Assembly: GCF_014837235.1 (NCBI RefSeq)
Contig: NZ_JACYFT010000001.1
Span: 695,688-759,687, forward strand
DNA from: Limnohabitans radicicola
GTDB lineage: Bacteria; Pseudomonadota; Gammaproteobacteria; Burkholderiales; Burkholderiaceae_C
Direction of reading: 5' to 3'
Length of the DNA: 64,000 nt
Under the pieces are notes generated by a model. The model did not search any database. It was not told the DNA's origin and worked only from the letters and a program-made list of their open reading frames with translations. Positions 1 through 64,000 of this stretch are shown here, one piece after another. The position numbers and the translations under genes were made by a program. Positions within the stretch are counted from its first letter, which is position 1. Each line of letters begins with the position of its first letter.

Positions 1-398
1 CCAACATCGTGCTCGACCTCTGGGTGTTTGACGAACCCAAAGCCCTGTCCCTGAAAAGCAGCCTGGAAGCGGGCACGACCCAGTGGATCGCCACAGCGGC
101 CATGCGCGAAGAGCTGGCCCGCGTGCTGACTTACCCACAAATCGCCAAGCGGCTCACTGCCCGCGCCCTGCCTGCGGACGCGGTGCTGGCGCACTTTGAC
201 CGCCACACCCAACTGCGCCCCGACGCGCCCAAAGCCGAATACACCTGCAAAGACGCCGATGACCAGATGTTCATCGACCTGGCCGTGCAGCACGGCGCGG
301 CCCTGCACAGCAAGGACGCTGAAGTACTGTGCATGAAAAAACGACTTGAGCGCTGCGGCGTCACCCTCAACCCTTCTTTGATGGAACACCTGTCATGA
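1..398 (+). CDS. PIN-domain ribonuclease-like protein (5' truncated by window edge)
   Basis: The reading frame is open to the left edge: in-frame codons at 3-8 encode N-I directly before V-L-D-L-W, matching the T-N-I-V-L-D opening of PIN-domain proteins of the COG1569 type (putative toxin components). The first catalytic Asp is therefore outside the window, and the GTG at 9 is probably not the true start. Downstream are the conserved [13 protein letters not shown] acidic patch and a final H-S-K-D-A-E-V, as expected for the metal-binding acidic residues of this fold. Family role: metal-dependent RNA cleavage. No cognate antitoxin is visible inside the window, so toxin function is unproven. The stop overlaps the next start (ATGA), implying translational coupling. 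Confidence 0.75.
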
Positions 399-1159
399 CT
401 ACATACCACGAACTCGCTGCCGAAGACTTTGACAGCCTGGACAACATCCTCGACGACCTGCGTTCGCGGCACGACGAAACCCCGCAGTGGGAATTCTGTG
501 AAGGCTTTTTGGCCGCACTGGCCTGCTGCCGCCGCGCCATCGAGGCCGACGAGTGGCTGCCTGTGCTGCTGGGCACCGACGAAGGCGGCTCGTTTGCAGA
601 CGACGCGCAGCGCGAACAGTTCCTGAGTCTGTGGAACCGCCGCTTTGCCGAAGTGCGCCTGGCACTGGACACCGAGATCAAGGCGCTGGACGAAGACAAG
701 GCCTACGCCCCTGAGATCATGGACGTGCGCGGCGCCATCGCCTCGCTGCCCGAAGAAGAACGCGCCGATGTGGACGCCGACGAAATCCCATCCTTCGCGC
801 AAGTGTGGGCCTTGGGCTTCATGTACGCGGTCGAAAGCTGGTCCGAAGAATGGGAAGCACCCAAGGACAAGGACGCCGCCAAATGGCATGACCTGTCGCT
901 GCAGGCCATCGTGGCCATCACCGAAGACGACACCGACGAGCCAACCCTCTCGGCCCTGTCCGAAGACGGCCCACCCAGCGTGAGTGAAAACCGCCTGAAC
1001 GCCTATGGCGAAGCCCTGTGGGCCGTGTACGACCTGCGCGAGATCTGGCGCAACATCGGCCCTCGCGTGCAGCAAGTCATCAAGGAAGCCACGCCCGGGC
1101 GCAACGATGCGTGCTCGTGCGGCAGCGGCAAGAAGTACAAAAAGTGCTGCGGGGCCTGA
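395..1159 (+). CDS. UPF0149 (YecA-like) protein with C-terminal SEC-C zinc motif
   Basis: A 254-residue acidic protein. Residues about 20-190 match the all-helical UPF0149 (YgfB/YecA) family, including an [10 protein letters not shown] segment. The last 20 residues carry a textbook SEC-C motif ([14 protein letters not shown]), the zinc-binding module also found at the SecA C-terminus. Function of the family is not established; SEC-C tails bind zinc and may contact ribosomes or SecB. The gene starts inside the stop codon of the upstream PIN-domain gene, so the two are probably co-transcribed. It converges on the dehalogenase-like gene, whose stop codon begins at the next base. Confidence 0.85.
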
Positions 1160-2125
1160 TCAGGCGAAGAAGTCGCGCAACGCCTGCGCCGTCTGCTCGG
1201 GCAACTCTTCAGGAATGAAGTGCCCCGCAGGCACGGCCTGACCTGAGACTTGGCCTGCGCACTGTGCCTGCCAAAGATCGAGTGGCTTGAACATGCGGTT
1301 GACGACGCCACGCTCGCCCCACAGCACCAGGGTGTCGCATGCGATTTTTTGGTCCCGCTCACGGGCTTCGCGGTCATGCTGCAAGTCGATGCCCGCGCTG
1401 GCACGGTAGTCTTCGGCCGCGCTGTGGATGGCCGCTGACCAACCTTTGTCGTTGAGGGCTGGGTTGCAGAAACACCGCTCATACTCGGCCAGGGCCTCGG
1501 GCTCGATGTAGCCCAGGCCTTGGCTGCCCCAGCCGCCCAGCTTGGCGTGCAAATAGGCTTTGGGGTTGCCGCCGATCATGAACTCGGGCAGTGGCGCGGG
1601 CTGGGTCAAGTGGAACCAGTGGTAGTAAGCCTGCGCAAACGCAAAATACGGATCGTCCACCGGGCCAGCGACTGGAGAGGTTTTGCCCCAGTGGCCGCTG
1701 TACATGTCGAGCGTGGGCGCGATGTCGATCACACACAGCTTTTTGACCCGGCTGGCGTGGTCCAGTGCCAAGCGGTGCGCCACGCGCCCGCCCCGGTCGT
1801 GACCGCACAAAAAGAAGTCCTGCACACCCAGCGTATCAAGCAGGCTGACCACCTCTTGTGCCATGACCCGCTTGCTGTAGTGCGCGTGTTCGGCGTCCCC
1901 CACTTCGTGCGACGAATCTCCGTAGCCGCGCAGGTCGGGCATGACGAGACGGTAGTGCTCACCCAGCCGCTGGGCGACGCGATGCCACATCACATGGGTT
2001 TGCGGAAAGCCATGCAGCAAGGCCAGCACAGGCTTGGCACTTTGCCAGTCCAGTGAACGCCTGAAGGTGACGGGCAAACCCTGAACGCTCAAGGTTTGCT
2101 TTTCAAAGCCCTCAAACCAGGCCAC
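1160..2125 (-). CDS. haloacetate (fluoroacetate) dehalogenase-type alpha/beta hydrolase
   Basis: A 321-residue alpha/beta hydrolase whose residues correspond to the known catalytic set of fluoroacetate dehalogenases. The nucleophile is D110 in GHDRGGR, with the two carboxylate-binding arginines R111 and R114. The acid is D134 (VIDIAP), the His is H302 (AGHFIPEE), the halide-binding pair is H169-W170 in YYHWF, and Y240 lies in EDYRA. The N-terminal stretch LHGFPQTHVMWHRV is also typical. Known chemistry: SN2 attack of Asp on the alpha carbon of a 2-haloacetate, giving glycolate and halide. It is the last gene of the minus-strand operon starting at 7912, 3 bases after the Bug receptor gene. The motif set makes a haloalkanoate substrate likely, but whether it acts on fluoro-, chloro- or another carboxylate cannot be read from sequence. 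Confidence 0.85.
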   Translation of the reverse strand: MAWFEGFEKQTLSVQGLPVTFRRSLDWQSAKPVLALLHGFPQTHVMWHRVAQRLGEHYRLVMPDLRGYGDSSHEVGDAEHAHYSKRVMAQEVVSLLDTLGVQDFFLCGHDRGGRVAHRLALDHASRVKKLCVIDIAPTLDMYSGHWGKTSPVAGPVDDPYFAFAQAYYHWFHLTQPAPLPEFMIGGNPKAYLHAKLGGWGSQGLGYIEPEALAEYERCFCNPALNDKGWSAAIHSAAEDYRASAGIDLQHDREARERDQKIACDTLVLWGERGVVNRMFKPLDLWQAQCAGQVSGQAVPAGHFIPEELPEQTAQALRDFFA

Positions 2126-2128
2126 GCT

Positions 2129-3133
2129 TCAGTCCACTTTGGCGCCAGAGGCCTTGACCACGGCGGCCCATTTTTTGTGCTCGGCTTCGATCAGCGCCCC
2201 GAACTGGGCCGAGGTGTTGCCGCTCGGGATAGCGCCTTGCAACTGCAGTTTTTCCTTGATCGCCGGAGAGTTCAAAGCCTTGGACACTTCTTGCTGGATG
2301 CGATTGACGATGTCCATGGGGGTGCCCGCCGGAGCCAGCAAACCGAACCAGCTGCTGGCTTCAAAGCCCTTGAGGCCTGCGGCCTCTTCGATGGTGGGCA
2401 AGTCAGGCACAGCGGAAGAACGCTGACCACTGGTCACCGCCAGCGCCTTGATCTTGCCCGCCTTGATGAGCTGCAATGCCGAGGGCAGGTTGTCGAACAT
2501 GACATCCATGTTGCCTGCAGCCAGGTCCAACAATGCCGGGCCGGAACCACGGTAAGGGATGTGGGCCATGAAGATGCCCGTCTGGCTCTTGAACAGCTCA
2601 CCCGCCAGGTGAATCGAGGTGCCATTGCCGCTGGACGCCATGTTCAGCTTGCCGGGGTTGGCGCGGGCGTACTTGATGAAGTCGTTGACGTTGTTGATCT
2701 TGTGGGTGGCGGCCAGGTCGGCGTTGACCACCATCACATTGGGCACCCCCGCCACCAAGGTGACGGGCACAAAGTCTTTGAAGGGGTCGTAGGGCAGCTT
2801 GGCGTACAGCGCGCGGTTGATGCCGTGCGTGCCCACCGTGCCCATAAGCAGGGTGTAGCCGTCACCGGCCGACTTGGCCACCTGCTCGGCCCCCAGGTTG
2901 CCACCGGCACCGGCTTTGTTTTCGACCACAAACTGCTGGCCAAAGGCACGTGACAACTCGGGTGCCACAGCGCGGGCCAGGATGTCGGTGGTGCCACCGG
3001 GTGCAAAAGGCACCACGATCTTGACGGGCTTGGCGGGCCAGGCGCTCTGAGCCCAGGCGGCAGGCGCTGCCGCCAGCAAGGCTGCAGCAGCCAAACCACC
3101 CACGATGTGACGGCGGTGAGAAACAAAGTTCAT
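2129..3133 (-). CDS. Bug-family (TctC) periplasmic tricarboxylate-type binding protein
   Basis: A 334-residue secreted solute receptor of the Bug family, the binding component of tripartite tricarboxylate transporters. It opens with a signal peptide (basic start, Ala/Leu-rich core, cleavage near A-W-A-Q) followed by the family signature W-P[14 protein letters not shown]. The ATG at 3133 is preferred over the longer frame because it has an AGGAG ribosome-binding site 8 bases upstream and starts directly at the signal peptide. No TctA or TctB membrane subunit lies nearby, which is common for Burkholderiales, where many orphan Bug receptors exist. Its place in the operon suggests capture of a carboxylate related to the operon substrate. 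Confidence 0.9.
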
Positions 3134-3211
3134 ACAGGTCTCCTGACAATGCCACCATGATGCCACTCGCCTGCGTGAGCGCTGTCACGCAGGCGAAGAA
3201 AAGCCCTTGTT

Positions 3212-4768
3212 TTAAGGGTTTGTCAGGAGCTGCTGCAGCTGCAGCTTGAGCACCTTGCCCAAAGCACTCTTGGGCAGGCTGTCCATGAAGACCACACGGC
3301 GCGGCAACTTGAAGCGGGCGATGCGCGACTGCAGGTGGGCCAGCACGGCCTCTGCGCTCAGGGCTTGCCCTGCAGCGTCAGAGCTGCGCACCAGCACTGC
3401 CACAGGCACTTCGCCCCAGCGGGCATCGGCCACGCCGACCACCGCGTTGTCGGCCACGCCGGGCAAAGTGACGAGCTGGTTTTCAATTTCGGCCGGGTAG
3501 ATGTTTTCGCCGCCGGAAATGATCATGTCTTTGCTGCGGCCGACGATGGTGATGCAGCCGTCTTCGGCGCGCTGGCCCAGATCGCCGGAATGGAACCAGC
3601 CATCCTGTAGACCCGCGTTGAGTTCGCCGTCGGCACGCCAGTAGCCGCGCATCAGGTTGGCGGCGCGGATGCAGACTTCGCCCGTTTCACCGGGGCCGAC
3701 TTCCTGCCCTTGGGCGTCGATGAGTTTGACTTGCGCCTCCGGTTGCGGCCAACCCGACGCGCCCACACGGGCCATGGCTTCGGGCAGACGCAGCACGATG
3801 GACACGGGGCCAGTTTCGGTGGTGCCATAGACCTGGCCCACGGGCACGCCGCGTGCGTGCAGGGTTTCGAGGTAAGCCACAGGCACGGTGGACGAGCCGG
3901 TCATGATGCCGCGCAGGCAGGCGAGCGATGTGTCCGCCCAGCGCGGATGCTCAAACAGGGCGCGCATGGTGGCGGGCACCAAGAGCGACAGCGTGGGGCG
4001 GCTGGTGTTCATTTCATCCAGCCAAGCCGTGGGGTCAAAGCGCGGGTGCAGCACCACCTCCACCCCTGCCAGCAGCGCGGGCAAAGTCTGGATGCACAGG
4101 CCGCCCACATGGAACATCGGCAGCGTGGACAGCACCTTGTCGCCGGGCACGAAGTCGTGCGCCCAGGCACTGGCACGCGCATTGGCCAGCAACGCCGCCT
4201 GGGTATGCACGGCGCCCTTGGGCACGCCCGTGGTGCCCGAGGTGTAGACCAGCAGCAGCGGCAGGTCGTTGTGCACATCCCCGTGCATTTCGGGCAGTGG
4301 CAGACCGCGTGGTGAGGCGGTGGCGATCAAGGTGTCGTGATGCGTGTGTTGCAGACCTGCGCCTTGCAACGCATGGGCTGTATCGGCATGGTGGCTGTCG
4401 TGCACCAGCAGACGCGGTTGGGCGTCCCCCATGACCTGCTGCAGCTCGGGCACGGCCAGCCGAAAGTTGAGCGGCAAAAACACCGCCCCCAGCCGGGCGC
4501 AAGCCACCAGCGTGACCAACTGCAGCTCGTGGTTGAAACCGAGCCAGGCCACGCGGTCGCCCGGCTGCACGCCCCAGGTGGATTGCAGGTGTGCCGTGAC
4601 GCGTTCAACCCGCCGCCAGAACTTGGCGAAGTCATAGGTGAAGGTGCTGTCACCCGTCTGGGTGGCCTTGCGCTCATCACCCCGGAAGGTCATGGCCGCT
4701 TGCGCGCCATGCTCGTGCGCGAGCTGCGCAAAGCGCGCCGCGATCAGGCTGGTTTCTTGGCCCGACAT
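3212..4768 (-). CDS. acyl-CoA synthetase (AMP-binding enzyme, class I adenylate-forming)
   Basis: A 518-residue ATP-dependent acyl-CoA ligase. Visible motifs in order: the P-loop YTSGTTGVPKGAVHTQ, the acyl-adenylate motif VYGTTETGP, the hinge region GWFHSGDLGQRAEDG, the GRSKDMIISGGENIYPAEIE block, and the C-terminal catalytic Lys in PKSALGKVLK. The length is normal for the fatty-acid/aromatic-acid CoA ligase family. Start chosen at 4768, where ATG overlaps the stop of the upstream acyl-CoA dehydrogenase gene (ATGA); longer frames lack support. It probably activates the carboxylate processed by the neighbouring flavoprotein. Substrate chain or ring identity cannot be told from sequence. Confidence 0.88.
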   Translation of the reverse strand: MSGQETSLIAARFAQLAHEHGAQAAMTFRGDERKATQTGDSTFTYDFAKFWRRVERVTAHLQSTWGVQPGDRVAWLGFNHELQLVTLVACARLGAVFLPLNFRLAVPELQQVMGDAQPRLLVHDSHHADTAHALQGAGLQHTHHDTLIATASPRGLPLPEMHGDVHNDLPLLLVYTSGTTGVPKGAVHTQAALLANARASAWAHDFVPGDKVLSTLPMFHVGGLCIQTLPALLAGVEVVLHPRFDPTAWLDEMNTSRPTLSLLVPATMRALFEHPRWADTSLACLRGIMTGSSTVPVAYLETLHARGVPVGQVYGTTETGPVSIVLRLPEAMARVGASGWPQPEAQVKLIDAQGQEVGPGETGEVCIRAANLMRGYWRADGELNAGLQDGWFHSGDLGQRAEDGCITIVGRSKDMIISGGENIYPAEIENQLVTLPGVADNAVVGVADARWGEVPVAVLVRSSDAAGQALSAEAVLAHLQSRIARFKLPRRVVFMDSLPKSALGKVLKLQLQQLLTNP

Positions 4769-6036
4769 CACTCGTCTTTTTCGCCAGGTTCGTACAGGGC
4801 TTCGCGACCGATGCGGTCCATGCACAGCTCGGCCGTCCAGGGCAGCATGAGCGAGCCGCAACGCGCATCGCGGTACAGGCGCTCCAGCGGCAGGCTTTTG
4901 AGCATGGACTGACCGCCGCAGGTGCGGATCGCCAGTCGGGCGATGTCTTGCGCGTTTTCCATGATGGTGTACTGAGCGGCGTAGGCCCGCAGTCGGGTGG
5001 ACTTGCTCGGGTCGACCTTGGCGTCTTCAATGGCGCGCAAGAACAGGTTGCGGGTCTGTTCGAGCTTGATGAACATCTCGGCCACGGCGATCTGTTTGGT
5101 CGCGAACTGGCGGCGCTTGATGGGGCCCGTGCCCGGAATCTCGCCACGCAAATAGGCCACGGTGAAGTCATAAGCCGCTTGCGCGATGCCCATGTAGGTC
5201 GGCGAGAGTGTCATGAACATGTGTGGCCAGCGGCTGGCGGCTTGAAAATACAGGCCTTGTGGCATGAGCGCCGCGTCGTCGGGCACGAACACATCTTTGA
5301 AAATCAAATTCCGCGACACGGTGGCGCGCATGCCCAGCGGGTCCCAATCGCCCTCGACCGTGAGGCCTGGCGCGGTGCGCGGCACAGCCAGATATAAGGT
5401 GTCACGGCGCGAGAGGTCGGCGCCCTCTTTCTTCTCGGTGCACAGCACACCAAAGTAATCGGCTGCATCGGACAACGAAGCGAAGATTTTCTTGCCGTTG
5501 ACTTTCCAGCCGCCCTCGACCTTGACGGCCGTAGTACCAAAGGGCATGGCCCCTGCAGCGGCTGCACCGCCTTCGGAGAACGGCTGTGCATAGATGGCGC
5601 CGTCTTTCACCACGCGGGCAAAGTGCGTGGCCTGGTGCGTGCGGTGGATGGCGCGCTGCTCGGGCGTCATCTCCAGGTCTTCCGACAGCAGACCACTCCA
5701 GAGCATGGTGCAGACATGCATGTTGAAAGTCAGCGCGGTGGCGCCGCAGTAACGACCAATCTCGGCCGAGACCATGGCATAGGTGGCGTAATCGGCCCCA
5801 TGCCCGCCATGCGTTTCGGGCACGCACAGCGCCAGCAGGCCCGAGTCGCGCATGTCGTCGTAGTTGGCAAACGGGAACTGCGCGTCGCGGTCGAGCTGCG
5901 CCGCACGCGGGGCGAACTTCTCACGCCCCAGCTGTCGCGCCAGCGCCATCAGCTTTTGCTGCTTCTCGGTCAGAGGGTAGTCGTCACCACAGATGGGCAT
6001 GGTGTGGGGGATCGTATTGACTTGCACGTCGGTCAT
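4768..6036 (-). CDS. acyl-CoA dehydrogenase-fold flavoprotein lacking the usual catalytic Glu
   Basis: A 422-residue protein with acyl-CoA dehydrogenase architecture: an N-terminal helical domain with VPETHGGHGADYATYAMV, a middle beta domain with GGWKVNGKKIFAS and DPLGMRATVS, and a C-terminal helical domain ending in RLAIRTCGGQSMLKSLPLER. At the place where most acyl-CoA dehydrogenases have the catalytic base in Y-E-G-T, this protein reads L-P-W-T-A-E, so the normal Glu seems absent. The flavin-contact T/S-E-P motif is also altered (Q-P-F-S-E-G-G). It could use a base elsewhere, as isovaleryl-CoA dehydrogenase does, or belong to the flavin-dependent monooxygenases of the same fold. Start and stop overlap both neighbours (ATGA). 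Confidence 0.8.
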   Translation of the reverse strand: MTDVQVNTIPHTMPICGDDYPLTEKQQKLMALARQLGREKFAPRAAQLDRDAQFPFANYDDMRDSGLLALCVPETHGGHGADYATYAMVSAEIGRYCGATALTFNMHVCTMLWSGLLSEDLEMTPEQRAIHRTHQATHFARVVKDGAIYAQPFSEGGAAAAGAMPFGTTAVKVEGGWKVNGKKIFASLSDAADYFGVLCTEKKEGADLSRRDTLYLAVPRTAPGLTVEGDWDPLGMRATVSRNLIFKDVFVPDDAALMPQGLYFQAASRWPHMFMTLSPTYMGIAQAAYDFTVAYLRGEIPGTGPIKRRQFATKQIAVAEMFIKLEQTRNLFLRAIEDAKVDPSKSTRLRAYAAQYTIMENAQDIARLAIRTCGGQSMLKSLPLERLYRDARCGSLMLPWTAELCMDRIGREALYEPGEKDE

Positions 6037-6830
6037 GGTTTCACGTCCTTCAGAAATTTTTCGAGTTCGGCGTTGAACGCCTCGGGCTGTTCGTAATGCA
6101 GCAAATGTCCTGCTCCGGCCAGGCAGGCATAGCGAGCGCCGGGGATTTTTTGCGCCATGCGTTCCATCACCGTGGGCGGTGCGGTGCGGTCATGCTCTGC
6201 GGCCAGGCACAGCACGGGCACCGTGAGGGTGGGCAAAGCGGCGCGTTGCTCAAACTGCACCAGCGCATGCAGCGCAGCGCGGTAGGTGTTGGGCGGCACT
6301 GCCGACATGCTTTGGTGCGCCGACTTCAGATGGTCAGGGATCGTTTGGGCCGCATCGCCACCGGGTGCGGCCATGGTGGGGATCAACTTGTCGGCGATGT
6401 CAGCCATGGTTTTGCCCGCTTCCAGAGGGGCCAGGCGCTGCGCCAAAAACTGCTTTTGAAAATCACCGTCGCTGTTGCCAAAAGCCGGACTGCTGGCGGC
6501 CAGCAGCAGGCCACGGATGCGCTCAGGCTTTTGCGTCCAGGCTTGCAGGGCGACCATGGCCCCCATGCTGTGGCCCACCAACACGGCTTGGTCGATGTGC
6601 GCCGCGTCCAGCATCTGCCACAGGGCTTGCGCCAAGTGTGCGAAGTCATAAGGGGTGACCATGGCGCTGTCGCCATAACCGGGCATGTCCCAGGCCAAGC
6701 TGCGCCAGCCCAAAGCGGCCACATGCGCTTGCTGCGCTGCCCAGCCGTGTCGACCACCGCCTACGCCATGCAAGTACACCACGGCGGGTTGTGTGGGCAA
6801 ACCCACGTCAGTGAAGGCGGGTGCGCTCAT
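6033..6830 (-). CDS. alpha/beta hydrolase (serine nucleophile)
   Basis: A 265-residue cytoplasmic alpha/beta hydrolase with an oxyanion motif YLHGVGGG, nucleophile elbow GHSMG (Ser88), acid Asp in AAEHDRTAP and catalytic His in AGAGHLLHYEQ. The triad is complete. Family members cleave esters, thioesters, C-C bonds after ring cleavage, or amides. The upstream gene is NicX-like; in nicotinate degraders the NicX product is deformylated by NicD, also an alpha/beta hydrolase of about this size, so a deformylase or amidase role is a reasonable guess. Overall similarity to NicD looks weak by eye. Its start overlaps the stop of the NicX-like gene, and its stop overlaps the next start. Confidence 0.82.
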   Translation of the reverse strand: MSAPAFTDVGLPTQPAVVYLHGVGGGRHGWAAQQAHVAALGWRSLAWDMPGYGDSAMVTPYDFAHLAQALWQMLDAAHIDQAVLVGHSMGAMVALQAWTQKPERIRGLLLAASSPAFGNSDGDFQKQFLAQRLAPLEAGKTMADIADKLIPTMAAPGGDAAQTIPDHLKSAHQSMSAVPPNTYRAALHALVQFEQRAALPTLTVPVLCLAAEHDRTAPPTVMERMAQKIPGARYACLAGAGHLLHYEQPEAFNAELEKFLKDVKP

Positions 6831-7912
6831 GCCAGCGCCGCGCTCACGACTTGGCCCGCATCGACCACCACCGTGTCGTCCAGCCGGATGGTGCAGCCGC
6901 GCATGGGCAGGTCAAAGTGGCCTAGCGTGTGGCGGCCCGCCACCTCGTTGGCCCCGGTCGAATACAAAAAGTTGCCCGCAAAAGCACGCAGCTCGGTGCC
7001 GTTGCAGTCGCGCTTGTCGTAAAACGCCATGGCGTCCCAACGCGCCGCCGGGTTCAGGCCAAAGCCCACATGTGAGACGGCATAAGCGGCGCGGTGGCCC
7101 TCAAAGTCTTCCCAGGCTTTCCAGTAGCCGCGCATCATGTCCACGTCCACGCCCTGCCCCTCAATGGCGACCACGCCGTCGTTCTCGATGGTCAGACGGA
7201 TCGTGTCGCGCAAATAGCTTTTGAAGGTCAGGTTCACATCGCCCGGGGCCATGACCAGCGTGCCGTTGACACTGCCTGCAGCCGGGAAAGCCAGCGCCAG
7301 CCCGGCGGGCCAGTGCGACACCATGCCCGGCTTGGGGCAAAAGCCCCACACACCGCCTACCACCGCTTGCTTGTCGCCATGTTTGAGGTTCACACGCAGG
7401 TCGGTGCCTGCGGCAGACGTGACGTGCATTTGTTGTGCGCCACGCAGCTTCTTCATGGCGGCGCGCACCACGCCTTCCAGCGCCGGATCGGGCACGGTGC
7501 GCTCCAGAATTTCAGGGTGCTCGTTGGATACCATCAAGAGGCGCGGCATGTGGCCGTCCACGCCCTTCATGATGGTGGGCAGCTCGGGTGCGTGCAGCAG
7601 GCCTTCGACGGTGCAGTCCACCACCATGTCGGCGCGGGCCAATGCAGCCACAACGGGGCCGAGCTGGCCAATCGCGTCGCTGGCGCCTGTGGAGCGCACA
7701 GGCGCGGGAGCGGTGAGTGCAGGCGTTGTCAGCGTCACCTCGAACACGCGGGCGCCCATGGCCTCCAGTGCAAGGCGGGCCAAGTCCACATTGATCCGAC
7801 GTGATTGGGTTTCGGCCAGAATCGCCACCACTTCGCCCGGCTGCACCTTGCACAGTGTGAAGGTGCGGGTAAACGCCGCAAGCCACCTGTTTTCGATTCG
7901 TTCCACCAGCAT
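6827..7912 (-). CDS. NicX-like 2,5-dihydroxypyridine 5,6-dioxygenase family protein (M29-type fold)
   Basis: A 361-residue protein of the aminopeptidase-T (M29)-like superfamily that includes NicX, the Fe(II) dioxygenase opening the ring of 2,5-dihydroxypyridine. The C-terminal part carries the NicX-type metal ligands in place: His281 in VSHVGFGLNP, and His332 plus Asp334 in GHFDLP. It also has the A-F-x-G-N-F-L-Y-S-T-G segment and the H-W-P-A-G-L and N-G-T-L-V blocks typical of that family. Length fits (NicX is about 350). Start set at 7912 because AAGGAG precedes it; it is the first gene of the operon and faces the flavin reductase gene across a palindromic operator. An M29 peptidase role is the alternative, but the ligand pattern favours a dioxygenase. 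Confidence 0.75.
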   Translation of the reverse strand: MLVERIENRWLAAFTRTFTLCKVQPGEVVAILAETQSRRINVDLARLALEAMGARVFEVTLTTPALTAPAPVRSTGASDAIGQLGPVVAALARADMVVDCTVEGLLHAPELPTIMKGVDGHMPRLLMVSNEHPEILERTVPDPALEGVVRAAMKKLRGAQQMHVTSAAGTDLRVNLKHGDKQAVVGGVWGFCPKPGMVSHWPAGLALAFPAAGSVNGTLVMAPGDVNLTFKSYLRDTIRLTIENDGVVAIEGQGVDVDMMRGYWKAWEDFEGHRAAYAVSHVGFGLNPAARWDAMAFYDKRDCNGTELRAFAGNFLYSTGANEVAGRHTLGHFDLPMRGCTIRLDDTVVVDAGQVVSAALA

Positions 7913-7972
7913 GCTTGTCTCCTTGACGGACAGGTTCTGCGCACGACGCACTCGACCTCATGCCAAACAGTT

Positions 7973-7990
7973 TATATGAATATTCATGTA
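7973..7990. promoter_or_regulatory. palindromic operator between divergent operons (probable MarR site)
   Basis: A perfect 12-bp palindrome, ATGAATATTCAT at 7976-7987, extends to an 18-bp inverted repeat with one mismatched pair. It lies in the 98-bp gap between the NicX-like gene and the flavin reductase-marR pair. A further ATTCAT half-site follows at 7992-7997. Size and symmetry suit a MarR dimer, and the marR gene is the second gene of the rightward transcript. Binding is inferred. Confidence 0.6.
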
Positions 7991-8010
7991 AATTCATCCA
8001 TAATGACCCT

Positions 8011-8571
8011 ATGCGCCCCAACCCACCTCCGACCGTTCAGCCGCTGACCCCTGACTTTGAGGCCCCTCATTTCAGGCAGGCCCTGTCGCGCTTTGCCACA
8101 GGCGTGACCGTCATCACCACCTTCGCGCCCGGCGCACAAAAAGGCGACTCGGCCAGCAGCAGCTTTGTGGGCATCACGGCCAGCTCGTTCAATTCGGTGT
8201 CGCTCACGCCGCCGCTCGTGCTGTGGAGCTTGGGCCACCGGGCCAGCAGCTTGCCGCTGTTCCATGCGGGCACGCACTATGTGGTCAATGTGCTGGCCGC
8301 AGACCAGCTCGACTTGTGCAACCGCTTTGCCTACGGCAAAGGCGACCGCTTTGCAGACACCGCCTACACCCTGGGACAAGCCGGGCTACCCATTTTGAAA
8401 GGCACTCTGGCCTGGTTTGAATGCCACAACCGCAGCCGTCACGAAGAAGGCGACCATGTGATTTTTGTGGGCGAGGTGGAACGCTGCGGCTTCAGCGAGG
8501 GCTCGGCCCCACTCGTGTACCAGGGCGGTCAGTTCAGCACCACCACGCCTCTGCCCCAACCTCTGCCATGA
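8011..8571 (+). CDS. flavin reductase domain protein (HpaC-like, reduced-flavin supplier)
   Basis: A 186-residue flavin reductase-like protein. Typical features are FRQALSRFATGVTVITT at the start, GITASSFNSVSLTPPLVLWSL in the flavin-binding region, and the HYVVNVLAADQ block. The family reduces FMN or FAD with NAD(P)H and hands reduced flavin to a separate monooxygenase. The divergent operon contains an acyl-CoA-dehydrogenase-fold protein without the usual catalytic Glu, which is a candidate partner. Start set at 8011, where the family-like sequence begins; no clear Shine-Dalgarno sequence precedes it. A longer start at 7960 would run through the operator. The stop overlaps the marR start (ATGA). 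Confidence 0.85.
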   Translation: MRPNPPPTVQPLTPDFEAPHFRQALSRFATGVTVITTFAPGAQKGDSASSSFVGITASSFNSVSLTPPLVLWSLGHRASSLPLFHAGTHYVVNVLAADQLDLCNRFAYGKGDRFADTAYTLGQAGLPILKGTLAWFECHNRSRHEEGDHVIFVGEVERCGFSEGSAPLVYQGGQFSTTTPLPQPLP

Positions 8572-9026
8572 CCCACTCAGCTGGCTTTGTCGACGACTAC
8601 CTGGCCTATTTGCTGGCCCGCGCCAGCCATTTGATTTCAAGCGAATTTCATGCCGTGGTCGAAGCCAGCGGGCTGAGCCTGATGGAGTGGCGCGTCATGG
8701 CCAGCCTATCTGGCAAGGAATCGCTGAGCGTGGGTGAACTGGCCGACATCGTGCTGGCCAAACAACCCACCGTGACCAAGCTGGTGGGTCGCATGGCAGA
8801 GGCTGGCTGGGTGCGCCGTGTGAATGCTGCGCACGACAAACGCCAATCGTTAGTGAGCCTGACGCTCGCCGGTCAGCGCAAGGTCAAGCCCCTGCTGGCC
8901 CAGGCACGTACGCACGAAGCACAGGTGCTGAAAGAGATCGGCAACTCGGATGTGACCCAACTCAAGCGTGTTCTGGAACACTTGATCGAGGCACGGTCAT
9001 TGTCCATAAGCCATCCACTCAAGTGA
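8568..9026 (+). CDS. MarR-family transcriptional regulator
   Basis: A 152-residue winged-helix regulator. The DNA-binding part (about residues 30-100) shows LSLMEWRVMASL, the recognition-helix segment AKQPTVTKLVGRMAEAGWV, and the wing R-x3-A-H-D-K-R-Q-S-L-V-S-L-T. MarR proteins usually repress a divergent catabolic operon and release on binding an aromatic acid or CoA thioester. It is translationally coupled to the flavin reductase gene, and an 18-bp inverted repeat suited to a dimer lies upstream of the pair. Its 3' end overlaps the 3' end of the convergent araC-type gene by 8 bases. Confidence 0.9.
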   Translation: MTHSAGFVDDYLAYLLARASHLISSEFHAVVEASGLSLMEWRVMASLSGKESLSVGELADIVLAKQPTVTKLVGRMAEAGWVRRVNAAHDKRQSLVSLTLAGQRKVKPLLAQARTHEAQVLKEIGNSDVTQLKRVLEHLIEARSLSISHPLK

Positions 9027-10026
9027 GTGATTTCTGCCCCTCGGATGCAGTCGCATTGAACAGGTTTTTGTGCCATCTTGAAAATGCACTCAACTCTGAA
9101 AAGCCCAGCAGCAGCGCAACCTCAGACAAGTTTTTTGAGCCATTCTGACGGTAGCTGACCAGCAGCTCACTGCGCATGCTGTTGACCAGGGTTTTGAAGG
9201 TCGTGCCTTCAGCAGCCAGATGGTTGGCAATCGTTCGGCGGTCCACGCCGAGGTGCTGCGCCACCACCTCAACCTTGCAGTGCCCACGCGGCAGCAACAG
9301 CACAATCAGGCGCCGAACCCGCTCCGACATCTTGGCATTGACGCCCATCTCCCGCTCCAGCAGGCGCTGGGAATACTGGGCCATGACCGGATCGGCACCG
9401 AGGTTGGGCGCAGCCAGATCCTTGGCGTTGCAAACGATGTCGTTGAACTCCTGACCAAAGGCGATGTGGCTGCCAAACATGCGCCGGTGGACCTGTGTGT
9501 TGGCTGGTGCTGGATGCCTGAAGGCCACCAGTCGGGGTTCCCACCGTTCACCCAGGAAAATCTGCAGCATGCGGAACAGGGAGCACATGCCCATCTCAAT
9601 GGCTTGAGGTGTAGGCCCCCCACCTTCCAGCAGGAGCTCTTCACGGATGATGACGAGATCTCCCGACTCCACCAACGAGACAGAAAAAGCCTCAGCGTGG
9701 GTGTGCATGTAAGTCACCGAGGTTTCAAGCGCATGCCTGAGCGTCGGTTGATCGCGAAGCAGCAGACCCAGTGGGCCCAAGTTGGACAATCGCCGCGATG
9801 CTGCCATGCGCAAACCAAATCCTGGCTCATTGGCGCGACGTGCCGCCAGCTCCAACAGTTCACCGACAGATGTGGCGGGCAACCTGAGGTCAGGCTCGTT
9901 CAGACAGCGCGGCGACAGGCCGACTTCATCCACCAAAGCATGGGCATCCAGCCCGCATTCACGGGCCACTTGTTCAAAGTTGGTCAGTGTTGCCGCACGC
10001 AAAAAAGCGGTCATAGGGACTTTCAT
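9019..10026 (-). CDS. AraC-family regulator with Arabinose_bd-type N-terminal domain
   Basis: A 335-residue regulator. Residues about 20-210 match the PF12625-type sensor domain common in Burkholderiales AraC proteins (LRLPATSVGELLELAARR, then LGPLGLLLRDQPTLRHAL). The C-terminal 100 residues form the double helix-turn-helix: VEVVAQHLGVDRRTIANHLAAEG and SEVALLLGFSELSAFSRWHK. ATG at 10026 has GAG nearby; ATG at 10014 is an alternative. It faces the transporter gene at 10226 and starts 4 bases from a 77-bp element repeated before the operon at 11284. It is therefore the likely activator of both, with autoregulation. Third-position GC looks lower than in neighbouring genes. Confidence 0.9.
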   Translation of the reverse strand: MKVPMTAFLRAATLTNFEQVARECGLDAHALVDEVGLSPRCLNEPDLRLPATSVGELLELAARRANEPGFGLRMAASRRLSNLGPLGLLLRDQPTLRHALETSVTYMHTHAEAFSVSLVESGDLVIIREELLLEGGGPTPQAIEMGMCSLFRMLQIFLGERWEPRLVAFRHPAPANTQVHRRMFGSHIAFGQEFNDIVCNAKDLAAPNLGADPVMAQYSQRLLEREMGVNAKMSERVRRLIVLLLPRGHCKVEVVAQHLGVDRRTIANHLAAEGTTFKTLVNSMRSELLVSYRQNGSKNLSEVALLLGFSELSAFSRWHKNLFNATASEGQKSLT

Positions 10027-10030
10027 AAGT

Positions 10031-10107
10031 TTCTCGAAATGTCAAGCGAAATTCCCGTTTTGTCAATAGAAAAAGTCCTCTTGTCTTGAGAATGGTGCTC
10101 GCGGTGT
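10031..10107 (+). promoter_or_regulatory. 77-bp repeated regulatory element, copy A (probable AraC operator)
   Basis: Gapless 64/77 match to 11164-11240 in the same orientation. Each copy holds two directly repeated half-sites, CGAAATGTCAA and CGTTTTGTCAA in this copy, whose TGTCAA cores start at 10040 and 10061. The 21-bp spacing is two helical turns, as expected for AraC-type proteins. A strictly conserved TTGTCTTGAGAATGG follows. The element sits between the divergent araC-type and transporter genes. Confidence 0.72.
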
Positions 10108-10225
10108 TTGGATAAGCCACGCCGATATCAGTAGGTCATGCACATGACCGACACACCCAGCAACAGCACAGGGCTACCTCGCCAAACGATGCGAGAGCCG
10201 AGGTCTGGCGCATGTATTCAAAGGA

Positions 10226-11107
10226 ATGGAAATGACGGATTACCTGGTGTTGCTCAATCGTTGGGCGTTGCTTGCGTTTGTGCTGTGCACGATGACAGGC
10301 GTGGGTCTGCTGCTGCAGCCAGCTCAGATTTTTCAAGTGCTGCGCGAACGTCGCCAATTGGGGCTGACACTGCTGGCCAACTTTGTGGTGCTGCCCAGCC
10401 TGTCTTGGTGGGTGTGTCGTCGCCTGGATCTGGATGTGTCGATACAGGCGGCCATATTGCTCGCGACCACAGCACCCGGCTGTCCGACGCTGCTGCGTCT
10501 CAATGCGGCAGCGCGCGGGGACCAGGCACTGGCTGTCAGTCAGTATGTCTTGCTCTCAGTGCTGACGGTGGCATTTCAGCCTTTATTGCTGCCGTGGCTG
10601 TTGCAGGGGGTGCAGGTCAGTTCCATCGATATCGTTCGCAGTTTGGGATTGACGGTGTTGGTGCCTCTTGTCATGGGCTTGTCGGTGCGTGCGCGCTGGC
10701 CGACATTTGCGGAGCGTGCCAGACTGGTGATCGAAAAAGTCGGATCGCTCAGTGCCTTGCTGGTCTTGATTTTGTTTCCAGTGCTGTATTTCGAAGCCAT
10801 GCTGAGCGTACTCCGGCAAGGTGCGCTGGCTGCGCTGTTGCTGTACATGCCCTTGGCGCTCGGTGCGGGATGGTTGTTGGGTTCGGCCTCAACACCGTCT
10901 TACCGTCGCGTGCTGACGATGTGTTGTGGCCAAGGCAATATGGGAATTGCTTTTGTCAGCGCGGCTGCCAATTTCAAGGACCCGACGGTCGGCATCACTC
11001 TGATCGTCATGTTGTTTCTGACCTTGTTGCCCTTGGTCCCCATGGCGCTGTTTTTTGGGCGCAGCGCGGCGACGGCAGACAGAATGAATGAGGCAGTCCA
11101 GCGCTAA
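10226..11107 (+). CDS. bile acid:sodium symporter (BASS) family transporter
   Basis: A 293-residue integral membrane protein with about 9-10 hydrophobic segments. Family signatures are ATTAPGCPTLLRLNAAARGD in the first half and CGQGNMGIAFVSAAANF in the second, the paired sodium-binding motif regions of BASS transporters. Members import bile acids, pyruvate, pantoate or other organic anions with sodium. The start follows a weak AAAGGAATGG context; a second ATG two codons later is possible. Copy A of the 77-bp element is upstream, linking it to the AraC regulator and the operon beginning at 11284, so it may import that operon's substrate. Codon use is less GC-rich than in the flanking housekeeping genes. 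Confidence 0.82.
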   Translation: MEMTDYLVLLNRWALLAFVLCTMTGVGLLLQPAQIFQVLRERRQLGLTLLANFVVLPSLSWWVCRRLDLDVSIQAAILLATTAPGCPTLLRLNAAARGDQALAVSQYVLLSVLTVAFQPLLLPWLLQGVQVSSIDIVRSLGLTVLVPLVMGLSVRARWPTFAERARLVIEKVGSLSALLVLILFPVLYFEAMLSVLRQGALAALLLYMPLALGAGWLLGSASTPSYRRVLTMCCGQGNMGIAFVSAAANFKDPTVGITLIVMLFLTLLPLVPMALFFGRSAATADRMNEAVQR

Positions 11108-11163
11108 CGACATAGCCCGCTGTTACCGCCTTGATCTGATGGCGGATAGGGACTTCTACCAAT

Positions 11164-11240
11164 TTCCCGAAATGTCAAACAAATTTCCCATTTCGTCAAA
11201 GGAAAAACCCCACTTGTCTTGAGAATGGCGCTCTCGGTGT
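11164..11240 (+). promoter_or_regulatory. 77-bp repeated regulatory element, copy B (probable AraC operator)
   Basis: Second copy of the element at 10031-10107, with half-site cores TGTCAA at 11173 and CGTCAA at 11194 (21-bp spacing) and the identical TTGTCTTGAGAATGG tail. It lies 43 bases before the TauD-like gene and so controls the six-gene operon. The differences fall mostly outside the cores. Confidence 0.72.
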
Positions 11241-11283
11241 CTTGAAGCAAGACCCCATTTGACCGACCACTGAGGAGCCATTC

Positions 11284-12132
11284 ATGAAAGTCATTCCACT
11301 CACCTGCGCTTTGGGTGCCGAGATCCAGGGCGTCCATCTGGCTGAAGCAGGCCGCAATGCCGACATGGCGGGCGAAGTCAAAGCACTGCTGCTCAAGCAC
11401 AAGGTGCTGTTTGCTCGCGATCAGGACATGACCGATGCCGAGCATGCGGCTTTTGCGCGCATTTTTGGCGACCTGGAAAGCCACCCTCTGGCCCCCAGCA
11501 CCGATTCGGAGCCAGGCATCATCAACATCTGGAAAACGCCTGACAGCCCACCCGAGCGTTACGAAAACGCTTGGCACCACGATGCCACTTGGCGCGAATT
11601 GCCGCCCATGGGCGCTGTGCTGCGTTGCCTCGAATGCCCACCCGTCGGTGGTGACACCATGTGGGCCAATATGGAGCTGGCTTACGAGCGCCTGCCTGAC
11701 CACATCAAGGAAACCATCGAAGGCTTGAAGGCTCGCCACAGCATGGAAGCCACCTTCATGGCGGCCAAATCAGCCAAGGAACGACTGGCGATGAAAGCGC
11801 GCTTCCCGGACCCCGAGCACCCTGTTGTGCGTACCCACCCCGAAACCGGCAACAAGAGCCTGCTCACAGGCGGCTTCATGACGCACTTCACCAACTACCA
11901 CACCGCACGCAACGTGCGCTTTGGTCAGGACTGGCAGCCCGGCGCCTCGGCCTTGCTGAGCTACCTGATCAGCCAGACCTTCATTCCCGAGTACCAGATG
12001 CGTTGGCGCTGGAGCCCGGGTTCGATCGCCATCTGGGACAACCGCTGCACACAGCATTACGCCGTGATGGATTACCCACCGTGTGTGCGTCGCATGAACC
12101 GCGCCACCATCAAGGGCGATCGCCCGATTTAA
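11284..12132 (+). CDS. TauD/TfdA-family Fe(II)/2-oxoglutarate-dependent dioxygenase
   Basis: A 282-residue dioxygenase. The iron ligands are visible as H-x-D in WHHDATW and the distal His in CTQHYAVMDY. The 2-oxoglutarate-binding Arg is in RRMNRATIKGDRP, which closely parallels the end of TauD. The family hydroxylates a C-H next to a heteroatom, releasing sulfite from sulfonates, phenol from phenoxyacetates or an aldehyde from sulfate esters. A GAGGAG ribosome-binding site lies before the ATG. It is the first gene of the operon behind copy B of the 77-bp element. The YeiH-type exporter three genes downstream would fit a sulfonate or sulfate ester, but this is only a hint. Confidence 0.88.
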   Translation: MKVIPLTCALGAEIQGVHLAEAGRNADMAGEVKALLLKHKVLFARDQDMTDAEHAAFARIFGDLESHPLAPSTDSEPGIINIWKTPDSPPERYENAWHHDATWRELPPMGAVLRCLECPPVGGDTMWANMELAYERLPDHIKETIEGLKARHSMEATFMAAKSAKERLAMKARFPDPEHPVVRTHPETGNKSLLTGGFMTHFTNYHTARNVRFGQDWQPGASALLSYLISQTFIPEYQMRWRWSPGSIAIWDNRCTQHYAVMDYPPCVRRMNRATIKGDRPI

Positions 12133-12142
12133 GGAGAACATC

Positions 12143-13588
12143 ATGGAACGCGAATTGGGTTTGAACCTGGAGCTTCGTCACGAATGGGCCAATCTGGGTG
12201 ATGTGCGCTTGCACTACGTCACCGGTGGTCAGGGACCGACCATCGTGCTGCTGCACGGCTGGCCCCAAACCTGGTACATGTGGCGAGATGTGCTACCGGG
12301 TCTGATGCAACGTTACCGGGTGATCGCGGTCGACATGCGTGGCCTGGGTGACTCGTCACGACCCGCGACCGGTTACGACACACGCACCGTGGCACAAGAC
12401 ATCTGGCGTCTGATGACCGAGGTGCTGGACGAGCGGTGCTTCCATGTGGTGGCCCACGATTGGGGCGGGCCAGTGGCTTATGCGCTGGCTGCACTGCACC
12501 GTCAGGCAGTGATGTCGATGGCCATCTTCGATGCGCCCGTGCCGGGTGATGGCTCAGCGCTCACCGCCATGGGGCGCTGGCACTTTGGCTTCCACGCCGA
12601 AAGCGACTTGCCCGAGGCTCTGATCGAAGGCCGTGAAGACATTTACCTGCGCCACATGTTCAGCAAAGCCGGGGCTCGGCCCGATGCCGTTTCGGAAGAA
12701 GCCCAGCGCGAATACATCCGGGCCTACTCGCAGCCTGGAGCCATGCGGGCGGGCTTCAACTACTACCGCGAAATGGCTCGCAACGCACGGGACAACAAAG
12801 CCTTCATTGCACAAGGCAAGCTGCAAATGCCCATTCTGGTGTACGGCGGCGGCAACAAGATCGTGGGTCGTTCCATGTATGCGGTGGATTCCTGGCAGCG
12901 CGTCGCCTCCGACGTGCGCGGGGGTGTGGCCGAAGGCTGCGGCCACTGGATTCCTGAAGAGCGTCCCGCCTGGGTGGTGGAACGTCTGATGGAGTTTTTC
13001 ACCGACGTCGATGCAGGCCGTGCAGCCGCAGCCAATGCCCCTCGCCCTGCGCATGCTGCAGCGGTCTCTGCCGCTTCCCAAAATTTACCCGCCCCAACCA
13101 CTCAAAAGGCAAACGCCATGTTCCACGAAACCATTGACACTGCGCTGATCGACGTTGAAGCGCTTCCCTGGATGCCTTTTTCGCCTTACAGCGAAGAGAT
13201 CTTCCTCAAACTCATCAAAGTGGACCCCATTCGTGGCGAATGGACCACGCTGCTGAAGTTGCCTCCCTATACCGAGCTGCCGATGCACCACCATTCCGGT
13301 ACCGTGATGGTGTGGACAGTGACTGGCAGCTGGCGCTACAAAGAACACAACTGGGTCGCCAACGCTGGCAGCTTCGTCTTTGAAACGGCCGCTTCGCGCC
13401 ACACGCCTGTCACGGTAGGCAATGAAGAGGTCATCACACTGAACATTATTCAGGGCGACTGGAACGTGATGTCACCTGAAGGCGCCGTGTTGGCCATTGA
13501 GAACTGGAAATCCATGGTGGACCGCTACGTCAATTTCTGCAAAGCACAGGGCCTTGAAGCGATCGACGTGACCAGCTTCAGCGCATAA
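12143..13588 (+). CDS. fusion protein: epoxide-hydrolase-type alpha/beta hydrolase + cupin dioxygenase-like domain
   Basis: A 481-residue two-domain protein. Residues 1-290 are an epoxide hydrolase-like alpha/beta hydrolase: oxyanion motif HGWPQTWYMW, nucleophile Asp106 in AHDWGG, His268 in GCGHWIPEE. The place of the acid Asp reads G-G-G-N, so it may be Asn239. Residues 291-325 are an Ala/Pro-rich linker. Residues 326-481 are a cupin related to 2,4'-dihydroxyacetophenone dioxygenase, with metal-ligand candidates His382-384, His402 and His420. An ATG at 13118 (Met326) has AAGG 8 bases before it, so the cupin may also be made alone. Either order of reaction, or a scaffolded two-step reaction, is possible. 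The gene starts 10 bases after the dioxygenase gene. Confidence 0.85.
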   Translation: MERELGLNLELRHEWANLGDVRLHYVTGGQGPTIVLLHGWPQTWYMWRDVLPGLMQRYRVIAVDMRGLGDSSRPATGYDTRTVAQDIWRLMTEVLDERCFHVVAHDWGGPVAYALAALHRQAVMSMAIFDAPVPGDGSALTAMGRWHFGFHAESDLPEALIEGREDIYLRHMFSKAGARPDAVSEEAQREYIRAYSQPGAMRAGFNYYREMARNARDNKAFIAQGKLQMPILVYGGGNKIVGRSMYAVDSWQRVASDVRGGVAEGCGHWIPEERPAWVVERLMEFFTDVDAGRAAAANAPRPAHAAAVSAASQNLPAPTTQKANAMFHETIDTALIDVEALPWMPFSPYSEEIFLKLIKVDPIRGEWTTLLKLPPYTELPMHHHSGTVMVWTVTGSWRYKEHNWVANAGSFVFETAASRHTPVTVGNEEVITLNIIQGDWNVMSPEGAVLAIENWKSMVDRYVNFCKAQGLEAIDVTSFSA

Positions 13589-13660
13589 AGCGCAGACCAT
13601 CGCGTCGATCAAGGCTCACCATTGACCTGACTCACTTCAGAAAATAACGAGGAGACAAAC

Positions 13661-14650
13661 ATGCGCCAACCCTTTAACCTTCGTCGCCACTGGCTTCAAG
13701 CAGCGGGCATCAGTGCCTTGTTGATGGCTGGATGGCCTGTGCAGGCCCAGAACTATCCCGACAAGCCCGTTCGCATCGTCGTCGGCGGCCCGGCCGGTGG
13801 CGCGGCCGACGTCACGGCCCGTCTGCTGGCTGAAAAAATGTCACCTATCCTGGGGCAGCCCATTCTGGTCGACAACAAACCCGGTGCAGGGGGCTTGCTC
13901 GGTATTCAGGAGTTGCTCAAATCACCGCGAGATGGTTACACCCTGATGGTGAACATCAGCGGGGTGGTTTCCGAAGTTCCACATGCGATCAAGGTTCCTT
14001 TCGATCCTTTCAAGGTCTTGCAGCCGCAGGTTGAAATGGCACGTGGCGGTCTGGTGCTCGTCACCAATACTCAAACAGGTGCACAAAACCTGGACGGCTT
14101 CATCAAGTATGTCAAGGCCAACAAGGACAAAATCAGTTTTGCCTCCTACAGCGCGGGCACCGTTTCGCACACGCTAGGGCTGGAGTTGAACAAGGTGGCT
14201 GGACTCGACATGGTGCATGTCGGCTACAAGGGCTCACCCCCTGCCTTGCAGGATCTCATTGGTGGCAGTGTTCAGGCGATGTTCGATGGGTCCGGCAATG
14301 TACTACCGCATGTCCGGTCGGGCAAGCTCAAGGCACTGGCGGTCACATCGCCGCAGCGCATGAGCCTGTTTCCCGATGTGCCCACATTTACCGAATTGGG
14401 CTACAAGGATCTGACAGAGATTGTGTCCCTCATGCTGTTCTCCACGCCCGATGTGCCTGCCCCCGTTCAAGCCAAAGTGCGCGAGGCGGCCATGAAGGCC
14501 TTGCAGGACCCCAAGCTGCGCGAAACCTTCAACAACCTGGGTCTTGCCATGGGTACAGCCGCCACACCCGACGAGTTGATGGCGGGCCTGCGAGCTGCGT
14601 CCGACAAGCAAGGCGCCATGCTCAAGTCGGTCGGTTTCAAAATTGAATGA
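13661..14650 (+). CDS. Bug-family (TctC) periplasmic binding protein
   Basis: A 329-residue secreted receptor. The signal peptide spans about residues 1-29 (RRHWLQAAGISALLMAGWPV, cleavage near V-Q-A-Q), followed by Y-P-D-K-P-V-R-I-V-V-G-G-P-A-G-G, the Bug ligand-loop signature. An ACGAGGAGA ribosome-binding site precedes the ATG. Its position between the hydrolase-cupin fusion and the exporter suggests periplasmic capture of the operon's carboxylate substrate. No TctAB membrane genes are adjacent, so it either uses a distant TctAB pair or works with the BASS transporter or in sensing. It is divergent in sequence from the other Bug receptor in the window (2129-3133). Confidence 0.9.
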   Translation: MRQPFNLRRHWLQAAGISALLMAGWPVQAQNYPDKPVRIVVGGPAGGAADVTARLLAEKMSPILGQPILVDNKPGAGGLLGIQELLKSPRDGYTLMVNISGVVSEVPHAIKVPFDPFKVLQPQVEMARGGLVLVTNTQTGAQNLDGFIKYVKANKDKISFASYSAGTVSHTLGLELNKVAGLDMVHVGYKGSPPALQDLIGGSVQAMFDGSGNVLPHVRSGKLKALAVTSPQRMSLFPDVPTFTELGYKDLTEIVSLMLFSTPDVPAPVQAKVREAAMKALQDPKLRETFNNLGLAMGTAATPDELMAGLRAASDKQGAMLKSVGFKIE

Positions 14651-14739
14651 TGATGGCCCGAGCCGGCTGTGCCCGGTTCAGGCTTTCGGTTTATCTGGCT
14701 GACGAAATCCGTTGGCCTTTTTTTTGAAAGAGGTTCCTC

Positions 14740-15756
14740 ATGCTGGCCCAGATGATGTCATGGCCATTACAACGGTGGTTGGCACCCCGCTGGCGAGGTT
14801 TCTGGGTCTGTGCGGTCGTGGCCATTGCCGCCAGGTTCGTGTCCGAGCACTACGGTGCACCGGTCATGCTCATGGCCCTGCTGCTGGGCATGGCGCTGAA
14901 CTTTCTCTCGGTTGAAGGGGCGTGCAAACCGGGCATCGACGTTACGGCACGTCAGGTGCTGCGCATCGGCGTGGCCCTGTTGGGTCTGCGCATCACGCTC
15001 GACCAAGTCACCGCTTTGGGCTGGCAGCCTGTGCTGATGGTGCTGGGTGCTGTGGCCTTCACCATTGCGCTGGGCGTGGTGCTGGCCCGCTGGATGGGGT
15101 ATCGCGTGTTCTTTGGCTTGTTGACCGGCGGCGCGGTGGGCATTTGCGGTGCGTCCGCTGCATTGGCGCTGTCGGCCGCTTTGCCCAATCATCCGCTCAA
15201 GGAAAAAGCCACGCTGTTCACCGTCATCGGGGTCAGCACTTTGTCGACCCTAGCCATGGTCTTGTACCCCTTGCTCACGCATGGGCTGGCCCTGACGGAT
15301 GCCCAAGCCGGGTTCTTCATCGGCGCGACCATTCACGACGTGGCGCAGGTGGTAGGTGCGGGCTACAGCATTTCGCGCGAGGCGGGTGATCTGGCCACCT
15401 TGGTCAAGCTGCTGCGCGTGGCGATGCTGCTGCCCGTGATTGCGCTGGTGGCCTGGGTCACGGCGCGGCATATGGCCAGCGAAGGCGAGGGCCAAACGCA
15501 AACGCAGAAGCCTCCGCTCTTGCCCGGGTTTGCGGTGGCGTTTGCGGTGCTGGTGCTCGTCAACAGCACGGCTTGGTTACCTCAGACAGTGGTTCAGGTG
15601 GGACAAGCCACATCGCAGTGGTGCCTGATAGCAGCGATTGTGGCCATCGGCATGAAGACACACCTCAAGGACATGCTGAACGTGGGCTGGAAACCGATCG
15701 TGCTGATGGTCAGCGAGACCGTGGCGCTGGCGGCTTTTGTCTATGCCTTGATTTGA
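14740..15756 (+). CDS. YeiH-family (UPF0324) putative sulfate/anion exporter
   Basis: A 338-residue membrane protein with about 9-10 hydrophobic helices. Typical YeiH/UPF0324 features are GMALNFLSVEGACKPGIDVTAR, VLRIGVALLGLRITLDQV, the GGAVGICGASAALALSA motif and IGATIHDVAQVVGAGYSIS. Family members are annotated as putative sulfate exporters; firm transport data are limited. GAGG precedes the ATG. In this operon it may export sulfite-derived sulfate, or another anion released by the TauD-like enzyme. The 89-base gap before it contains no strong terminator. Confidence 0.85.
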   Translation: MLAQMMSWPLQRWLAPRWRGFWVCAVVAIAARFVSEHYGAPVMLMALLLGMALNFLSVEGACKPGIDVTARQVLRIGVALLGLRITLDQVTALGWQPVLMVLGAVAFTIALGVVLARWMGYRVFFGLLTGGAVGICGASAALALSAALPNHPLKEKATLFTVIGVSTLSTLAMVLYPLLTHGLALTDAQAGFFIGATIHDVAQVVGAGYSISREAGDLATLVKLLRVAMLLPVIALVAWVTARHMASEGEGQTQTQKPPLLPGFAVAFAVLVLVNSTAWLPQTVVQVGQATSQWCLIAAIVAIGMKTHLKDMLNVGWKPIVLMVSETVALAAFVYALI

Positions 15757-15785
15757 CTTTGAACTGATTCTTTCACAAGGAAAAC

Positions 15786-16847
15786 ATGCACTTTCTTGAC
15801 GATTCCCTCTTGCCCGAGAACCAGCAAAAGCTGGTGATCCAGGTTGCGCCTTATGGGCCGCAATGGATTCCCGGCGACAGCGACGACATCCCTGTCACCA
15901 TGGACGAGCAGATCCAGAAAGCCGTGGACTGCTATAACGCGGGGGCCACCGTGCTGCACGTGCATGTGCGCGAAGCCGATGGCAAAGGCAGCAAGCGCCT
16001 GTCGATGTTCAACGAGATGCTGGCGCGCCTGCGCGAGGCCGTGCCCAAAATGATTCTGCAGGTGGGCGGCTCGATTTCGTTTGCCCCCGAGGACGAAGGC
16101 CAGGCCGCCAAATGGCTGTCGGACGACACGCGTCACATGCTGGCGGACCTGAATCCCAAACCCGACCAAGTGACCGTGGCCGTGAACAGCAGCCAGATGA
16201 ACATCATGGACCTGATGATGGATGGCGATTTCACAGGCACCTCGTTTGAAAACCCGCAACTGCAGGCTGCCTACGAAGACATGGTGATCCCCTCCAACCC
16301 CAGCTGGCACCGAGAACACATTCGTCGACTGGTGGCTGCAGGCATCCAGCCGCACTTCATGCTGGGGCATGTGCACCAGCTCGAATCGGTCGAACGCTTG
16401 ATTCGCCGTGGCCACTACAACGGCCCTCTGATCCTCAATTACGTGGCCATCGGTGGCAGCCTGGCTGGCCTGAACCCGGTTGACATGCTGGAATTCGTGC
16501 GGCGCGTGCCCGACGGTGCGGTGCTGACCCTCGAAACCCTCAACCGCCATGTGTACCCCATGATGGCCATGGCCATCGCTCTGGGCATGCATGTGCGCTG
16601 CGGCATCGAAGACACCCTCAATGGCCCCCACCGGGAACGCATGACCTCGGTGCAGCAGGTGGTGCACATGGTCCAGCAGGCCCGTCTGCTCAACCGCGAC
16701 ATTGCCAATGGCGACGATGCCCGAGAGATTTACCAGATCGGCCAGTTCTACAAAGACACCGACGACACCCTGGCTCGCTTGGGCTACACGCCCAACCGCC
16801 ACCCCGGCGAACGCGGTATACCGGTTCGGGGTTTTCCGAATGTCTGA
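15786..16847 (+). CDS. beta-keto acid cleavage enzyme (BKACE, DUF849; 3-keto-5-aminohexanoate cleavage family)
   Basis: A 353-residue TIM-barrel enzyme. The zinc-binding H-x-H occurs in VLHVHVREADGKGS, with GGSISF, the glycine-rich I-G-G-S-L segment and HVRCGIEDTLNGP further on. BKACEs condense a beta-keto acid with acetyl-CoA and split it into acetoacetate and a new CoA ester; substrate specificity varies widely across the family. It follows the exporter by 29 bases with AAGGA before the ATG. The stop lies 8 bases inside the following SDR gene. In this operon it probably performs the last C-C cleavage on a beta-keto acid made by the dioxygenase, hydrolase and SDR steps. Confidence 0.88.
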   Translation: MHFLDDSLLPENQQKLVIQVAPYGPQWIPGDSDDIPVTMDEQIQKAVDCYNAGATVLHVHVREADGKGSKRLSMFNEMLARLREAVPKMILQVGGSISFAPEDEGQAAKWLSDDTRHMLADLNPKPDQVTVAVNSSQMNIMDLMMDGDFTGTSFENPQLQAAYEDMVIPSNPSWHREHIRRLVAAGIQPHFMLGHVHQLESVERLIRRGHYNGPLILNYVAIGGSLAGLNPVDMLEFVRRVPDGAVLTLETLNRHVYPMMAMAIALGMHVRCGIEDTLNGPHRERMTSVQQVVHMVQQARLLNRDIANGDDAREIYQIGQFYKDTDDTLARLGYTPNRHPGERGIPVRGFPNV

Positions 16848-17673
16848 TGTGCAGCTCAAAGACAAAGTCGTTCTGGTCACGGGCGCCGGTCTGGGTTTGG
16901 GCGGCACCATCGCGCAGGCCATGGCCCGACAAGGGGCCTCGCTGGTCATTTGCGATATCGACATGGTCGCGCTGCACGCCACGCAGGCAGCGGTGGAAGC
17001 GCTCGGTGCCCAGTGCCTGGCGCTGGCATGCGATGTGTCCGACAGCGCTGCGGTCGACCAGATGTTTGACCAGGCCGGGCAGCGTTTTGGCACTGTGGAC
17101 GTGCTGGTCAACAACGCCGCCCGTGTGCCCAACACACCTGCCGAGGCTGAGCGGCGCAATCGGCATTACGCCTACATGACCACACCCATGCCGCGCCAGG
17201 CCCTGGGCATCGTAGCCTCGCTGTCCGACGAGGATTGGCTCAAGTGGTGGGGCGTGAACATGCATGGCGTGTTCTTCTGCACCCGTGCCGCCTTGCGTTT
17301 CATGGTGCCCCAAAAATCCGGCCGCATCATCAACATCGCATCCATCGCCGGGCTGGGTGCCAACAGCCTGCACAGCCCGGGCTATTCGGCCACCAAGGCG
17401 GGCGTTATCAACCTGACAAAAACCACCGCGCTCGATGTGGCGGGGGCCAATGTTTACGTCAATGCCGTTGCTTGTGGTGGCGTGCTCACGCCGGACTTCG
17501 AGGTGTACCTTGAAAGCACAACCGAGGCGCAGGTCAACCGCCTCTACCAGATGGTGCCGAGTGGACGTTTGGGTCGCCCCGAGGAATATGCCAATGTCGC
17601 GGTCTTTCTGGCCGCACAAGATCATTACCTCGTAGGACAGGTCATTAGCCCGAATGGAGGCTTTGTGATCTGA
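16840..17673 (+). CDS. SDR-family NAD(P)-dependent oxidoreductase
   Basis: A 277-residue classical short-chain dehydrogenase. The cofactor motif is TGAGLGLG, the acidic residue after beta-2 is in VICDID (favouring NAD), followed by NNAA, the Ser in INIASIAG and the catalytic Y-x3-K in GYSATKAG. An insertion of about 20 residues follows the N-N-A-A strand (PNTPAEAERRNRHYAYMTTP), longer than usual, and probably shapes the substrate pocket. The start overlaps the BKACE stop by 8 bases. It is the last gene of the AraC-linked operon and may oxidise a beta-hydroxy acid to the beta-keto acid consumed by the BKACE. An imperfect hairpin (17692-17700 with 17716-17724) follows but lacks a T-tract. Confidence 0.87.
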   Translation: MSDVQLKDKVVLVTGAGLGLGGTIAQAMARQGASLVICDIDMVALHATQAAVEALGAQCLALACDVSDSAAVDQMFDQAGQRFGTVDVLVNNAARVPNTPAEAERRNRHYAYMTTPMPRQALGIVASLSDEDWLKWWGVNMHGVFFCTRAALRFMVPQKSGRIINIASIAGLGANSLHSPGYSATKAGVINLTKTTALDVAGANVYVNAVACGGVLTPDFEVYLESTTEAQVNRLYQMVPSGRLGRPEEYANVAVFLAAQDHYLVGQVISPNGGFVI

Positions 17674-17730
17674 TGTTTGACCTGCTGAAGCCATTGGACG
17701 TGGTGAATTTCCCAGCGTCCGATGACGACT

Positions 17731-18126
17731 TCAGTCCGGCACCACCGCTGTCACTTCGATCTCCACTTTGGCCCGGTCTTCCACCAGATCGGCCACCTGC
17801 ACCAAGGTCATGGCCGGGTAGTGCTTGCCCATGACTTCCTGGTAGACCTTGCCCAGTTCGCGCCCTCGCGCCAGGTATTCCTTCTTGTCTTTGACGTACC
17901 AGGTCATGCGCGCCATGTGCTGTGGGCCTGCGCCTGCGCACGCGAGTGTGTCGACGATATTTTGCAGGGCCTGTCTGCATTGGGCAACGAAGTCGTCGGT
18001 CTCGAACTGGCATTGACCGTTCCAGCCGATCATGCCCGCCACAAACACCATGCGGCCACGCGCTTCGATGCCGTTGGCATAGCCTTTGGCGGGTGCCCAG
18101 CCTTCGGGTTGGAGGATGTTGAACAT
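17731..18126 (-). CDS. RidA-family protein lacking the deaminase arginine
   Basis: A 131-residue YjgF/RidA-fold protein (trimer in the family). It shows the usual MVFVAGMIGWN, CRQALQNIVDTLACAGAG and KVEIEVTAVV blocks. Where archetypal RidA has the catalytic Arg in F-P-A-R-S, this protein reads Y-P-A-M-T, so 2-aminoacrylate deaminase activity of the RidA type is unlikely; it belongs with the Rid subgroups that lack this Arg. It is the last gene of the 2-aminobenzoyl-CoA-type operon. That pathway makes enamine/imine intermediates after ring reduction, so an accessory role in their hydrolysis is plausible but inferred. Confidence 0.85.
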   Translation of the reverse strand: MFNILQPEGWAPAKGYANGIEARGRMVFVAGMIGWNGQCQFETDDFVAQCRQALQNIVDTLACAGAGPQHMARMTWYVKDKKEYLARGRELGKVYQEVMGKHYPAMTLVQVADLVEDRAKVEIEVTAVVPD

Positions 18127-18136
18127 GGTGGGTTCC

Positions 18137-19807
<1,671 letters not shown>

Positions 19808-19808
19808 A

Positions 19809-20993
19809 TCAGCCTTTCAACACATCCTTGCCAATGATCAGCTGCTGCACTTCGGTGGCACCTTCGTAAATGCGCAGCGCCCGAATCTCGCGGTACAGCG
19901 ACTCCACCATCACACCTTTTTTGACACCCATGCCGCCGTGCATCTGCACCGCCATGTCGATGATCTGCTGCGCGTTTTCGGTCGCGGTCATCTTGGCCAT
20001 GGCCGCCTCACGGGTGATGCGCCCGCCTTGGTCGCGCAGCCAAGCGGCGCGGTAGGTCAAGAGCGTGGCCGCGTCCAGCATGGTGGCCATCTGGGCGATC
20101 TTGGTCTGGGTGATCTGAAAGTCACCCAAGGTTTGGCCAAACATCTTGCGTGAGCGCGCCCAGCTGATGGACTCGTGCAGCGCACGCCGCCCAAAGCCCA
20201 AAGCGGCCGCGGCCACCGAGGTGCGGAACACATCGAGCGTGGCCATGGCGACCTTGAAGCCTTGGCCCGCTTCGCCAATGCGTTGCTTGGCAGCGACCTT
20301 GCAGTTGTCAAACTTGAGCGTGGCCAGCGGGTGGGGCGCCACCACGTCGATGCGCTCTTCAATCGACAGACCGGGCGTGTCGGCATCGACAATGAAAGCC
20401 GTGATGCCGCGTGCGCCGGGCGCTTCGCCCGTGCGGGCGAACACCACATAAAAGTCGGCGATGCCGCCGTTGCTGATCCAGGTCTTGCGGCCGTTGAGCA
20501 CATAGCCGTCTGCCGTGGCCGTCGCGCTGCACTGCATGGCGGCCACATCGGAGCCTGCATCGGGCTCGCTTAGGGCAAAGGCGCTCAAGGCCTGACCCGA
20601 CGCCACACGCGACAGGTAGCGCTGCTTTTGATCGGCTGTGCCCATGAGGCTGATGGCGCCTGTGCCCAAGCCCTGCATGGCAAACGCGAAGTCAGACAAG
20701 CCATTATGAAAAGCCAGTGTTTCTCGCAGCAGGCAGAGCTGGCGGGTGTCGATCACATCCGATGCGGCGCCGTAGGCCGTGCCCGAGACCGCGTGTTTGA
20801 GCCAGCCGCCGCTGCCCAGCAGGCGCACCAGACGGATGCATTCGGCGTCCACCGCGTCGCGGCTTTCGTCGTGGTGCGCGTGGACAAGGTGCTCTTGGCA
20901 CCAAGCATCCAGCCGCACTTTGAAGTCGCGGTGGCTGTTGTCAAAGAAAGGCCAGTCGAGTTCTGGCGGGTGATTGGCTGGGTGGTCTGACAT
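19809..20993 (-). CDS. acyl-CoA dehydrogenase
   Basis: A 394-residue flavoprotein with a normal acyl-CoA dehydrogenase layout: [17 protein letters not shown] (flavin contact), [10 protein letters not shown], and the C-terminal loop [20 protein letters not shown], where the catalytic Glu of Y-E-G-A-T is present. It probably introduces the alpha,beta double bond in the non-aromatic CoA thioester formed after 2-aminobenzoyl-CoA hydroxylation/reduction. The upstream enoyl-CoA hydratase gene lies 3 bases away and the ligase gene follows after 1 base, indicating one transcript. Contrast with the Glu-less ACAD-fold protein at 4768-6036. Confidence 0.9.
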
Positions 20994-20996
20994 GGC

Positions 20997-21857
20997 TCAG
21001 TCCCCTTCAAACACGGGCGTTTGCTTGGCCACAAAGGCGTGATAAGCCCGGTGGAAGTCGTTGGTGGCCATGCAGATGGCTTGGGCCTGGGCTTCGGCCT
21101 CAATGGCTTCGTCCACGCCCATGTTCCATTCTTGTTGCAGCATTTTTTTGGTGATGCCGTTGGCAAAGGTGGGGCCTGCCACCAGCTGGGCGGCGATGGC
21201 CTGTGCATCGGCCAACACGGTGCCTGCCTCGCACACGCGGTTGTAAAAACCCCAGCGCTCTGCTTCTAGCGCGCCCAGGCCACGCCCGGTGAACAGCAGC
21301 TCGCTGGCACGGCCCTGGCCGATGATGCGCGGCAAAAGCGCGCACGCGCCCATGTCACATCCGGCCAAGCCGACCTTGTTGAACAGGAAATAAGTCTTGC
21401 TGCGCTCGGTGCCGTAGCGCAGGTCAGACGCCATGGCCAGGATGGCCCCTGCGCCCGCGCACACGCCATCGATGGCCGCGATGATGGGTTGTGGGCAAGC
21501 GCGCATGGCCTTGACCAGATCGCCCGTCATGCGGGTGAAGGCCAAGAGGCCGGGCATGTCGAGCTTCGTGAGCGGCCCGATGATTTCGTGTACATCGCCG
21601 CCCGAACAGAAGTTGCCGCCCTCGCCCGTGATGACCACCGCATGCACATCGGGCGCGTAAGGCAAGGCGCGGAAAAAGTCGCGCAGTTCGGCGTACGAGT
21701 CAAACGACAGCGGGTTCTTGCGCTCGGGGCGGTTCAGGCTCACCGTGGCCACACCGTCTTTGACAGACAGCAAAAAATGCTCGGGCTGGTAGCCCGCCAT
21801 GGGCTGGTTGTGGCGGGGCAGCTGGTGCGGCTGACCGGGCAGGTAGCGTTGGCTCAT
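20997..21857 (-). CDS. enoyl-CoA hydratase/isomerase family protein
   Basis: A 286-residue crotonase-fold protein. It shows the N-terminal [20 protein letters not shown], the oxyanion-hole block [16 protein letters not shown] and [20 protein letters not shown]. The first catalytic Glu of classical hydratases lies in the A-G-A-G-A-I-L-A segment region, where it is not obvious, so the exact reaction (hydration, isomerisation or ring hydrolysis) is open. It sits in the 2-aminobenzoyl-CoA-type operon between marR and the ACAD gene; the start overlaps the marR stop by 4 bases. Confidence 0.87.
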
Positions 21858-22363
21858 TTTGTCTCCTCAGAATTTGTAGGGCTGCCGGACTTCAAGGTGC
21901 CCAGCAATTTGTGCAGTTGTTCTTGTTGGCTTGCCACCAGCGGCGACAGCAGCTCGACGACCCAGCCTTCGTGGGCCTGGGCCATGGCCGCAAATGCGCT
22001 GCGCCCGGCCTCGGTCAGACTGACGGTGTAGGAGCGGCGGTCGCTGGCCTGCATTTGCCGCTGCACCAGTTGTTCTTTTTCGAGCTGGTCGACGATGCTG
22101 GTGACGTTGCCGCCCGTGACCATCATGCGGCGCGACAGCTCGCTCATCGACAAGCCTTGCGGTTCGCGCTCCAGTTGCGCCATCAGGTCAAAGCGCGGCA
22201 GCGTGATGCCAAACTGTTCGCGCAAGCGTTGGCGGATGGTGTCTTCTATGCGGGTGGTGGCCGACAACAGACGCAGCCACAGGCGCAGTGAAGCGTGGTG
22301 ATCGGCGTGCGCGCGCTTTTCCATGTCCACAGAGGCCATGTCAGTGTCTTGTCGTGCGCTCAT
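21854..22363 (-). CDS. MarR-family regulator of the 2-aminobenzoyl-CoA-type operon
   Basis: A 169-residue MarR protein. Winged-helix part: [21 protein letters not shown], the recognition helix [20 protein letters not shown] and wing [13 protein letters not shown]. The start at 22363 overlaps the stop of the SDR gene (TCATGA on the plus strand), and its stop overlaps the start of the hydratase gene. The long upstream frame extension is an artefact of the SDR gene. The gene lies inside the operon it probably regulates; clustered TTGAG/CTCAA half-sites lie before the operon's first gene (25532-25550). Likely effector: the aryl-CoA ester. Confidence 0.9.
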
Positions 22364-23160
22364 GACACCAACTCCCCACCATCGATGGCAATCGATTGAC
22401 CGTTGATCGCTTCGCTGCCTGCCGCGCACAGCCACAGCACGCTTTGCGCCACTTCGTGCGGCTGCACCAAGCGCTGTTGCGGGTTGCTCGCGGCCAAGGC
22501 TTGTCTCGCTTCGGCTTCGCTCTTGCCTGTTTTGCTCACGATGTTTTGCACCGCTTCTCGCACGATGTCGGTTTCGGTGTAACCGGGGCAAATCGCGTTC
22601 ACGGTCACGCCCTTGCGGGCCAACTCCAAGGCCAGCGCTTTGGTCAGGCCCACCACGCCATGCTTGGCGGCCACATAGGCGCTCACATAGGCATAGCCTT
22701 TGAGGCCTGCTGTGCTGGCGATGTTGACGATGCGCCCGGGTGTTCCGCTGGCTGCCGCTTCGAGCATGCCCGGCAGCACGGCCTGGATGCAGTGGTAGGT
22801 GCCTGTGAGGTTGACGTTCAACATCTGTTGCCACAGCGCGGCATCGGTCTTGGCAAAGGGCGCGCTGTGCGCCTGGCCCGCGTTGTTGACCAGGATGTTC
22901 ACCGGGCCAAGGCGGGCCTGCGCCTGCTGCACCGCCGCTTGCACGGACTGTTCATCGCCCACGTCCATGGGCGCAATGAACACTGCCACGTCGGGCACTT
23001 GCGCACGCAGCGCCTCGGCTTGCGCCTGCAACTTGTCTAGCGAGCGGCCACACAGGGTCAAGCGGCAACCCGCTTGCGCGAGCTGCAGTGCGATGGCCGC
23101 GCCAATGCCTGCGCCCGCGCCGGTGATGAGGGCGTGGCAGCCTTGCAGTTCATCGGCCAT
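22360..23160 (-). CDS. SDR-family NAD(P)-dependent oxidoreductase (hydroxyacyl-CoA/alcohol dehydrogenase-like)
   Basis: A 266-residue classical SDR: TGAGAGIG cofactor motif, NNAG, Ser in VNIASTAG, and catalytic Y-V-A-A-K in SAYVAAKHGVVGLTKA. Start placed at 23160 with a purine-rich AAGGGGGA site upstream; it begins 1 base after the 777-residue gene ends. In the operon context it would oxidise the hydroxyl group made by hydration or ring reduction, analogous to a 3-hydroxyacyl-CoA dehydrogenase. The reaction direction is inferred from pathway logic only. Confidence 0.88.
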   Translation of the reverse strand: MADELQGCHALITGAGAGIGAAIALQLAQAGCRLTLCGRSLDKLQAQAEALRAQVPDVAVFIAPMDVGDEQSVQAAVQQAQARLGPVNILVNNAGQAHSAPFAKTDAALWQQMLNVNLTGTYHCIQAVLPGMLEAAASGTPGRIVNIASTAGLKGYAYVSAYVAAKHGVVGLTKALALELARKGVTVNAICPGYTETDIVREAVQNIVSKTGKSEAEARQALAASNPQQRLVQPHEVAQSVLWLCAAGSEAINGQSIAIDGGELVS

Positions 23161-23161
23161 C

Positions 23162-25495
23162 TCAGTCCCCCTTGCTCGCAGCCTGCTGGGCACGCTCGCG
23201 GGCAAAACCCGCTTCGAGCTGGGGCTTGCCCGACACGTAGGCGCGCGGCCAGGCGATGTCCTTGAAGCCGATGCGTGCGGCTTCGGTCAGCGTCCAGGCC
23301 GGATTGGCCAGGTGCGGGCGGGCCACGGCACACAGGTCGGCGCGGCCAGCGGCCAGGATGCTGTTGACGTGGTCGGCCTCAGAGATGGCACCGACTGCGA
23401 TGGTGGCTATGCCCGCTTCCTGGCGGATGCGGTCGGCAAACGGTGTCTGATACATGCGGCCGTAGGTGGGCTTTTGCTGGGCACTGACCTGACCCGAAGA
23501 GCAGTCGATCATGTCGGCGCCTGCGGCCTTGAAGGCGCGGGCAATCTCAACCGCGTCGGTCGGCGTGATGCCGCCTTCGACCCAGTCGTGCGCCGAGATG
23601 CGCACCGACATCGGCAAATCCTTGGGCCAGGCCGCACGCACGGCGGCAAAGACTTCCAGCGGGTAACGCAAACGGTTTTCGAGCGAGCCGCCGTACGCGT
23701 CGGTTCGTTGGTTGGTGAGCGGGCTGATGAAGCTCGACAACAAATAGCCGTGGGCGCAGTGCAGTTCCAGCCAGTCAAAGCCGGCTTGGGCAGCGCGCTG
23801 CGTGCTGGCCACGAAGTCGGCTGTGACGCGATCCATGTCGGCACGCGTCATGGCACGGGGCACATCGCCGTGGGGCAGATACGGGATGGCTGACGCAGCG
23901 ATCAGGGGCCAGTTGCCTTCTGCGTCGTCTGCGGGCACAGGCTGGTCCATGCCCGCGCCTTGCCAGGGGCGGCAGGTCGAGCCTTTGGGCCCGGCGTGGC
24001 CGATCTGCAGGCCGATCTTGGCGTCTGACTTGGCATGTACCCACTCCACCACTCTTGCAAAGTCGGTGGTCTGCTGGTCATTCCACAGGCCTGGACAGCC
24101 GTGTGTGATCCGGCCGTCGGCGCTGGGCGCGGTCATCTCGACCATCACCAGCCCTGCGCCGCCCATGGCGCGTGCGCCCAGGTGCACGAGGTGGTCGTCA
24201 CCCACGCAGCCATCCACCGCCATGTATTGCGCCATGGGCGAAACCACCACACGGTTCTTGAGCGTGACCGAGCGCTGGGTATAGGGCGTGAACATCGGTG
24301 GACGCACACCAGGTGTGGCCGTGCGGCCTGCAAACCAGGCCTCATAGCCTTCCAGCCAGGCCTTGTCGCGCAGGCGCAAATTCTCGTGGCTGATGCGCTG
24401 GCTGCGGGTGAGCATGGAGTACATGAACTGCTCAGGTTCGAGCTGGTCGCAGTAGCGCTCGCCACAGACCTCGAACCATTCCATCGCATTCCAAGCCGCG
24501 TTTTGCAGGCGGATCACATCGATCTCGCGCACGGCTTGGTAATGTTTCAGCACCTCAGGAATGCGGTCTGCCGTGTCGCCCAAGGCCTTGAACTGGCGAA
24601 CCAGCTCTATCGCGTCTTCGAGCGCGAGCTTGGTGCCCGAACCGATCGCAAAGTGTGCGGTGTGCACCGCGTCGCCCATCAGCACCACATGGCTGTTGCC
24701 GTTGAAGTGCGACCAGTTGGCGCACTTCACGCGCTGGAAGTTGAGCCAAGCCGAGCCGCGCAGGTGGCGGGCGTTGGTCATCAGCTTCTCGCCTTGCAGG
24801 TTCTTGGCAAAGAGCTTTTCGCAGAAAGCGATGGACGTGTCTTGATCGGCCTTGTCCAGACCGTGTGCCAGCCAGACGTGCTCGGGGCACTCGACGATAA
24901 AGGTCGAGGTGAGGTGGTCGAATTTATAGACATGCGCCTGAAACCAGCCGTGCTCGGTCTTTTCAAACAAAAACGTGAAAGCGTCGTATTGGCGGTTGGT
25001 GCCCAGCCAGATGTAGCGGTTGGGGCGCGTGACGATGTCGGGCTGGAAGACCTCGGGCAAGCGGCTGCGCACACGCGAGTTGATGCCATCGCTGGCAATG
25101 ATCAGGTCGGCGTCTGGGAAGTCGAGGTCTGACTGCACATCCTGCTCGAACAGCAGCTTGACACCCAGTTGCTCGCAACGTGCCTGCAGGATGTTGAGCA
25201 GTTTCTTGCGGCCAATGCCCACAAAACCGTGGCCACCCGAGCGGATCACGCGGTCCTTGAAATGCAGCTCGATGTCGTCCCAGTGGTTGAAGGCCTGCTG
25301 CACCTCGTTGGCGGTCTCGATGTCCCACTGGCGCATGTTCTCCAGCGTCTGGTCCGAAAACACCACGCCCCAGCCAAAGGTGTCGTAGGGCTTGTTGCGC
25401 TCGACCACCGTGATGTCGTGGTGGGGGCCGAGTTTTTTCATCAGCAACGCGAAGTACAACCCCGAGGGGCCACCGCCAATGCACACGATTTTCAT
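23162..25495 (-). CDS. 2-aminobenzoyl-CoA monooxygenase/reductase-type fusion (salicylyl-CoA 5-hydroxylase family)
   Basis: A 777-residue two-domain flavoenzyme. Residues about 1-390 are a class A FAD monooxygenase: [14 protein letters not shown] nucleotide fold and [21 protein letters not shown], the second FAD motif. Residues about 395-770 are an old-yellow-enzyme FMN domain ([51 protein letters not shown]). This exact fusion is known for 2-aminobenzoyl-CoA monooxygenase/reductase, which hydroxylates and then reduces the aromatic ring, and its relatives annotated as salicylyl-CoA 5-hydroxylase. AGGAG precedes the ATG. It is the first gene of the operon, downstream of the TTGAG repeats. Anthranilate is favoured because of the reductase domain and the RidA-like partner. 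Confidence 0.9.
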
Positions 25496-25531
25496 GTTCG
25501 CTCCTGCCAGCGCGGGTCTGGCTTATTTCAT

Positions 25532-25550
25532 TTGAGTCTCAATATTTGAG
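25532..25550. promoter_or_regulatory. overlapping TTGAG/CTCAA inverted repeats (probable MarR operator)
   Basis: Three pentamer half-sites alternate in orientation: TTGAG (25532-25536), CTCAA (25538-25542) and TTGAG (25546-25550). They form two perfect overlapping palindromes, TTGAGTCTCAA and CTCAATATTTGAG. They lie 37 bases before the start of the 777-residue gene, in an AT-richer stretch. The MarR protein encoded inside the same operon is the likely ligand; binding is inferred. Confidence 0.6.
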
Positions 25551-25601
25551 GTTTGAAGTAATTTTGTGCGGGTTTGAACTTCCAGGAATCGGGGCTAACC
25601 C

Positions 25602-26075
25602 CTATGGTGATGCCAACATCGTGCCACGGCACTTGCGCGCACCACAGCGGCAGGCGTAGCGCGCCCTGAGCGCTTCGCTCATAGGCTCGTCGCTCACCAG
25701 CCCATAGTCAAAGGTCAGTTCCTCGCCGCGAAACACGGGCCTGCGCGTCTTGATGAAGATGCGGCCATCGACCTCTTCGGGTTCACAGTTGGGTCGACAT
25801 GAATGGTTGATCCACTTGGAATCGTTGCCGTCCCGTACCGCATCGATCACCCGTTCATCGTCGAGCTGAAAGTAAAACGTGTGGTTCGGATCCTGGGGAT
25901 CGTGCGGGTGGCGGGCAATGGCCTCGGCCATGCTGATGAGCTCGCCCACATACTCGATCACTGTCTCGCCTGCGGCCATGTGCCGCGCGGCGAACACGCC
26001 TTTGCCGTGCACTTCAGAAAAATGCACATGGATCGGACTCGTGGTGGACGGAGGGCTCAAAACAGACTCAGGCAC
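25602..26075 (-). CDS. SET-domain protein-lysine methyltransferase-like protein
   Basis: A 157-residue compact SET-domain protein. It has the G-K-G-V-F-A opening, the SAM-binding N-H-S-C motif in WINHSCRPNCEPEE, ELTFDYG with the catalytic Tyr, and a post-SET Cys cluster CRCGARKCRG that can bind zinc with the Cys of N-H-S-C. Bacterial versions are known, and some act on histone-like or ribosomal proteins; the target here is unknown. It is a single gene, divergent from the amidase gene and downstream of the catabolic operon promoter region on the same strand. Confidence 0.87.
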   Translation of the reverse strand: MPESVLSPPSTTSPIHVHFSEVHGKGVFAARHMAAGETVIEYVGELISMAEAIARHPHDPQDPNHTFYFQLDDERVIDAVRDGNDSKWINHSCRPNCEPEEVDGRIFIKTRRPVFRGEELTFDYGLVSDEPMSEALRARYACRCGARKCRGTMLASP

Positions 26076-26200
26076 AGGGCCATGAAAACGGGCGAAGCCT
26101 GACTATAAAGACTTTGCACAGCATCACGACAGCGACAAGCGCACGCGTTGGAGTCTGCTTTAATTTATCCAGATTGCAGCAAACACAAAGGCAAACAGCG

Positions 26201-27679
26201 ATGTCACTCATCATGGGTTGGGATGAATGGGCCAGTCACGATGCCGTGGGTCTGGCCGAGCGGATCAGGCAGGGCGATGTGACGCCTGCTGAACTGGCGC
26301 AACAAGCAGCCGCAGGCATTGCCAAAGTCAACCCGACGCTCAGTGCCGTGGTCGAAGTGTTTGAAGACCTGCTGACCGAGCCCACACGCGATGGCATGAA
26401 CCCGGACGGGCCTTTTGCAGGTGTGCCCTACCTGATGAAAGACCTGGGCCCCACGCTCAAGGGCCGCTTGCAGGAAATGGGTTCTCTTTTGATGCGCGGC
26501 AACCGGGCCAGCGCCGACAGCTACCTGGCCGCCCGCATCAAACAGGCCGGGCTGAACGTGATCGGCCGCACCACCACCCCCGAGTTTGGTGTGTGCAGCT
26601 CGGCCGAAAACCCGGCGGTGTACGTGACCCGCAACCCCTGGGATTTGGCGTACACCACCTGCGGCTCGTCGGCAGGCACGGCGGCGGCCCTGGCGGCGGG
26701 TGTGTTGCCGCTGTCGCACGCCACCGATGGCGGTGGCTCGATCCGCATTCCGGCGGGCTTCAACGGGAACATCGGCCTCAAACCCTCACGGGGCGTGTTC
26801 TCGATCGCACCCGCCGCGTCCGACATCACCGGCTTTGTGTCGACCCAAGGCTGCCAAAGCCGCACCGTGCGCGACACCGCGGCCTTTGTGGACCATTGCC
26901 GTGGCGGCGCACCGGGCGAGTTCATGCCTTACTGGTCTGCGCCCGAGCCCTACAGCACGCTCATCCAGCGCGACCCGGGGCGGCTGCGCATCGCCTTGTC
27001 GCATGAGTGGGGCCACTACCGCGCCGTGCCGCACTTTGTCGCCGAACTCGAAAAAGCTGGCCGCTTTCTGCAAAGCCTCGGCCACCACGTCGAATGGGCA
27101 CTGCCCCAGGTGGACATGGAAGCCGCCTTTGCCGCGCAGACCACCTGCTACATCAGCAACTTTGCACAGACCATCACCAACCTGCTCAAGCCACTGGAGC
27201 TGGAGCGCCCGCCGGCTGACTTGGTGGAGCCGATCAACATCAAGATCTGGGAAGAAGGCCTGAAAACCAGCTACGCCGAACGCGCCCGCATGCAGGCCGT
27301 GTTCAACACCACCTCACGCGGCTTTGGCGAGTTCTTTGAGCAGTGGGACATCATCCTCACACCCATCACCGCCCTGCCCACGCCCAAGCTGGGCACCACA
27401 GAATACCTGACGATCAGCGACAACCCCTCGGTGTACGACTGGTTCGAGAACCTCTGGCAAAACTTCGCCTACACCCCGCTGTCCAACCTGTGCGGCATCC
27501 CCGGCATCTCACTGCCCATGGCCACCCAAGAGAACGGCCTGCCCCTGGGCATCCATGCCCAGGCACGCCAAGCCAACGATGGTCTGCTGCTGCAGCTGGC
27601 GGCGCAGATCGAGCGGGCGCTGGGGGGGAAGTGGAACGGTGGGCGGCGGCCGGGGGTGCATGTAGCGCAAGGCACATGA
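26201..27679 (+). CDS. amidase signature family protein
   Basis: A 492-residue amidase with the Ser-cisSer-Lys triad visible: Lys in PYLMKDLGPTLKG, cis-Ser in TCGSSAGTAAALAAGV, nucleophilic Ser in DGGGSIRIPAGFNGNIGLKP. Length is normal for the family, which hydrolyses amides of many kinds. ATG at 26201 is chosen because family-like sequence (W-D-E-W-x-S-H-D-A-V-G-L-A) starts there and AAAGG is upstream; a start at 26114 would add 29 residues without homologous character. No clear operon partners. Substrate unknown. Confidence 0.88.
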   Translation: MSLIMGWDEWASHDAVGLAERIRQGDVTPAELAQQAAAGIAKVNPTLSAVVEVFEDLLTEPTRDGMNPDGPFAGVPYLMKDLGPTLKGRLQEMGSLLMRGNRASADSYLAARIKQAGLNVIGRTTTPEFGVCSSAENPAVYVTRNPWDLAYTTCGSSAGTAAALAAGVLPLSHATDGGGSIRIPAGFNGNIGLKPSRGVFSIAPAASDITGFVSTQGCQSRTVRDTAAFVDHCRGGAPGEFMPYWSAPEPYSTLIQRDPGRLRIALSHEWGHYRAVPHFVAELEKAGRFLQSLGHHVEWALPQVDMEAAFAAQTTCYISNFAQTITNLLKPLELERPPADLVEPINIKIWEEGLKTSYAERARMQAVFNTTSRGFGEFFEQWDIILTPITALPTPKLGTTEYLTISDNPSVYDWFENLWQNFAYTPLSNLCGIPGISLPMATQENGLPLGIHAQARQANDGLLLQLAAQIERALGGKWNGGRRPGVHVAQGT

Positions 27680-27745
27680 GCAAAGGTCAGCGGCCATTGG
27701 CCTGTAGGAACTGAAGAGCCAGACCAATCTGTGGCGATTCAGAAC

Positions 27746-28078
27746 TTAGCCCAGCAAGGGCCGCAGTTCCACCTTGCGATTGCAGGCTCTGGATGCCTCG
27801 AAGGCCAGCTGGGTGGCCAGCTCGGAGTTTTCAGCTTCGATGAGCCAAAAGCCACTGTAATTCTCTTGGGCAGCAAACAAGGGTTTGCCCGTCGAAAGAT
27901 GGGCGTCCTGTCGGTTGTCAATGACATTACCGTGGGCAGGCGCTGCGAGCCCGCCTGCAAAAATCCATTGCCCACGGCTTCTCAAGCCATCGTTGAAGCG
28001 ATCAATCGCTTGCATTTCCTCGAAGGTGCCCGACCCTGTCAAGTCGTCAATGACAAAAATCATGAAGCGTTTTTTCAT
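27746..28078 (-). CDS. YCII-related (DGPF/YciI-like) small protein
   Basis: A 110-residue protein with the dimeric ferredoxin-like YCII fold pattern: MKKRFMIFVIDD, FNDGLRSRGQWIFAGGLAAP, then GFWLIEAENSELATQLAFEASRACNRKVELRP. The family includes small enzymes and extracytoplasmic-sigma-factor associated proteins, but no function can be assigned. ATG at 28078 chosen; an in-frame ATG at 28093 is also possible. It lies 40 bases after glmS on the same strand and converges with the amidase gene. No terminator is evident in the 66-base gap to the amidase. Confidence 0.75.
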   Translation of the reverse strand: MKKRFMIFVIDDLTGSGTFEEMQAIDRFNDGLRSRGQWIFAGGLAAPAHGNVIDNRQDAHLSTGKPLFAAQENYSGFWLIEAENSELATQLAFEASRACNRKVELRPLLG

Positions 28079-28118
28079 GGATGCGTCTTCCATATCTGCG
28101 TGAGCCGTGCGCACAGAA

Positions 28119-29981
28119 TTATTCGACAGTAACGCTCTTGGCCAGGTTCCTCGGCTTGTCCACATCCGTCCCCCTTGCGCATGCCGTGTGGTAGCTGAGC
28201 AGTTGCAGTGGCACCACGTGCAAGATGGGGGAGAGCACACCGTAGTGCTCGGGCATGCGGATGACGTTGATGCCTTCGCTGCTTTCGATCTTCGTGTCGC
28301 CATCGGCCAGCACATAGAGCACACCACCACGGGCGCGCACTTCCTGCATATTGCTCTTGAGCTTTTCGAGCAGCTGGTCGTTGGGGGCCACCGTCACCAC
28401 CGGCATGGCGCTGGTCACCAAGGCCAGCGGGCCGTGTTTGAGTTCACCGGCGGCATAGGCCTCGGCGTGGATGTAGGTGATCTCCTTGAGCTTGAGCGCG
28501 CCTTCCAGCGCAATGGGGTAGTGCGTGCCACGACCCAGGAAAAGCGCGTTTTCTTTGCTGGCGAATTCCTGCGCCCAGGCCATCACCTGCGGCTCCAGCG
28601 CCAGCACGGCCTGCAGCGCGGCGGGCAGGTGGCGCATGGCTTTGATGTGCGCGGCTTCTTCGGCATCACTCAGTCGGCCTTTGGTCTGCGCCAGGGCCAG
28701 CGTGAGCAGGAACAAACCCGCCAACTGCGTGGTGAAGGCCTTGGTCGAGGCCACACCAATCTCAGCCCCGGCGCGGGTCACGTAGGCGTGCTTGCATTCG
28801 CGCACCATGGCGCTGGTGGACACGTTGCAGATGGTGAGCGTGTGCGTCATGCCCAGGCTTTGTGCGTGGCGCAGCGCGGCCAGGGTGTCGGCAGTTTCGC
28901 CACTTTGGGTGATGGTGACGATCAGCGTGCTCGGGTTGGGTACCGATTCGCGGTAACGGTATTCGCTGGCGATCTCGACCTGGCAGGGCACTTTGGCGAT
29001 CGCCTCGATCCAGTACTTGGCCACGCAGCCGCTGTAGTAGCTGGTGCCGCAAGCCAAGATCAAGACGTTGTCGATCGCCTTGAAGGTGCTGTAGGCACCG
29101 TCGCCAAACAACTCGGGCGTGATGCCTTCGACGCCTTCGAGCGTGTCGGCAATCGCACGCGGTTGCTCGAAGATTTCCTTTTGCATGTAGTGGCGGTAAG
29201 GGCCCAGGTCGGCCGCGCCGCTGTGGGCGTGCACGGTCTTGACCACACGTTGCACGGCCTTGTGCTCACGGTCCACCACCCAGTATTTGCCCAGCTGGAT
29301 GTCGACCACATCGCCCTCTTCCAGGTAGACGATCTGGTCGGTCACGCCCGCCAGCGCCATCGCGTCGCTGGCCAGGAAGGTCTCGCCCTGGCCAACACCC
29401 AGGATGAGCGGCGAGCCCGCACGCGCACCGATCACGCGCTGCGGCTCGTCCTTGTGGAACACCGCAATCGCATACGCACCATGCAGTTGGCGGATGGCGG
29501 TCTTGACGGCTTCAAACAAGTCGCCGTCGTACACGCTGTCCACCAGGTGGGCGATGACTTCGGTGTCGGTCTGGCTGGTGAACACATAGCCCTTGGCTTG
29601 CAGTGCGGCGCGCAGTTCTTCGTGGTTTTCGATGATGCCGTTGTGAACCAGCGCCACGCGCCCTGGCTTGGTGTCTGCCGCGCCCGTGCCGTGGCTGAAG
29701 TGCGGGTGCGCGTTGTGCACCGCAGGCGCGCCGTGCGTGGCCCAGCGGGTGTGCGCAATGCCCGTGCCGCCTGCGATGTGGTCGGCGCTGACCTGGTCCA
29801 TCAGCTCGGCCACACGCGAGGTGCTGCGGGCGCGTTGCAGCCCCCCCGTGCCGCCACTCAGGCTGGCGGCGTGCACGGCCACACCGCAGGAGTCATAGCC
29901 CCGGTATTCGAGGCGTTGCAGGCCTTGTACGAGAACGGGAACGATGTTGCGGGAAGAGACTGCGCCGACGATGCCACACAT
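28119..29981 (-). CDS. glmS: glutamine-fructose-6-phosphate aminotransferase (isomerizing)
   Basis: A 620-residue enzyme making glucosamine-6-phosphate, the first committed step to UDP-GlcNAc for peptidoglycan and LPS. The N-terminal glutaminase domain begins M-C-G-I-V-G with nucleophile Cys2 and has [10 protein letters not shown] and [11 protein letters not shown]. Two SIS domains follow ([24 protein letters not shown]), with S-T-K-A-F-T-T-Q and a C-terminal [19 protein letters not shown] good GGAG site precedes the ATG. It faces an Lrp-type gene across an AT-rich region with a perfect 16-bp palindrome. No glmS ribozyme is visible, as expected outside Firmicutes. glmU lies 4.6 kb away. Confidence 0.97.
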
Positions 29982-30042
29982 GGAGGAACTCCAAAAAAGA
30001 GGGAATGGCTGCGATGGTAGGCACGACTCTAAAAAATATCAG

Positions 30043-30058
30043 ATCAATTTAAATTGAT
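30043..30058. promoter_or_regulatory. perfect 16-bp palindrome in the glmS/lrp-type intergenic region
   Basis: ATCAATTTAAATTGAT is a perfect palindrome in the 138-base AT-rich gap between divergent glmS and the Lrp-type gene. A second dyad, TATTT-4-AAATA (30067-30080), follows. AT-rich dyads of about 15 bp are typical Lrp/AsnC sites, so autoregulation is likely, with possible control of glmS. Inferred. Confidence 0.55.
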
Positions 30059-30119
30059 TTATGGTTTTTTATTTCATAAAATACCGATGAAGAAATTTAA
30101 TTTCATTAAAATTACATTC

Positions 30120-30605
30120 ATGGAATCAATTGAACTCGATGCCATCGACCTGCAGCTGCTCGACAGCCTGCAGCGTGACGCCAGCCTGAGCAATGTGGCG
30201 CTGGCCGAGAAGGTCAATGTCTCGCCCCCGACCTGCCTGCGCCGCGTCAAGCGCCTGATCGAAGGCGACTGGGTCGAGCGGCAGGTGGCCGTGCTCAGCA
30301 CCGACAAACTGGCCGCCACACTGGGCCACGGCCTGACCGCCCTGGTCGAGGTCTCGCTCGACAAACAGGGCAGTGAACACCTGGACGCCTTTGAAGCCCG
30401 CGCCGTGGCGCACGATGCGGTGCAGCAGTGCTGGCGCGTGTCGCCCGGGCCCGACTTCATGCTGGTGGTGCAGGCGCGCGACATGCCGCATTACCTCGCG
30501 ATCAGCCAGACACTGTTCACGCAGGACGCGAATGTGCGCAATGTGAAGGCCTTCTTTTCAACCAAGCGGGCCAAGTTCACCACCACCCTGCCCCTGCCTG
30601 TGTAA
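30120..30605 (+). CDS. Lrp/AsnC-family transcriptional regulator
   Basis: A 161-residue Lrp-type regulator. N-terminal helix-turn-helix: [34 protein letters not shown], then [12 protein letters not shown]. The C-terminal RAM-like ligand domain includes [25 protein letters not shown] at 30120 chosen because the family sequence begins there; upstream Phe/Lys-rich in-frame codons come from the AT-rich promoter. The effector amino acid cannot be told. It is divergent from glmS, 67 bases before purT. Confidence 0.9.
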
Positions 30606-30672
30606 GTGCAGGCATGGGCCATCGCGCACAATCGAGCCCGGTTTTCAATCTTCCATTTCCAAGGTATTTCTC

Positions 30673-31809
30673 ATGAAAAAAATCCTGCTCCTGGGCTCCG
30701 GCGAACTCGGCAAGGAATTCGTCATCAGCGCCAAGCGCCTGGGCTGCCACGTCATCGCTTGCGACAGCTATGCGGGTGCACCCGCCATGCAGGTGGCCGA
30801 CGAGTTTTGCGTGTTCAGCATGCTGGACGAGGCCCCGCTGCGCGCCGCGATTGCCAAGTACCAACCGGATTTGATCGTGCCCGAGATCGAAGCCATCCGC
30901 ACCGAGGTGTTGCTCGACGTCGAGAAGCAAGGCTTTGAAGTCATCCCCAGCGCCCGCGCCGCCAACCTGACCATGAACCGCGACCGCATCCGCGATGTGG
31001 CGGTGGGCCTGGGCGTGCGCACAGCCAAGTTCAGCTACGCCGACTCGGCCGCCGAGCTGCTGGCCAAAGCCACCGAGATCGGTTTTCCGGTCGTCATCAA
31101 ACCGGTCATGAGCTCATCGGGCAAAGGCCAGAGCGTGGCCAAGACCGCCGCCGATGTGCAAGCGAGCTGGGACTATGCCTGCGCAGGCATGCGGGGCGAC
31201 CGCCAGAAGGTCATCGTCGAAGAGTTCATCCACTTCGAGTTTGAAATCACCCTGCTCACCGTGCGCCAGCGCAACGGCCAGACATTGTTCTGCCCGCCAA
31301 TTGGCCACGTGCAAGAGCGCGGCGACTACCAGTACAGCTGGCAGCCGCAGGGCATGAAGCCCGAGCAAGTCAAAGCCGCGCAAGAGATGGCCGAAAAAGT
31401 CACGACCAACCTGGGCGGTGCAGGCCTGTTTGGTGTGGAGTTTTTCGTGACCAAAGACGAAGTGATCTTCAGCGAGTTGAGCCCCCGCCCTCACGACACG
31501 GGCATGGTGACAATGATCAGCCAGAGCCTGAGCGAGTTTGACCTGCACGCCCGCGCCGTGTTGGGCCTGCCGATCCCGAACATTGAATGCGTGGAAGGTG
31601 CCAGCGCCGTGGTGCTGGCCGACAAGGAAGGGGTCAACCCCACCTTCACGGGCGTGGAAGCGGCGCTCAGCGAGCCAGGCGTGGACGTGCGCATCTTTGG
31701 CAAGCCCACGACGCGGCCATACCGCCGCATGGCGGTGGCGCTGGCCAAAGGCCCAGGCGCACTGCAACGCGCACGCGAGGCGGCTGCCAAAATCAATGTG
31801 GTGGTCTGA
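30673..31809 (+). CDS. purT: formate-dependent phosphoribosylglycinamide formyltransferase
   Basis: A 378-residue ATP-grasp enzyme that uses formate and ATP to formylate GAR in purine synthesis, the folate-independent alternative to PurN. Seen: [20 protein letters not shown] at the N-terminus, [19 protein letters not shown], the ATP-grasp loop [28 protein letters not shown], and metal-binding [13 protein letters not shown]. Slightly shorter than the E. coli protein (392) but with all blocks present. AAGG lies upstream of the start. The SDR gene follows after 23 bases. Confidence 0.96.
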
Positions 31810-31832
31810 GCCACCCACAACAGGAGCACCGC

Positions 31833-32645
31833 ATGCAAGTGACCGTCATCACCGGGGCCTCTGAAGGCATTGGCGCTGAATTGGCCAGGCAATTGGCCCA
31901 AAGCCAAGGCGCCGCCGTGGCGCTGGTGCTGGCGGCCCGCCAAGCCAGCAAGCTGGATTCGGTGGCCGAAGCCTGTCGCCAGCATGGCGCGCAAGTCCTG
32001 TGCGTGCCCACCGACGTGAGCGTGCAAGCCGATTGCCAGGCCCTGATCGACCGCGCTGTGCAACAGTTCGGCCGCATCGACACCCTGATCAACAACGCGG
32101 GCATGTCGGCCCACACCATGCTGCAGGACGTGGACGCCGCGCACCTGGGCTGGTACGAAGACCTGATGCGCGTGAACCTGTGGGGCACCGTCTGGTGCAC
32201 GCACGCGGCGCTGCCGCACCTGAAAGCCTCACGCGGTCGGCTGGTGGGCGTTTCTTCGCTGGCGGGCCTGGCGGGGGTGCCGGGCCGCACGGCTTACTGC
32301 GCCACCAAGTTTGCAATGAACGGTTTTCTGGAAGCGCTGCGCACCGAGCTGCTGGCCGACGGGGTGTCGGTCACCCTCGCCTACCCGGGCGTGGTGGCCA
32401 CCGACATCCGCCGCCGAGGCTACAACGCCCAAGGCCAGCCTGCAGGCACCAGCGGCCTGAGCGAAGACAAGGCCATGCCTGTGGATGTGTGTGCCCGCAA
32501 GATCTTGCAGGGCGTTGAAGCACGCAAGCGCGATGTGATCATGAGCCCGCTGGGCCATGTGGGCCGCTGGCTCAAGCTGATCGCGCCGTCGCTGGTCGAC
32601 CGCCTGGCTTGGGCGGCGCAGCAAAAGGCAGCACAAGCCCGTTGA
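31833..32645 (+). CDS. SDR-family oxidoreductase
   Basis: A 270-residue classical SDR with TGASEGIG, NNAG, the Ser in LVGVSSLAGLAG and catalytic Y-C-A-T-K in RTAYCATKFAMNGFLEALR. The C-terminal region (about residues 195-270) has a hydrophobic/amphipathic stretch LGHVGRWLKLIAPSLVDRLAW seen in membrane-associated SDRs of the DHRS7 type. AGGAG precedes the ATG. It probably shares a transcript with purT and converges on glmU with a 12-base gap. Substrate unknown. Confidence 0.87.
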   Translation: MQVTVITGASEGIGAELARQLAQSQGAAVALVLAARQASKLDSVAEACRQHGAQVLCVPTDVSVQADCQALIDRAVQQFGRIDTLINNAGMSAHTMLQDVDAAHLGWYEDLMRVNLWGTVWCTHAALPHLKASRGRLVGVSSLAGLAGVPGRTAYCATKFAMNGFLEALRTELLADGVSVTLAYPGVVATDIRRRGYNAQGQPAGTSGLSEDKAMPVDVCARKILQGVEARKRDVIMSPLGHVGRWLKLIAPSLVDRLAWAAQQKAAQAR

Positions 32646-32657
32646 GGGGTTTGCCGT

Positions 32658-34067
32658 TCAGGCCTTGGGTTGCTTCTGGGGCCGATTCCAGTTGGCGATG
32701 CTGACCTGTTTGCCACGGGCCACGCTCAAGGCACCGGGCTCGGTGCTCTTGGTGATGGTCGAGCCGCCGCCCACGGTGCCGCCCGCGCCAATCGTCACCG
32801 GGGCCACCAGCACGCAGTTGCTGCCGATGTGCACGTCGGCTTCAATCACGGTGCGGTGCTTGTTGGCCCCGTCGTAATTGGCCGTGATGCTGCCCGCGCC
32901 ATAGTTGACCCGCTCGCCCACCGTGGCGTCGCCCAAATAAGCCAGGTGGTTGGCTTTGGCGCCTTTGGCCATCGTTGAGTTCTTCACTTCAACAAAGTTG
33001 CCGATGTGCACTTCGGCGCCCAGCTGCGCACCAGGGCGCAGGCGGGCAAAGGGGCCGATCAGTGCGCCCTCGCCCACGGTGACGCCGAGTTTTTCGCCGT
33101 CGATGTGGGTGAAGGGGTGGATCACGGCACCGGCTTCGATGACGCAGTTGGCAAGCACGCAGTTGGCGCCGACCTTGACGCCTTGGCCCAGCTGCACTCG
33201 ACCTTCAAAGATGCAGTTCACGTCGATCTGCACATCCTGACCGCAAGTCAATTCGCCCCGCACATCGAAGCGTGCCGGGTCGATGATGCGCACGCCGTCG
33301 GCCATCAGGGCCTGGGCCTGGCGCTGCTGGTAGGCACGCTCCAGTTCAGCCAGCTGCGCGGGGCTGTTCACGCCCGCCACCTGGGTGGCGTCGTCGATCT
33401 TGTGGGCCACCACGGGCACGCCATCGGCCTCGGCGAACTTGACCACATCGGTCAGGTAGTACTCCTGCTGGGCATTCTGGTTGTCCAGCCGTGCCAGCCA
33501 AGGCTTGAGCAACCGAGCGGGCACCGCCATGATGCCGCTGTAGACCTCGTGGATGGCGCGCTGCGCTTCGTTGGCGTCCTTGTGCTCGACGATGGCGTGC
33601 ACCTGCCCACTGGGGCTGCGCACGATGCGGCCGTAACCCGTGGGGTCGTCAAAGTCGATGGTCAGCAAGGCCAACTGTTGGCCAGCGCACACATCGAGCA
33701 AGGCCTGCAAGGTGTCGGTGCGGGTCAGCGGCACATCGCCCGACAGGATCACCACCACGCCGTCGTCCGCCAGCAGAGGCACCGCCTGCTGCACCGCGTG
33801 GCCCGTGCCCAGCTGGGGCATCTGGCGGGCAAATTGAAGGCCCTGCACCTGCGCGCGACGCAGCACCTGCTCCACCTGCTCGGCGCCATGGCCCGTGATC
33901 ACGATGGTGTGGCGCGCCTGCAGGGCACGGGCGGTATCGATCACATGCTGCACCATGGGCTTGCCCGCCAGCGCGTGCAGCACCTTGGGCAAGGCGCTTT
34001 TCATGCGGGTGCCTTTGCCAGCGGCCATGACCACCACGTCAATGGGGAGGGAAGGGGTATTCGTCAT
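32658..34067 (-). CDS. glmU: bifunctional UDP-N-acetylglucosamine pyrophosphorylase / glucosamine-1-phosphate N-acetyltransferase
   Basis: A 469-residue enzyme completing UDP-GlcNAc synthesis. The N-terminal uridyltransferase has VVMAAGKGTRMKSALPKVLH, the QLGTGHAVQQA and SGDVPL blocks. The C-terminal left-handed beta-helix shows hexapeptide repeats (IGPFARLRPGAQLGAEVHIG), HLAYLGDATVGERVNYGAGS and NYDGANKHRT. ATG at 34067 is preferred to 34073 because GAGAA lies 6 bases before it. It functions with GlmS (28119-29981), though the two are separated by a regulator, purT and an SDR. Confidence 0.96.
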   Translation of the reverse strand: MTNTPSLPIDVVVMAAGKGTRMKSALPKVLHALAGKPMVQHVIDTARALQARHTIVITGHGAEQVEQVLRRAQVQGLQFARQMPQLGTGHAVQQAVPLLADDGVVVILSGDVPLTRTDTLQALLDVCAGQQLALLTIDFDDPTGYGRIVRSPSGQVHAIVEHKDANEAQRAIHEVYSGIMAVPARLLKPWLARLDNQNAQQEYYLTDVVKFAEADGVPVVAHKIDDATQVAGVNSPAQLAELERAYQQRQAQALMADGVRIIDPARFDVRGELTCGQDVQIDVNCIFEGRVQLGQGVKVGANCVLANCVIEAGAVIHPFTHIDGEKLGVTVGEGALIGPFARLRPGAQLGAEVHIGNFVEVKNSTMAKGAKANHLAYLGDATVGERVNYGAGSITANYDGANKHRTVIEADVHIGSNCVLVAPVTIGAGGTVGGGSTITKSTEPGALSVARGKQVSIANWNRPQKQPKA

Positions 34068-34235
34068 ATGCATTTCTCGATCAAAATCGGCACGTCCGTC
34101 ACCGAACTGTTGCCAAGGATTATCACTGGCCTTGCCGGAGATATGTGGACAATGGGGCCACCCTTTGACCCGACGCCAGGCATGCTCGTGCCACGGTGCC
34201 GACGGTGGCTTTCAAAACAGAGAGACCCTGACTTC

Positions 34236-34721
34236 ATGACCGCCCAACGATTGCTGACCTTTCTGGCCTTTGCCATTGCCCTGTCCGGGTGCGGTGGCGG
34301 CTCATCGCCCACGGCAGCCGTGCCGCAAACCTGTGGCTTTCCCATGGTGTACGCCGACGGTGGCACCAGCGGCTACGCGGTGGGCACCACGGCCGCGGTC
34401 AGCGTGCCCAAGACCATCACGCCCTGCGGCATCACACAGGTGCAGTCCGTGTCGCTGGGCTTGTGCGTCACTCCGGCCGACGTCTCCGAACTCAAGGTCC
34501 AGCTGCTGGGCAGCAGCGGCTCGCCGACCACCGTGAGCCTGGCCTCGGCCGCCCCCTCCGGCAGTTGCCTGCTCACAGGCACGCTGTACAACCTGAGTCT
34601 GCCCACCAGCGCCCTGGGCAGCATCACCAACAGCTGGCGGCTGTCGGTGGAAGACACCCGTCCTGGCTACACCAGCAGTTACTTCGTGGGCTGGTCACTC
34701 GAAGTCAAAGGCCTCCAATGA
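34236..34721 (+). CDS. small lipoprotein, possible proprotein-convertase P-domain-like fold
   Basis: A 161-residue exported protein with a lipobox (LAFAIALSGC, then GGGSS, a flexible linker typical of outer-membrane lipoproteins). The mature part has four Cys residues and a terminal pattern S-W-R-L-S-V-E-D-T-x-P-G-x2-S-x-Y-F-V-G-W-S-L-E-V. This resembles the last strands of P/Homo B domains (W-x-L-x-V-x-D ... G-x-L-x-x-W-S-L), a resemblance judged by eye only. The codon after its stop overlaps the start of the next lipoprotein gene (ATGATG), so the two are coupled. The 162-base gap upstream to glmU shows no clear promoter motif. Confidence 0.7.
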   Translation: MTAQRLLTFLAFAIALSGCGGGSSPTAAVPQTCGFPMVYADGGTSGYAVGTTAAVSVPKTITPCGITQVQSVSLGLCVTPADVSELKVQLLGSSGSPTTVSLASAAPSGSCLLTGTLYNLSLPTSALGSITNSWRLSVEDTRPGYTSSYFVGWSLEVKGLQ

Positions 34722-35569
34722 TGCGGCGCTGGTGGCTGCTGATTGCCCTGCTGGTGCTGCAAGGCTGCAGCGCCATCAAGCTCGGCTACCAGCAACTGCC
34801 CACCCTGTCGTACTGGTGGCTCGACAGCTACCTCTCGTTCAGCGACAGCCAGACGGGCAGGATCAAGGAGTCGCTGGAGAACCTGCAGCGTTGGCACCGC
34901 CAGCAGGAGCTGCCGCTGTACACCCAGCTGATCCAACGCACCGCAGTGGCCAGCCTAGGCAACATCCAGGCGCAGGACGTCTGCAGCCTCTGGAGCGAGG
35001 GCCAGGCCCGGGCTGACCGATTGGTACAGGAGGCCTTGCGGCAAACCGGCCCGGTGATCGCCTCGCTCAGCCCCAGGCAACTGAACCACCTGGCGCGCCA
35101 CTTCGGCATGAAAAACGAAGACTGGGACAAAGAATGGCTGCGCGGCAGCAGCGAAGAGCGGCTCAAGCGCCGCCTGGGTACCGCCACCGACCGCTACAGC
35201 GACTTTTATGGCGACCTGACCGCCAGCCAGACCGCCTTGCTGCAAAGCCAGATGGCCCAGTCGGAGTGGACACCCGAATGGGGCATGCAGCAGCGCAAGC
35301 GCCAACAACAAGACCTGCTGGCGACGCTGCAGAAAATCCAGCAACAAAGTCTGTCACAACCCCAACTGGAGGCCGAGCTGTTCGCCGTCTGGCAGCGCTG
35401 GTTCATGCCACCCCAGGCCAGCGACTTGGCCTTGGTGCAAAAACTGCGGACGCAAGCCTGCCAGAACCTGGCCGACTTCCACAACAGCACCAGCGCCGAG
35501 CAACGCCAGCGCGCCGCCCGCAGGTTGCGCAGTTACGAGCGCGACCTGCTGGAGCTGATGCGCCCTTGA
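34718..35569 (+). CDS. DUF6279-type lipoprotein
   Basis: A 283-residue lipoprotein with lipobox LLVLQGCSAIK. The next residues (LGYQQLPTLSYWWLDSYLSF) and the E-S-L-E-N-L-Q-R-W-H-R-Q-Q-E-L-P helix fit the DUF6279 family of proteobacterial lipoproteins. The rest is predicted largely helical and rich in Gln/Arg, with possible coiled-coil character. Function unknown. Two tandem ATGs (34718 and 34721) overlap the preceding stop. A strong terminator follows 12 bases after the stop. Confidence 0.78.
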   Translation: MMRRWWLLIALLVLQGCSAIKLGYQQLPTLSYWWLDSYLSFSDSQTGRIKESLENLQRWHRQQELPLYTQLIQRTAVASLGNIQAQDVCSLWSEGQARADRLVQEALRQTGPVIASLSPRQLNHLARHFGMKNEDWDKEWLRGSSEERLKRRLGTATDRYSDFYGDLTASQTALLQSQMAQSEWTPEWGMQQRKRQQQDLLATLQKIQQQSLSQPQLEAELFAVWQRWFMPPQASDLALVQKLRTQACQNLADFHNSTSAEQRQRAARRLRSYERDLLELMRP

Positions 35570-35581
35570 AACAGCCTGGAA

Positions 35582-35611
35582 ACAAAAAACCCGCCAAGGC
35601 GGGTTTTTTGT
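35582..35611. terminator. bidirectional intrinsic terminator
   Basis: A perfect hairpin: 14-base arms (ACAAAAAACCCGCC and its complement) around a 2-base AA. The GC-rich core is flanked by A6 on one side and T6 on the other, so it works in both directions. It serves the lipoprotein pair (plus) and the convergent MBL-fold gene (minus). Confidence 0.9.
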
Positions 35612-35630
35612 TGTGCAAAGCCAGAAGGCT

Positions 35631-36626
35631 TCAGCTTTGCAGCGCTTTCCACATCTCCATGTCGCGCTCGGCGGTCCAGATGCGGGGGTTCTTGATGCCG
35701 CTGGCTTCGTCGTAGGCACGCGTCACGTCAAACGGCAGGCAGTGTTCGTAGATGAACACGTGGCCGAAGACCGGGTCCATGCTCTTGCGGGTATGGGCCA
35801 TGGCGGCTTTCAGGTCCATCTTGGCCGCCACGGCTTCCTTGCCGGCTTGGTAGAGGGTCTCGACCCAGCGCTTGGTGTAGTCCAGCGCCTTGTTGACGTT
35901 GGCATTGCCCTTCATGGCTTCACCGCGGCCAGGCACGATGAACTCGGCCTTCAGGGCGCGCAGGGCCTCCAGGGTGGCGGGCCACTCTTCGAGCTGGGCG
36001 TCGCCCGTGTAGACCCCGGCTTCGTACTCGACCAGATCGCCCGAGAACAGCACTTTTTCTTCTTCCACCCAGGCGATCGTGTCGCCACGGGTGTGGCCGG
36101 GACCCGGGTGCCAGATCTGCACCACCACGCCCCCCAGGTTGATGCTGAGCTTGCCGGGCACTTCGCCTTTTGTGGGGTTGCCGCCACCCACCACCATGGT
36201 CGGCCAGGTCAGTCCAGGGATGCTGTCGGCACCACGGAACAGGCGCGGGAAGCGCTCCATCTCGCTCTTCATGTCTTGCGCGCCGCGTTCCTTGATCAGG
36301 TCCAGGGTGCCTTCGCTGGCGATGATCTCGGTCGCACCCTCGGCGGCGTAGGCGTAAGCGCCCAGCACGCGCACCGCGTGGTAGTGGGTCAGCAGCACGT
36401 ATTTGATCGGCAAATCGCTGACGGTGCGGATCTTCTTGATCAGGTCCTGCGCCATGGCAGGCGTGGCGGTGGCGTCGCTGACCATGATGTAGCGGTCACC
36501 GATGATCACGCCCGAGTTGGGGTCGCCCTCGGCGGTGTAGGCCCAGCAATGCTTGCTGAGCTGCTCGAAAGTGATCTTTTTCTCGGTCAAGTCCGCCTGG
36601 CTGGCGAAGGCTTTGGTGGTGGCCAT
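35631..36626 (-). CDS. MBL-fold protein with degenerate second metal site
   Basis: A 331-residue metallo-beta-lactamase-fold protein. The usual T-H-x-H-x-D-H reads LTHYHAVRV, so the Asp and His of metal site 2 are Val85 and Arg86. The final P-G-H-G reads VPGRGE (Arg235). Site 1 remains: His81, His83, His179 in PGPGHTRGD, plus bridging Asp198 in FSGDLVE. The protein probably binds one metal or uses another chemistry. No signal peptide. It shares strand with a TetR gene 80 bases upstream, separated by an inverted repeat, and ends at a bidirectional terminator. Substrate unknown. Confidence 0.83.
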   Translation of the reverse strand: MATTKAFASQADLTEKKITFEQLSKHCWAYTAEGDPNSGVIIGDRYIMVSDATATPAMAQDLIKKIRTVSDLPIKYVLLTHYHAVRVLGAYAYAAEGATEIIASEGTLDLIKERGAQDMKSEMERFPRLFRGADSIPGLTWPTMVVGGGNPTKGEVPGKLSINLGGVVVQIWHPGPGHTRGDTIAWVEEEKVLFSGDLVEYEAGVYTGDAQLEEWPATLEALRALKAEFIVPGRGEAMKGNANVNKALDYTKRWVETLYQAGKEAVAAKMDLKAAMAHTRKSMDPVFGHVFIYEHCLPFDVTRAYDEASGIKNPRIWTAERDMEMWKALQS

Positions 36627-36661
36627 GGGGTCTCCTGAATATGGGGGTCGATCGCGAGAAT

Positions 36662-36695
36662 TTTACCTAAACGAAATGGATTACGGATAGGTAAA
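36662..36695. promoter_or_regulatory. inverted repeat TTTACCTA ... TAGGTAAA (probable TetR operator)
   Basis: Two perfectly complementary 8-base arms, TTTACCTA (36662-36669) and TAGGTAAA (36688-36695), are separated by 18 bases in the 80-base gap between the tetR-type gene and the MBL-fold gene. They lie 36 bases before the MBL-fold start. The dyad could bind the adjacent TetR protein as one long or two tandem sites; inferred. Confidence 0.6.
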
Positions 36696-36706
36696 TTGCA
36701 AAATAC

Positions 36707-37327
36707 TCAACCCAAACCCTTTTCGAGCATGCCGATCACCTCTTCGGCAAAGGCGGCGTAGCTCATGGGGCCGCCCGGGCGCAGCCAGGTGAAGGTCCAG
36801 TTGATCATGCCCAGCAGCATCATGGTCTGGGCCGTCTGGTTGGTCGGGTTCAGGCGGGTCGGGTAGGCGCGCTTCAAAAAGCGCGTCATGGCCGCCACGA
36901 TGTCGCGCTGGCGGTTGAGGATCAGTTCGCGCTGCGAACTGCCCAGCGCCTCGTCAGGCTCGGCACTCAGGAACTGGGTGTCGTTGAGCAAGGCCGAGTG
37001 GCGGGTGGCCGAGCTTTCATACTCGTGCAAAAAGGCCCGCACCAGCTCGTGCAGGGCAGCGCGCTCGTCCAGGTTCTGGCGCTGGGCCTTGGCCTCGGTC
37101 TGGGCGATCAGCGCCAGCAAACGTTGCGTGTGGCGGTCGAGCAGGTCAAACAGGATCGCGTCCTTGCTCTCGTAGTAGTGGTACAGCCGTGCTTTGGAGG
37201 TGCCGCAGGCGGCGGCGATTTCGTTCATGCTCGCAGCAGGGTAGCTGCGGTCGGCAAAGCACTGCGCCGCGATGTCCAGGATCGCGTCGCGCTTGATGTC
37301 GTGGGTAGCGGATTTGGGGCGTGCCAT
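36707..37327 (-). CDS. TetR-family transcriptional regulator
   Basis: A 206-residue TetR protein. N-terminal helix-turn-helix: RDAILDIAAQCFADRSYPAASMNEIAAACGTSKARLYHYYESKD, read across residues 13-56, a classic TetR/AcrR signature. The C-terminal ligand domain ends N-W-T-F-T-W-L-R-P-G-G, similar to regulators of acyl-CoA/fatty acid metabolism, though the ligand is unknown. The 5-formyl-THF cyclo-ligase gene ends 9 bases upstream on the same strand. An inverted repeat between this gene and the MBL-fold gene suggests control of the latter. Confidence 0.9.
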   Translation of the reverse strand: MARPKSATHDIKRDAILDIAAQCFADRSYPAASMNEIAAACGTSKARLYHYYESKDAILFDLLDRHTQRLLALIAQTEAKAQRQNLDERAALHELVRAFLHEYESSATRHSALLNDTQFLSAEPDEALGSSQRELILNRQRDIVAAMTRFLKRAYPTRLNPTNQTAQTMMLLGMINWTFTWLRPGGPMSYAAFAEEVIGMLEKGLG

Positions 37328-37336
37328 GTTGTTGAC

Positions 37337-37921
37337 TCAGACAGGCCAGACCACGCCGTTGTCGTTCAGGATGGCGTCCAGCGGCTCGTCATGCGCCTCG
37401 GGCTCGAAATCGTCCACATAGCCCTGCGTGTAGCCCAGACCCACCGTGAACGGTTTGGGCTGCAAGGCGGCCAGGGTGCGATCGTAAAAGCCGCCACCGT
37501 AGCCGAGCCGGTAACCCCCAGCGCTGTAACCCACGCAAGGCACAAACAGCAGCGTGGGCACGATGATCTCGGTGTCCTTGGGCTTGGGGATGCCATAGGC
37601 ATCTTCTTCCATAGGGCATCCCGGGTACCAGGCATGGAAGGTGAGCGTTTTGTGCTCTTTGTTGACCACGGGCAGGCCGATGCGGCGGCGCTGCGGTTCG
37701 TCCAGCAACTCGCCGTCCTCCTTCCAGCGGTGCAGGGCCGGCAGCGGGTCGAACTCGCCCTTGATCGGCCAATAGGCGCCAATGACCGCATCGGGACGGT
37801 CAAACAACCAGATGCGCATGACCCGCTGCAAGGCCTCGGCGCGCGCCAGGCGGTCCGGCAGGTTCAATCTTTCTTCGATCAAGGCCTTTCGCAAGGCTTT
37901 TTTGGCTTCTGCTTTGTCCAT
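37337..37921 (-). CDS. 5-formyltetrahydrofolate cyclo-ligase
   Basis: A 194-residue enzyme converting 5-formyl-THF to 5,10-methenyl-THF with ATP. N-terminal K-A-E-A-K-K-A-L-R-K and YWPIKGEFDPLP; then the signature VPTLLFVPCVGYSAGGYRLGYGGGFYDRTLA, read in two parts, which holds the nucleotide-binding residues. Normal length. In many proteobacteria the 6S RNA gene precedes this gene, but here the divergent transglycosylase gene starts only 8 bases away, so 6S RNA is elsewhere. Confidence 0.95.
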   Translation of the reverse strand: MDKAEAKKALRKALIEERLNLPDRLARAEALQRVMRIWLFDRPDAVIGAYWPIKGEFDPLPALHRWKEDGELLDEPQRRRIGLPVVNKEHKTLTFHAWYPGCPMEEDAYGIPKPKDTEIIVPTLLFVPCVGYSAGGYRLGYGGGFYDRTLAALQPKPFTVGLGYTQGYVDDFEPEAHDEPLDAILNDNGVVWPV

Positions 37922-37929
37922 AATCCGAC

Positions 37930-39918
37930 ATGCCTTTTTTCAAGCAACTGCCTTCGATTCTGACACTGGTTGGCACCCTGTCTCTCGCCAGCCTCGCCAC
38001 CCCTGCCGCTCAGGCCCAAAACCGGGGGGACGACACCTTCCTGGAAATGCACCAGGCCTTCCGCAAAAACGACCGCACACGCCTGACGGCGCTGCTGCCC
38101 CAGCTGCAGGGGCACACGCTCGAACCCCTGGCGGCCTATTGGGAGCTGCGTATGCGGCTGGACACGGCGAGCGAAGCCGACATCCTGGGTTTCCTGACCA
38201 AATACGCGGGCAGCTACTACGAAGACCGCTTGCGCAACGACTGGCTGCTGCAGCTGGGCAAACGGCGCGACTGGCCCACGGTGGCCGCCCAGCACCGCAG
38301 CTACCGCATGAAGGACGACAAGGAGGTCAGCTGCTACGCGCTGGCGGCCGACGCGATCCTGAGCAAGATGGATGTGGCCGCCGAGGCCAAACGGCTGTGG
38401 TACGCGCAGCGCGATGCCGACGACGGCTGCACCTACCTGGCCGAGCACCTGCACTCGGGCCGCAAGATCAATGGCCTGGACCTGTGGCGCAAGGCGCGCA
38501 TCGCCATGGACGCGAACAAGCCCCGGGCGGCCAAAGATGCGGTGGACATCGAGGCGCCACGCCTGTCGGAGCAAGTCACCCTCATCTTCAACGACCCGGC
38601 CAAATACCTGGACAAGCGCATCCTGGCCATTACCAAAAGCCGCAAGGAACTGGCGGTGCTGGCCCTGATCCGGCTGGCGGCCACTGACCCGGACAAGGCG
38701 GCCAGAGAGCTGGACAAGCGCTGGGGCCTGATGCTCACGCCCGAAGAGCGCCACTGGACCTGGGCCGTGATCGGCAAACAGGCGGCGCAAAAACTGCAGG
38801 ACAACGCCAGCAGCTATTTCGCCAAAGTCCACAAGGACAGCGACCTGAGCGACGACCTGCTGATGTGGAAAATCCGCGCCGCCTTGCGCATGGGGCAATG
38901 GGGCCAGGTGCTCAGCGCCACCGAAGCCCTGAGCGCAGACAGCCGCAACGACCCGGCCTGGGTCTACTGGCGTGCCCGCGCACTGGCCGCCACCGCCACC
39001 AGCGACGTGCACAAACAGGAAGCCCAGCAACTGCTGCGCGGCATCGCCAGCGTGAAAGGTTTTTACGAACAGCTCGCGCTCGAAGAGCTGGGCCAGACCA
39101 TCACGGTGCCGGAACGCCCGGCACCGCTGACCCCCCAGGAAAAAGGCCAGGCCTTGGCCAACCCTGGCCTGCAGCGCGCGCTCTACGCCATCCAGTTGGG
39201 CCTGCGCGCCGAGGGCAACCGCGAGTGGAACTACAGCACCAACCTGCACACCCCAGGCGGCATGAACGACCGCGAACTGCTGGCTGCCGCCGACCTGGCC
39301 TGCCAGCGCCAGGTGTGGGACCGCTGCATCAACACCAGCGACCGCACCAAGGCCGTGATCGACTTTGAGCAGCGCTTTCCCATGCCGCTGCGCGAGATCG
39401 TGCTGCGCCGCTCGCAGGCCATTGGCATGGATCCGGCCTATGTGTACGGCCTGATCCGCCAGGAAAGCCGCTTCATCATGGACGCCCGCTCACACGTCGG
39501 CGCATCGGGCCTGATGCAGGTCATGCCCGCCACCGCCAAATGGACCGCCAAGAAAATTGGCCTCACCACCTTCACGCCAGAACAGATCACCGACAAGGAA
39601 ACCAACGTCGCCATCGGCACGGGCTACCTCAAGCTGGTGCTGGACGACTTTGCGGGCTCCATGCCCATGGCCGCCGCCGCTTACAACGCGGGCCCCAGCC
39701 GTCCACGCAACTGGCGCAACGGCCCGGTGCTCGAAGCGGCCATCTGGGCCGAGAACATCCCCTTCCAGGAAACGCGCGACTACGTCAAGAAGGTGCTGTC
39801 CAACACCACCAACTATGCGGCCCTCATCACCGGCAAGCCACAGTCGCTCAAAGCCCGCCTGGGCAGCGTGGGGCCGCGCGCCGCGAGCGCGCCCGAAGCC
39901 AACGCCGACCTGCCCTGA
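37930..39918 (+). CDS. soluble lytic murein transglycosylase (Slt70-like)
   Basis: A 662-residue periplasmic enzyme cleaving peptidoglycan glycan strands with formation of anhydro-muramic ends. It has a signal peptide (hydrophobic LTLVGTLSLASLATPA, cleavage near A-Q-A-Q). Residues about 30-470 form the alpha-superhelical U and L domains of Slt70. The SLT domain near residues 490-630 has the catalytic Glu in YGLIRQESRF, then ARSHVGASGLMQVMPATAKW and AAAYNAGPSRPRNW. No clear Shine-Dalgarno site is seen before the ATG. It converges with the next gene with no intervening base between stops. Confidence 0.93.
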   Translation: MPFFKQLPSILTLVGTLSLASLATPAAQAQNRGDDTFLEMHQAFRKNDRTRLTALLPQLQGHTLEPLAAYWELRMRLDTASEADILGFLTKYAGSYYEDRLRNDWLLQLGKRRDWPTVAAQHRSYRMKDDKEVSCYALAADAILSKMDVAAEAKRLWYAQRDADDGCTYLAEHLHSGRKINGLDLWRKARIAMDANKPRAAKDAVDIEAPRLSEQVTLIFNDPAKYLDKRILAITKSRKELAVLALIRLAATDPDKAARELDKRWGLMLTPEERHWTWAVIGKQAAQKLQDNASSYFAKVHKDSDLSDDLLMWKIRAALRMGQWGQVLSATEALSADSRNDPAWVYWRARALAATATSDVHKQEAQQLLRGIASVKGFYEQLALEELGQTITVPERPAPLTPQEKGQALANPGLQRALYAIQLGLRAEGNREWNYSTNLHTPGGMNDRELLAAADLACQRQVWDRCINTSDRTKAVIDFEQRFPMPLREIVLRRSQAIGMDPAYVYGLIRQESRFIMDARSHVGASGLMQVMPATAKWTAKKIGLTTFTPEQITDKETNVAIGTGYLKLVLDDFAGSMPMAAAAYNAGPSRPRNWRNGPVLEAAIWAENIPFQETRDYVKKVLSNTTNYAALITGKPQSLKARLGSVGPRAASAPEANADLP

Positions 39919-40212
39919 TCAGGCAGGGCCCAGCAGCTCATCCAGGTTCTGGCGGATCTTCTGCTCGATCTTGTCGGCATAAGCCCCCAGCAAAAAACCC
40001 AGCTTGAGCTGAAGGTCAAAGCGGTTGGCCGACACCGTGAGGCTGCCGCTGACGCCGCTGCGGGACATGCGCATCACGTCTTCGGTGTCGCCGGGCTCGA
40101 CCGCGCAGTCCATGCCCCATTCGGCCTCGGCCTGCTCGCGCCAGCGCTCGGCGATTTCACGGGCTTTGGGCAGGCCCAGGTTGTGGGTCCGTTCGATGTT
40201 CAGATCAGCCAT
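39919..40212 (-). CDS. polyhydroxyalkanoic acid system family protein
   Basis: A 97-residue protein of the PHA_gran_rgn type. It begins ADLNIERTHNLGLPKAREIAE and contains the repeated basic/amphipathic pattern R-S-G-V-S-G-S-L-T-V-S-A-N-R-F-D-L-Q-L-K-L-G-F-L-L, read in parts. Such proteins are found in PHA-producing betaproteobacteria and are thought to be granule-associated or regulatory; direct evidence is slight. ATG at 40212 is chosen; it overlaps the end of the upstream oxidoreductase gene by 8 bases. Confidence 0.83.
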   Translation of the reverse strand: MADLNIERTHNLGLPKAREIAERWREQAEAEWGMDCAVEPGDTEDVMRMSRSGVSGSLTVSANRFDLQLKLGFLLGAYADKIEQKIRQNLDELLGPA

Positions 40213-42265
40213 GGGCATCTTCTTTCTGCAGCAAGGCCACCTCCACCAGACAGTCGTAGAACACAGGCGCACGGCCCATGTCGGTCAGGTGCTGGCTGGT
40301 GAGTTCGTTCACATTGGTACCGTTCAGGCCCAGCTTGCGCCACCAGACGCCCAGACCGTTGACCACGCCGGGGCGGGCACGCTGGTTGAGCCGGGCCTTG
40401 CAGTGGTAGCTGCCACGGCCATTGAACACGCGCACCACCGCGCCATCGGCAATGCCACGGGCGGCAGCATCCTCGGGGTGCATCTCCAGCACGGGTTCGG
40501 CCTCGATGTCGCGCAGGCTTTGCACGTTCACAAAGGTCGAGTTGAGGAAGTTGCGTGCAGGCGGCGAGATCATGGCCAGCGGGTAAGGGCCTTGGCCTGA
40601 GGCCAGCTCGTAGTTGGGCACATGGTCGGGCAGACCGTCTTGCCCCATGTCGGCCAAGCGTTGGCTGAAGAATTCGCAGCGACCCGAAGGCGTGGGAAAG
40701 CCGCCTTGCGCAAACGGCGCGTCGGGCACAGGCAAAGAAGCAAAGCCGTGCTGCAACAACACCTCAAAGTCTTTCTCGTCACCGATCGCCATGCGGCACA
40801 GCTGCTCGTCGGTGTCGGCAAAGCAGGCGTCGTCAAAGCCCATGCGGGCCGCCAAGGCCCGGAAGATGTCGGTGTTGGTGCGCGCCCCGCCCACGGGGGC
40901 GATGGCGGGGCGGTTCAGCAGCACATCGGTGTGGCCGTAGGTGGTGTGGATGTCCCAGTGCTCCAGCTGCGTGGTGGCGGGCAGGATGTAGTCGGCCATG
41001 TCGGCCGTGTCGGTCTTGAAATGCTCCAGCACCACGGTGAACAGGTCTTCGCGGGCAAAGCCCTGCACCACCTTGCCCGACTCGGGGGCCACGGCCACCG
41101 GGTTGCTGTTGTAGACCACCAGCGCTTCGATCTTCGGCCCAAACGCAGCTGAGGCCTCGCGCAGCAGGTCGTCGCCGATCGTGCTCATGTTGATGGTGCG
41201 CGGGCGGCGCTCGCCCAGCAGGTCGGGCCGCTGCAGCGCCGTACGGCGCACCGGAAAATGGCCCGAACTGCTCATCAGCAAGCCGCCAGCGCGGTGGCGC
41301 CAGGCACCCGTGAGCGCAGGCAGGCAGGCGACCGCACGCACCGCGTTGCCACCACCGCGCACGCGCTGCATGCCGTAGTTCAGGCGAATGGCGGCAGGCT
41401 TTGTGGTGCCCCAGTCGCGGGCCAGCTGGCGGATCTGCTCAATGGGCACGCCGCACACCTCGGCGGCACGCTCGGGGGGCCACTGCAGGGCACGTTCGCG
41501 CAAGTCCGCCCAGCCCAGGGTGTGTTGGTCGATGTAGTCCTGGTCCAGCCAGCCGTGCGTGATCAACTCGTGCATCACGGCCAGCGCCAGCGCTGCGTCG
41601 GTGCCAGGTTTGAGCGCAATGTGTTCGTGGCACTTGTCGGCGGTTTCGGTTTTGCGGGGGTCGATGCACACCAGCCGTGCGCCGTTGCGCTTGGCCTCTT
41701 GCGCGATGCGCCAGAAATGCAAGTTGGAGCCGATCGAATTGCTGCCCCAGATGACGATCAGCTTCGACTCGGCAAAGAACTGCACCTTCATGCCGACCTT
41801 GTTGCCCAGCGTCTGTGTCAGCCCCTCGGCTCCGGCCGAAGCGCAAATGGTGCGGTCCAGCAGCGACGCGCCCAGTTGGTGGAAAAACCGCGCCGAGATC
41901 GACTCGCCCTGCACCAGACCCATGGTGCCCGCATAGCTGTAGGGCAGGATGGCCTGTGGGTCGCGAGCGGCAATGGCCTGCAAACGCTTGGCGATGTCAT
42001 CGAGTGCCGCGTCCCAGCTCACCGGCTCGAACTGGCCTGAGCCCTTGGGGCCCACGCGTTTGAGCGGCTGCAAGACCCGCTCGGGGTGGTAGGTCCGCTC
42101 GGCGTAGCGCGAGACCTTGGTGCACAGCACCCCGTCGGTCATGGGGTGGGCGGGGTTGCCTTGCACCTTGGTGGCACGGCCGTTTTCAACGGTCGTGAGC
42201 AAGGCGCAGGTGTCGGGACAATCGTGCGGGCAGGCGCCACGCACCACTTGGATGGCATCGGTCAT
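40205..42265 (-). CDS. molybdopterin-dependent oxidoreductase (formate dehydrogenase/DMSO reductase superfamily)
   Basis: A 686-residue enzyme. N-terminal 4Fe-4S site: ACPHDCPDTCALL with a further Cys in VLCTKVSRY. The molybdopterin domain shows IWGSNSIGSNLHFW, RLVCIDPRKTETADK and LKPGTDAALALAVMHEL. The C-terminal dinucleotide-binding domain includes NPVAVAPESGKVVQGF and the MHPEDAAARGIADGAVVRVFN barrel. No twin-arginine signal, so it is cytoplasmic. It resembles single-subunit oxidoreductases of the BisC-related kind annotated without known substrate. Start at 42265; the long upstream frame is non-coding and includes a REP-like repeat. Nearby cofactor genes are absent. Confidence 0.9.
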   Translation of the reverse strand: MTDAIQVVRGACPHDCPDTCALLTTVENGRATKVQGNPAHPMTDGVLCTKVSRYAERTYHPERVLQPLKRVGPKGSGQFEPVSWDAALDDIAKRLQAIAARDPQAILPYSYAGTMGLVQGESISARFFHQLGASLLDRTICASAGAEGLTQTLGNKVGMKVQFFAESKLIVIWGSNSIGSNLHFWRIAQEAKRNGARLVCIDPRKTETADKCHEHIALKPGTDAALALAVMHELITHGWLDQDYIDQHTLGWADLRERALQWPPERAAEVCGVPIEQIRQLARDWGTTKPAAIRLNYGMQRVRGGGNAVRAVACLPALTGAWRHRAGGLLMSSSGHFPVRRTALQRPDLLGERRPRTINMSTIGDDLLREASAAFGPKIEALVVYNSNPVAVAPESGKVVQGFAREDLFTVVLEHFKTDTADMADYILPATTQLEHWDIHTTYGHTDVLLNRPAIAPVGGARTNTDIFRALAARMGFDDACFADTDEQLCRMAIGDEKDFEVLLQHGFASLPVPDAPFAQGGFPTPSGRCEFFSQRLADMGQDGLPDHVPNYELASGQGPYPLAMISPPARNFLNSTFVNVQSLRDIEAEPVLEMHPEDAAARGIADGAVVRVFNGRGSYHCKARLNQRARPGVVNGLGVWWRKLGLNGTNVNELTSQHLTDMGRAPVFYDCLVEVALLQKEDAHG

Positions 42266-42292
42266 GCAGCCAATTGTGGCGCATCTCTTGCC

Positions 42293-42370
42293 TTGCAGGA
42301 GCCCCGCCCCCGGGGCGATGGTGGGCGGTCCGCAGGCGTTCATTCGTGGCGAGGGCGCCGCTCCTGCAGG
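42293..42370. repeat. REP-like inverted repeat (GCAGGAGC arms)
   Basis: GCAGGAGC (42295-42302) and its complement GCTCCTGC (42360-42367) face each other across 57 bases, in the 123-base gap between the oxidoreductase and CapA genes. The interior contains a GCCCCGCCCCCGGGGC hairpin and GGCGAGGGCGCC. This arrangement resembles repetitive extragenic palindromes; no second copy was seen in the window, so repetitive status is unverified. Confidence 0.4.
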
Positions 42371-42388
42371 GCCACAGGGTCAAACCAC

Positions 42389-43387
42389 TCAGCGCCGCTG
42401 CCCTGCCAGACATGACCCGATGGCCGCCTCGCCCCGCTGCCAGCACGGGCTGGCGGTGGCCGGGTCGCGTTTCGGGATGCCCTGCATGTCGATGCGGGCC
42501 ACATGGGTGTCCAAAGCACGCACGCCCTGCTTGTCCATTTGCAGCCGCAGCACCCAGCCTTGGCGCTGGTAGTCGTTGTCGGTTTCCTTCATGACGAAAT
42601 TGCCGACGCTGTAGACAATGGGCTTGCCCTGGTGGTGCTCGATGTCCTGCGTCACATGCGGGTGACCACCGATCACGGCATCGGCCCCGGCCTCGATCAT
42701 CAGGCGCGCCAGTTGCCGCTGGCGGGTGTTGGCCACGCGTTCGTTTTCCCAGCCCCAGTGCATGAATGGGATCACCAAATCGGCCTTGTGCACCTGACGG
42801 GCGCGGCGGATGTCATCCACCACCTGCTCGTCCTCGCTCCAGGCCACGCCTGGCGCATCGTGGCCCGCCTCGAAGCTGCGCGGCAGAAATTCGTTGTAGC
42901 TCAGGAGGGCGATGCGCAGGCCGCGCCGCTCCACGATCCAGGGCGCATGGGCTTGGCTCAGATTGAGGCCCCCACCCGCCTGTGCGAGCCCCGCCTTTTG
43001 CAGCAGCCCCAGCATCTCGGCAAAGGCCTCGCGGCCAAAGTCGCCCGAGTGGTTGTTGGCCAGGGTCACCCCGTCCAGGTGCCTTTTCAGCACGGGCAAG
43101 ACCCGCGGGTGGGCCCGGAAGGTGTAGTTCTTGCGCCCGGCCGAACCGCCCGTGGCCACCACGCACTCCAGATTGGCCAGGCGCACATCGGCCTGCGCAA
43201 ACAGCGGCGCAAAGTCGGCCAGCGGGTCACCGCCGCGCTCAATCAAGGCACCCGCATCGTCATCGAGCGTGGTGTCCCCGGCAAACACCAGGGTCACGGG
43301 CTGATCGGGCAGGGCTGGGGGCTGGGCCGTTGCGGCCAGGGCCCAAGCCAGCGCTGCCAATACCAGCCATCTGAACACAGCGGTCAT
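42389..43387 (-). CDS. CapA/PgsA-family protein (poly-gamma-glutamate synthesis-type phosphoesterase fold)
   Basis: A 332-residue exported protein. Signal peptide at residues 1-21 (core LVLAALAWALAATAQ). It carries the CapA calcineurin-like metallophosphoesterase pattern: FAGDTTLDDDAG, NLECVV, LANNHSGDFG, FMHWGWEN, IGGHPHVTQDIEHHQGKPIV and YSVGNFV. The family is named from capsule/poly-gamma-glutamate loci, but many members in proteobacteria are isolated and of unknown role, as here. Its start overlaps the stop of the small upstream secreted-protein gene by 4 bases. Confidence 0.87.
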   Translation of the reverse strand: MTAVFRWLVLAALAWALAATAQPPALPDQPVTLVFAGDTTLDDDAGALIERGGDPLADFAPLFAQADVRLANLECVVATGGSAGRKNYTFRAHPRVLPVLKRHLDGVTLANNHSGDFGREAFAEMLGLLQKAGLAQAGGGLNLSQAHAPWIVERRGLRIALLSYNEFLPRSFEAGHDAPGVAWSEDEQVVDDIRRARQVHKADLVIPFMHWGWENERVANTRQRQLARLMIEAGADAVIGGHPHVTQDIEHHQGKPIVYSVGNFVMKETDNDYQRQGWVLRLQMDKQGVRALDTHVARIDMQGIPKRDPATASPCWQRGEAAIGSCLAGQRR

Positions 43388-43824
43388 GGCGTGGCCCCCT
43401 GCAAGGTGCAGCTGTACATCAGTTCACGCTCCAGCGGCCCGGCATAGAGGTATTGCTGACCCGTCAAAAACTGGGGACTGAGATTGAATGGCGGCAAAAA
43501 CTTGGCCTGGTGGATGGGCAAGGCCTGCGCACCGTCCACCAGGTAGGCGTAAATCAGCACCCGGTCCACCCTTTGCGCGGTGCCGACCACGATGGGCTTG
43601 AAGCGGAATCGCCCGCCAATGTCCACCGAGGGCACGGGGTACGGGTCCAGCACCGGCTCGGCACGTACCGTGTGGGTCGTGCCGGCATACGTCACCTGAC
43701 ACTGCAGCTGCGCCGCCGAAGCCGCACTGGCCGGGCCGGCACAGACCAGCCAGGCGGCGCCCAAGGCGCGCCAGGGGGATGTGAAACGGGGTCGTCCTGT
43801 CATGTCAAGCATTGTGCATACCAC
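43384..43824 (-). CDS. small secreted protein of unknown function
   Basis: A 146-residue protein (138 from the alternative ATG at 43803). An N-terminal hydrophobic stretch (ALGAAWLVCAGPASAASA) looks like a signal peptide. The mature part contains Q-C-Q-V-T-Y-A-G-T-T-H-T-V-R-A-E-P and Y-S-C-T-L-Q-G, possibly a disulfide pair near each end. I do not recognise the family. The coupling to capA (ATGA) suggests a shared periplasmic role. The first ATG has GAGG about 8 bases upstream, so it is kept. Confidence 0.65.
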   Translation of the reverse strand: MVCTMLDMTGRPRFTSPWRALGAAWLVCAGPASAASAAQLQCQVTYAGTTHTVRAEPVLDPYPVPSVDIGGRFRFKPIVVGTAQRVDRVLIYAYLVDGAQALPIHQAKFLPPFNLSPQFLTGQQYLYAGPLERELMYSCTLQGATP

Positions 43825-43911
43825 CGCCTCGGTAGGAACCCTGATGCCCGATGTCCCTCAGGTGCGGCGGGGTGATGGCAAGAATGCGCTGCAAAGGCTA
43901 GACTGATCCTT

Positions 43912-45123
43912 ATGAAACTCATTGATTCCATCCTCACCGACGCGGCCAGCATCGCGGCCATTCGCAAAGACATCCACGCCCACCCCGAGCTGTGCTTTGA
44001 AGAAGTGCGCACTGCCGATGTGGTGGCCCAGCAGCTGACCGACTGGGGCATCCCCATCCACCGCGGCATGGGCACCACCGGTGTGGTGGGCATCGTGCAC
44101 GGGCGCGACGGCGGCGCCTGCGGGCGCGCCATTGGCCTGCGCGCCGACATGGATGCCCTGCCCATGCAGGAGTTCAACACCTTCGCCCACGCCAGCAAAC
44201 ACCAGGGCAAGATGCACGCCTGTGGCCACGATGGCCACACCGCCATGCTGCTGGCTGCGGCCAAGCACTTTGCCAAGCACCGCGACTTTGACGGCACGGT
44301 GTATTTGATCTTCCAACCTGCAGAAGAAGGCGGCGGTGGTGCCCGCGAGATGATCAAGGACGGCCTGTTCGAGAAGTTCCCGATGCAGGCCGTGTTCGGC
44401 ATGCACAACTGGCCTGGCGCACCCGTGGGCACCTTTGCCGTGAGCGCTGGCCCCGTGATGGCGTCCAGCAACGAGTTCAAGATCACCATCCGGGGCAAAG
44501 GCAGCCATGCGGCGTTGCCGCACAACGGCATCGACCCGGTGCCGATCGCCTGCCAGATGGTGCAGGGCTTTCAGACCATCATCACCCGCAACAAAAAGCC
44601 GGTGGACGCGGGCGTGATCTCGGTCACCATGATCCACGCGGGTGAAGCCACCAACGTGGTGCCCGACTCGTGCGAACTGCAAGGCACTGTGCGCACCTTC
44701 AGCATCGAGGTGCTCGATTTGATCGAAACCCGCATGAAGCAAGTCGCCGAGTCGATCTGCGCTGCCTTTGACGCGCAATGCGAGTTCGAGTTCGAGCGCA
44801 ACTACCCGCCCACCATCAACAGCCCGGCCGAGGCCGACTTTGCACGTCAGGTCATGACCGGCATCGTGGGGGCAGACCATGTGGTGACCCAAGAGCCCAC
44901 CATGGGCGCAGAAGACTTCTCGTACATGCTGCAAGCCAAGCCCGGCGCTTATGTGTTCATCAGCAACGGCGATGGCGCCCATCGCGAAATGGGCCACGGC
45001 GGTGGCCCCTGCACGCTGCACAACCCGAGCTACGACTTCAACGACGACCTGATCCCGCTGGGCGGCACCTACTGGGTGGAACTGGCGACGCAGTGGCTGG
45101 CCAAGCCCACACAAACTGCCTGA
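43912..45123 (+). CDS. M20-family amidohydrolase (hippurate hydrolase/N-acyl-amino-acid type)
   Basis: A 403-residue metal-dependent amidohydrolase. It has IRKDIHAHPELCFEE, RADMDALPM, MHACGHDGHTAMLL (metal-binding His and catalytic region), the PAEEGGGGAREMI block, the KGSHAALPHNGIDP dimerisation domain and GAEDFSYM near the end. This set defines the hippuricase/IAA-amino acid hydrolase branch of M20D. It likely releases amino acids from N-acyl conjugates. The M14-like gene follows after 11 bases, so the two may act on related peptides or conjugates. Confidence 0.92.
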   Translation: MKLIDSILTDAASIAAIRKDIHAHPELCFEEVRTADVVAQQLTDWGIPIHRGMGTTGVVGIVHGRDGGACGRAIGLRADMDALPMQEFNTFAHASKHQGKMHACGHDGHTAMLLAAAKHFAKHRDFDGTVYLIFQPAEEGGGGAREMIKDGLFEKFPMQAVFGMHNWPGAPVGTFAVSAGPVMASSNEFKITIRGKGSHAALPHNGIDPVPIACQMVQGFQTIITRNKKPVDAGVISVTMIHAGEATNVVPDSCELQGTVRTFSIEVLDLIETRMKQVAESICAAFDAQCEFEFERNYPPTINSPAEADFARQVMTGIVGADHVVTQEPTMGAEDFSYMLQAKPGAYVFISNGDGAHREMGHGGGPCTLHNPSYDFNDDLIPLGGTYWVELATQWLAKPTQTA

Positions 45124-45134
45124 CAGGAACACGC

Positions 45135-46220
45135 ATGACCGATATCCAGAGCAGCTTCTCCAAAAGCTACGCAGAAGCCCGCCAGAAGTTCCTGAACGCC
45201 GCACAGGCCGCAGGCCTTGTGGTGGACTCGAACATCCATCCTTTGAAGGGCCGTGACGGCGAAGAGCTGGCCATGGACGTGGTGCTCGACGGTGCACCCG
45301 ATGCACAGCGTTTGCTGATCATCAGCAGCGCCTGCCATGGCGTGGAAGGCTACTGCGGCTCGGGCGTGCAGGTCCACGCCCTGCAAAACAGCGCCTGGCG
45401 CGACGCGGCCAGGGCCAACGGGGTGGCCGTGCTCTACATCCATGCGCTCAATCCACATGGGTTCTCGCATGTGCGCCGGGTGACCCACGAAAACGTGGAC
45501 ATCAACCGCAACTTCCAGGACTTTTCCAAACCTTTGCCCGCCAACGAGGCTTACCGGGAAATCCACCCGCTGCTGCTGCCCGAGGTCTGGCCACCGGACG
45601 CGGCCAACGCGGCGGCCACGGGCCAGTACATCGCCGAACGGGGCATGAAGGCTTTCCAGGCAGCCATCTCCAAGGGGCAGCACGAGTTCCCCGATGGACT
45701 GTTCTTCGGTGGGCAGGCCCCCACCTGGAGCAACCTGACGGTGCGCAAGGTGCTGCAAAAGTACGGGCAGCGCTGCAAGAAATTCGCCTGGATCGACCTG
45801 CACACGGGCCTGGGCCCGAGCGGCGTGGGCGAGCGCATTTTTGCCTGCGCCGACGACGCCGCCGCCTATACCCGGGCCAAAGCCTGGTGGGGCCAGGGTA
45901 TCACCTCGATCTATGACGGCTCATCCACCTCGGCCTTCCTCACAGGCCTGATGTGGATGTCGGCCTACCAGGAGTGCCCGCAGGCCGAGTACACCGGCAT
46001 CGCCATGGAGTACGGCACCCAGCCCACCGACAAAGTGATGCACGCCCTGCGCGGCGACCACTGGCTGCACCTGCACCACGAAGCCCCTGCGGCCCTGCGC
46101 CAGCAGATCAAGCAGGACCTGATGGACGCGTTTTATGTGGACACCGACGAGTGGCGCACCCAGATCGTCGACCAGGCGATGGACGCGATGCACCAGGCCG
46201 CCACGGGCCTGAACAGCTGA
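45135..46220 (+). CDS. DUF2817 / M14-type carboxypeptidase-like protein
   Basis: A 361-residue zinc-carboxypeptidase-like protein. The metal-ligand pattern SACHGVEGYCGS (H-x-x-E) is near residue 70, followed by NVDINRNFQDF typical of M14 substrate binding, and FAWIDLHTGLGP holding the third His. The final catalytic Glu may be in GIAMEYGT. DUF2817 members are predicted amidohydrolases of unknown substrate. AGGA precedes the ATG. It sits between the M20 gene (11 bases) and the NDUFA9-like gene (directly adjacent), all in one direction. Confidence 0.85.
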   Translation: MTDIQSSFSKSYAEARQKFLNAAQAAGLVVDSNIHPLKGRDGEELAMDVVLDGAPDAQRLLIISSACHGVEGYCGSGVQVHALQNSAWRDAARANGVAVLYIHALNPHGFSHVRRVTHENVDINRNFQDFSKPLPANEAYREIHPLLLPEVWPPDAANAAATGQYIAERGMKAFQAAISKGQHEFPDGLFFGGQAPTWSNLTVRKVLQKYGQRCKKFAWIDLHTGLGPSGVGERIFACADDAAAYTRAKAWWGQGITSIYDGSSTSAFLTGLMWMSAYQECPQAEYTGIAMEYGTQPTDKVMHALRGDHWLHLHHEAPAALRQQIKQDLMDAFYVDTDEWRTQIVDQAMDAMHQAATGLNS

Positions 46221-47180
46221 ATGAGTACGCCCCGCGTTCTGGTGCTGGGTGGCAGCGGCTTTGTGGGCCGTCAGGTGTGCGAGCAGCTGGCCCGGCTGGG
46301 CTGGCAGATCACTGTGCCCACGCGGCGAGCAGCCAACGCCGCCCGCGTGCAAAACCTGCCCGGCCTCACGGTGATCGAAGCCTCGGTCCACAGCCCGGCC
46401 GACCTGGCCCGGCTGATGCCCGGGCACGATGCGGTGGTCAATCTGGTGGCCGTGCTGCACGGCAACGAAGACCGCTTTGAGCAAGTCCACATCACCCTGC
46501 CCGGCCGGATCGCCGACGCCATGCGCCAGGCGGGTGTACAGCGGCTGGTGCACGTCAGTGCGCTGGGCGCCGACCCTCAAGGCCCCTCGATGTACCAGCG
46601 CAGCAAGGCACGGGGCGAGACGGTGCTGCACAGTGCAGGCCTTCAACTGACGGTGCTGCGCCCCAGCGTGATCTTTGGCGCTGAAGACATATTCCTCAAC
46701 CTGTTCGCCGATCTGCAAGCCATGGTACCCGTGATGCCGCTGGCGGGCAGCGGCACGCGCTTTGCACCTGTGTGGGTGGGCGACGTGGCGCGCGCCGTGG
46801 TGGCCTGCCTGCAAAAGCCGGGCACCATCGGCCAAACCTATGAACTCTGTGGCCCTGACGTCATGACCCTGGGCGAGCTGGTGCAACGGGCTGGTCAGTG
46901 GGCCGGCGTCAACCATGGCCGAGGCAGACCGGTGATTGGTTTGCCCATGTGGATGGGTTGGCTGCAGGCCTTGGCCATGGAAATGGCCCCGGGCGAGCCG
47001 CTGATGAGCCGGGACAATCTGGCGTCGATGAAAGTGGACAACATCGCCACAGGCCGATACCCGGGTCTGCAGGCTTTGGGCATCACCGCGGCGTCTGCTG
47101 CAGGCGTCGCCCCCACCTACCTGGGCCACCGTGGCCCGCGCAGCCGATTGAACGGCTGGCGCGCGGGCGCTGGACGCTGA
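46221..47180 (+). CDS. complex I NDUFA9-like NAD(P)H-binding protein (atypical SDR)
   Basis: A 319-residue Rossmann-fold protein beginning V-L-V-L-G-G-S-G-F-V-G-R-Q-V, with NLVAVLHG, LVHVSALGADP, the pseudo-active S-M-Y-Q-R-S-K (Y-x3-K) and LRPSVIFGAEDIFLNLF. This is the branch of atypical SDRs related to mitochondrial NDUFA9 and common in Burkholderiales next to cca and a GST gene. A quinone/NADH-linked or redox-sensing role is presumed but not shown. The ATG starts immediately after the preceding stop. Confidence 0.88.
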   Translation: MSTPRVLVLGGSGFVGRQVCEQLARLGWQITVPTRRAANAARVQNLPGLTVIEASVHSPADLARLMPGHDAVVNLVAVLHGNEDRFEQVHITLPGRIADAMRQAGVQRLVHVSALGADPQGPSMYQRSKARGETVLHSAGLQLTVLRPSVIFGAEDIFLNLFADLQAMVPVMPLAGSGTRFAPVWVGDVARAVVACLQKPGTIGQTYELCGPDVMTLGELVQRAGQWAGVNHGRGRPVIGLPMWMGWLQALAMEMAPGEPLMSRDNLASMKVDNIATGRYPGLQALGITAASAAGVAPTYLGHRGPRSRLNGWRAGAGR

Positions 47181-47249
47181 ACCCCATGGCCAGCCGAGCT
47201 GGCCCGCCATCTCCCGCTAACATGGCGTCTTCCATCATGGGAGAAAACA

Positions 47250-47933
47250 ATGATCCAGCTCTACATCGCCAACAAGAACTACTCGTCCTGGTCCATGCGC
47301 CCCTGGGTGCTGCTGCGGCAGGCGGGCATTGCCTTTGAAGAGGTCTACGTCCGCTTTGACAGCTTTGCGCCCGATTCCCAATTCAAGGCCATGCTCAAGG
47401 ACGTCAACCCCGTGGGCAAAGTGCCTGTGCTGGTGCACGACGGTCTGGCCGTGTGGGACACACTGGCCATCGCGGAATATGTGGCGGAGCAGTTCCCCGA
47501 CAAACAGCTGTGGCCGCAAGACCGCACCGCCCGTGCACGCGCCCGCAGCGTCTGCGCCGAAATGCACAGCGGTTTCACGGGCCTGCGCAGCGCCTGCCCC
47601 ATGAACATCGAGGCGCACCTGCCTGAAATCGGTGCGCTCGCCCTGCGTGACAAACCCGCTGTGCGCGCCGATCTGGAGCGCATCTGCAGCCTGTGGAGCG
47701 GGTTACTCCAAGAACACGGTGGCCCCCTGTTGTTTGGCGACTTCACCGTGGCCGACGCCTACTTTGCCCCGGTGGTCATGCGCCTGAAAACCTACGCCCT
47801 GCCTGTGCCTGCCGAAGTGGCCGCCTACATGGACCGCGTGTGTGCCTTACCGGGCGTGAAGGCCTGGATCGACGAGGCCCTGGCCGAGCAGGACTTCATC
47901 GACTTTGAAGAGCCTTTCCGGGTGGCTCGCTGA
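47250..47933 (+). CDS. glutathione S-transferase family protein
   Basis: A 227-residue GST. N-terminal thioredoxin-like domain with NKNYSSWSMRPWVLLRQAGI (Ser-Ser-W catalytic region), the cis-Pro segment GKVPVLVHDGL and W-D-T-L-A-I-A-E-Y. The C-terminal helical domain has LLFGDFTVADAYFAPVVMR, the N-capping box. Family role: glutathione conjugation or reduction of electrophiles; substrate unknown. GGGAG precedes the ATG. cca follows after 14 bases. Confidence 0.92.
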   Translation: MIQLYIANKNYSSWSMRPWVLLRQAGIAFEEVYVRFDSFAPDSQFKAMLKDVNPVGKVPVLVHDGLAVWDTLAIAEYVAEQFPDKQLWPQDRTARARARSVCAEMHSGFTGLRSACPMNIEAHLPEIGALALRDKPAVRADLERICSLWSGLLQEHGGPLLFGDFTVADAYFAPVVMRLKTYALPVPAEVAAYMDRVCALPGVKAWIDEALAEQDFIDFEEPFRVAR

Positions 47934-47947
47934 GCGAAGCGTTTGAC

Positions 47948-49198
47948 ATGAACGTGTTTGTCGTCGGCGGTGCTGTACGCGATGCCTTGATGGGCCGGAG
48001 CGTCAACGACCGCGACTGGGTGGTGGTGGGCAGCACGCCCGAGGCCATGACCGCGCAAGGCTATGTGCCCGTGGGCAAGGATTTCCCGGTCTTTTTGCAC
48101 CCACAGACCCGGGAGGAATACGCCCTGGCCCGCACCGAGCGCAAAACGGCGCGTGGCTACAAAGGCTTTGCGGTGCAGGCAGCGCCCGATGTCACGCTCG
48201 AAGAAGACCTGGCTCGGCGTGACCTGACGATCAACGCCATGGCCGTGCCGGAGGGAATGGCACACCAGCCCCCCAGCACCTGGGCAAACAACATCGTCGA
48301 CCCCTACAACGGCCAGCGCGACCTGCAGGCCAAGGTGCTGCGACACGTGACCGGAGCCTTTGCCGAAGACCCTGTGCGCATCCTGCGGCTGGCGCGTTTT
48401 GCGGCGCGCTTTGCCGACTTCGAAGTGGCCGATGAAACGATGGCCTTGATGGGCCAGATGGTGGAAAACGGTGAGGTGGACCACCTGGTGCCCGAGCGCG
48501 TCTGGCAGGAGTTGGCCAAAGGCCTGATGGCCGAAAAACCCTCGCGCATGTTCGAGGTGCTGCGCGCATGCGGCGCGCTCAAAGTCTTGCTGCCCGAGCT
48601 GGACCGCCTCTGGGGCGTGCCGCAGCGGGCCGAATACCACCCCGAAATCGACACGGGCGTGCACATGATGCTGGTGATGGACATGGCGGCCAGGCTGAAC
48701 ATGCCGCTGCCCGTGCGCGTGGCCTGTCTGTTCCACGACCTCGGCAAAGGCACCACGCCCGCCGATGTGTTGCCCCGCCACATTGGCCATGAAGGGCGCA
48801 GCGTCAAACTCTTGCTCAAAGTGTGTGATCGCCTGCGCGTGCCCAGCGACTGCAAGGAACTGGCCGAAGTGGTGGCGCGTGAGCACGGCAACATCCACCG
48901 CAGCGCCGAGCTGAACGCCGAGGCCGTGATGCGCCTGCTCGAGCGCTGCGACGCTGTTCGCCAGGCCGAACGCTTTGCGCTGGTGCTGCAAGCCTGCGAA
49001 TGCGATGCGCGGGGGCGGCTGGGTTTTGAAAAGGCGGCTTACCCGCAGGCTGCGCGTTTGCTGCAAGCCCAGCAGGCCGCCTTGTCGGTCGAGACCGCAC
49101 CCATAGCCCAGGCTGCGGCAGCGCAAGGCCTCAAGGGTCAGGAGATCGGCGCACAAATCACCCGAGCCCGGGTGCAGGCCATCGCGCAAGTGCTTTAG
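47948..49198 (+). CDS. cca: CCA-adding tRNA nucleotidyltransferase (multifunctional, with HD domain)
   Basis: A 416-residue enzyme adding or repairing the 3' CCA of tRNA. The N-terminal head has FVVGGAVRDALMGRSVNDRD with the metal-binding Asp pair in the next strand (D-R-D), and ARRDLTINAMAV. It then has the RILRLARFAARFADF RNA-binding neck. The C-terminal HD phosphohydrolase domain includes CLFHDLGKGTTP and HEGRSVKLL, which gives the phosphatase/2',3'-cyclic phosphodiesterase activities of the multifunctional class. Length matches E. coli Cca (412). Confidence 0.96.
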   Translation: MNVFVVGGAVRDALMGRSVNDRDWVVVGSTPEAMTAQGYVPVGKDFPVFLHPQTREEYALARTERKTARGYKGFAVQAAPDVTLEEDLARRDLTINAMAVPEGMAHQPPSTWANNIVDPYNGQRDLQAKVLRHVTGAFAEDPVRILRLARFAARFADFEVADETMALMGQMVENGEVDHLVPERVWQELAKGLMAEKPSRMFEVLRACGALKVLLPELDRLWGVPQRAEYHPEIDTGVHMMLVMDMAARLNMPLPVRVACLFHDLGKGTTPADVLPRHIGHEGRSVKLLLKVCDRLRVPSDCKELAEVVAREHGNIHRSAELNAEAVMRLLERCDAVRQAERFALVLQACECDARGRLGFEKAAYPQAARLLQAQQAALSVETAPIAQAAAAQGLKGQEIGAQITRARVQAIAQVL

Positions 49199-49202
49199 GC
49201 GT

Positions 49203-49649
49203 TCAGAGGTGCGAGCGCGCCCATTGGGCGATGTCTTGCGCCGAGCGGAAAGCCCCCGCCTGACGGGCAACTTCTTTGCCACCAACGAACAAGGCCAACG
49301 TGGGGATGCTCCGGATGTTGAAGCGGGCCGCCAGGGCCTGCGCTTCTTCGGTGTTGAGTTTGGCCAGCCGGATCTGCGGCTCCAGCATGGCCGCGGCCTG
49401 CTCGAAAGCCGGCGCCATCATGCGGCACGGCCCGCACCAGGGGGCCCAGAAATCCACCAGCACGGGGATTTGGCTGCGGCCGATGTGGCGGTCAAAAGAG
49501 GTGGCGTCCAGCGCCAGCGGCTGCCCCTCAAACAGGGCTTGGTGGCAAGCGCCGCAATCGGGGCGGCTGCGCATATCGGCCACACGCACCCGGTTGGTGG
49601 TGTGGCAATGCGGACAAACGATGTGCGAGGACTCGGCGGTGGCGGTCAT
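49203..49649 (-). CDS. trxC: thioredoxin 2
   Basis: A 148-residue TrxC-type thioredoxin. The N-terminal zinc-ribbon has two CxxC pairs (IVCPHCHTTN and PDCGACH), which distinguish TrxC from TrxA. The thioredoxin domain has the W-C-G-P-C active site in DFWAPWCGPCRMMAP and the cis-Pro loop RSIPTLALF. It reduces protein disulfides in the cytoplasm and is often part of the oxidative-stress response. ATG at 49649 chosen, where the ribbon begins; upstream codons are in the gap to infA. It converges with cca (4-base gap). Confidence 0.95.
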   Translation of the reverse strand: MTATAESSHIVCPHCHTTNRVRVADMRSRPDCGACHQALFEGQPLALDATSFDRHIGRSQIPVLVDFWAPWCGPCRMMAPAFEQAAAMLEPQIRLAKLNTEEAQALAARFNIRSIPTLALFVGGKEVARQAGAFRSAQDIAQWARSHL

Positions 49650-49738
49650 GAAAACCCTTTGTGGTCTCACCCCAGTTGGGGGCCATGCCCACCGCTTCAA
49701 GCCCGATCCTTGGGCAGCTTGCGCTGCCCACCCGGGAA

Positions 49739-49993
49739 TCAGCGGGGTGTACGGGGCGCCATGGGCGGGCGGCCAGCCAGGTGACGGAAGCTGATGCGGC
49801 CCTTGCTCAGGTCATAGGGCGACAGCTCCAGTGTCACGCGGTCACCCGCCAGGATGCGGATGTGGTTCTTACGCATCTTGCCTGCGGAGTACGCAATCAA
49901 TTGGTGGCCGTTGTCCAGCGTCACGCGAAAACGCGTATCGGGCAACACTTCGTTGACCACGCCCATCAATTCAATGAGTTCTTCTTTTGCCAT
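49739..49993 (-). CDS. infA: translation initiation factor IF-1 (C-terminally extended paralogue)
   Basis: An 84-residue S1/OB-fold protein: [59 protein letters not shown]. It matches IF-1 over the full length but has about 12 extra residues ([13 protein letters not shown]) rich in Pro/Arg. In Burkholderiales an extended IF-1 is commonly found away from the ribosomal protein cluster, in addition to the standard 72-residue one. It binds the 30S A site during initiation. It lies 15 bases after a small hypothetical gene on the same strand. Confidence 0.93.
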
Positions 49994-50008
49994 TTAAAAA
50001 GGTCTTTC

Positions 50009-50260
50009 TCAAAACACAATCGGTTTGGATGTCTGGCGCTCTACCCAGAGCACGCCTTCGTCGAGGGCGTACTGGCTGGCGGCGGCAGGCGTCGCAAATT
50101 CGGGCACAAACCGCATCACACGGTCGGTGCTGGCGCTGCCGTGGCCACTGGCCACTGACACTTGCGCGCCAAAAGTTCCATTGGGCAAAGCCCTGGAACA
50201 CGGTTCAATACGGTACTTGCCCATCGCAACGGGCTTGTGAAAACAAGGATGAATCGACAT
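50009..50260 (-). CDS. small hypothetical protein upstream of infA
   Basis: An 83-residue frame (71 residues if started at the ATG at 50224). The sequence from G-K-Y-R-I-E-P-C onward (ALPNGTFGAQVSVASG, FVPEFATPAAASQYALDEG) looks like a compact alpha/beta protein with regular charge pattern. Similar small proteins occur beside infA in related genomes, as far as I recall. No motif allows a function. Neither start has a good Shine-Dalgarno site. Its closeness to infA (15 bases) suggests one transcript, with the structured 50261-50624 stretch as possible leader. Confidence 0.6.
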   Translation of the reverse strand: MSIHPCFHKPVAMGKYRIEPCSRALPNGTFGAQVSVASGHGSASTDRVMRFVPEFATPAAASQYALDEGVLWVERQTSKPIVF

Positions 50261-50624
50261 GGATTTTATCTAATGGAGGAGAAGCCACCGATTTCGCCGT
50301 TTTCGGCGATGGCGCATGGCTCGGGTTTTGGCATGTCCTCGTGCCAAAAACGCCCCCGATGGACGGCCCCGCAGGCACCGCCGAAGCGCCTCACCGTGCA
50401 GAGGTGCGCGCCAAAAGGAAGCAAAAAATCGCCTGTGCCGTCTCTGCAAAGAGCACAGCGAGCGATGGGCACAGTGGAGGACAAGACTGGCATCCCTCTG
50501 CCGGGATGCGCTATCGGCTCGTGAAGAGCAAGATGGGCATAAGTCGCCAATGGCGTGCACGCACTGTAACACGTTGGGCCGCAGCCTGCCGAAACCGCTC
50601 CAGTTCCGCGCTCAAAACAACGCG
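50261..50624. other. 364-base intergenic stretch with strong stem-loops, no convincing gene
   Basis: Three hairpins are visible: CGCCG-TTTT-CGGCG (50295-50308), TTTTGGCA-8-TGCCAAAA (50326-50349, perfect 8-bp stem) and GCATCCC-6-GGGATGC near 50490-50510. None is followed by a clean T-tract. Reading frames here on both strands (for example minus-strand to the stop at 50266, plus-strand from 50273) have no recognisable protein character. It may be a structured 5' leader of the infA transcript, a small RNA, or decayed sequence. It is not RNase P RNA, tmRNA or 6S RNA by the motifs I know. Confidence 0.45.
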
Positions 50625-50819
50625 TCAGAGCCAGCGCGCGATGGCCGCCGCCAGCAGGCTCAGCAGCAAGGTGCTGGCCAATGGAATGAACCACTCCCGT
50701 CCGAACAGCCGAAAGCGGATGTCGCCCGGCAAACGGCCAAACCCCAGCTTTTGCAGCCAGGGCTGCAGGCCACTGAAGATGATCAGGGCCAGGAAGGTGA
50801 CGATCAGCCAGCGGAACAT
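50625..50819 (-). CDS. DUF2905-family small membrane protein
   Basis: A 64-residue protein with two hydrophobic helices (FRWLIVTFLALIIFSGL and FIPLASTLLLSLLAAAIARWL) flanking the diagnostic L-G-F-G-R-L-P-G-D-I-R loop of DUF2905. Inner-membrane location expected; function unknown. It begins 11 bases downstream of the MidA-like methyltransferase gene on the same strand, as often seen in Burkholderiales. Confidence 0.88.
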   Translation of the reverse strand: MFRWLIVTFLALIIFSGLQPWLQKLGFGRLPGDIRFRLFGREWFIPLASTLLLSLLAAAIARWL

Positions 50820-50830
50820 GGTTTAGCGCC

Positions 50831-51931
50831 TCAGAGGCGGTGACTGCGGTCGCCCGTGGCAAAGCCTTGGGCAGACCAGTCATCGCCCGTGGCCAAGCCC
50901 ACCACTTTGAACAGCTCACCCATTTCGTGCTCGTTGACCAGGCGCTGTGCCTGGCTGCGCTCGGCCAGCGTGTTGGCCGCCATGCGTTCGGCCAAACCCA
51001 GGTTCAGCAAAAACCTGGCCTGCGAGGTGTAGCCCAGCACCTGCAGCCCGGCGTTTTGCCCGGCCAGGGCCACCCCAGTGAAGTTCACATGGGCGGTGAT
51101 GTCTTTCTGGCCCACCGCCACCAGCGGGTCGGGGTCGGCCTGGTGCAGCTGGTGGCACATGACGGTGCCCATGTGGCGCTGGGGGTGGAAGTATTCGCGC
51201 TCGGGAAAGCCGTAATCCAGAAAAAACGCGGCACCGCCTTGGCCAGCCAGCAAGCGCTCGGCCAGGCTGGCCATGAAGGCCTCGGCCTGTGGATGGATTT
51301 CGGTCAGGTAGTCGTGCTCGCCGTCCACATCCAGCGGCGGGCGCAAATCGGTCGGGCGGTCTTCCCAGGCGAAAGCATCGCCCTGCACCACCACACCGCG
51401 CTCGTGCCAGACACCCCCCGTGCGCTGCAAGAGCTGTACAGGCATGGCGTCGAGCACCTCGTTGCCGACCACCACGCCGTCCATGGCGTCTGGCCAGGCG
51501 TCCAGCCAGCGCACCTTGTGGGCGTGGGCCTGGAGCGTCTGAGCCTGGCGCTCGCGCAGGGTGCCCGACAGGTCGATGATGGTGTAGCGCTCAACGGCGT
51601 CACCCAGGCTGTCCAGCAGCTGCAAGGCCAAAGCGCCCGTGCCGGCACCGAACTCCCAGACCTCGGATGTGCCCGTGGCCTGCAGGGCCTGCTGCACCTG
51701 CACCGCCAGGGTCTGGCCAAACAGGGGCGTGAGGCCCGGCGCGGTCACAAAATCGCTGCCACTGGCGGGCATGGCCCCGAACTTTTGCAGGCGGTTGGTG
51801 TAGTAACCCAGGCCCGGCTCGTACAGCGCCATGGCCATGAAGCGGTCAAAGCCGATCCAGCCGCCCGCTTGGGCGATGGCGTGCTGGATGCGCTGGGTCA
51901 GCTCAAAGGAGAGTGGGGATGCGTCGGTCAC
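50831..51931 (-). CDS. SAM-dependent methyltransferase, MidA/NDUFAF7-like
   Basis: A 366-residue protein of the DUF185/MidA family, homologous to mitochondrial NDUFAF7 that methylates an arginine of complex I. Seen: GGWIGFDRFMAMALYEPGLG, then SAM motif VWEFGAGTGALALQLLD, GVVVGNEVLDAMPV and FFLDYGFPEREYFHPQR. The start is taken as GTG at 51931, because V-T-D-A-S-P-L begins family-like sequence and no suitable ATG exists downstream; the ribosome-binding site is weak. In bacteria the substrate is not established. Divergent from folM across 103 bases. Confidence 0.87.
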   Translation of the reverse strand: MTDASPLSFELTQRIQHAIAQAGGWIGFDRFMAMALYEPGLGYYTNRLQKFGAMPASGSDFVTAPGLTPLFGQTLAVQVQQALQATGTSEVWEFGAGTGALALQLLDSLGDAVERYTIIDLSGTLRERQAQTLQAHAHKVRWLDAWPDAMDGVVVGNEVLDAMPVQLLQRTGGVWHERGVVVQGDAFAWEDRPTDLRPPLDVDGEHDYLTEIHPQAEAFMASLAERLLAGQGGAAFFLDYGFPEREYFHPQRHMGTVMCHQLHQADPDPLVAVGQKDITAHVNFTGVALAGQNAGLQVLGYTSQARFLLNLGLAERMAANTLAERSQAQRLVNEHEMGELFKVVGLATGDDWSAQGFATGDRSHRL

Positions 51932-52034
51932 GCCGCGATTATCCTTGCTCCGCGCTGCAGGGAAGCCCTGCCCCGGCAAGCGAAAAGCCCATCGCCGATA
52001 ATTGCGCCAACTTTCACCCCACCCGGGCATCACC

Positions 52035-52808
52035 TTGAAACACGTTCTGATCACTGGCGGCGCGCTGCGTCTGGGCGCGGCCCTGTGCCGGGCCTTTGCG
52101 CAGGCAGGCTGGCAGGTCTGGTGTCACTACCAGCGCTCGGCTGAAGCCGCCCGGGCCCTGCAGGCCGAGCTGCAAGCCCAGGGCGCCGATGTGCGGCTGG
52201 TGCAGGCCGACCTGGGCCAGAGCGACGACGTGCAGCGGATGATCGACCACATCGGCCAGGCCACCGGGGCGCTGGATTGCCTGGTGAACAACGCCTCGCT
52301 GTTCGAGCCCGACACCGGTGCGGCAATGGACCTGAACGGCACCCGCCAGCAGCTCGAAGTCAACCTGATCGCCCCGCTGTCGCTGGCCTCGCTGATGGCC
52401 CGGCAAGCCGCCCCTGACGCCACACCCGGCCAGCGCAGCGTGGTCCATGTGCTGGACCAGAAGGTGTTCAACCTGAACCCGGACTATTTCTCGTACACCG
52501 TCTCCAAACTGGCGCTGGAGCGTTCGGTGGCCCTGCAGGCGCAGGCCCTGGCCCCATTGCGGGTGTGTGGCGTGGCGCCGGGCCTGATGTTTTTGAGTGG
52601 CCCTCAAACCCAAGAAAACTTTGACCGCGCCAGCCGCGTGAACCTGCTGCGCCAGCCGATCGACCCGGCGCAGGTGGCGGCGACTTGCGTGTTCCTGGCG
52701 CAAAACCCCTGCATCACTGGCACGACGGTGTGCGTAGACAATGGCCAGCACCTGGTGCCTCTGGAGCGTGATGTGATGTTCCTGGCCGACAAGAAAGACG
52801 CCCCATGA
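52035..52808 (+). CDS. FolM-type SDR (dihydromonapterin/dihydrofolate reductase-like)
   Basis: A 257-residue SDR beginning K-H-V-L-I-T-G-G-A-L-R-L-G (the T-G-G-A-x-R-x-G fingerprint of FolM/pteridine reductases). It has NNAS, a YFSYTVSKLALERSVALQAQ catalytic Y-x3-K block and VCGVAPGLMFLSG. No ATG fits the N-terminus; a TTG at 52035 gives the family-typical start (another TTG at 52002 would add 11 residues). The gene overlaps the first folB by 4 bases, which supports a pterin role: NADPH reduction of dihydromonapterin or dihydrofolate. Confidence 0.84.
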   Translation: MKHVLITGGALRLGAALCRAFAQAGWQVWCHYQRSAEAARALQAELQAQGADVRLVQADLGQSDDVQRMIDHIGQATGALDCLVNNASLFEPDTGAAMDLNGTRQQLEVNLIAPLSLASLMARQAAPDATPGQRSVVHVLDQKVFNLNPDYFSYTVSKLALERSVALQAQALAPLRVCGVAPGLMFLSGPQTQENFDRASRVNLLRQPIDPAQVAATCVFLAQNPCITGTTVCVDNGQHLVPLERDVMFLADKKDAP

Positions 52809-53200
52809 GCGATGTGCTGAACCACCTGGCGCTGCATTGCCGCCGCCTGTTCTTGCGCAACCACACGGTGGACGTGCGCATCGGCGCGCACGACTTTGAA
52901 AAACACGCCCCCCAGCGCATCGTCTTCAATGTGGAACTGTTCGTGCCCTACAGCGCCTCCACCCCCACGCAAGACGACCTGGCCGAGGTGGTGGACTACG
53001 ACTTCATCCGCGAAGTGATCGCCCGGCGTGTGGCCCAGGGCCACATCGTGCTGCAAGAGACTTTGTGTGACGACCTGATGCGCGAGTTGATCGCGCACCC
53101 GCAGGTGCAGGCGGTGCGCCTGTCCACCTGCAAACCCGATGTGTACCCGGATTGCGAAGGCGTCGGGGTCGAAATCTTCCAGACCAAACTCCCGACATGA
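52805..53200 (+). CDS. dihydroneopterin aldolase-family protein (first of two)
   Basis: A 131-residue FolB-type protein. Active-site equivalents appear present: Glu in IGAHDFEKHAPQRIVFNVEL, Tyr in VDYDFIREVI, Glu in VLQETLCDDLMREL, Lys in STCKPDVYPDCEGVGV. The family converts dihydroneopterin to 6-hydroxymethyl-dihydropterin in folate synthesis. It overlaps folM at its start and the second folB at its stop (both ATGA-like), so three pterin genes are translationally coupled. Which of the two copies is the main folate enzyme is not clear. Confidence 0.87.
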   Translation: MSDVLNHLALHCRRLFLRNHTVDVRIGAHDFEKHAPQRIVFNVELFVPYSASTPTQDDLAEVVDYDFIREVIARRVAQGHIVLQETLCDDLMRELIAHPQVQAVRLSTCKPDVYPDCEGVGVEIFQTKLPT

Positions 53201-53568
53201 AAACCCCTGCCGGACACCAGACCCTGGAGCTGACCGGTTTGCGCTTTGACGCCAACCTGGGCATCCTGGAACACGAAAAAACCGACCCGCAACCCATCCA
53301 GGTCGATGCCGAGCTCAACTTGGGCACACAGCCCCTGCTGCCCAGCGACGACGACATCAACGCCGTGCTGGACTACCGCAAGGTGCGCAAAATCATCATC
53401 GACGAATGCACGGCCGAGCACATCAACCTGCTGGAAACGCTGATCGGCAAACTCTCGAACCGCCTGATGCAGCTGCCCGGCGTGCTGGGTGTGCGCGTCA
53501 AGATCGCCAAACTTGAAATTTTTGAAGACTGCGAAGTGGCCATTCGCATGGAAACCGGACAGTGGTGA
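53197..53568 (+). CDS. dihydroneopterin aldolase-family protein (second of two)
   Basis: A 123-residue FolB paralogue, quite different in sequence from the first copy: [20 protein letters not shown], then [31 protein letters not shown] and [19 protein letters not shown]. The Glu, Tyr, Glu and Lys equivalents can be aligned, but the Lys is followed by Leu instead of the usual Pro (A-K-L against K-P). It may have changed activity, for instance as an epimerase or dihydromonapterin-specific enzyme paired with FolM. ttcA follows after 5 bases. Confidence 0.85.
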
Positions 53569-53573
53569 AACCC

Positions 53574-54506
53574 ATGAACACAGCAAGCGAGAACACCTGG
53601 GTCGATGCCGAAGCGGCCGACGCCGCCAAAGCCGCCAAGATCGAACGCGAAACCCACAAGCTCGAAAAGCGCCTGTGCCGCCAGATGGGCCAAGCCATCA
53701 GCGACTTCAACCTGATCGAAGCCGGAGACCGCATCATGGTCTGCATGTCGGGTGGCAAAGACAGCTACGGCATGCTGGACATCCTGCTCAAGATGAAGGC
53801 CCGCGCCCCAGTGGACTTCGAGCTGGTGGCGGTCAACCTGGACCAGAAGCAACCGGGCTTTCCGGCCGAAGTGCTGCCCAACTACCTGCAGGGCCTGGGC
53901 GTGGAATTCCACATCGAGACGCAGGACACCTACTCCATCGTCAAGGACAAGATCCCCGAAGGCAAGACCATGTGCAGCCTGTGCTCGCGCCTGCGCCGCG
54001 GCATCCTGTACCGCGTGGCGCGTGAACTCAAGTGCAACAAGCTCGCGCTGGGCCACCACCGAGACGACATGCTGCAGACCTTCTTCCTGAACATGTTCTT
54101 TGGCGGCAAGCTCAAGGGCATGCCCCCCAAACTAGTCAGCGACAACGGCGAGTTCATGGTGATCCGCCCGCTGGCCTACGTGGCCGAGTCCGACCTGATC
54201 CGTTGGGCAGAGCACCGACAGTTCCCCATCATCCCGTGCACCCTGTGCGGCAGCCAGGAAAACCTGCAACGCCTGCAGGTGGGCAACATGCTGCGCGAGT
54301 GGCAAAAGAAGCACCCTGGGCGCATTGAAAACATGTTTGCCGCCCTGCAAAATGTGGTGCCTTCGCACCTGATGGACGCCGGGCTGCACGACTTCAAGAA
54401 CCTGCAGATCACGGGCATCGCCTCCGATGACGGCGACAAGGCTTTTGACGAAGAAGAGTTCAAGGAAGCCTCGCTGCCGGGCATTCAGGTGATTTCGATT
54501 GGCTGA
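53574..54506 (+). CDS. ttcA: tRNA 2-thiocytidine(32) synthetase
   Basis: A 310-residue PP-loop ATPase that thiolates cytidine 32 of certain tRNAs using a 4Fe-4S cluster. The PP-loop is [14 protein letters not shown]. The cluster Cys pair is C-S-L-C in [12 protein letters not shown], with the third Cys in [37 protein letters not shown] is also typical. ATG at 53574 fits the family start ([12 protein letters not shown]). Clustering with folB/folM is recurrent in Burkholderiales. Confidence 0.96.
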
Positions 54507-54523
54507 CCTTTCTGGAGAGACGC

Positions 54524-55129
54524 ATGAAACGCATGGCTGCACTGTTCCTGATCGCATCCGCCCTGTTGCTGACGGGCTGCGCCACCACCCGCACGGTCAG
54601 CAGCCAGGTCACTGCCGTGGCCACTGTGCCTGCTGGCGCACAGCTGCAAGGCGCCAAGTACCGTTTTGAACGCTTGCCGTTGCAGGCCCACAACCCCGAA
54701 GCGGGGCTGGCCGAGCAGCAAGCCGAGCAAGCCCTCGCCGCCGTGGGCCTGGTGCGCGACGATGCACAGGCCCAGCTGAGCGTGCTGGTTGGATTTCAAA
54801 GCGCGCAGTACGTCTACGACCCCTCGGGTCGGCTGGGCGCCTACCCCTGGCGGCCGTATGGCGCCTTGGGTTTTGGGCGCGGCGGCCCGTTTGGCTACCA
54901 CTGGGGCGTGGGCATGAACACCCCGCCGATGACCGACTACCGCCGCGAAGTCAGCCTGATCTTGCGCGACCTGCGCACAGGCCAGGTGGTCTATGAAACA
55001 CGCGCCAGCCACTACGGCGTCTGGCGTGACAGCGAGGCGATTTTCGCCACCCTGTTCAAAGCGGCATTGGCCAACTTCCCCAACCCGCCTGCCGGCGTGC
55101 AGCGGGTGAACATTGACATCCCCAACTGA
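54524..55129 (+). CDS. DUF4136-type lipoprotein
   Basis: A 201-residue lipoprotein with lipobox ASALLLTGCATT. The following region (YRFERLPLQAHNPEAGLAEQ, then E-Q-A-L-A-A-V-G-L-V) and the C-terminal V-S-L-I-L-R-D-L-R-T-G-Q-V-V-Y-E-T-R-A strand pattern match DUF4136. A Gly/Tyr/Pro-rich middle (residues about 105-130) may be a surface loop. GGAGAG precedes the ATG. Function unknown; outer-membrane location likely. The phosphatase gene follows after 4 bases. Confidence 0.83.
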   Translation: MKRMAALFLIASALLLTGCATTRTVSSQVTAVATVPAGAQLQGAKYRFERLPLQAHNPEAGLAEQQAEQALAAVGLVRDDAQAQLSVLVGFQSAQYVYDPSGRLGAYPWRPYGALGFGRGGPFGYHWGVGMNTPPMTDYRREVSLILRDLRTGQVVYETRASHYGVWRDSEAIFATLFKAALANFPNPPAGVQRVNIDIPN

Positions 55130-55133
55130 GCGC

Positions 55134-55778
55134 ATGGACGCCACCCGCATCTTGGCCATCCGCCACGGCGAAACCGCCTGGAACGTGGACACCCGAATCC
55201 AGGGCCACATCGACATCCCGCTCAACGACACCGGGCTGCAACAGGCCCGCTGGCTGGCCGAGGCCCTGGCCGAGCGTGACCAGGTCAACGCCGTCTATGC
55301 CAGCGATCTGTTGCGGGCCCACGTCACGGCCCAGACCATCGCCCAGGCCGTGGGCCTGGCAGTGACCACGCATCCGGGCCTGCGCGAGCGGCACTTTGGT
55401 GATTTTCAGGGCCGCACCTTTGTCGAGATCGAAGCCGAATTGCCCGACCACGCCCACCACTGGCGCAAGCGCACCCCCGACTGGGCACCGCCGGGGGCAG
55501 GGGAATCGCTGATCGCCCTGCGCGAGCGGGTGCTGGCCACGGTGGATGAACTGGCGGCACGCCATCTGGGCGAGCAGATCGTGCTGGTGGCGCACGGCGG
55601 CGTGTTGGATGCGCTCTACCGCGCCGCCACCCGGCTGGACGTGCAAGCCCCACGCACCTGGCAACTGCCCAACACCGCCGTCAACCGCCTGCTGTGGACG
55701 CCCGAAGGCCTGTCACTGGTTGGCTGGGCCGACACCACGCACCTGGACGGGCGCAGCCGGGACGAAACCACGGTCTGA
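55134..55778 (+). CDS. histidine phosphatase family protein (phosphoglycerate mutase-like)
   Basis: A 214-residue enzyme of the histidine phosphatase superfamily. The nucleophile His is in AIRHGETAWN, the second Arg is in ASDLLRAHVTAQTIA, acid Glu in LRERHFGDFQGRT, and the second His in VLVAHGGVLDALYR. These phosphatases include GpmB, CobC and nonspecific types; substrate cannot be assigned. ATG at 55134 preferred over an upstream in-frame TTG at 55113. It may share the transcript of the DUF4136 gene and converges with ruvB. Confidence 0.9.
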   Translation: MDATRILAIRHGETAWNVDTRIQGHIDIPLNDTGLQQARWLAEALAERDQVNAVYASDLLRAHVTAQTIAQAVGLAVTTHPGLRERHFGDFQGRTFVEIEAELPDHAHHWRKRTPDWAPPGAGESLIALRERVLATVDELAARHLGEQIVLVAHGGVLDALYRAATRLDVQAPRTWQLPNTAVNRLLWTPEGLSLVGWADTTHLDGRSRDETTV

Positions 55779-55830
55779 TCTGCAGGCCAATCGCCGCGAG
55801 GGCGCAGCGCTCACTGGACTGCTGTCCGAA

Positions 55831-56892
55831 TCACTCAGCGCCAAACGACTTGGGCGGCGTGACGCCCAGATGCCGGAAGGCCGCCAGCGTGGCGATGCGC
55901 CCGCGCGGCGTGCGCTGCAGATAGCCTTGCTGGATCAGATACGGCTCGATCACATCTTCGATCGTGTCGCGCTCCTCGCCGATGCTGGCCGCGATGTTGT
56001 CCAGGCCGACCGGGCCGCCGTCAAAGCGGTGGATCACGGCTTCGAGCAGCTTGCGGTCCATCAGGTCAAAGCCTTCGGGGTCCACGTCGAGCATGGTCAG
56101 GGCTTTTTGCGCGATGCCCTTGTGGATGGTGCCGTCACCTTTGACATCGGCGTAGTCACGCACGCGGCGCAGCAGGCGGTTGGCAATGCGGGGCGTGCCG
56201 CGTGAGCGGCGGGCGATCTCGAACGAGCCTTCGGCGTCGATAGGCGCCTTGAGCAAGCCGCTGCTGCGGGTGACGATGCGCGAGAGTTCCTCGGGCGTGT
56301 AAAACTCCAGCCGCGAGACGATGCCAAAGCGGTCACGCAGCGGGTTGGTGAGCATGCCCGCGCGGGTGGTCGCGCCCACCAGGGTGAAGGGCTGCAAATC
56401 GAGCTTGATGCTGCGGGCCGCTGGGCCTTCGCCGATCATGATGTCGATCTGGTAGTCCTCGAGCGCGGGGTACAAGATTTCCTCGACCACGGGCGAGAGG
56501 CGGTGGATCTCGTCGATGAAGAGCACATCGTTGCGCTCCAGGTTCGTCAAGAGCGCGGCCAAATCTTTGGGCTTTTCGAGCACCGGGCCGCTGGTCTGGC
56601 GCAGGTTCACACCCAGCTCGGCGGCGATGATGTGCGAGAGCGTGGTTTTGCCCAGCCCGGGCGGGCCAAACAACAGCACGTGGTCCAGCGGTTCTTCGCG
56701 CATCTTGGCGGCGCTGATGAAAATCTCCAGCTGCTCGCGCACCTTGACCTGGCCGACGTATTCGTCGAGCAGTTTGGGGCGCAGGGCGCGCTCGATGGCC
56801 TCTTCGCTGTTGGACACGGGCGCGGCCGACACCACGCGCGAGGCTTCACGCGGGCTGGGCGGGGCTGCAAAGTCGTCGGTCTTGATGCTCAT
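55831..56892 (-). CDS. ruvB: Holliday junction branch migration ATPase
   Basis: A 353-residue AAA+ motor of the RuvABC resolvasome. Walker A is [16 protein letters not shown], Walker B is [11 protein letters not shown], sensor/arginine region [19 protein letters not shown], and the C-terminal winged helix ends [15 protein letters not shown]. The N-terminal [15 protein letters not shown] is diagnostic. It lies 14 bases after ruvA, in the usual ruvAB order. ruvC is not in this window. Confidence 0.97.
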
Positions 56893-56906
56893 GGCTCAAC
56901 TCGCCT

Positions 56907-57482
56907 TCACTTGGTGAGGGACTTGAGCGCGAGCTTGATGCCCTCGCTCACACCCACGTCAGCGGGCAGCAGCTTGAGAGCCGCTGCAGCTTCCTTGTCG
57001 TTGTAACCCAGCGCCAGCAACGCCTGCTGGATGTCGCCTTGCGCATCGCCTGCGCCCTGCGCAAACAGGCCACCGATGTCGCCGCCCAGCTTGCCTTTGA
57101 GCTCCAGCAGCAGGCGTTCGGCGGTTTTTTTGCCGATGCCCGGCACCTTGACCAGGCGGCCCACCTCTTGTGTGCTGATAGCCTGGGCCAGATCGGCCAC
57201 GCTCATGCCCGAGAGCACCGACAGCGCGGTGCGGGGGCCCACACCCGAGATTTTGATGAGCTGACGAAAGGCCTCACGCTCGGCCAGCGTGGCAAAGCCG
57301 TACAGAATCTGCGCGTCTTCGCGCACCACAAAGTGGGTCACCAGACTGACCTTCTCACCTGCCGCAGGCAGGTTGTAAAACGTGCTCATGGGCACGTTGA
57401 CTTCGTAGCCCACGCCGTGGCAATCCACGATCACTTCGGGTGGGTTTTTGTCGCTCAGGATGCCGGTGAGTTTGCCAATCAT
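56907..57482 (-). CDS. ruvA: Holliday junction-binding protein
   Basis: A 191-residue RuvA: OB domain [20 protein letters not shown], then two helix-hairpin-helix motifs ([38 protein letters not shown]) that hold the junction DNA. A C-terminal domain of about 45 residues ([18 protein letters not shown]) binds RuvB. AAAGG precedes the ATG. Start 94 bases from the divergent phoH start, so both promoters share this gap. No LexA box was recognised by eye. Confidence 0.97.
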
Positions 57483-57576
57483 GGAGGGCCTTTGGATTGC
57501 AGTGATATGGAGGAGAATCGGGGCTCCTTGGCGAGCAAATCACCCAGCGAAACCACCCACGGACAGGATTATCCCC

Positions 57577-58533
57577 TTGATCGTCAGACACACCTTCACC
57601 CCGCACAACAACACCCGCCTGTCCCACCTCTGCGGCCCGATGGACGCGCACCTGCGCAGCATCGAGGCAGGGCTGCAAGTGAGCATCGCCCACCGCCACG
57701 AACAGTTCAAAGTCGACGGCCCCAAGGCCCAGGCCCAACGCGCCATGGAGCTGCTGCAGGCCCTGTACGAGATGGCCGAACGCCCGATCGCCGCCGACAC
57801 CCTGCAGCTGATGATGGCCGGTGACGGGGAAGATGGCGCCAGCGTGGCCCCCACGCTGCAAACCCGCCGCGCAGACCTGAAAGCCCGCACCCCGGTGCAG
57901 GCGGCCTACCTCGACAGCATTGCCACACACGACATCAGCTTTGGCATCGGGCCCGCGGGCACAGGCAAGACCTATCTGGCCGTGGCCAGCGCCGTGGACG
58001 CCCTGGAGCGCGCCAGCGTGCAACGCATCGTGCTGACCCGCCCGGCCGTGGAAGCGGGTGAGCGCCTGGGCTTTTTGCCGGGCGACCTGTCGCAAAAGGT
58101 GGACCCCTACCTGCGGCCCTTGTACGACGCGCTCTACGACCTGATGGGTTACGACAAGGTGCAAAAGGCCTTTGAGCGCAACGCACTCGAAATCGCCCCG
58201 CTGGCCTTCATGCGTGGACGCACCCTCAACAACGCCTTCGTGATCCTCGACGAGGCGCAAAACACCACCTCCGAGCAAATGAAGATGTTCCTCACCCGCA
58301 TCGGCTTCGGTGCCAAAGCCGTCATCACGGGCGATGTGAGCCAGATCGACCTGCCCAAAGGCCAGTTGAGTGGACTGATCGACGCCGAGCGGGTGCTGCG
58401 GCGCGTCAAAGGCATTGCGTTCACCCGTTTCACCAGCGCCGACGTGGTGCGCCACCCGCTGGTGGCCCGGATCGTCGACGCCTACGATGCCCAAGGCAGT
58501 GCTGCGCGCCGCCGCACCACCAGCGAGGAATGA
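57577..58533 (+). CDS. PhoH-like ATPase (YbeZ type)
   Basis: A 318-residue PhoH/YbeZ protein. Residues from [11 protein letters not shown] are typical of the N-terminal domain. The ATPase core shows Walker [32 protein letters not shown], Walker [12 protein letters not shown] and [15 protein letters not shown] at 57577 is taken as the start since it gives the family N-terminus and AGGA lies upstream; no ATG fits. It is followed by ybeY, with which PhoH-like proteins act in ribosome and RNA maturation. Confidence 0.92.
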
Positions 58534-58535
58534 CC

Positions 58536-58991
58536 ATGGCCCTGAAACAACTCCAGCTGTCGCTGCAATTTGGCGACATCCCCTACGCAGCCCGCCACCG
58601 CGCAGCGCTCCCACGCCACGCGGTCGCCCGCGCCATCCGCCACGCACTGGCCGATGACGCCGAGATCACGGTGCGCATCGTGGGCGAAGAAGAAGGCCGA
58701 GCGTTGAATCTGGCTTACCGCAAAAAGGACTACGCCACGAATGTGCTGACGTTTGACTATGCGCAGGACCCGGTGGTGATGGCCGACCTGGTGCTGTGCG
58801 CCCCGGTCGTGGCCCGCGAGGCCAAAGAGCAAGGCAAGACGCTGGCCGCGCACTACGCGCATTTGCTGGTGCACGGCACCTTGCACGCCCAAGGCTGGGA
58901 CCACGAGACCAGCACGGCCGATGCCGAGGAGATGGAGGCCTACGAGGTTGAGATTTTGGCGGGCTTGGGGCTCAAAAACCCTTACCTCTGA
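58536..58991 (+). CDS. ybeY: endoribonuclease YbeY (16S rRNA maturation)
   Basis: A 151-residue metal-dependent RNase needed for 16S rRNA 3'-end processing and ribosome quality control. The zinc-binding H-G-x-L-H-x2-G-x-D-H is present in [33 protein letters not shown] is also typical. Of two ATGs, 58536 is preferred as GAGGA lies 6 bases before it; 58530 overlaps the phoH stop. It ends 1 base from the convergent dbpA stop with no room for a terminator. Confidence 0.95.
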
Positions 58992-58992
58992 A

Positions 58993-60378
58993 TCAAATCA
59001 AGCGCACCTTGACCGTTTTGCCCTTGATTTTGCCGCGTGAGAGCTGGGCCTCGACCTTTTTGGCCAACTCGGCCTGCACCGCCACATAGGTCGAAAACTC
59101 GTTGACATTGATCTTGCCGACCTGCTCGCGGGTCAGACCACACTCGCCCGCCAGCGCGCCCATCACGTCACCCGCGCGGATTTTTTCCTTGCGACCGCCG
59201 ACGATCTGCAAGGTGCGCATGGGTGGCTGCAGTGACCCGCCAGCGGCGGGCGTCAGCCCCGACAACGGTGCCCACTGGGACTCGCGGCCCTGCATCACCT
59301 CGATCTTGCCGACCGCCCCCATCTCGTCCATGCTGGCCAGCGTGATCGCCAGCCCCTCGGCATCGCCCCGGCCCGTGCGGCCGATGCGGTGGATGTGGAT
59401 TTCGGGGTCGGGTGTCACATCCACGTTGATCACGGCCTCCAGGCCTTCCACATCGAGCCCACGCGAGGCCACATCGGTGGCCACCAGCACCGAACAGCTG
59501 CGGTTGGCAAACTGCACCAGCACCTGGTCGCGTTCGCGCTGCTCCAGCTCGCCAAACAACGCCAGCGCGCTGTACCCCTGCGCCTGCAGCACCGCCACCA
59601 GATCGCGGCACTGCTGCTTGGTGTTGCAAAACGCGAGCGTGCGCTCGGGGCGGAAATGCGCCAGCAATTGGGGCACCACATCCAGGCGCTGGGTCTCGCT
59701 CACTTCATAAAACACCTGACGGATCTTGTGCGCACTGTGTTGCGCCTCGACCTTGACGGTCTGCGGCGCGCGCATGAACTGCGCCGCCAGCTTGGCGATG
59801 CCCTCGGGGTAAGTGGCCGAAAACAGCAACGTCTGGCGGTCTTTGGCGCACTGGCGCACCACCTTGGCGATGTCGTCAAAGAAACCCATGTCCAGCATGC
59901 GGTCGGCTTCGTCCAACACCAATGTGTTGACCTCGGCCAGGCTCAACGAGCCACGCTCCAGATGGTCCAAGATTCGGCCGGGCGTGCCCACCACCACATC
60001 GGCACCGTGCTCCAGGCTCACGGTCTGGCCACGCAGGGCCACACCGCCGCACAGGGTGACGACTTTCACGTTCTGCCGTGCACGGGCCAGGCGTCGGATC
60101 TCTTGTGTGACCTGGTCGGCCAGCTCGCGTGTGGGGCACAGCACCACCGCCTGCACCGGGGCGCTGGGCGAACCTGCACTTTGCAGGCGCTCGATCAGGG
60201 GCAGGCCAAAGGCGGCGGTCTTGCCGCTGCCCGTGCTGGCCTGGGCGATCAGGTCGTGCCCGGCCAAGGTGATGGGCAGGCTGGCCGCCTGGATGGGCGT
60301 CATCTGGGCGTAGCCCAGTTGTTCAAGGTTGTGGAGCGTGGCGGGAGAAAGGGAGAGTTGGGCAAAACGATCGGTCAT
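58993..60378 (-). CDS. dbpA: ATP-dependent RNA helicase DbpA
   Basis: A 461-residue DEAD-box helicase. Motifs: Q-motif region YAQMTPIQAASLP, I ASTGSGKTAAFGLP, II LVLDEADRMLD, III SATYP, V ATDVASRGLDVEG, VI HRIGRTGRGD. The last 75 residues form the DbpA RNA-recognition domain (KEKIRAGDVMGALAGECGL, then V-G-K-I-N-V-N-E-F-S-T-Y-V-A-V), which in E. coli binds hairpin 92 of 23S rRNA. This domain separates it from RhlE/SrmB. Role in 50S assembly. The dtd gene lies upstream after 24 bases on the same strand. Confidence 0.95.
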   Translation of the reverse strand: MTDRFAQLSLSPATLHNLEQLGYAQMTPIQAASLPITLAGHDLIAQASTGSGKTAAFGLPLIERLQSAGSPSAPVQAVVLCPTRELADQVTQEIRRLARARQNVKVVTLCGGVALRGQTVSLEHGADVVVGTPGRILDHLERGSLSLAEVNTLVLDEADRMLDMGFFDDIAKVVRQCAKDRQTLLFSATYPEGIAKLAAQFMRAPQTVKVEAQHSAHKIRQVFYEVSETQRLDVVPQLLAHFRPERTLAFCNTKQQCRDLVAVLQAQGYSALALFGELEQRERDQVLVQFANRSCSVLVATDVASRGLDVEGLEAVINVDVTPDPEIHIHRIGRTGRGDAEGLAITLASMDEMGAVGKIEVMQGRESQWAPLSGLTPAAGGSLQPPMRTLQIVGGRKEKIRAGDVMGALAGECGLTREQVGKINVNEFSTYVAVQAELAKKVEAQLSRGKIKGKTVKVRLI

Positions 60379-60402
60379 GCCTCGATTATCCGTTGAGGTG
60401 CA

Positions 60403-60846
60403 TCAGGCGGTCATGCGGATCGGGATGGTGATCGGACCGTCGTTGACCAAGGCCACTTTCATGTCGGTGGCAAACCGGCCCGTCTGCACCACCGGGTGTG
60501 CGGCCCGCGCCTGGGCCACAAAGTGCTCGTACAGACGCCGGCCTTCATCGGGCCTGGCTGCCTGCGTGAAGCTGGGACGGTTGCCACCCGCCACATCGGC
60601 GGCCAGCGTGAACTGACTCACCACCAGCAGGCCCCCGCCCACATCCTGCAGGCTGCGGTTCATCTTGCCTGCTTCGTCGCTGAAGATGCGCAGTTTGAGG
60701 ATCTTGGCCAGCAGCTTGTCGGCCACCCCATCGCTGTCGCCGTGCTCGGCGCACAGCAGCACCAGCAGGCCATGGCCAATCTGGCCAATGACCTCGCCGT
60801 CAACCCGCACGCTCGCTTCGCTCACCCGCTGCAAAACCGTGATCAT
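60403..60846 (-). CDS. dtd: D-aminoacyl-tRNA deacylase
   Basis: A 147-residue DTD that hydrolyses D-Tyr and other D-aminoacyl-tRNAs. It has [21 protein letters not shown], the catalytic S-Q-F-T-L motif in [12 protein letters not shown], and the [10 protein letters not shown] segment holding the Gly-cisPro-like G-P-I-T element. Start at 60846 is chosen because the family sequence begins there and it overlaps the CDF gene stop by 4 bases (ATGA). Confidence 0.96.
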
Positions 60847-61769
60847 GCTGCGTCCTTCGGGTCGTCGAAATGCGCTTCCACGTCGTCCGGCAGCAGCTGG
60901 ATGGTGGCGCGCAAACCGGGCACCGCTTGCATCAGGGCTTTCTCGACCCGACTGCGCAAGTCGGCGGCATGGCCCAGCGACCAATTCGAGGGCATGTGCA
61001 TGTGCATGTCCACAAAGCGGCGCTGTCCGGCTTTGCGGGTGACCACATGGTCAAAACGCACCACATCGCGTCCATCGATGGCATACACAAACTGCCCCAG
61101 CACCTGCTGGATGTCGTGCTGAATTTCGGACTCGACCGCCTCGTCCATCAGCCCCTGCGAGGACTGCCAGACCAAATGCGCACCTTCTTTCAGGATGTTG
61201 AGCGCCACGGCCATGGCCACCACCGCATCCAGCCAGAGCCAGCCCGTCACACCCACCAGCACAATGCCCAACACCACGCCGATCGAAGTCCACACATCGG
61301 TGACCAGATGCCGTGCATCGGCTTCGAGCGCCAAGGAACGGTGCTCGCGGGCAGCGCGAAACATCACCCAGGCCAGCAAACCGTTGAGCACCGAGCTGCC
61401 CACCGACAACGCCAGCCCCAAGCCCACCTGCTCCAGTGGCTGGGGGTCGAACACACGGTGGCTTGCGGCCCAGAGGATGCCCAGACCTGCCACGATGATA
61501 AGGATGCCCTCGAAGCCGGAAGAAAAGTATTCGGCCTTGTGGTGTCCGTAAGGGTGGTCTTCATCGGGTGGCGACTCGGCCACAGTGACCATCAGCAGCC
61601 CAAACATGGCACTGGCCAGGTTGACCAGTGACTCCATCGCGTCCGACAGCAAGCCGACCGAGTCGGTCAGCCACCAGGCCAGCGTTTTGAGGGCGATGGT
61701 GACCAGCGCCACACCCACCGATGCCATGAGCAGGCGCTTGGGGGTCAGCCAGACAGAAATGGAGTTCAT
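60843..61769 (-). CDS. cation diffusion facilitator (FieF-like) metal transporter
   Basis: A 308-residue CDF exporter with about six transmembrane helices. The metal-site residues are visible: [13 protein letters not shown] in helix 2, [16 protein letters not shown] in the loop, and [20 protein letters not shown] in helix 5. The cytoplasmic domain has [20 protein letters not shown] with metal-binding His residues. Zn(II) or Fe(II) efflux driven by protons is likely; specificity is not certain. dtd is translationally coupled downstream. Confidence 0.92.
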
Positions 61770-61812
61770 GGCAACAGCATACGCCTGGCCGATGGCAGCC
61801 GGATGATCCGGG

Positions 61813-63045
61813 TCAGCTGAGCGTCACTTTGGCAAATTTGCGCTTGCCCACCTGGACCACGTAGGTGCCCGCGTCCAGCTTGAGGCCCTTGTCGCTGACC
61901 ACACTGGAGTCCACACGCACGCCGCCGCCCTCGATCAGGCGGTTGGCTTCGCTGGTGGACGGGGCCAGGCCCGCCGACTTGAGCAAAGCGCCGATGCCCA
62001 ACGGTGCGCCAGACAACGCCACTTCGGGGATGTCATCGGGCACGCCGCCCTTGCTGCGGTTGATGAAATCCTGCTCGGCCGCATCGGCCGCCGCTGCGCT
62101 GTGGAAACGTGTGGTGATTTCCTTGGCCAGCATGACTTTGGCGTCTTTCGGATTGCGCCCACCCTCGACTTCCTTTTTCAACGCCTCGATCTCGGCCATC
62201 GACTTGAACGACAGCAGGGTGTACCAGCGCCACATCAGGGTGTCGGAGATGGAGAGCACCTTGGCGAACATGCTGTTGGCCTCTTCGGTGATGCCGATGT
62301 AGTTGTTTTTGGATTTGGACATCTTGTCCACGCCGTCCAGGCCTTCAAGCAGCGGCATGGTCAAAATGCACTGCGGCTCCTGGCCATACTCGGCCTGCAG
62401 GTGGCGACCCATCAGCAGGTTGAACTTTTGATCGGTGCCGCCCAACTCCAGATCGCTCTTGAGCGCCACCGAGTCGTAGCCCTGCATCAGCGGGTACAGG
62501 AACTCGTGCACACTGATCGGTGTGCCCGCATGGAAGCGGTCATGGAAGTCGTTGCGCTCCATCATGCGGGCCACGGTGTACTTAGCGGCCAGCTGGATCA
62601 TGCCCATCGAACCCAAGGGTAGCGACCACTCACTGTTGTAGCGAATCTCTGTTTTTGCGGGATCGAGCACCAGGCTGGCCTGTTTGTAGTAGGTCTCGGC
62701 GTTGGCTTTGATCTGCTCGGGCGTGAGGGGTGGGCGGGTGCTGTTGCGGCCCGAGGGGTCACCGATCAGGCTGGTGAAGTCTCCAATCAAAAAGATCACC
62801 TGGTGCCCCAGATCCTGCAACTGGCGCATCTTGTTGAGCACCACGGTGTGGCCGATGTGGATGTCCGGCGCGGTCGGGTCCAGCCCGAGTTTGATGCGCA
62901 GCGGCACGCCTGTGGCCTCGGATTTGGCCAGTTTTTGCAGCCAATCCTCCTTGGGAATCAGCTCCTCACAGCCACGCAGCGTGACGTCCATCGCCTCACG
63001 GGTCTTGTCCGTGACCGGGAATTTTGTAACAAGCGCTTGATTCAT
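61813..63045 (-). CDS. tyrS: tyrosyl-tRNA synthetase
   Basis: A 410-residue class I aminoacyl-tRNA synthetase charging tRNA-Tyr. The HIGH motif is in [15 protein letters not shown], the K-M-S-K-S motif in [12 protein letters not shown], and [14 protein letters not shown] marks the tyrosine pocket. The C-terminal S4 domain ([22 protein letters not shown]) binds the tRNA anticodon stem. This is the TyrRS form with H-I-G-H and K-M-S-K-S common in betaproteobacteria (TyrZ-like subgroup). Divergent from the M23 peptidase gene over 140 bases. Confidence 0.96.
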
Positions 63046-63185
63046 AAGGGTTTTTTCTAAAGTCGATCAGGTCATTCACGGTAGAATGATTCCTTTGGGC
63101 AGATCCTGCATTTTAGTGGTCGCCCTACCCATTTATCCGGCTTGTCGTTTGTCCTCCAAAGACAAGCCCGCCAACAAACAAGTTC

Positions 63186-64000
63186 ATGTCCCTTTTGTCC
63201 CATTTGCTCACACATGCCGTGGCCTGGCTGGTCCAGAGCCTGCAGTGGCTGGTGGTGCTGGTCGGCAAGACCCTGCTGGGTGTCCAGCATGTCCTGGCCT
63301 GGCTCGACAGTGCGCACCCGCTGGCCACTTTCTCACGCCCCTTCACCCGCTTTGTGCAGCGCTACCCCAAGCGCATCGTCACGGTGCTGACCTCGGCGCT
63401 CCTGGCCGCTGGCGGCGGCGCATTTGCCGTGGCCAACCTCGGCCCTGACGCCTCCAAACTGCCCGTCGTCAACCTGACCGAACCGGTCATTGTGAGCGGC
63501 CTCGACGCCCAAGCCCAAGCACTGGACCTGCGCGACCTCAAACTGATGCGCAGCGATACCACCCGCAGCGCCGACACCCCCGAAAGCCTGCTGCGCCGAC
63601 TGGGCTTGTCCGACCCCGAGGCCGCACGCTTCTTGCGCCAAAACGCCCAGGCCCGCGAAGTCCTCTCGCGCGCAGGCCGTTCGGTCTCTGCCGAAGCCGA
63701 TGCGTCCCAACAGCTGACCGAAATGACCGTGCGCTGGCTGCGCAACGAAACCGACGCCCAGTTTCAGCGCTGGGTGCTGAGCCGCACAGCACAAGGCCTG
63801 TCGGCACGCCTCGAAACCGTGCCCATGACCGCCAGCATCCGCATGTCCGGTGGCACGGTGTCCAGCTCGCTGTACGCGGCCAGCGACGAAGTGCGACTGC
63901 CCGACACGGTGGTCAGCCAGCTCACCGACATCTTCTCCAGCCAGATCGACTTCCACAAAACCCTGCGCAAAGGCGCCCGCTTTGCGGTCGTCTACGAAGT
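63186..64000 (+). CDS. M23-family peptidoglycan DD-metallopeptidase (3' truncated by window edge)
   Basis: Open frame of 271 codons running off the window. It has an N-terminal hydrophobic segment and a signal-anchor-like helix (TVLTSALLAAGGGAFAVANL, residues about 69-88). The middle region has L-L-R-R-L-G-L-S-D-P-E-A-A-R-F, and the S-S-L-Y-A-A-S-D-E-V-x-L-P ... I-D-F-H-K-T-L-R-K-G-A-R-F-A-V-V-Y-E segment of YebA/MepM-type OapA-like domains. The LytM catalytic part lies beyond the edge. Periplasmic cell-wall hydrolase expected. In related genomes this gene commonly faces tyrS, as here. A possible -10 TAGAAT lies at 63082. Confidence 0.8.
   Translation, partial: MSLLSHLLTHAVAWLVQSLQWLVVLVGKTLLGVQHVLAWLDSAHPLATFSRPFTRFVQRYPKRIVTVLTSALLAAGGGAFAVANLGPDASKLPVVNLTEPVIVSGLDAQAQALDLRDLKLMRSDTTRSADTPESLLRRLGLSDPEAARFLRQNAQAREVLSRAGRSVSAEADASQQLTEMTVRWLRNETDAQFQRWVLSRTAQGLSARLETVPMTASIRMSGGTVSSSLYAASDEVRLPDTVVSQLTDIFSSQIDFHKTLRKGARFAVVYE

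What the first reader, a model, noticed from the sequence alone, without database searches (positions are those of the whole stretch)
10226..17673. Candidate undescribed catabolic system: TauD dioxygenase, hydrolase-cupin fusion, BKACE and exporter
The operon combines a TauD-type hydroxylase, a two-domain hydrolase/cupin, a Bug receptor, a YeiH exporter, an SDR and a BKACE, under the same element as a BASS importer. A logical order is import, oxidative removal of a heteroatom group, hydrolysis or ring/C-C cleavage, SDR oxidation to a beta-keto acid, and BKACE cleavage with acetyl-CoA to acetoacetate. A sulfonate or sulfate ester substrate would explain the TauD and YeiH members. I know no described pathway with this gene set.
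Basis: inference. Interest (0 to 1): 0.75.

Follow-up and report, generated by a model that had tools for sequence, protein, structure and literature searches.

The report
Conserved uncharacterised TauD/BKACE catabolic locus
This is a real, widely shared set of bacterial genes that looks built to import and break down an as yet unidentified organic acid, perhaps one carrying a sulfur group, by an oxygen-using first step and a final cleavage that yields acetoacetate.

Summary
Window 10226-17673 encodes BASS, TauD-type dioxygenase, epoxide-hydrolase-like/cupin fusion, Bug receptor, YeiH-type exporter, BKACE and SDR. Two near-identical tandem operators precede BASS and TauD and occur nowhere else in the genome at up to 3 mismatches, beside a divergent AraC gene. 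The TauD falls in two clades apart from true taurine dioxygenases. Of 57 loci carrying it, 35 have the same BKACE subfamily, 32 a quinone oxidoreductase, 45 an AraC, 10 the same YeiH subfamily; 62 control loci have 0, 1, 1, 1. The genome's only two YeiH genes lie beside its two TauD/BKACE loci. Acetoacetate-CoA ligase genes lie within about 2 kb of TauD in three relatives, fitting BKACE chemistry. BASS was seen only here; the window-type SDR at three places. Best reading: an AraC-controlled aerobic dissimilation route in which TauD opens a C-S (or other heteroatom) bond and BKACE cleaves a beta-keto acid. The sulfur link rests on exporter genes; the pocket test is not diagnostic. Substrate and order of steps are unknown.

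The parts
9019..10026 (-). AraC-family regulator (Arabinose_bd + HTH_18), divergent; probable regulator of the locus
   Evidence: PF12625 153.5 bits; NCBIfam QhpR equivalog 175.3 under its cut-off 250; an AraC gene near TauD in 45 of 57 loci, 1 of 62 controls
10030..10066 (+). Operator copy 1: tandem half-sites (TTTCnCGAAATGTCAA type) with 21-base period, upstream of BASS and abutting the AraC start
   Evidence: 2 matches in window vs 0 in 100 shuffles; 2 in genome; similar tandem sites upstream of TauD- or QOR-led operons in relatives
10226..11107 (+). BASS-type (SBF) importer; not seen beside TauD in the other loci mapped
   Evidence: PF01758 63.8 bits; no BASS hit in the mapped relatives
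11163..11199 (+). Operator copy 2, upstream of TauD
11284..12132 (+). TauD-family Fe(II)/2-oxoglutarate dioxygenase, clade 1; positions of the Fe ligands (H98, D100, H258) and 2OG Arg (R269) kept
   Evidence: PF02668 194.8; residues (roles recalled); tree; nearest solved structure 5vn6, named taurine dioxygenase by its depositors
12143..13588 (+). Fusion: Cif/epoxide-hydrolase-type alpha/beta hydrolase (about 1-300) + DAD-type cupin (about 326-481)
   Evidence: PF00561 and PF12973; 7jqx Cif-like 1 E 1.1e-63 and 3ebr cupin E 7.7e-54; 5bpx/4p9g DAD E about 1e-12; model mean pLDDT 82.1, under 50 at 1-7, 142-147 and the linker 304-333; top folds Cfl2, Cfl1, CorEH
13661..14650 (+). Bug/TctC solute receptor
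   Evidence: PF03401 199.2
14740..15756 (+). YeiH/PSE-type putative exporter, of a subfamily tied to these loci
   Evidence: PF03601 225.5; TIGR00698 128.1 under its cut-off 232.6; tree
15786..16847 (+). BKACE (beta-keto acid cleavage enzyme), locus-specific subfamily
   Evidence: PF05853 197.3 over cut-off 24.8; 24 plasmid records of 72,556 hold a relative at E 1e-60
16840..17673 (+). SDR dehydrogenase
   Evidence: PF00106 162.7; relatives 57% in L079 and 55% in L200, near a BKACE in both

Best explanation
An AraC-controlled aerobic dissimilation locus for an anionic organic substrate, most likely a sulfonate or sulfate ester with a hydrophobic body. The carriers (BASS, Bug) bring it in; the TauD-family dioxygenase hydroxylates the carbon that bears the heteroatom, so that the group leaves (sulfite or sulfate, removed by the YeiH exporter) and a carbonyl appears. 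The epoxide-hydrolase-like domain and the DAD-type cupin then hydrolyse and oxidatively cut a C-C bond next to an oxygenated carbon, the SDR oxidises a hydroxyl, and BKACE splits the resulting beta-keto acid with acetyl-CoA to acyl-CoA plus acetoacetate. Shown by computation: gene families, kept Fe/2OG ligand positions, shared operator, recurrent clustering, subfamily-specific BKACE and YeiH, acetoacetate-activating genes in relatives. Inferred: every reaction, their order, and the substrate.
For: Clustering: of 57 TauD loci, 35 with the BKACE subfamily, 32 QOR, 45 AraC, 31 MFS, 10 YeiH subfamily; 62 control loci 0, 1, 1, 1, 1. Among the 39 loci found with TauD alone: BKACE 30, QOR 29, AraC 29, YeiH 6. 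In 20 genomes 11 of 27 YeiH and 25 of 52 BKACE rows lie within 15 kb of such a TauD, about 0.3 and 0.5 expected. BKACE searched alone on plasmids: 24 records, of which 23 are among the 40 listed of 51 TauD records. Own genome: a second locus QOR-TauD2-BKACE2-DsbA-small serine hydrolase with Bug and YeiH; its only two YeiH genes are at these two loci. Tandem operators. Acetoacetate-CoA ligase over its curated cut-off within about 2 kb of TauD in L152, L201, L203; a CoA-transferase pair over cut-off beside the YeiH of L164. Fusion of hydrolase and cupin in 5 loci, adjacent but unfused in others. A TauE/SafE-family gene (PF01925, 117.8 bits) beside the AraC of L041/L034. In PMC5320631 (passages) TauE and TauZ are named as exporters of sulfite and sulfate in taurine use; that TauZ belongs to the YeiH family is recalled.
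Against: YeiH of the subfamily is near only 10 of 57 TauD loci, four of them alike and of one bacterial family, f55. The substrate of YeiH proteins was not shown by anything read here. The TauD positions H70 and R270 (sulfonate-binding in E. coli, recalled) are kept, but the alignments show them also in PlaO1 and Rv3406, so they do not single out sulfonates; Y73 is replaced and N95 aligns with Glu, an Asn lying one column on. Some YeiH of the clade sit elsewhere: L163-L165 without TauD or BKACE in those stretches, L160 with BKACE but no TauD. I did not look systematically for sulfonate uptake or sulfite oxidation genes. Acyl-CoA ligases stand where BKACE is missing at several clade-1 loci, so the final step differs between relatives. 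BKACE and TauD on one plasmid record are not always neighbours (e.g. NZ_CP070610, NC_010625).
Confidence: 0.5

Rival explanations
1. Same conserved catabolic unit, but sulfur-free: TauD acts as a TfdA/RdpA-like hydroxylase on an ether, amine or plain C-H of an acid to make the beta-keto acid; YeiH exports an organic anion.
For: YeiH of the subfamily not found near 47 of 57 TauD loci, some of them cut short; Y73 replaced and N95 doubtful; H70/R270 also in PlaO1, a non-sulfonate enzyme by recall; DUF1302/DUF1329, MMPL, acyl-CoA dehydrogenase and thiolase neighbours fit hydrophobic acids.
Against: The same YeiH subfamily sits at both loci of the own genome and at loci of alphaproteobacteria, betaproteobacteria and family f55 in one supported clade.
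Confidence: 0.35
2. Sulfur scavenging: TauD frees sulfite for assimilation under sulfur starvation, and the other genes merely lie near.
For: Family name and distant kinship with taurine dioxygenase; in L205 genes with PAPS-reductase-like and APS-kinase domains lie about 3-6 kb from TauD2.
Against: Score 230.2 under the taurine dioxygenase cut-off 313; separate clades; the recurrent neighbours are BKACE, QOR, CoA ligases and exporters, not tauABC as beside the yardstick TauD of L195.
Confidence: 0.07
3. The genes serve the adjoining aroyl-CoA operon (17731-25495) or the NicX-like cluster (4768-9026).
For: Direct neighbourhood in the window.
Against: Those operons have MarR genes of their own; their key genes were not seen beside TauD in the relatives mapped, except one 29% hit of the OYE-fusion protein in L142.
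Confidence: 0.05

Closest known systems
E. coli/Pseudomonas taurine dioxygenase TauD
   Same: Family, Fe-ligand and 2OG-Arg positions, H70 and R270 positions (roles recalled)
   Different: Under the curated cut-off, own clade, Y73 to A/T/V/S/L, F104 mostly to W; not with tauABC
Taurine dissimilation with sulfite/sulfate exporters TauE/TauZ (PMC5320631, passages)
   Same: Exporter genes beside a sulfonate-type enzyme
   Different: No Xsc, Tpa or TauXY named in the annotated stretches read, not searched for otherwise; oxygenase entry and BKACE exit
BKACE enzymes (Kce and relatives, Pfam PF05853)
   Same: Family; HxH (H58, H60) and ED (E275, D276) kept (roles recalled)
   Different: Under the NCBIfam equivalog cut-offs that it hits; 23-32% to 9 of 14 other BKACEs from the same genomes, no hit to the remaining 5
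2,4'-dihydroxyacetophenone dioxygenase (DAD)
   Same: Cupin kinship, HxH and a later His aligned
   Different: Distant (E about 1e-12), fused to a hydrolase
Cif-like/CorEH epoxide hydrolases
   Same: D106 aligns with D123 of Cfl1; D130, H147, H268 and a Tyr (Y208) also align (roles recalled); same fold
   Different: Fused to a cupin, within a catabolic operon

Membership tests
Taurine dioxygenase (NCBIfam NF007104) | curated score cut-off 313 | tested here: not met
   230.2 bits
Fe(II)/2OG TauD/TfdA family | HxD...H iron ligands and 2OG Arg | tested here: met
   H98, D100, H258, R269; in 62 family rows H98/D100 in 62, H258 and R269 in 61 with one gap
Sulfonate-specific TauD | sulfonate-binding residues H70, Y73, N95, S158, R270 (recalled) | tested here: inconclusive
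   H70 62 of 62, R270 61 of 62 with 1 gap; Y73 replaced, N95 aligned with Glu; H70/R270 also in PlaO1 and Rv3406
BKACE PF05853 | Pfam gathering score | tested here: met
   197.3 over 24.8
Known BKACE functions (Kce, dioxohexanoate, 3-oxoadipate) | equivalog cut-offs 382, 430, 350 | tested here: not met
   114.3, 92.2, 78.4
YeiH (TIGR00698) | subfamily cut-off 232.6 | tested here: not met
   128.1; the wider PF03601 is met
Epoxide hydrolase, Cif type | Asp nucleophile, acid, His base, His/Tyr ring openers | tested here: met
   D106, D130, H268, H147, Y208 align with Cfl1; roles recalled; the Tyr pair Y207-Y208 leaves open which one acts; activity not testable
DAD cupin dioxygenase | cleavage of 2-hydroxyketones | not testable with these tools
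   sequence kinship only
Sulfonate dissimilation system | release of sulfite from the carbon substrate | not testable with these tools
   indirect: exporter linkage

The most novel reading that the evidence does not exclude
A new class of organosulfur dissimilation, shared by Alpha-, Beta- and Gammaproteobacteria and Actinomycetota and often on plasmids: two sister clades of TauD-like desulfonating (or desulfating) dioxygenases turn beta-substituted acids into beta-keto acids, a dedicated BKACE subfamily cleaves them to acyl-CoA and acetoacetate, and a dedicated YeiH subfamily exports the sulfur; in the window's branch a fused epoxide hydrolase-cupin adds an oxidative C-C cut.
Probability: 0.35. 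Interest if true: 0.75.

Novelty: new variant of a known kind. Interest (0 to 1): 0.55.

Why it matters
It defines a recurrent catabolic gene set that I could not match to a described pathway, with testable enzymes, a predicted operator, a pathway context for two solved proteins (5vn6, deposited as taurine dioxygenase, and 3ebr, deposited as uncharacterised cupin), and a possible function for a YeiH subfamily. If the sulfur reading is right, it is a further route by which soil and water bacteria mineralise sulfonated or sulfated compounds.

Tried and rejected
Literature (held library only; listings capped): TauD with BKACE (0 papers), with '3-keto-5-aminohexanoate cleavage' or sulfate exporter (5 papers, each holding two of the three terms, none both TauD and the cleavage term), with sulfonate/quinone oxidoreductase terms, with DAD (30 of 159 listed), with lignosulfonate/aryl sulfonate terms; BKACE/DUF849, vceA (15 of 378), TauZ/sulfite exporter (15 of 65). 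I read titles and abstract starts; none of those showed this gene set, which does not prove its absence from the papers. PMC6366072 was listed with three of the terms, but its main text held none. PMC11837543 (passages) names VceA/VceB on vanilloyl acetic acid; the passages do not say that VceA is a BKACE, so I dropped that parallel. The sulfonate pocket as proof was rejected. The BKACE model is poor (mean pLDDT 65.0) and was not used. Enantiomer-specific paralogues (as RdpA/SdpA, recalled) for the two TauD clades: untested.

Selection and controls. 18 of the 57 loci came from the hydrolase-cupin protein (window), so hydrolase and cupin counts are selected there; 39 came from TauD or BKACE/YeiH-guided stretches (L161 and L162 were fetched for their BKACE). 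The 57 include several from one genome (window and L125; L041, L161, L162), four alike loci of family f55, and short contigs. The 62 controls are hydrolase homologues without such a TauD; 40 of 62 are at least 15 kb long. My first control count had left MFS, Bug and the hydrolase out of the control; one search repeats it with the same limits: MFS 1 of 62, Bug 0 of 62. L060 (3.2 kb, hydrolase-ABH2-YeiH) is probably a cut clade-1 locus but is counted as a control. L160 and L194, with BKACE but no TauD, are in neither set. Dropped as repeats: L127, L128 (same place as L056) and L130 (overlaps L129). Loci L198-L206 came later and are not in the 57; L198 adds one more YeiH (57%) about 4 kb from a TauD. 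In the YeiH tree the clade of 17 rows holds one non-linked long-branch row (L177), two rows of one place (L056, L127), L160 with BKACE but no TauD, and L163-L165 without mapped TauD or BKACE in those stretches, although the L164/L165 YeiH lies about 13 kb from TauD. L122 and L151 carry more distant YeiH (35%, 32%) that I did not count; L151 falls outside the clade. The 52 BKACE rows include gene fragments. The operator matrix was built on sites from six of the loci scanned; several upstream stretches per locus were tested against 60 letter shuffles each; a tandem site scored 2 above the best shuffle in 28 of 50 loci, 5 of those 28 being training loci, and some of the scores are weak (L045, L147). 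The tandem site was not found this way in the other 22.
Full report
What is there. The DNA explains 'the same element': a 37-base tandem site, two half-sites with a 21-base period, stands at 10030-10066 (just upstream of AraC and BASS) and at 11163-11199 (upstream of TauD). The pattern gives 2 hits in the window against 0 in 100 shuffles, and a slightly looser form only those 2 in the whole genome. Related tandem sites lie upstream of TauD- or QOR-led operons in part of the relatives (limits under Tried and rejected). So BASS and the TauD operon are probably two transcripts under one AraC-type regulator.

Is it conserved? Mapping shows AraC(-) | TauD, hydrolase, cupin as the core in beta- and alphaproteobacteria, fused in five loci (window, Variovorax L040, Burkholderiaceae MAG L041, Curvibacter L042, Caballeronia L043), separate and in swapped order in the sphingomonad loci that have both, and separate in the same order in Dechloromonas L045. 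Bug, an acyl-CoA ligase and YeiH follow in L041 and L042; the ligase of L042 meets the curated model for 3-(methylthio)propionyl-CoA ligase (965 bits, cut-off 822, read from the same gene in L035). BKACE of the subfamily is at 5 of the 18 loci found this way: window, L045, L056, L064, L079. In 299 genomes of the family a full-length fusion (71-74% identity) was found in 2 others, G138 and G194; the three same-genus genomes listed had no match at E 1e-40.

A sister system. A TauD search of plasmids (51 of 72,556 records at E 1e-50) and of genomes (13 of 399 in the order, 13 of 398 in the phylum at E 1e-85, the own genome and others in both) uncovered a second arrangement: AraC | quinone oxidoreductase, TauD2, BKACE2, small serine hydrolase, MFS, sometimes DsbA, Rieske and YeiH, in varying order, in Novosphingobium ES2-1, Rhodococcus gordoniae, Azoarcus KH32C, Caballeronia, Streptomyces and others. 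The window's own genome has one such locus (L125: YeiH, Bug, AraC | QOR, TauD2, BKACE2, DsbA, serine hydrolase). In Dechloromonas and Chakrabartia both arrangements lie side by side (L045, L056). Of 16 genomes with a clade-1 TauD, 9 have a further TauD at least 65% identical to the L125 one (my count from the rows; neighbourhoods). The tree puts clade 1 and clade 2 together, apart from E. coli TauD and the tauABC-linked TauD of P. aeruginosa; cupin loci occur in both clades (L047, L124 and L154 in clade 2).

How strong is the linkage? Over 57 TauD loci: BKACE subfamily 35, QOR 32, small serine hydrolase 28, MFS 31, AraC 45, Bug 16, YeiH subfamily 10; over 62 control loci 0, 1, 0, 1, 1, 0, 1. 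For the 39 loci not found through the hydrolase-cupin protein: 30, 29, 25, 22, 29, 13, 6. In 20 genomes, 11 of 27 YeiH and 25 of 52 BKACE rows lie within 15 kb of a TauD, against about 0.26 and 0.52 expected. The own genome holds exactly two YeiH genes, one at each locus. YeiH proteins of most YeiH-bearing loci fall in one clade (100/99) of 17 rows, one of them a non-linked long branch; not all the others have TauD beside them (details under Tried and rejected). BKACE searched on its own finds 24 plasmid records, 23 of which are among the 40 listed of the 51 TauD records, in several cases far apart on one megaplasmid.

What does it do? TauD has its iron-ligand and 2OG-arginine positions. The hydrolase is of the Cif/CorEH epoxide-hydrolase type. 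The cupin is nearest to 3ebr, deposited as uncharacterised, and then to 2,4'-dihydroxyacetophenone dioxygenase, with the HxH and a later His aligned. BKACE keeps its HxH and ED motifs. Three relatives carry acetoacetate-CoA ligase within about 2 kb of TauD, well over the curated cut-off 520.9 (771.3, 814 and 802 bits: Streptomyces L152; Dechloromonas L201 and Caballeronia L203), and the YeiH of L164 adjoins a CoA-transferase pair. This fits acetoacetate as a product. At clade-1 loci a ligase often stands where BKACE is missing, and both would yield acyl-CoA (inference).

Sulfur or not? For: YeiH linkage; a TauE/SafE-family gene beside the AraC of L041/L034; in PMC5320631 (passages) TauE and TauZ as sulfite/sulfate exporters of taurine use; a phosphate acetyltransferase gene beside the YeiH of L163, as in that taurine pathway. 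Against or neutral: YeiH was not found at 47 of 57 TauD loci; the H70/R270 pair is not specific; the YeiH of L164/L165 sits with MMPL, BNR and CoA-transferase genes. I therefore give the sulfur version about one half.

Extra hints on the substrate. DUF1302, DUF1329 and BNR proteins on the Dechloromonas contig, DUF1302/1329 at Azoarcus, and acyl-CoA dehydrogenase and thiolase genes at Caballeronia L123 point to a hydrophobic or amphiphilic acid (inference). The Dechloromonas contig also has BKACE (66%), CMD and SDR (55%) together, and Novosphingobium L079 has CMD-BKACE-TauD-cupin-hydrolase-SDR; so the BKACE/SDR pair of the window is not a chance neighbour, though rare.

Verdict. A real, conserved catabolic system, not matched here to a described pathway, made of known enzyme families: a new variant of a known kind. 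The pathway order and the substrate are open.

Noticed in passing
window 17731-25495: Convergent minus-strand genes: RidA, benzoate-CoA-ligase-family enzyme, acyl-CoA dehydrogenase, enoyl-CoA hydratase, MarR, SDR and a bifunctional salicylyl-CoA 5-hydroxylase/oxidoreductase (1330.8 bits, cut-off 1078): an aroyl-CoA pathway, possibly for anthranilate or salicylate.
   Followed up: partly
window 6827-7951: Protein without Pfam or NCBIfam hit at the limits used but with a clear solved relative, 2,5-dihydroxypyridine 5,6-dioxygenase 7cn3 (E 2.6e-52), beside an alpha/beta hydrolase, flavin reductase and MarR: a likely pyridine-ring catabolic cluster with acyl-CoA ligase and dehydrogenase genes.
   Followed up: partly
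L198 and L199 (Variovorax YR216 contig): Three TauD genes, two BKACE of the subfamily, YeiH and an acyl-CoA ligase within about 28 kb, with two short proteins of 121 and 147 aa that hit no Pfam family at E 0.001.
   Followed up: partly
L042:4585-4621: A copy of the tandem operator (3 substitutions from my pattern) upstream of a methyl-accepting chemotaxis protein gene at 4782-6347, hinting at taxis to the substrate.
   Followed up: partly
L205:13629-17322: Genes with PAPS-reductase-like, GTPase/APS-kinase and inositol-phosphatase domains (a sulfate-activation set by its look) about 3-7 kb from TauD2.
   Followed up: partly
L163:155-2148: Phosphate acetyltransferase next to a YeiH of the same clade near a contig start.
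   Followed up: no
G000 contig C11:368080-368874: A third BKACE in the same genome; no TauD hit of the reference set in its 20-kb surroundings.
   Followed up: no
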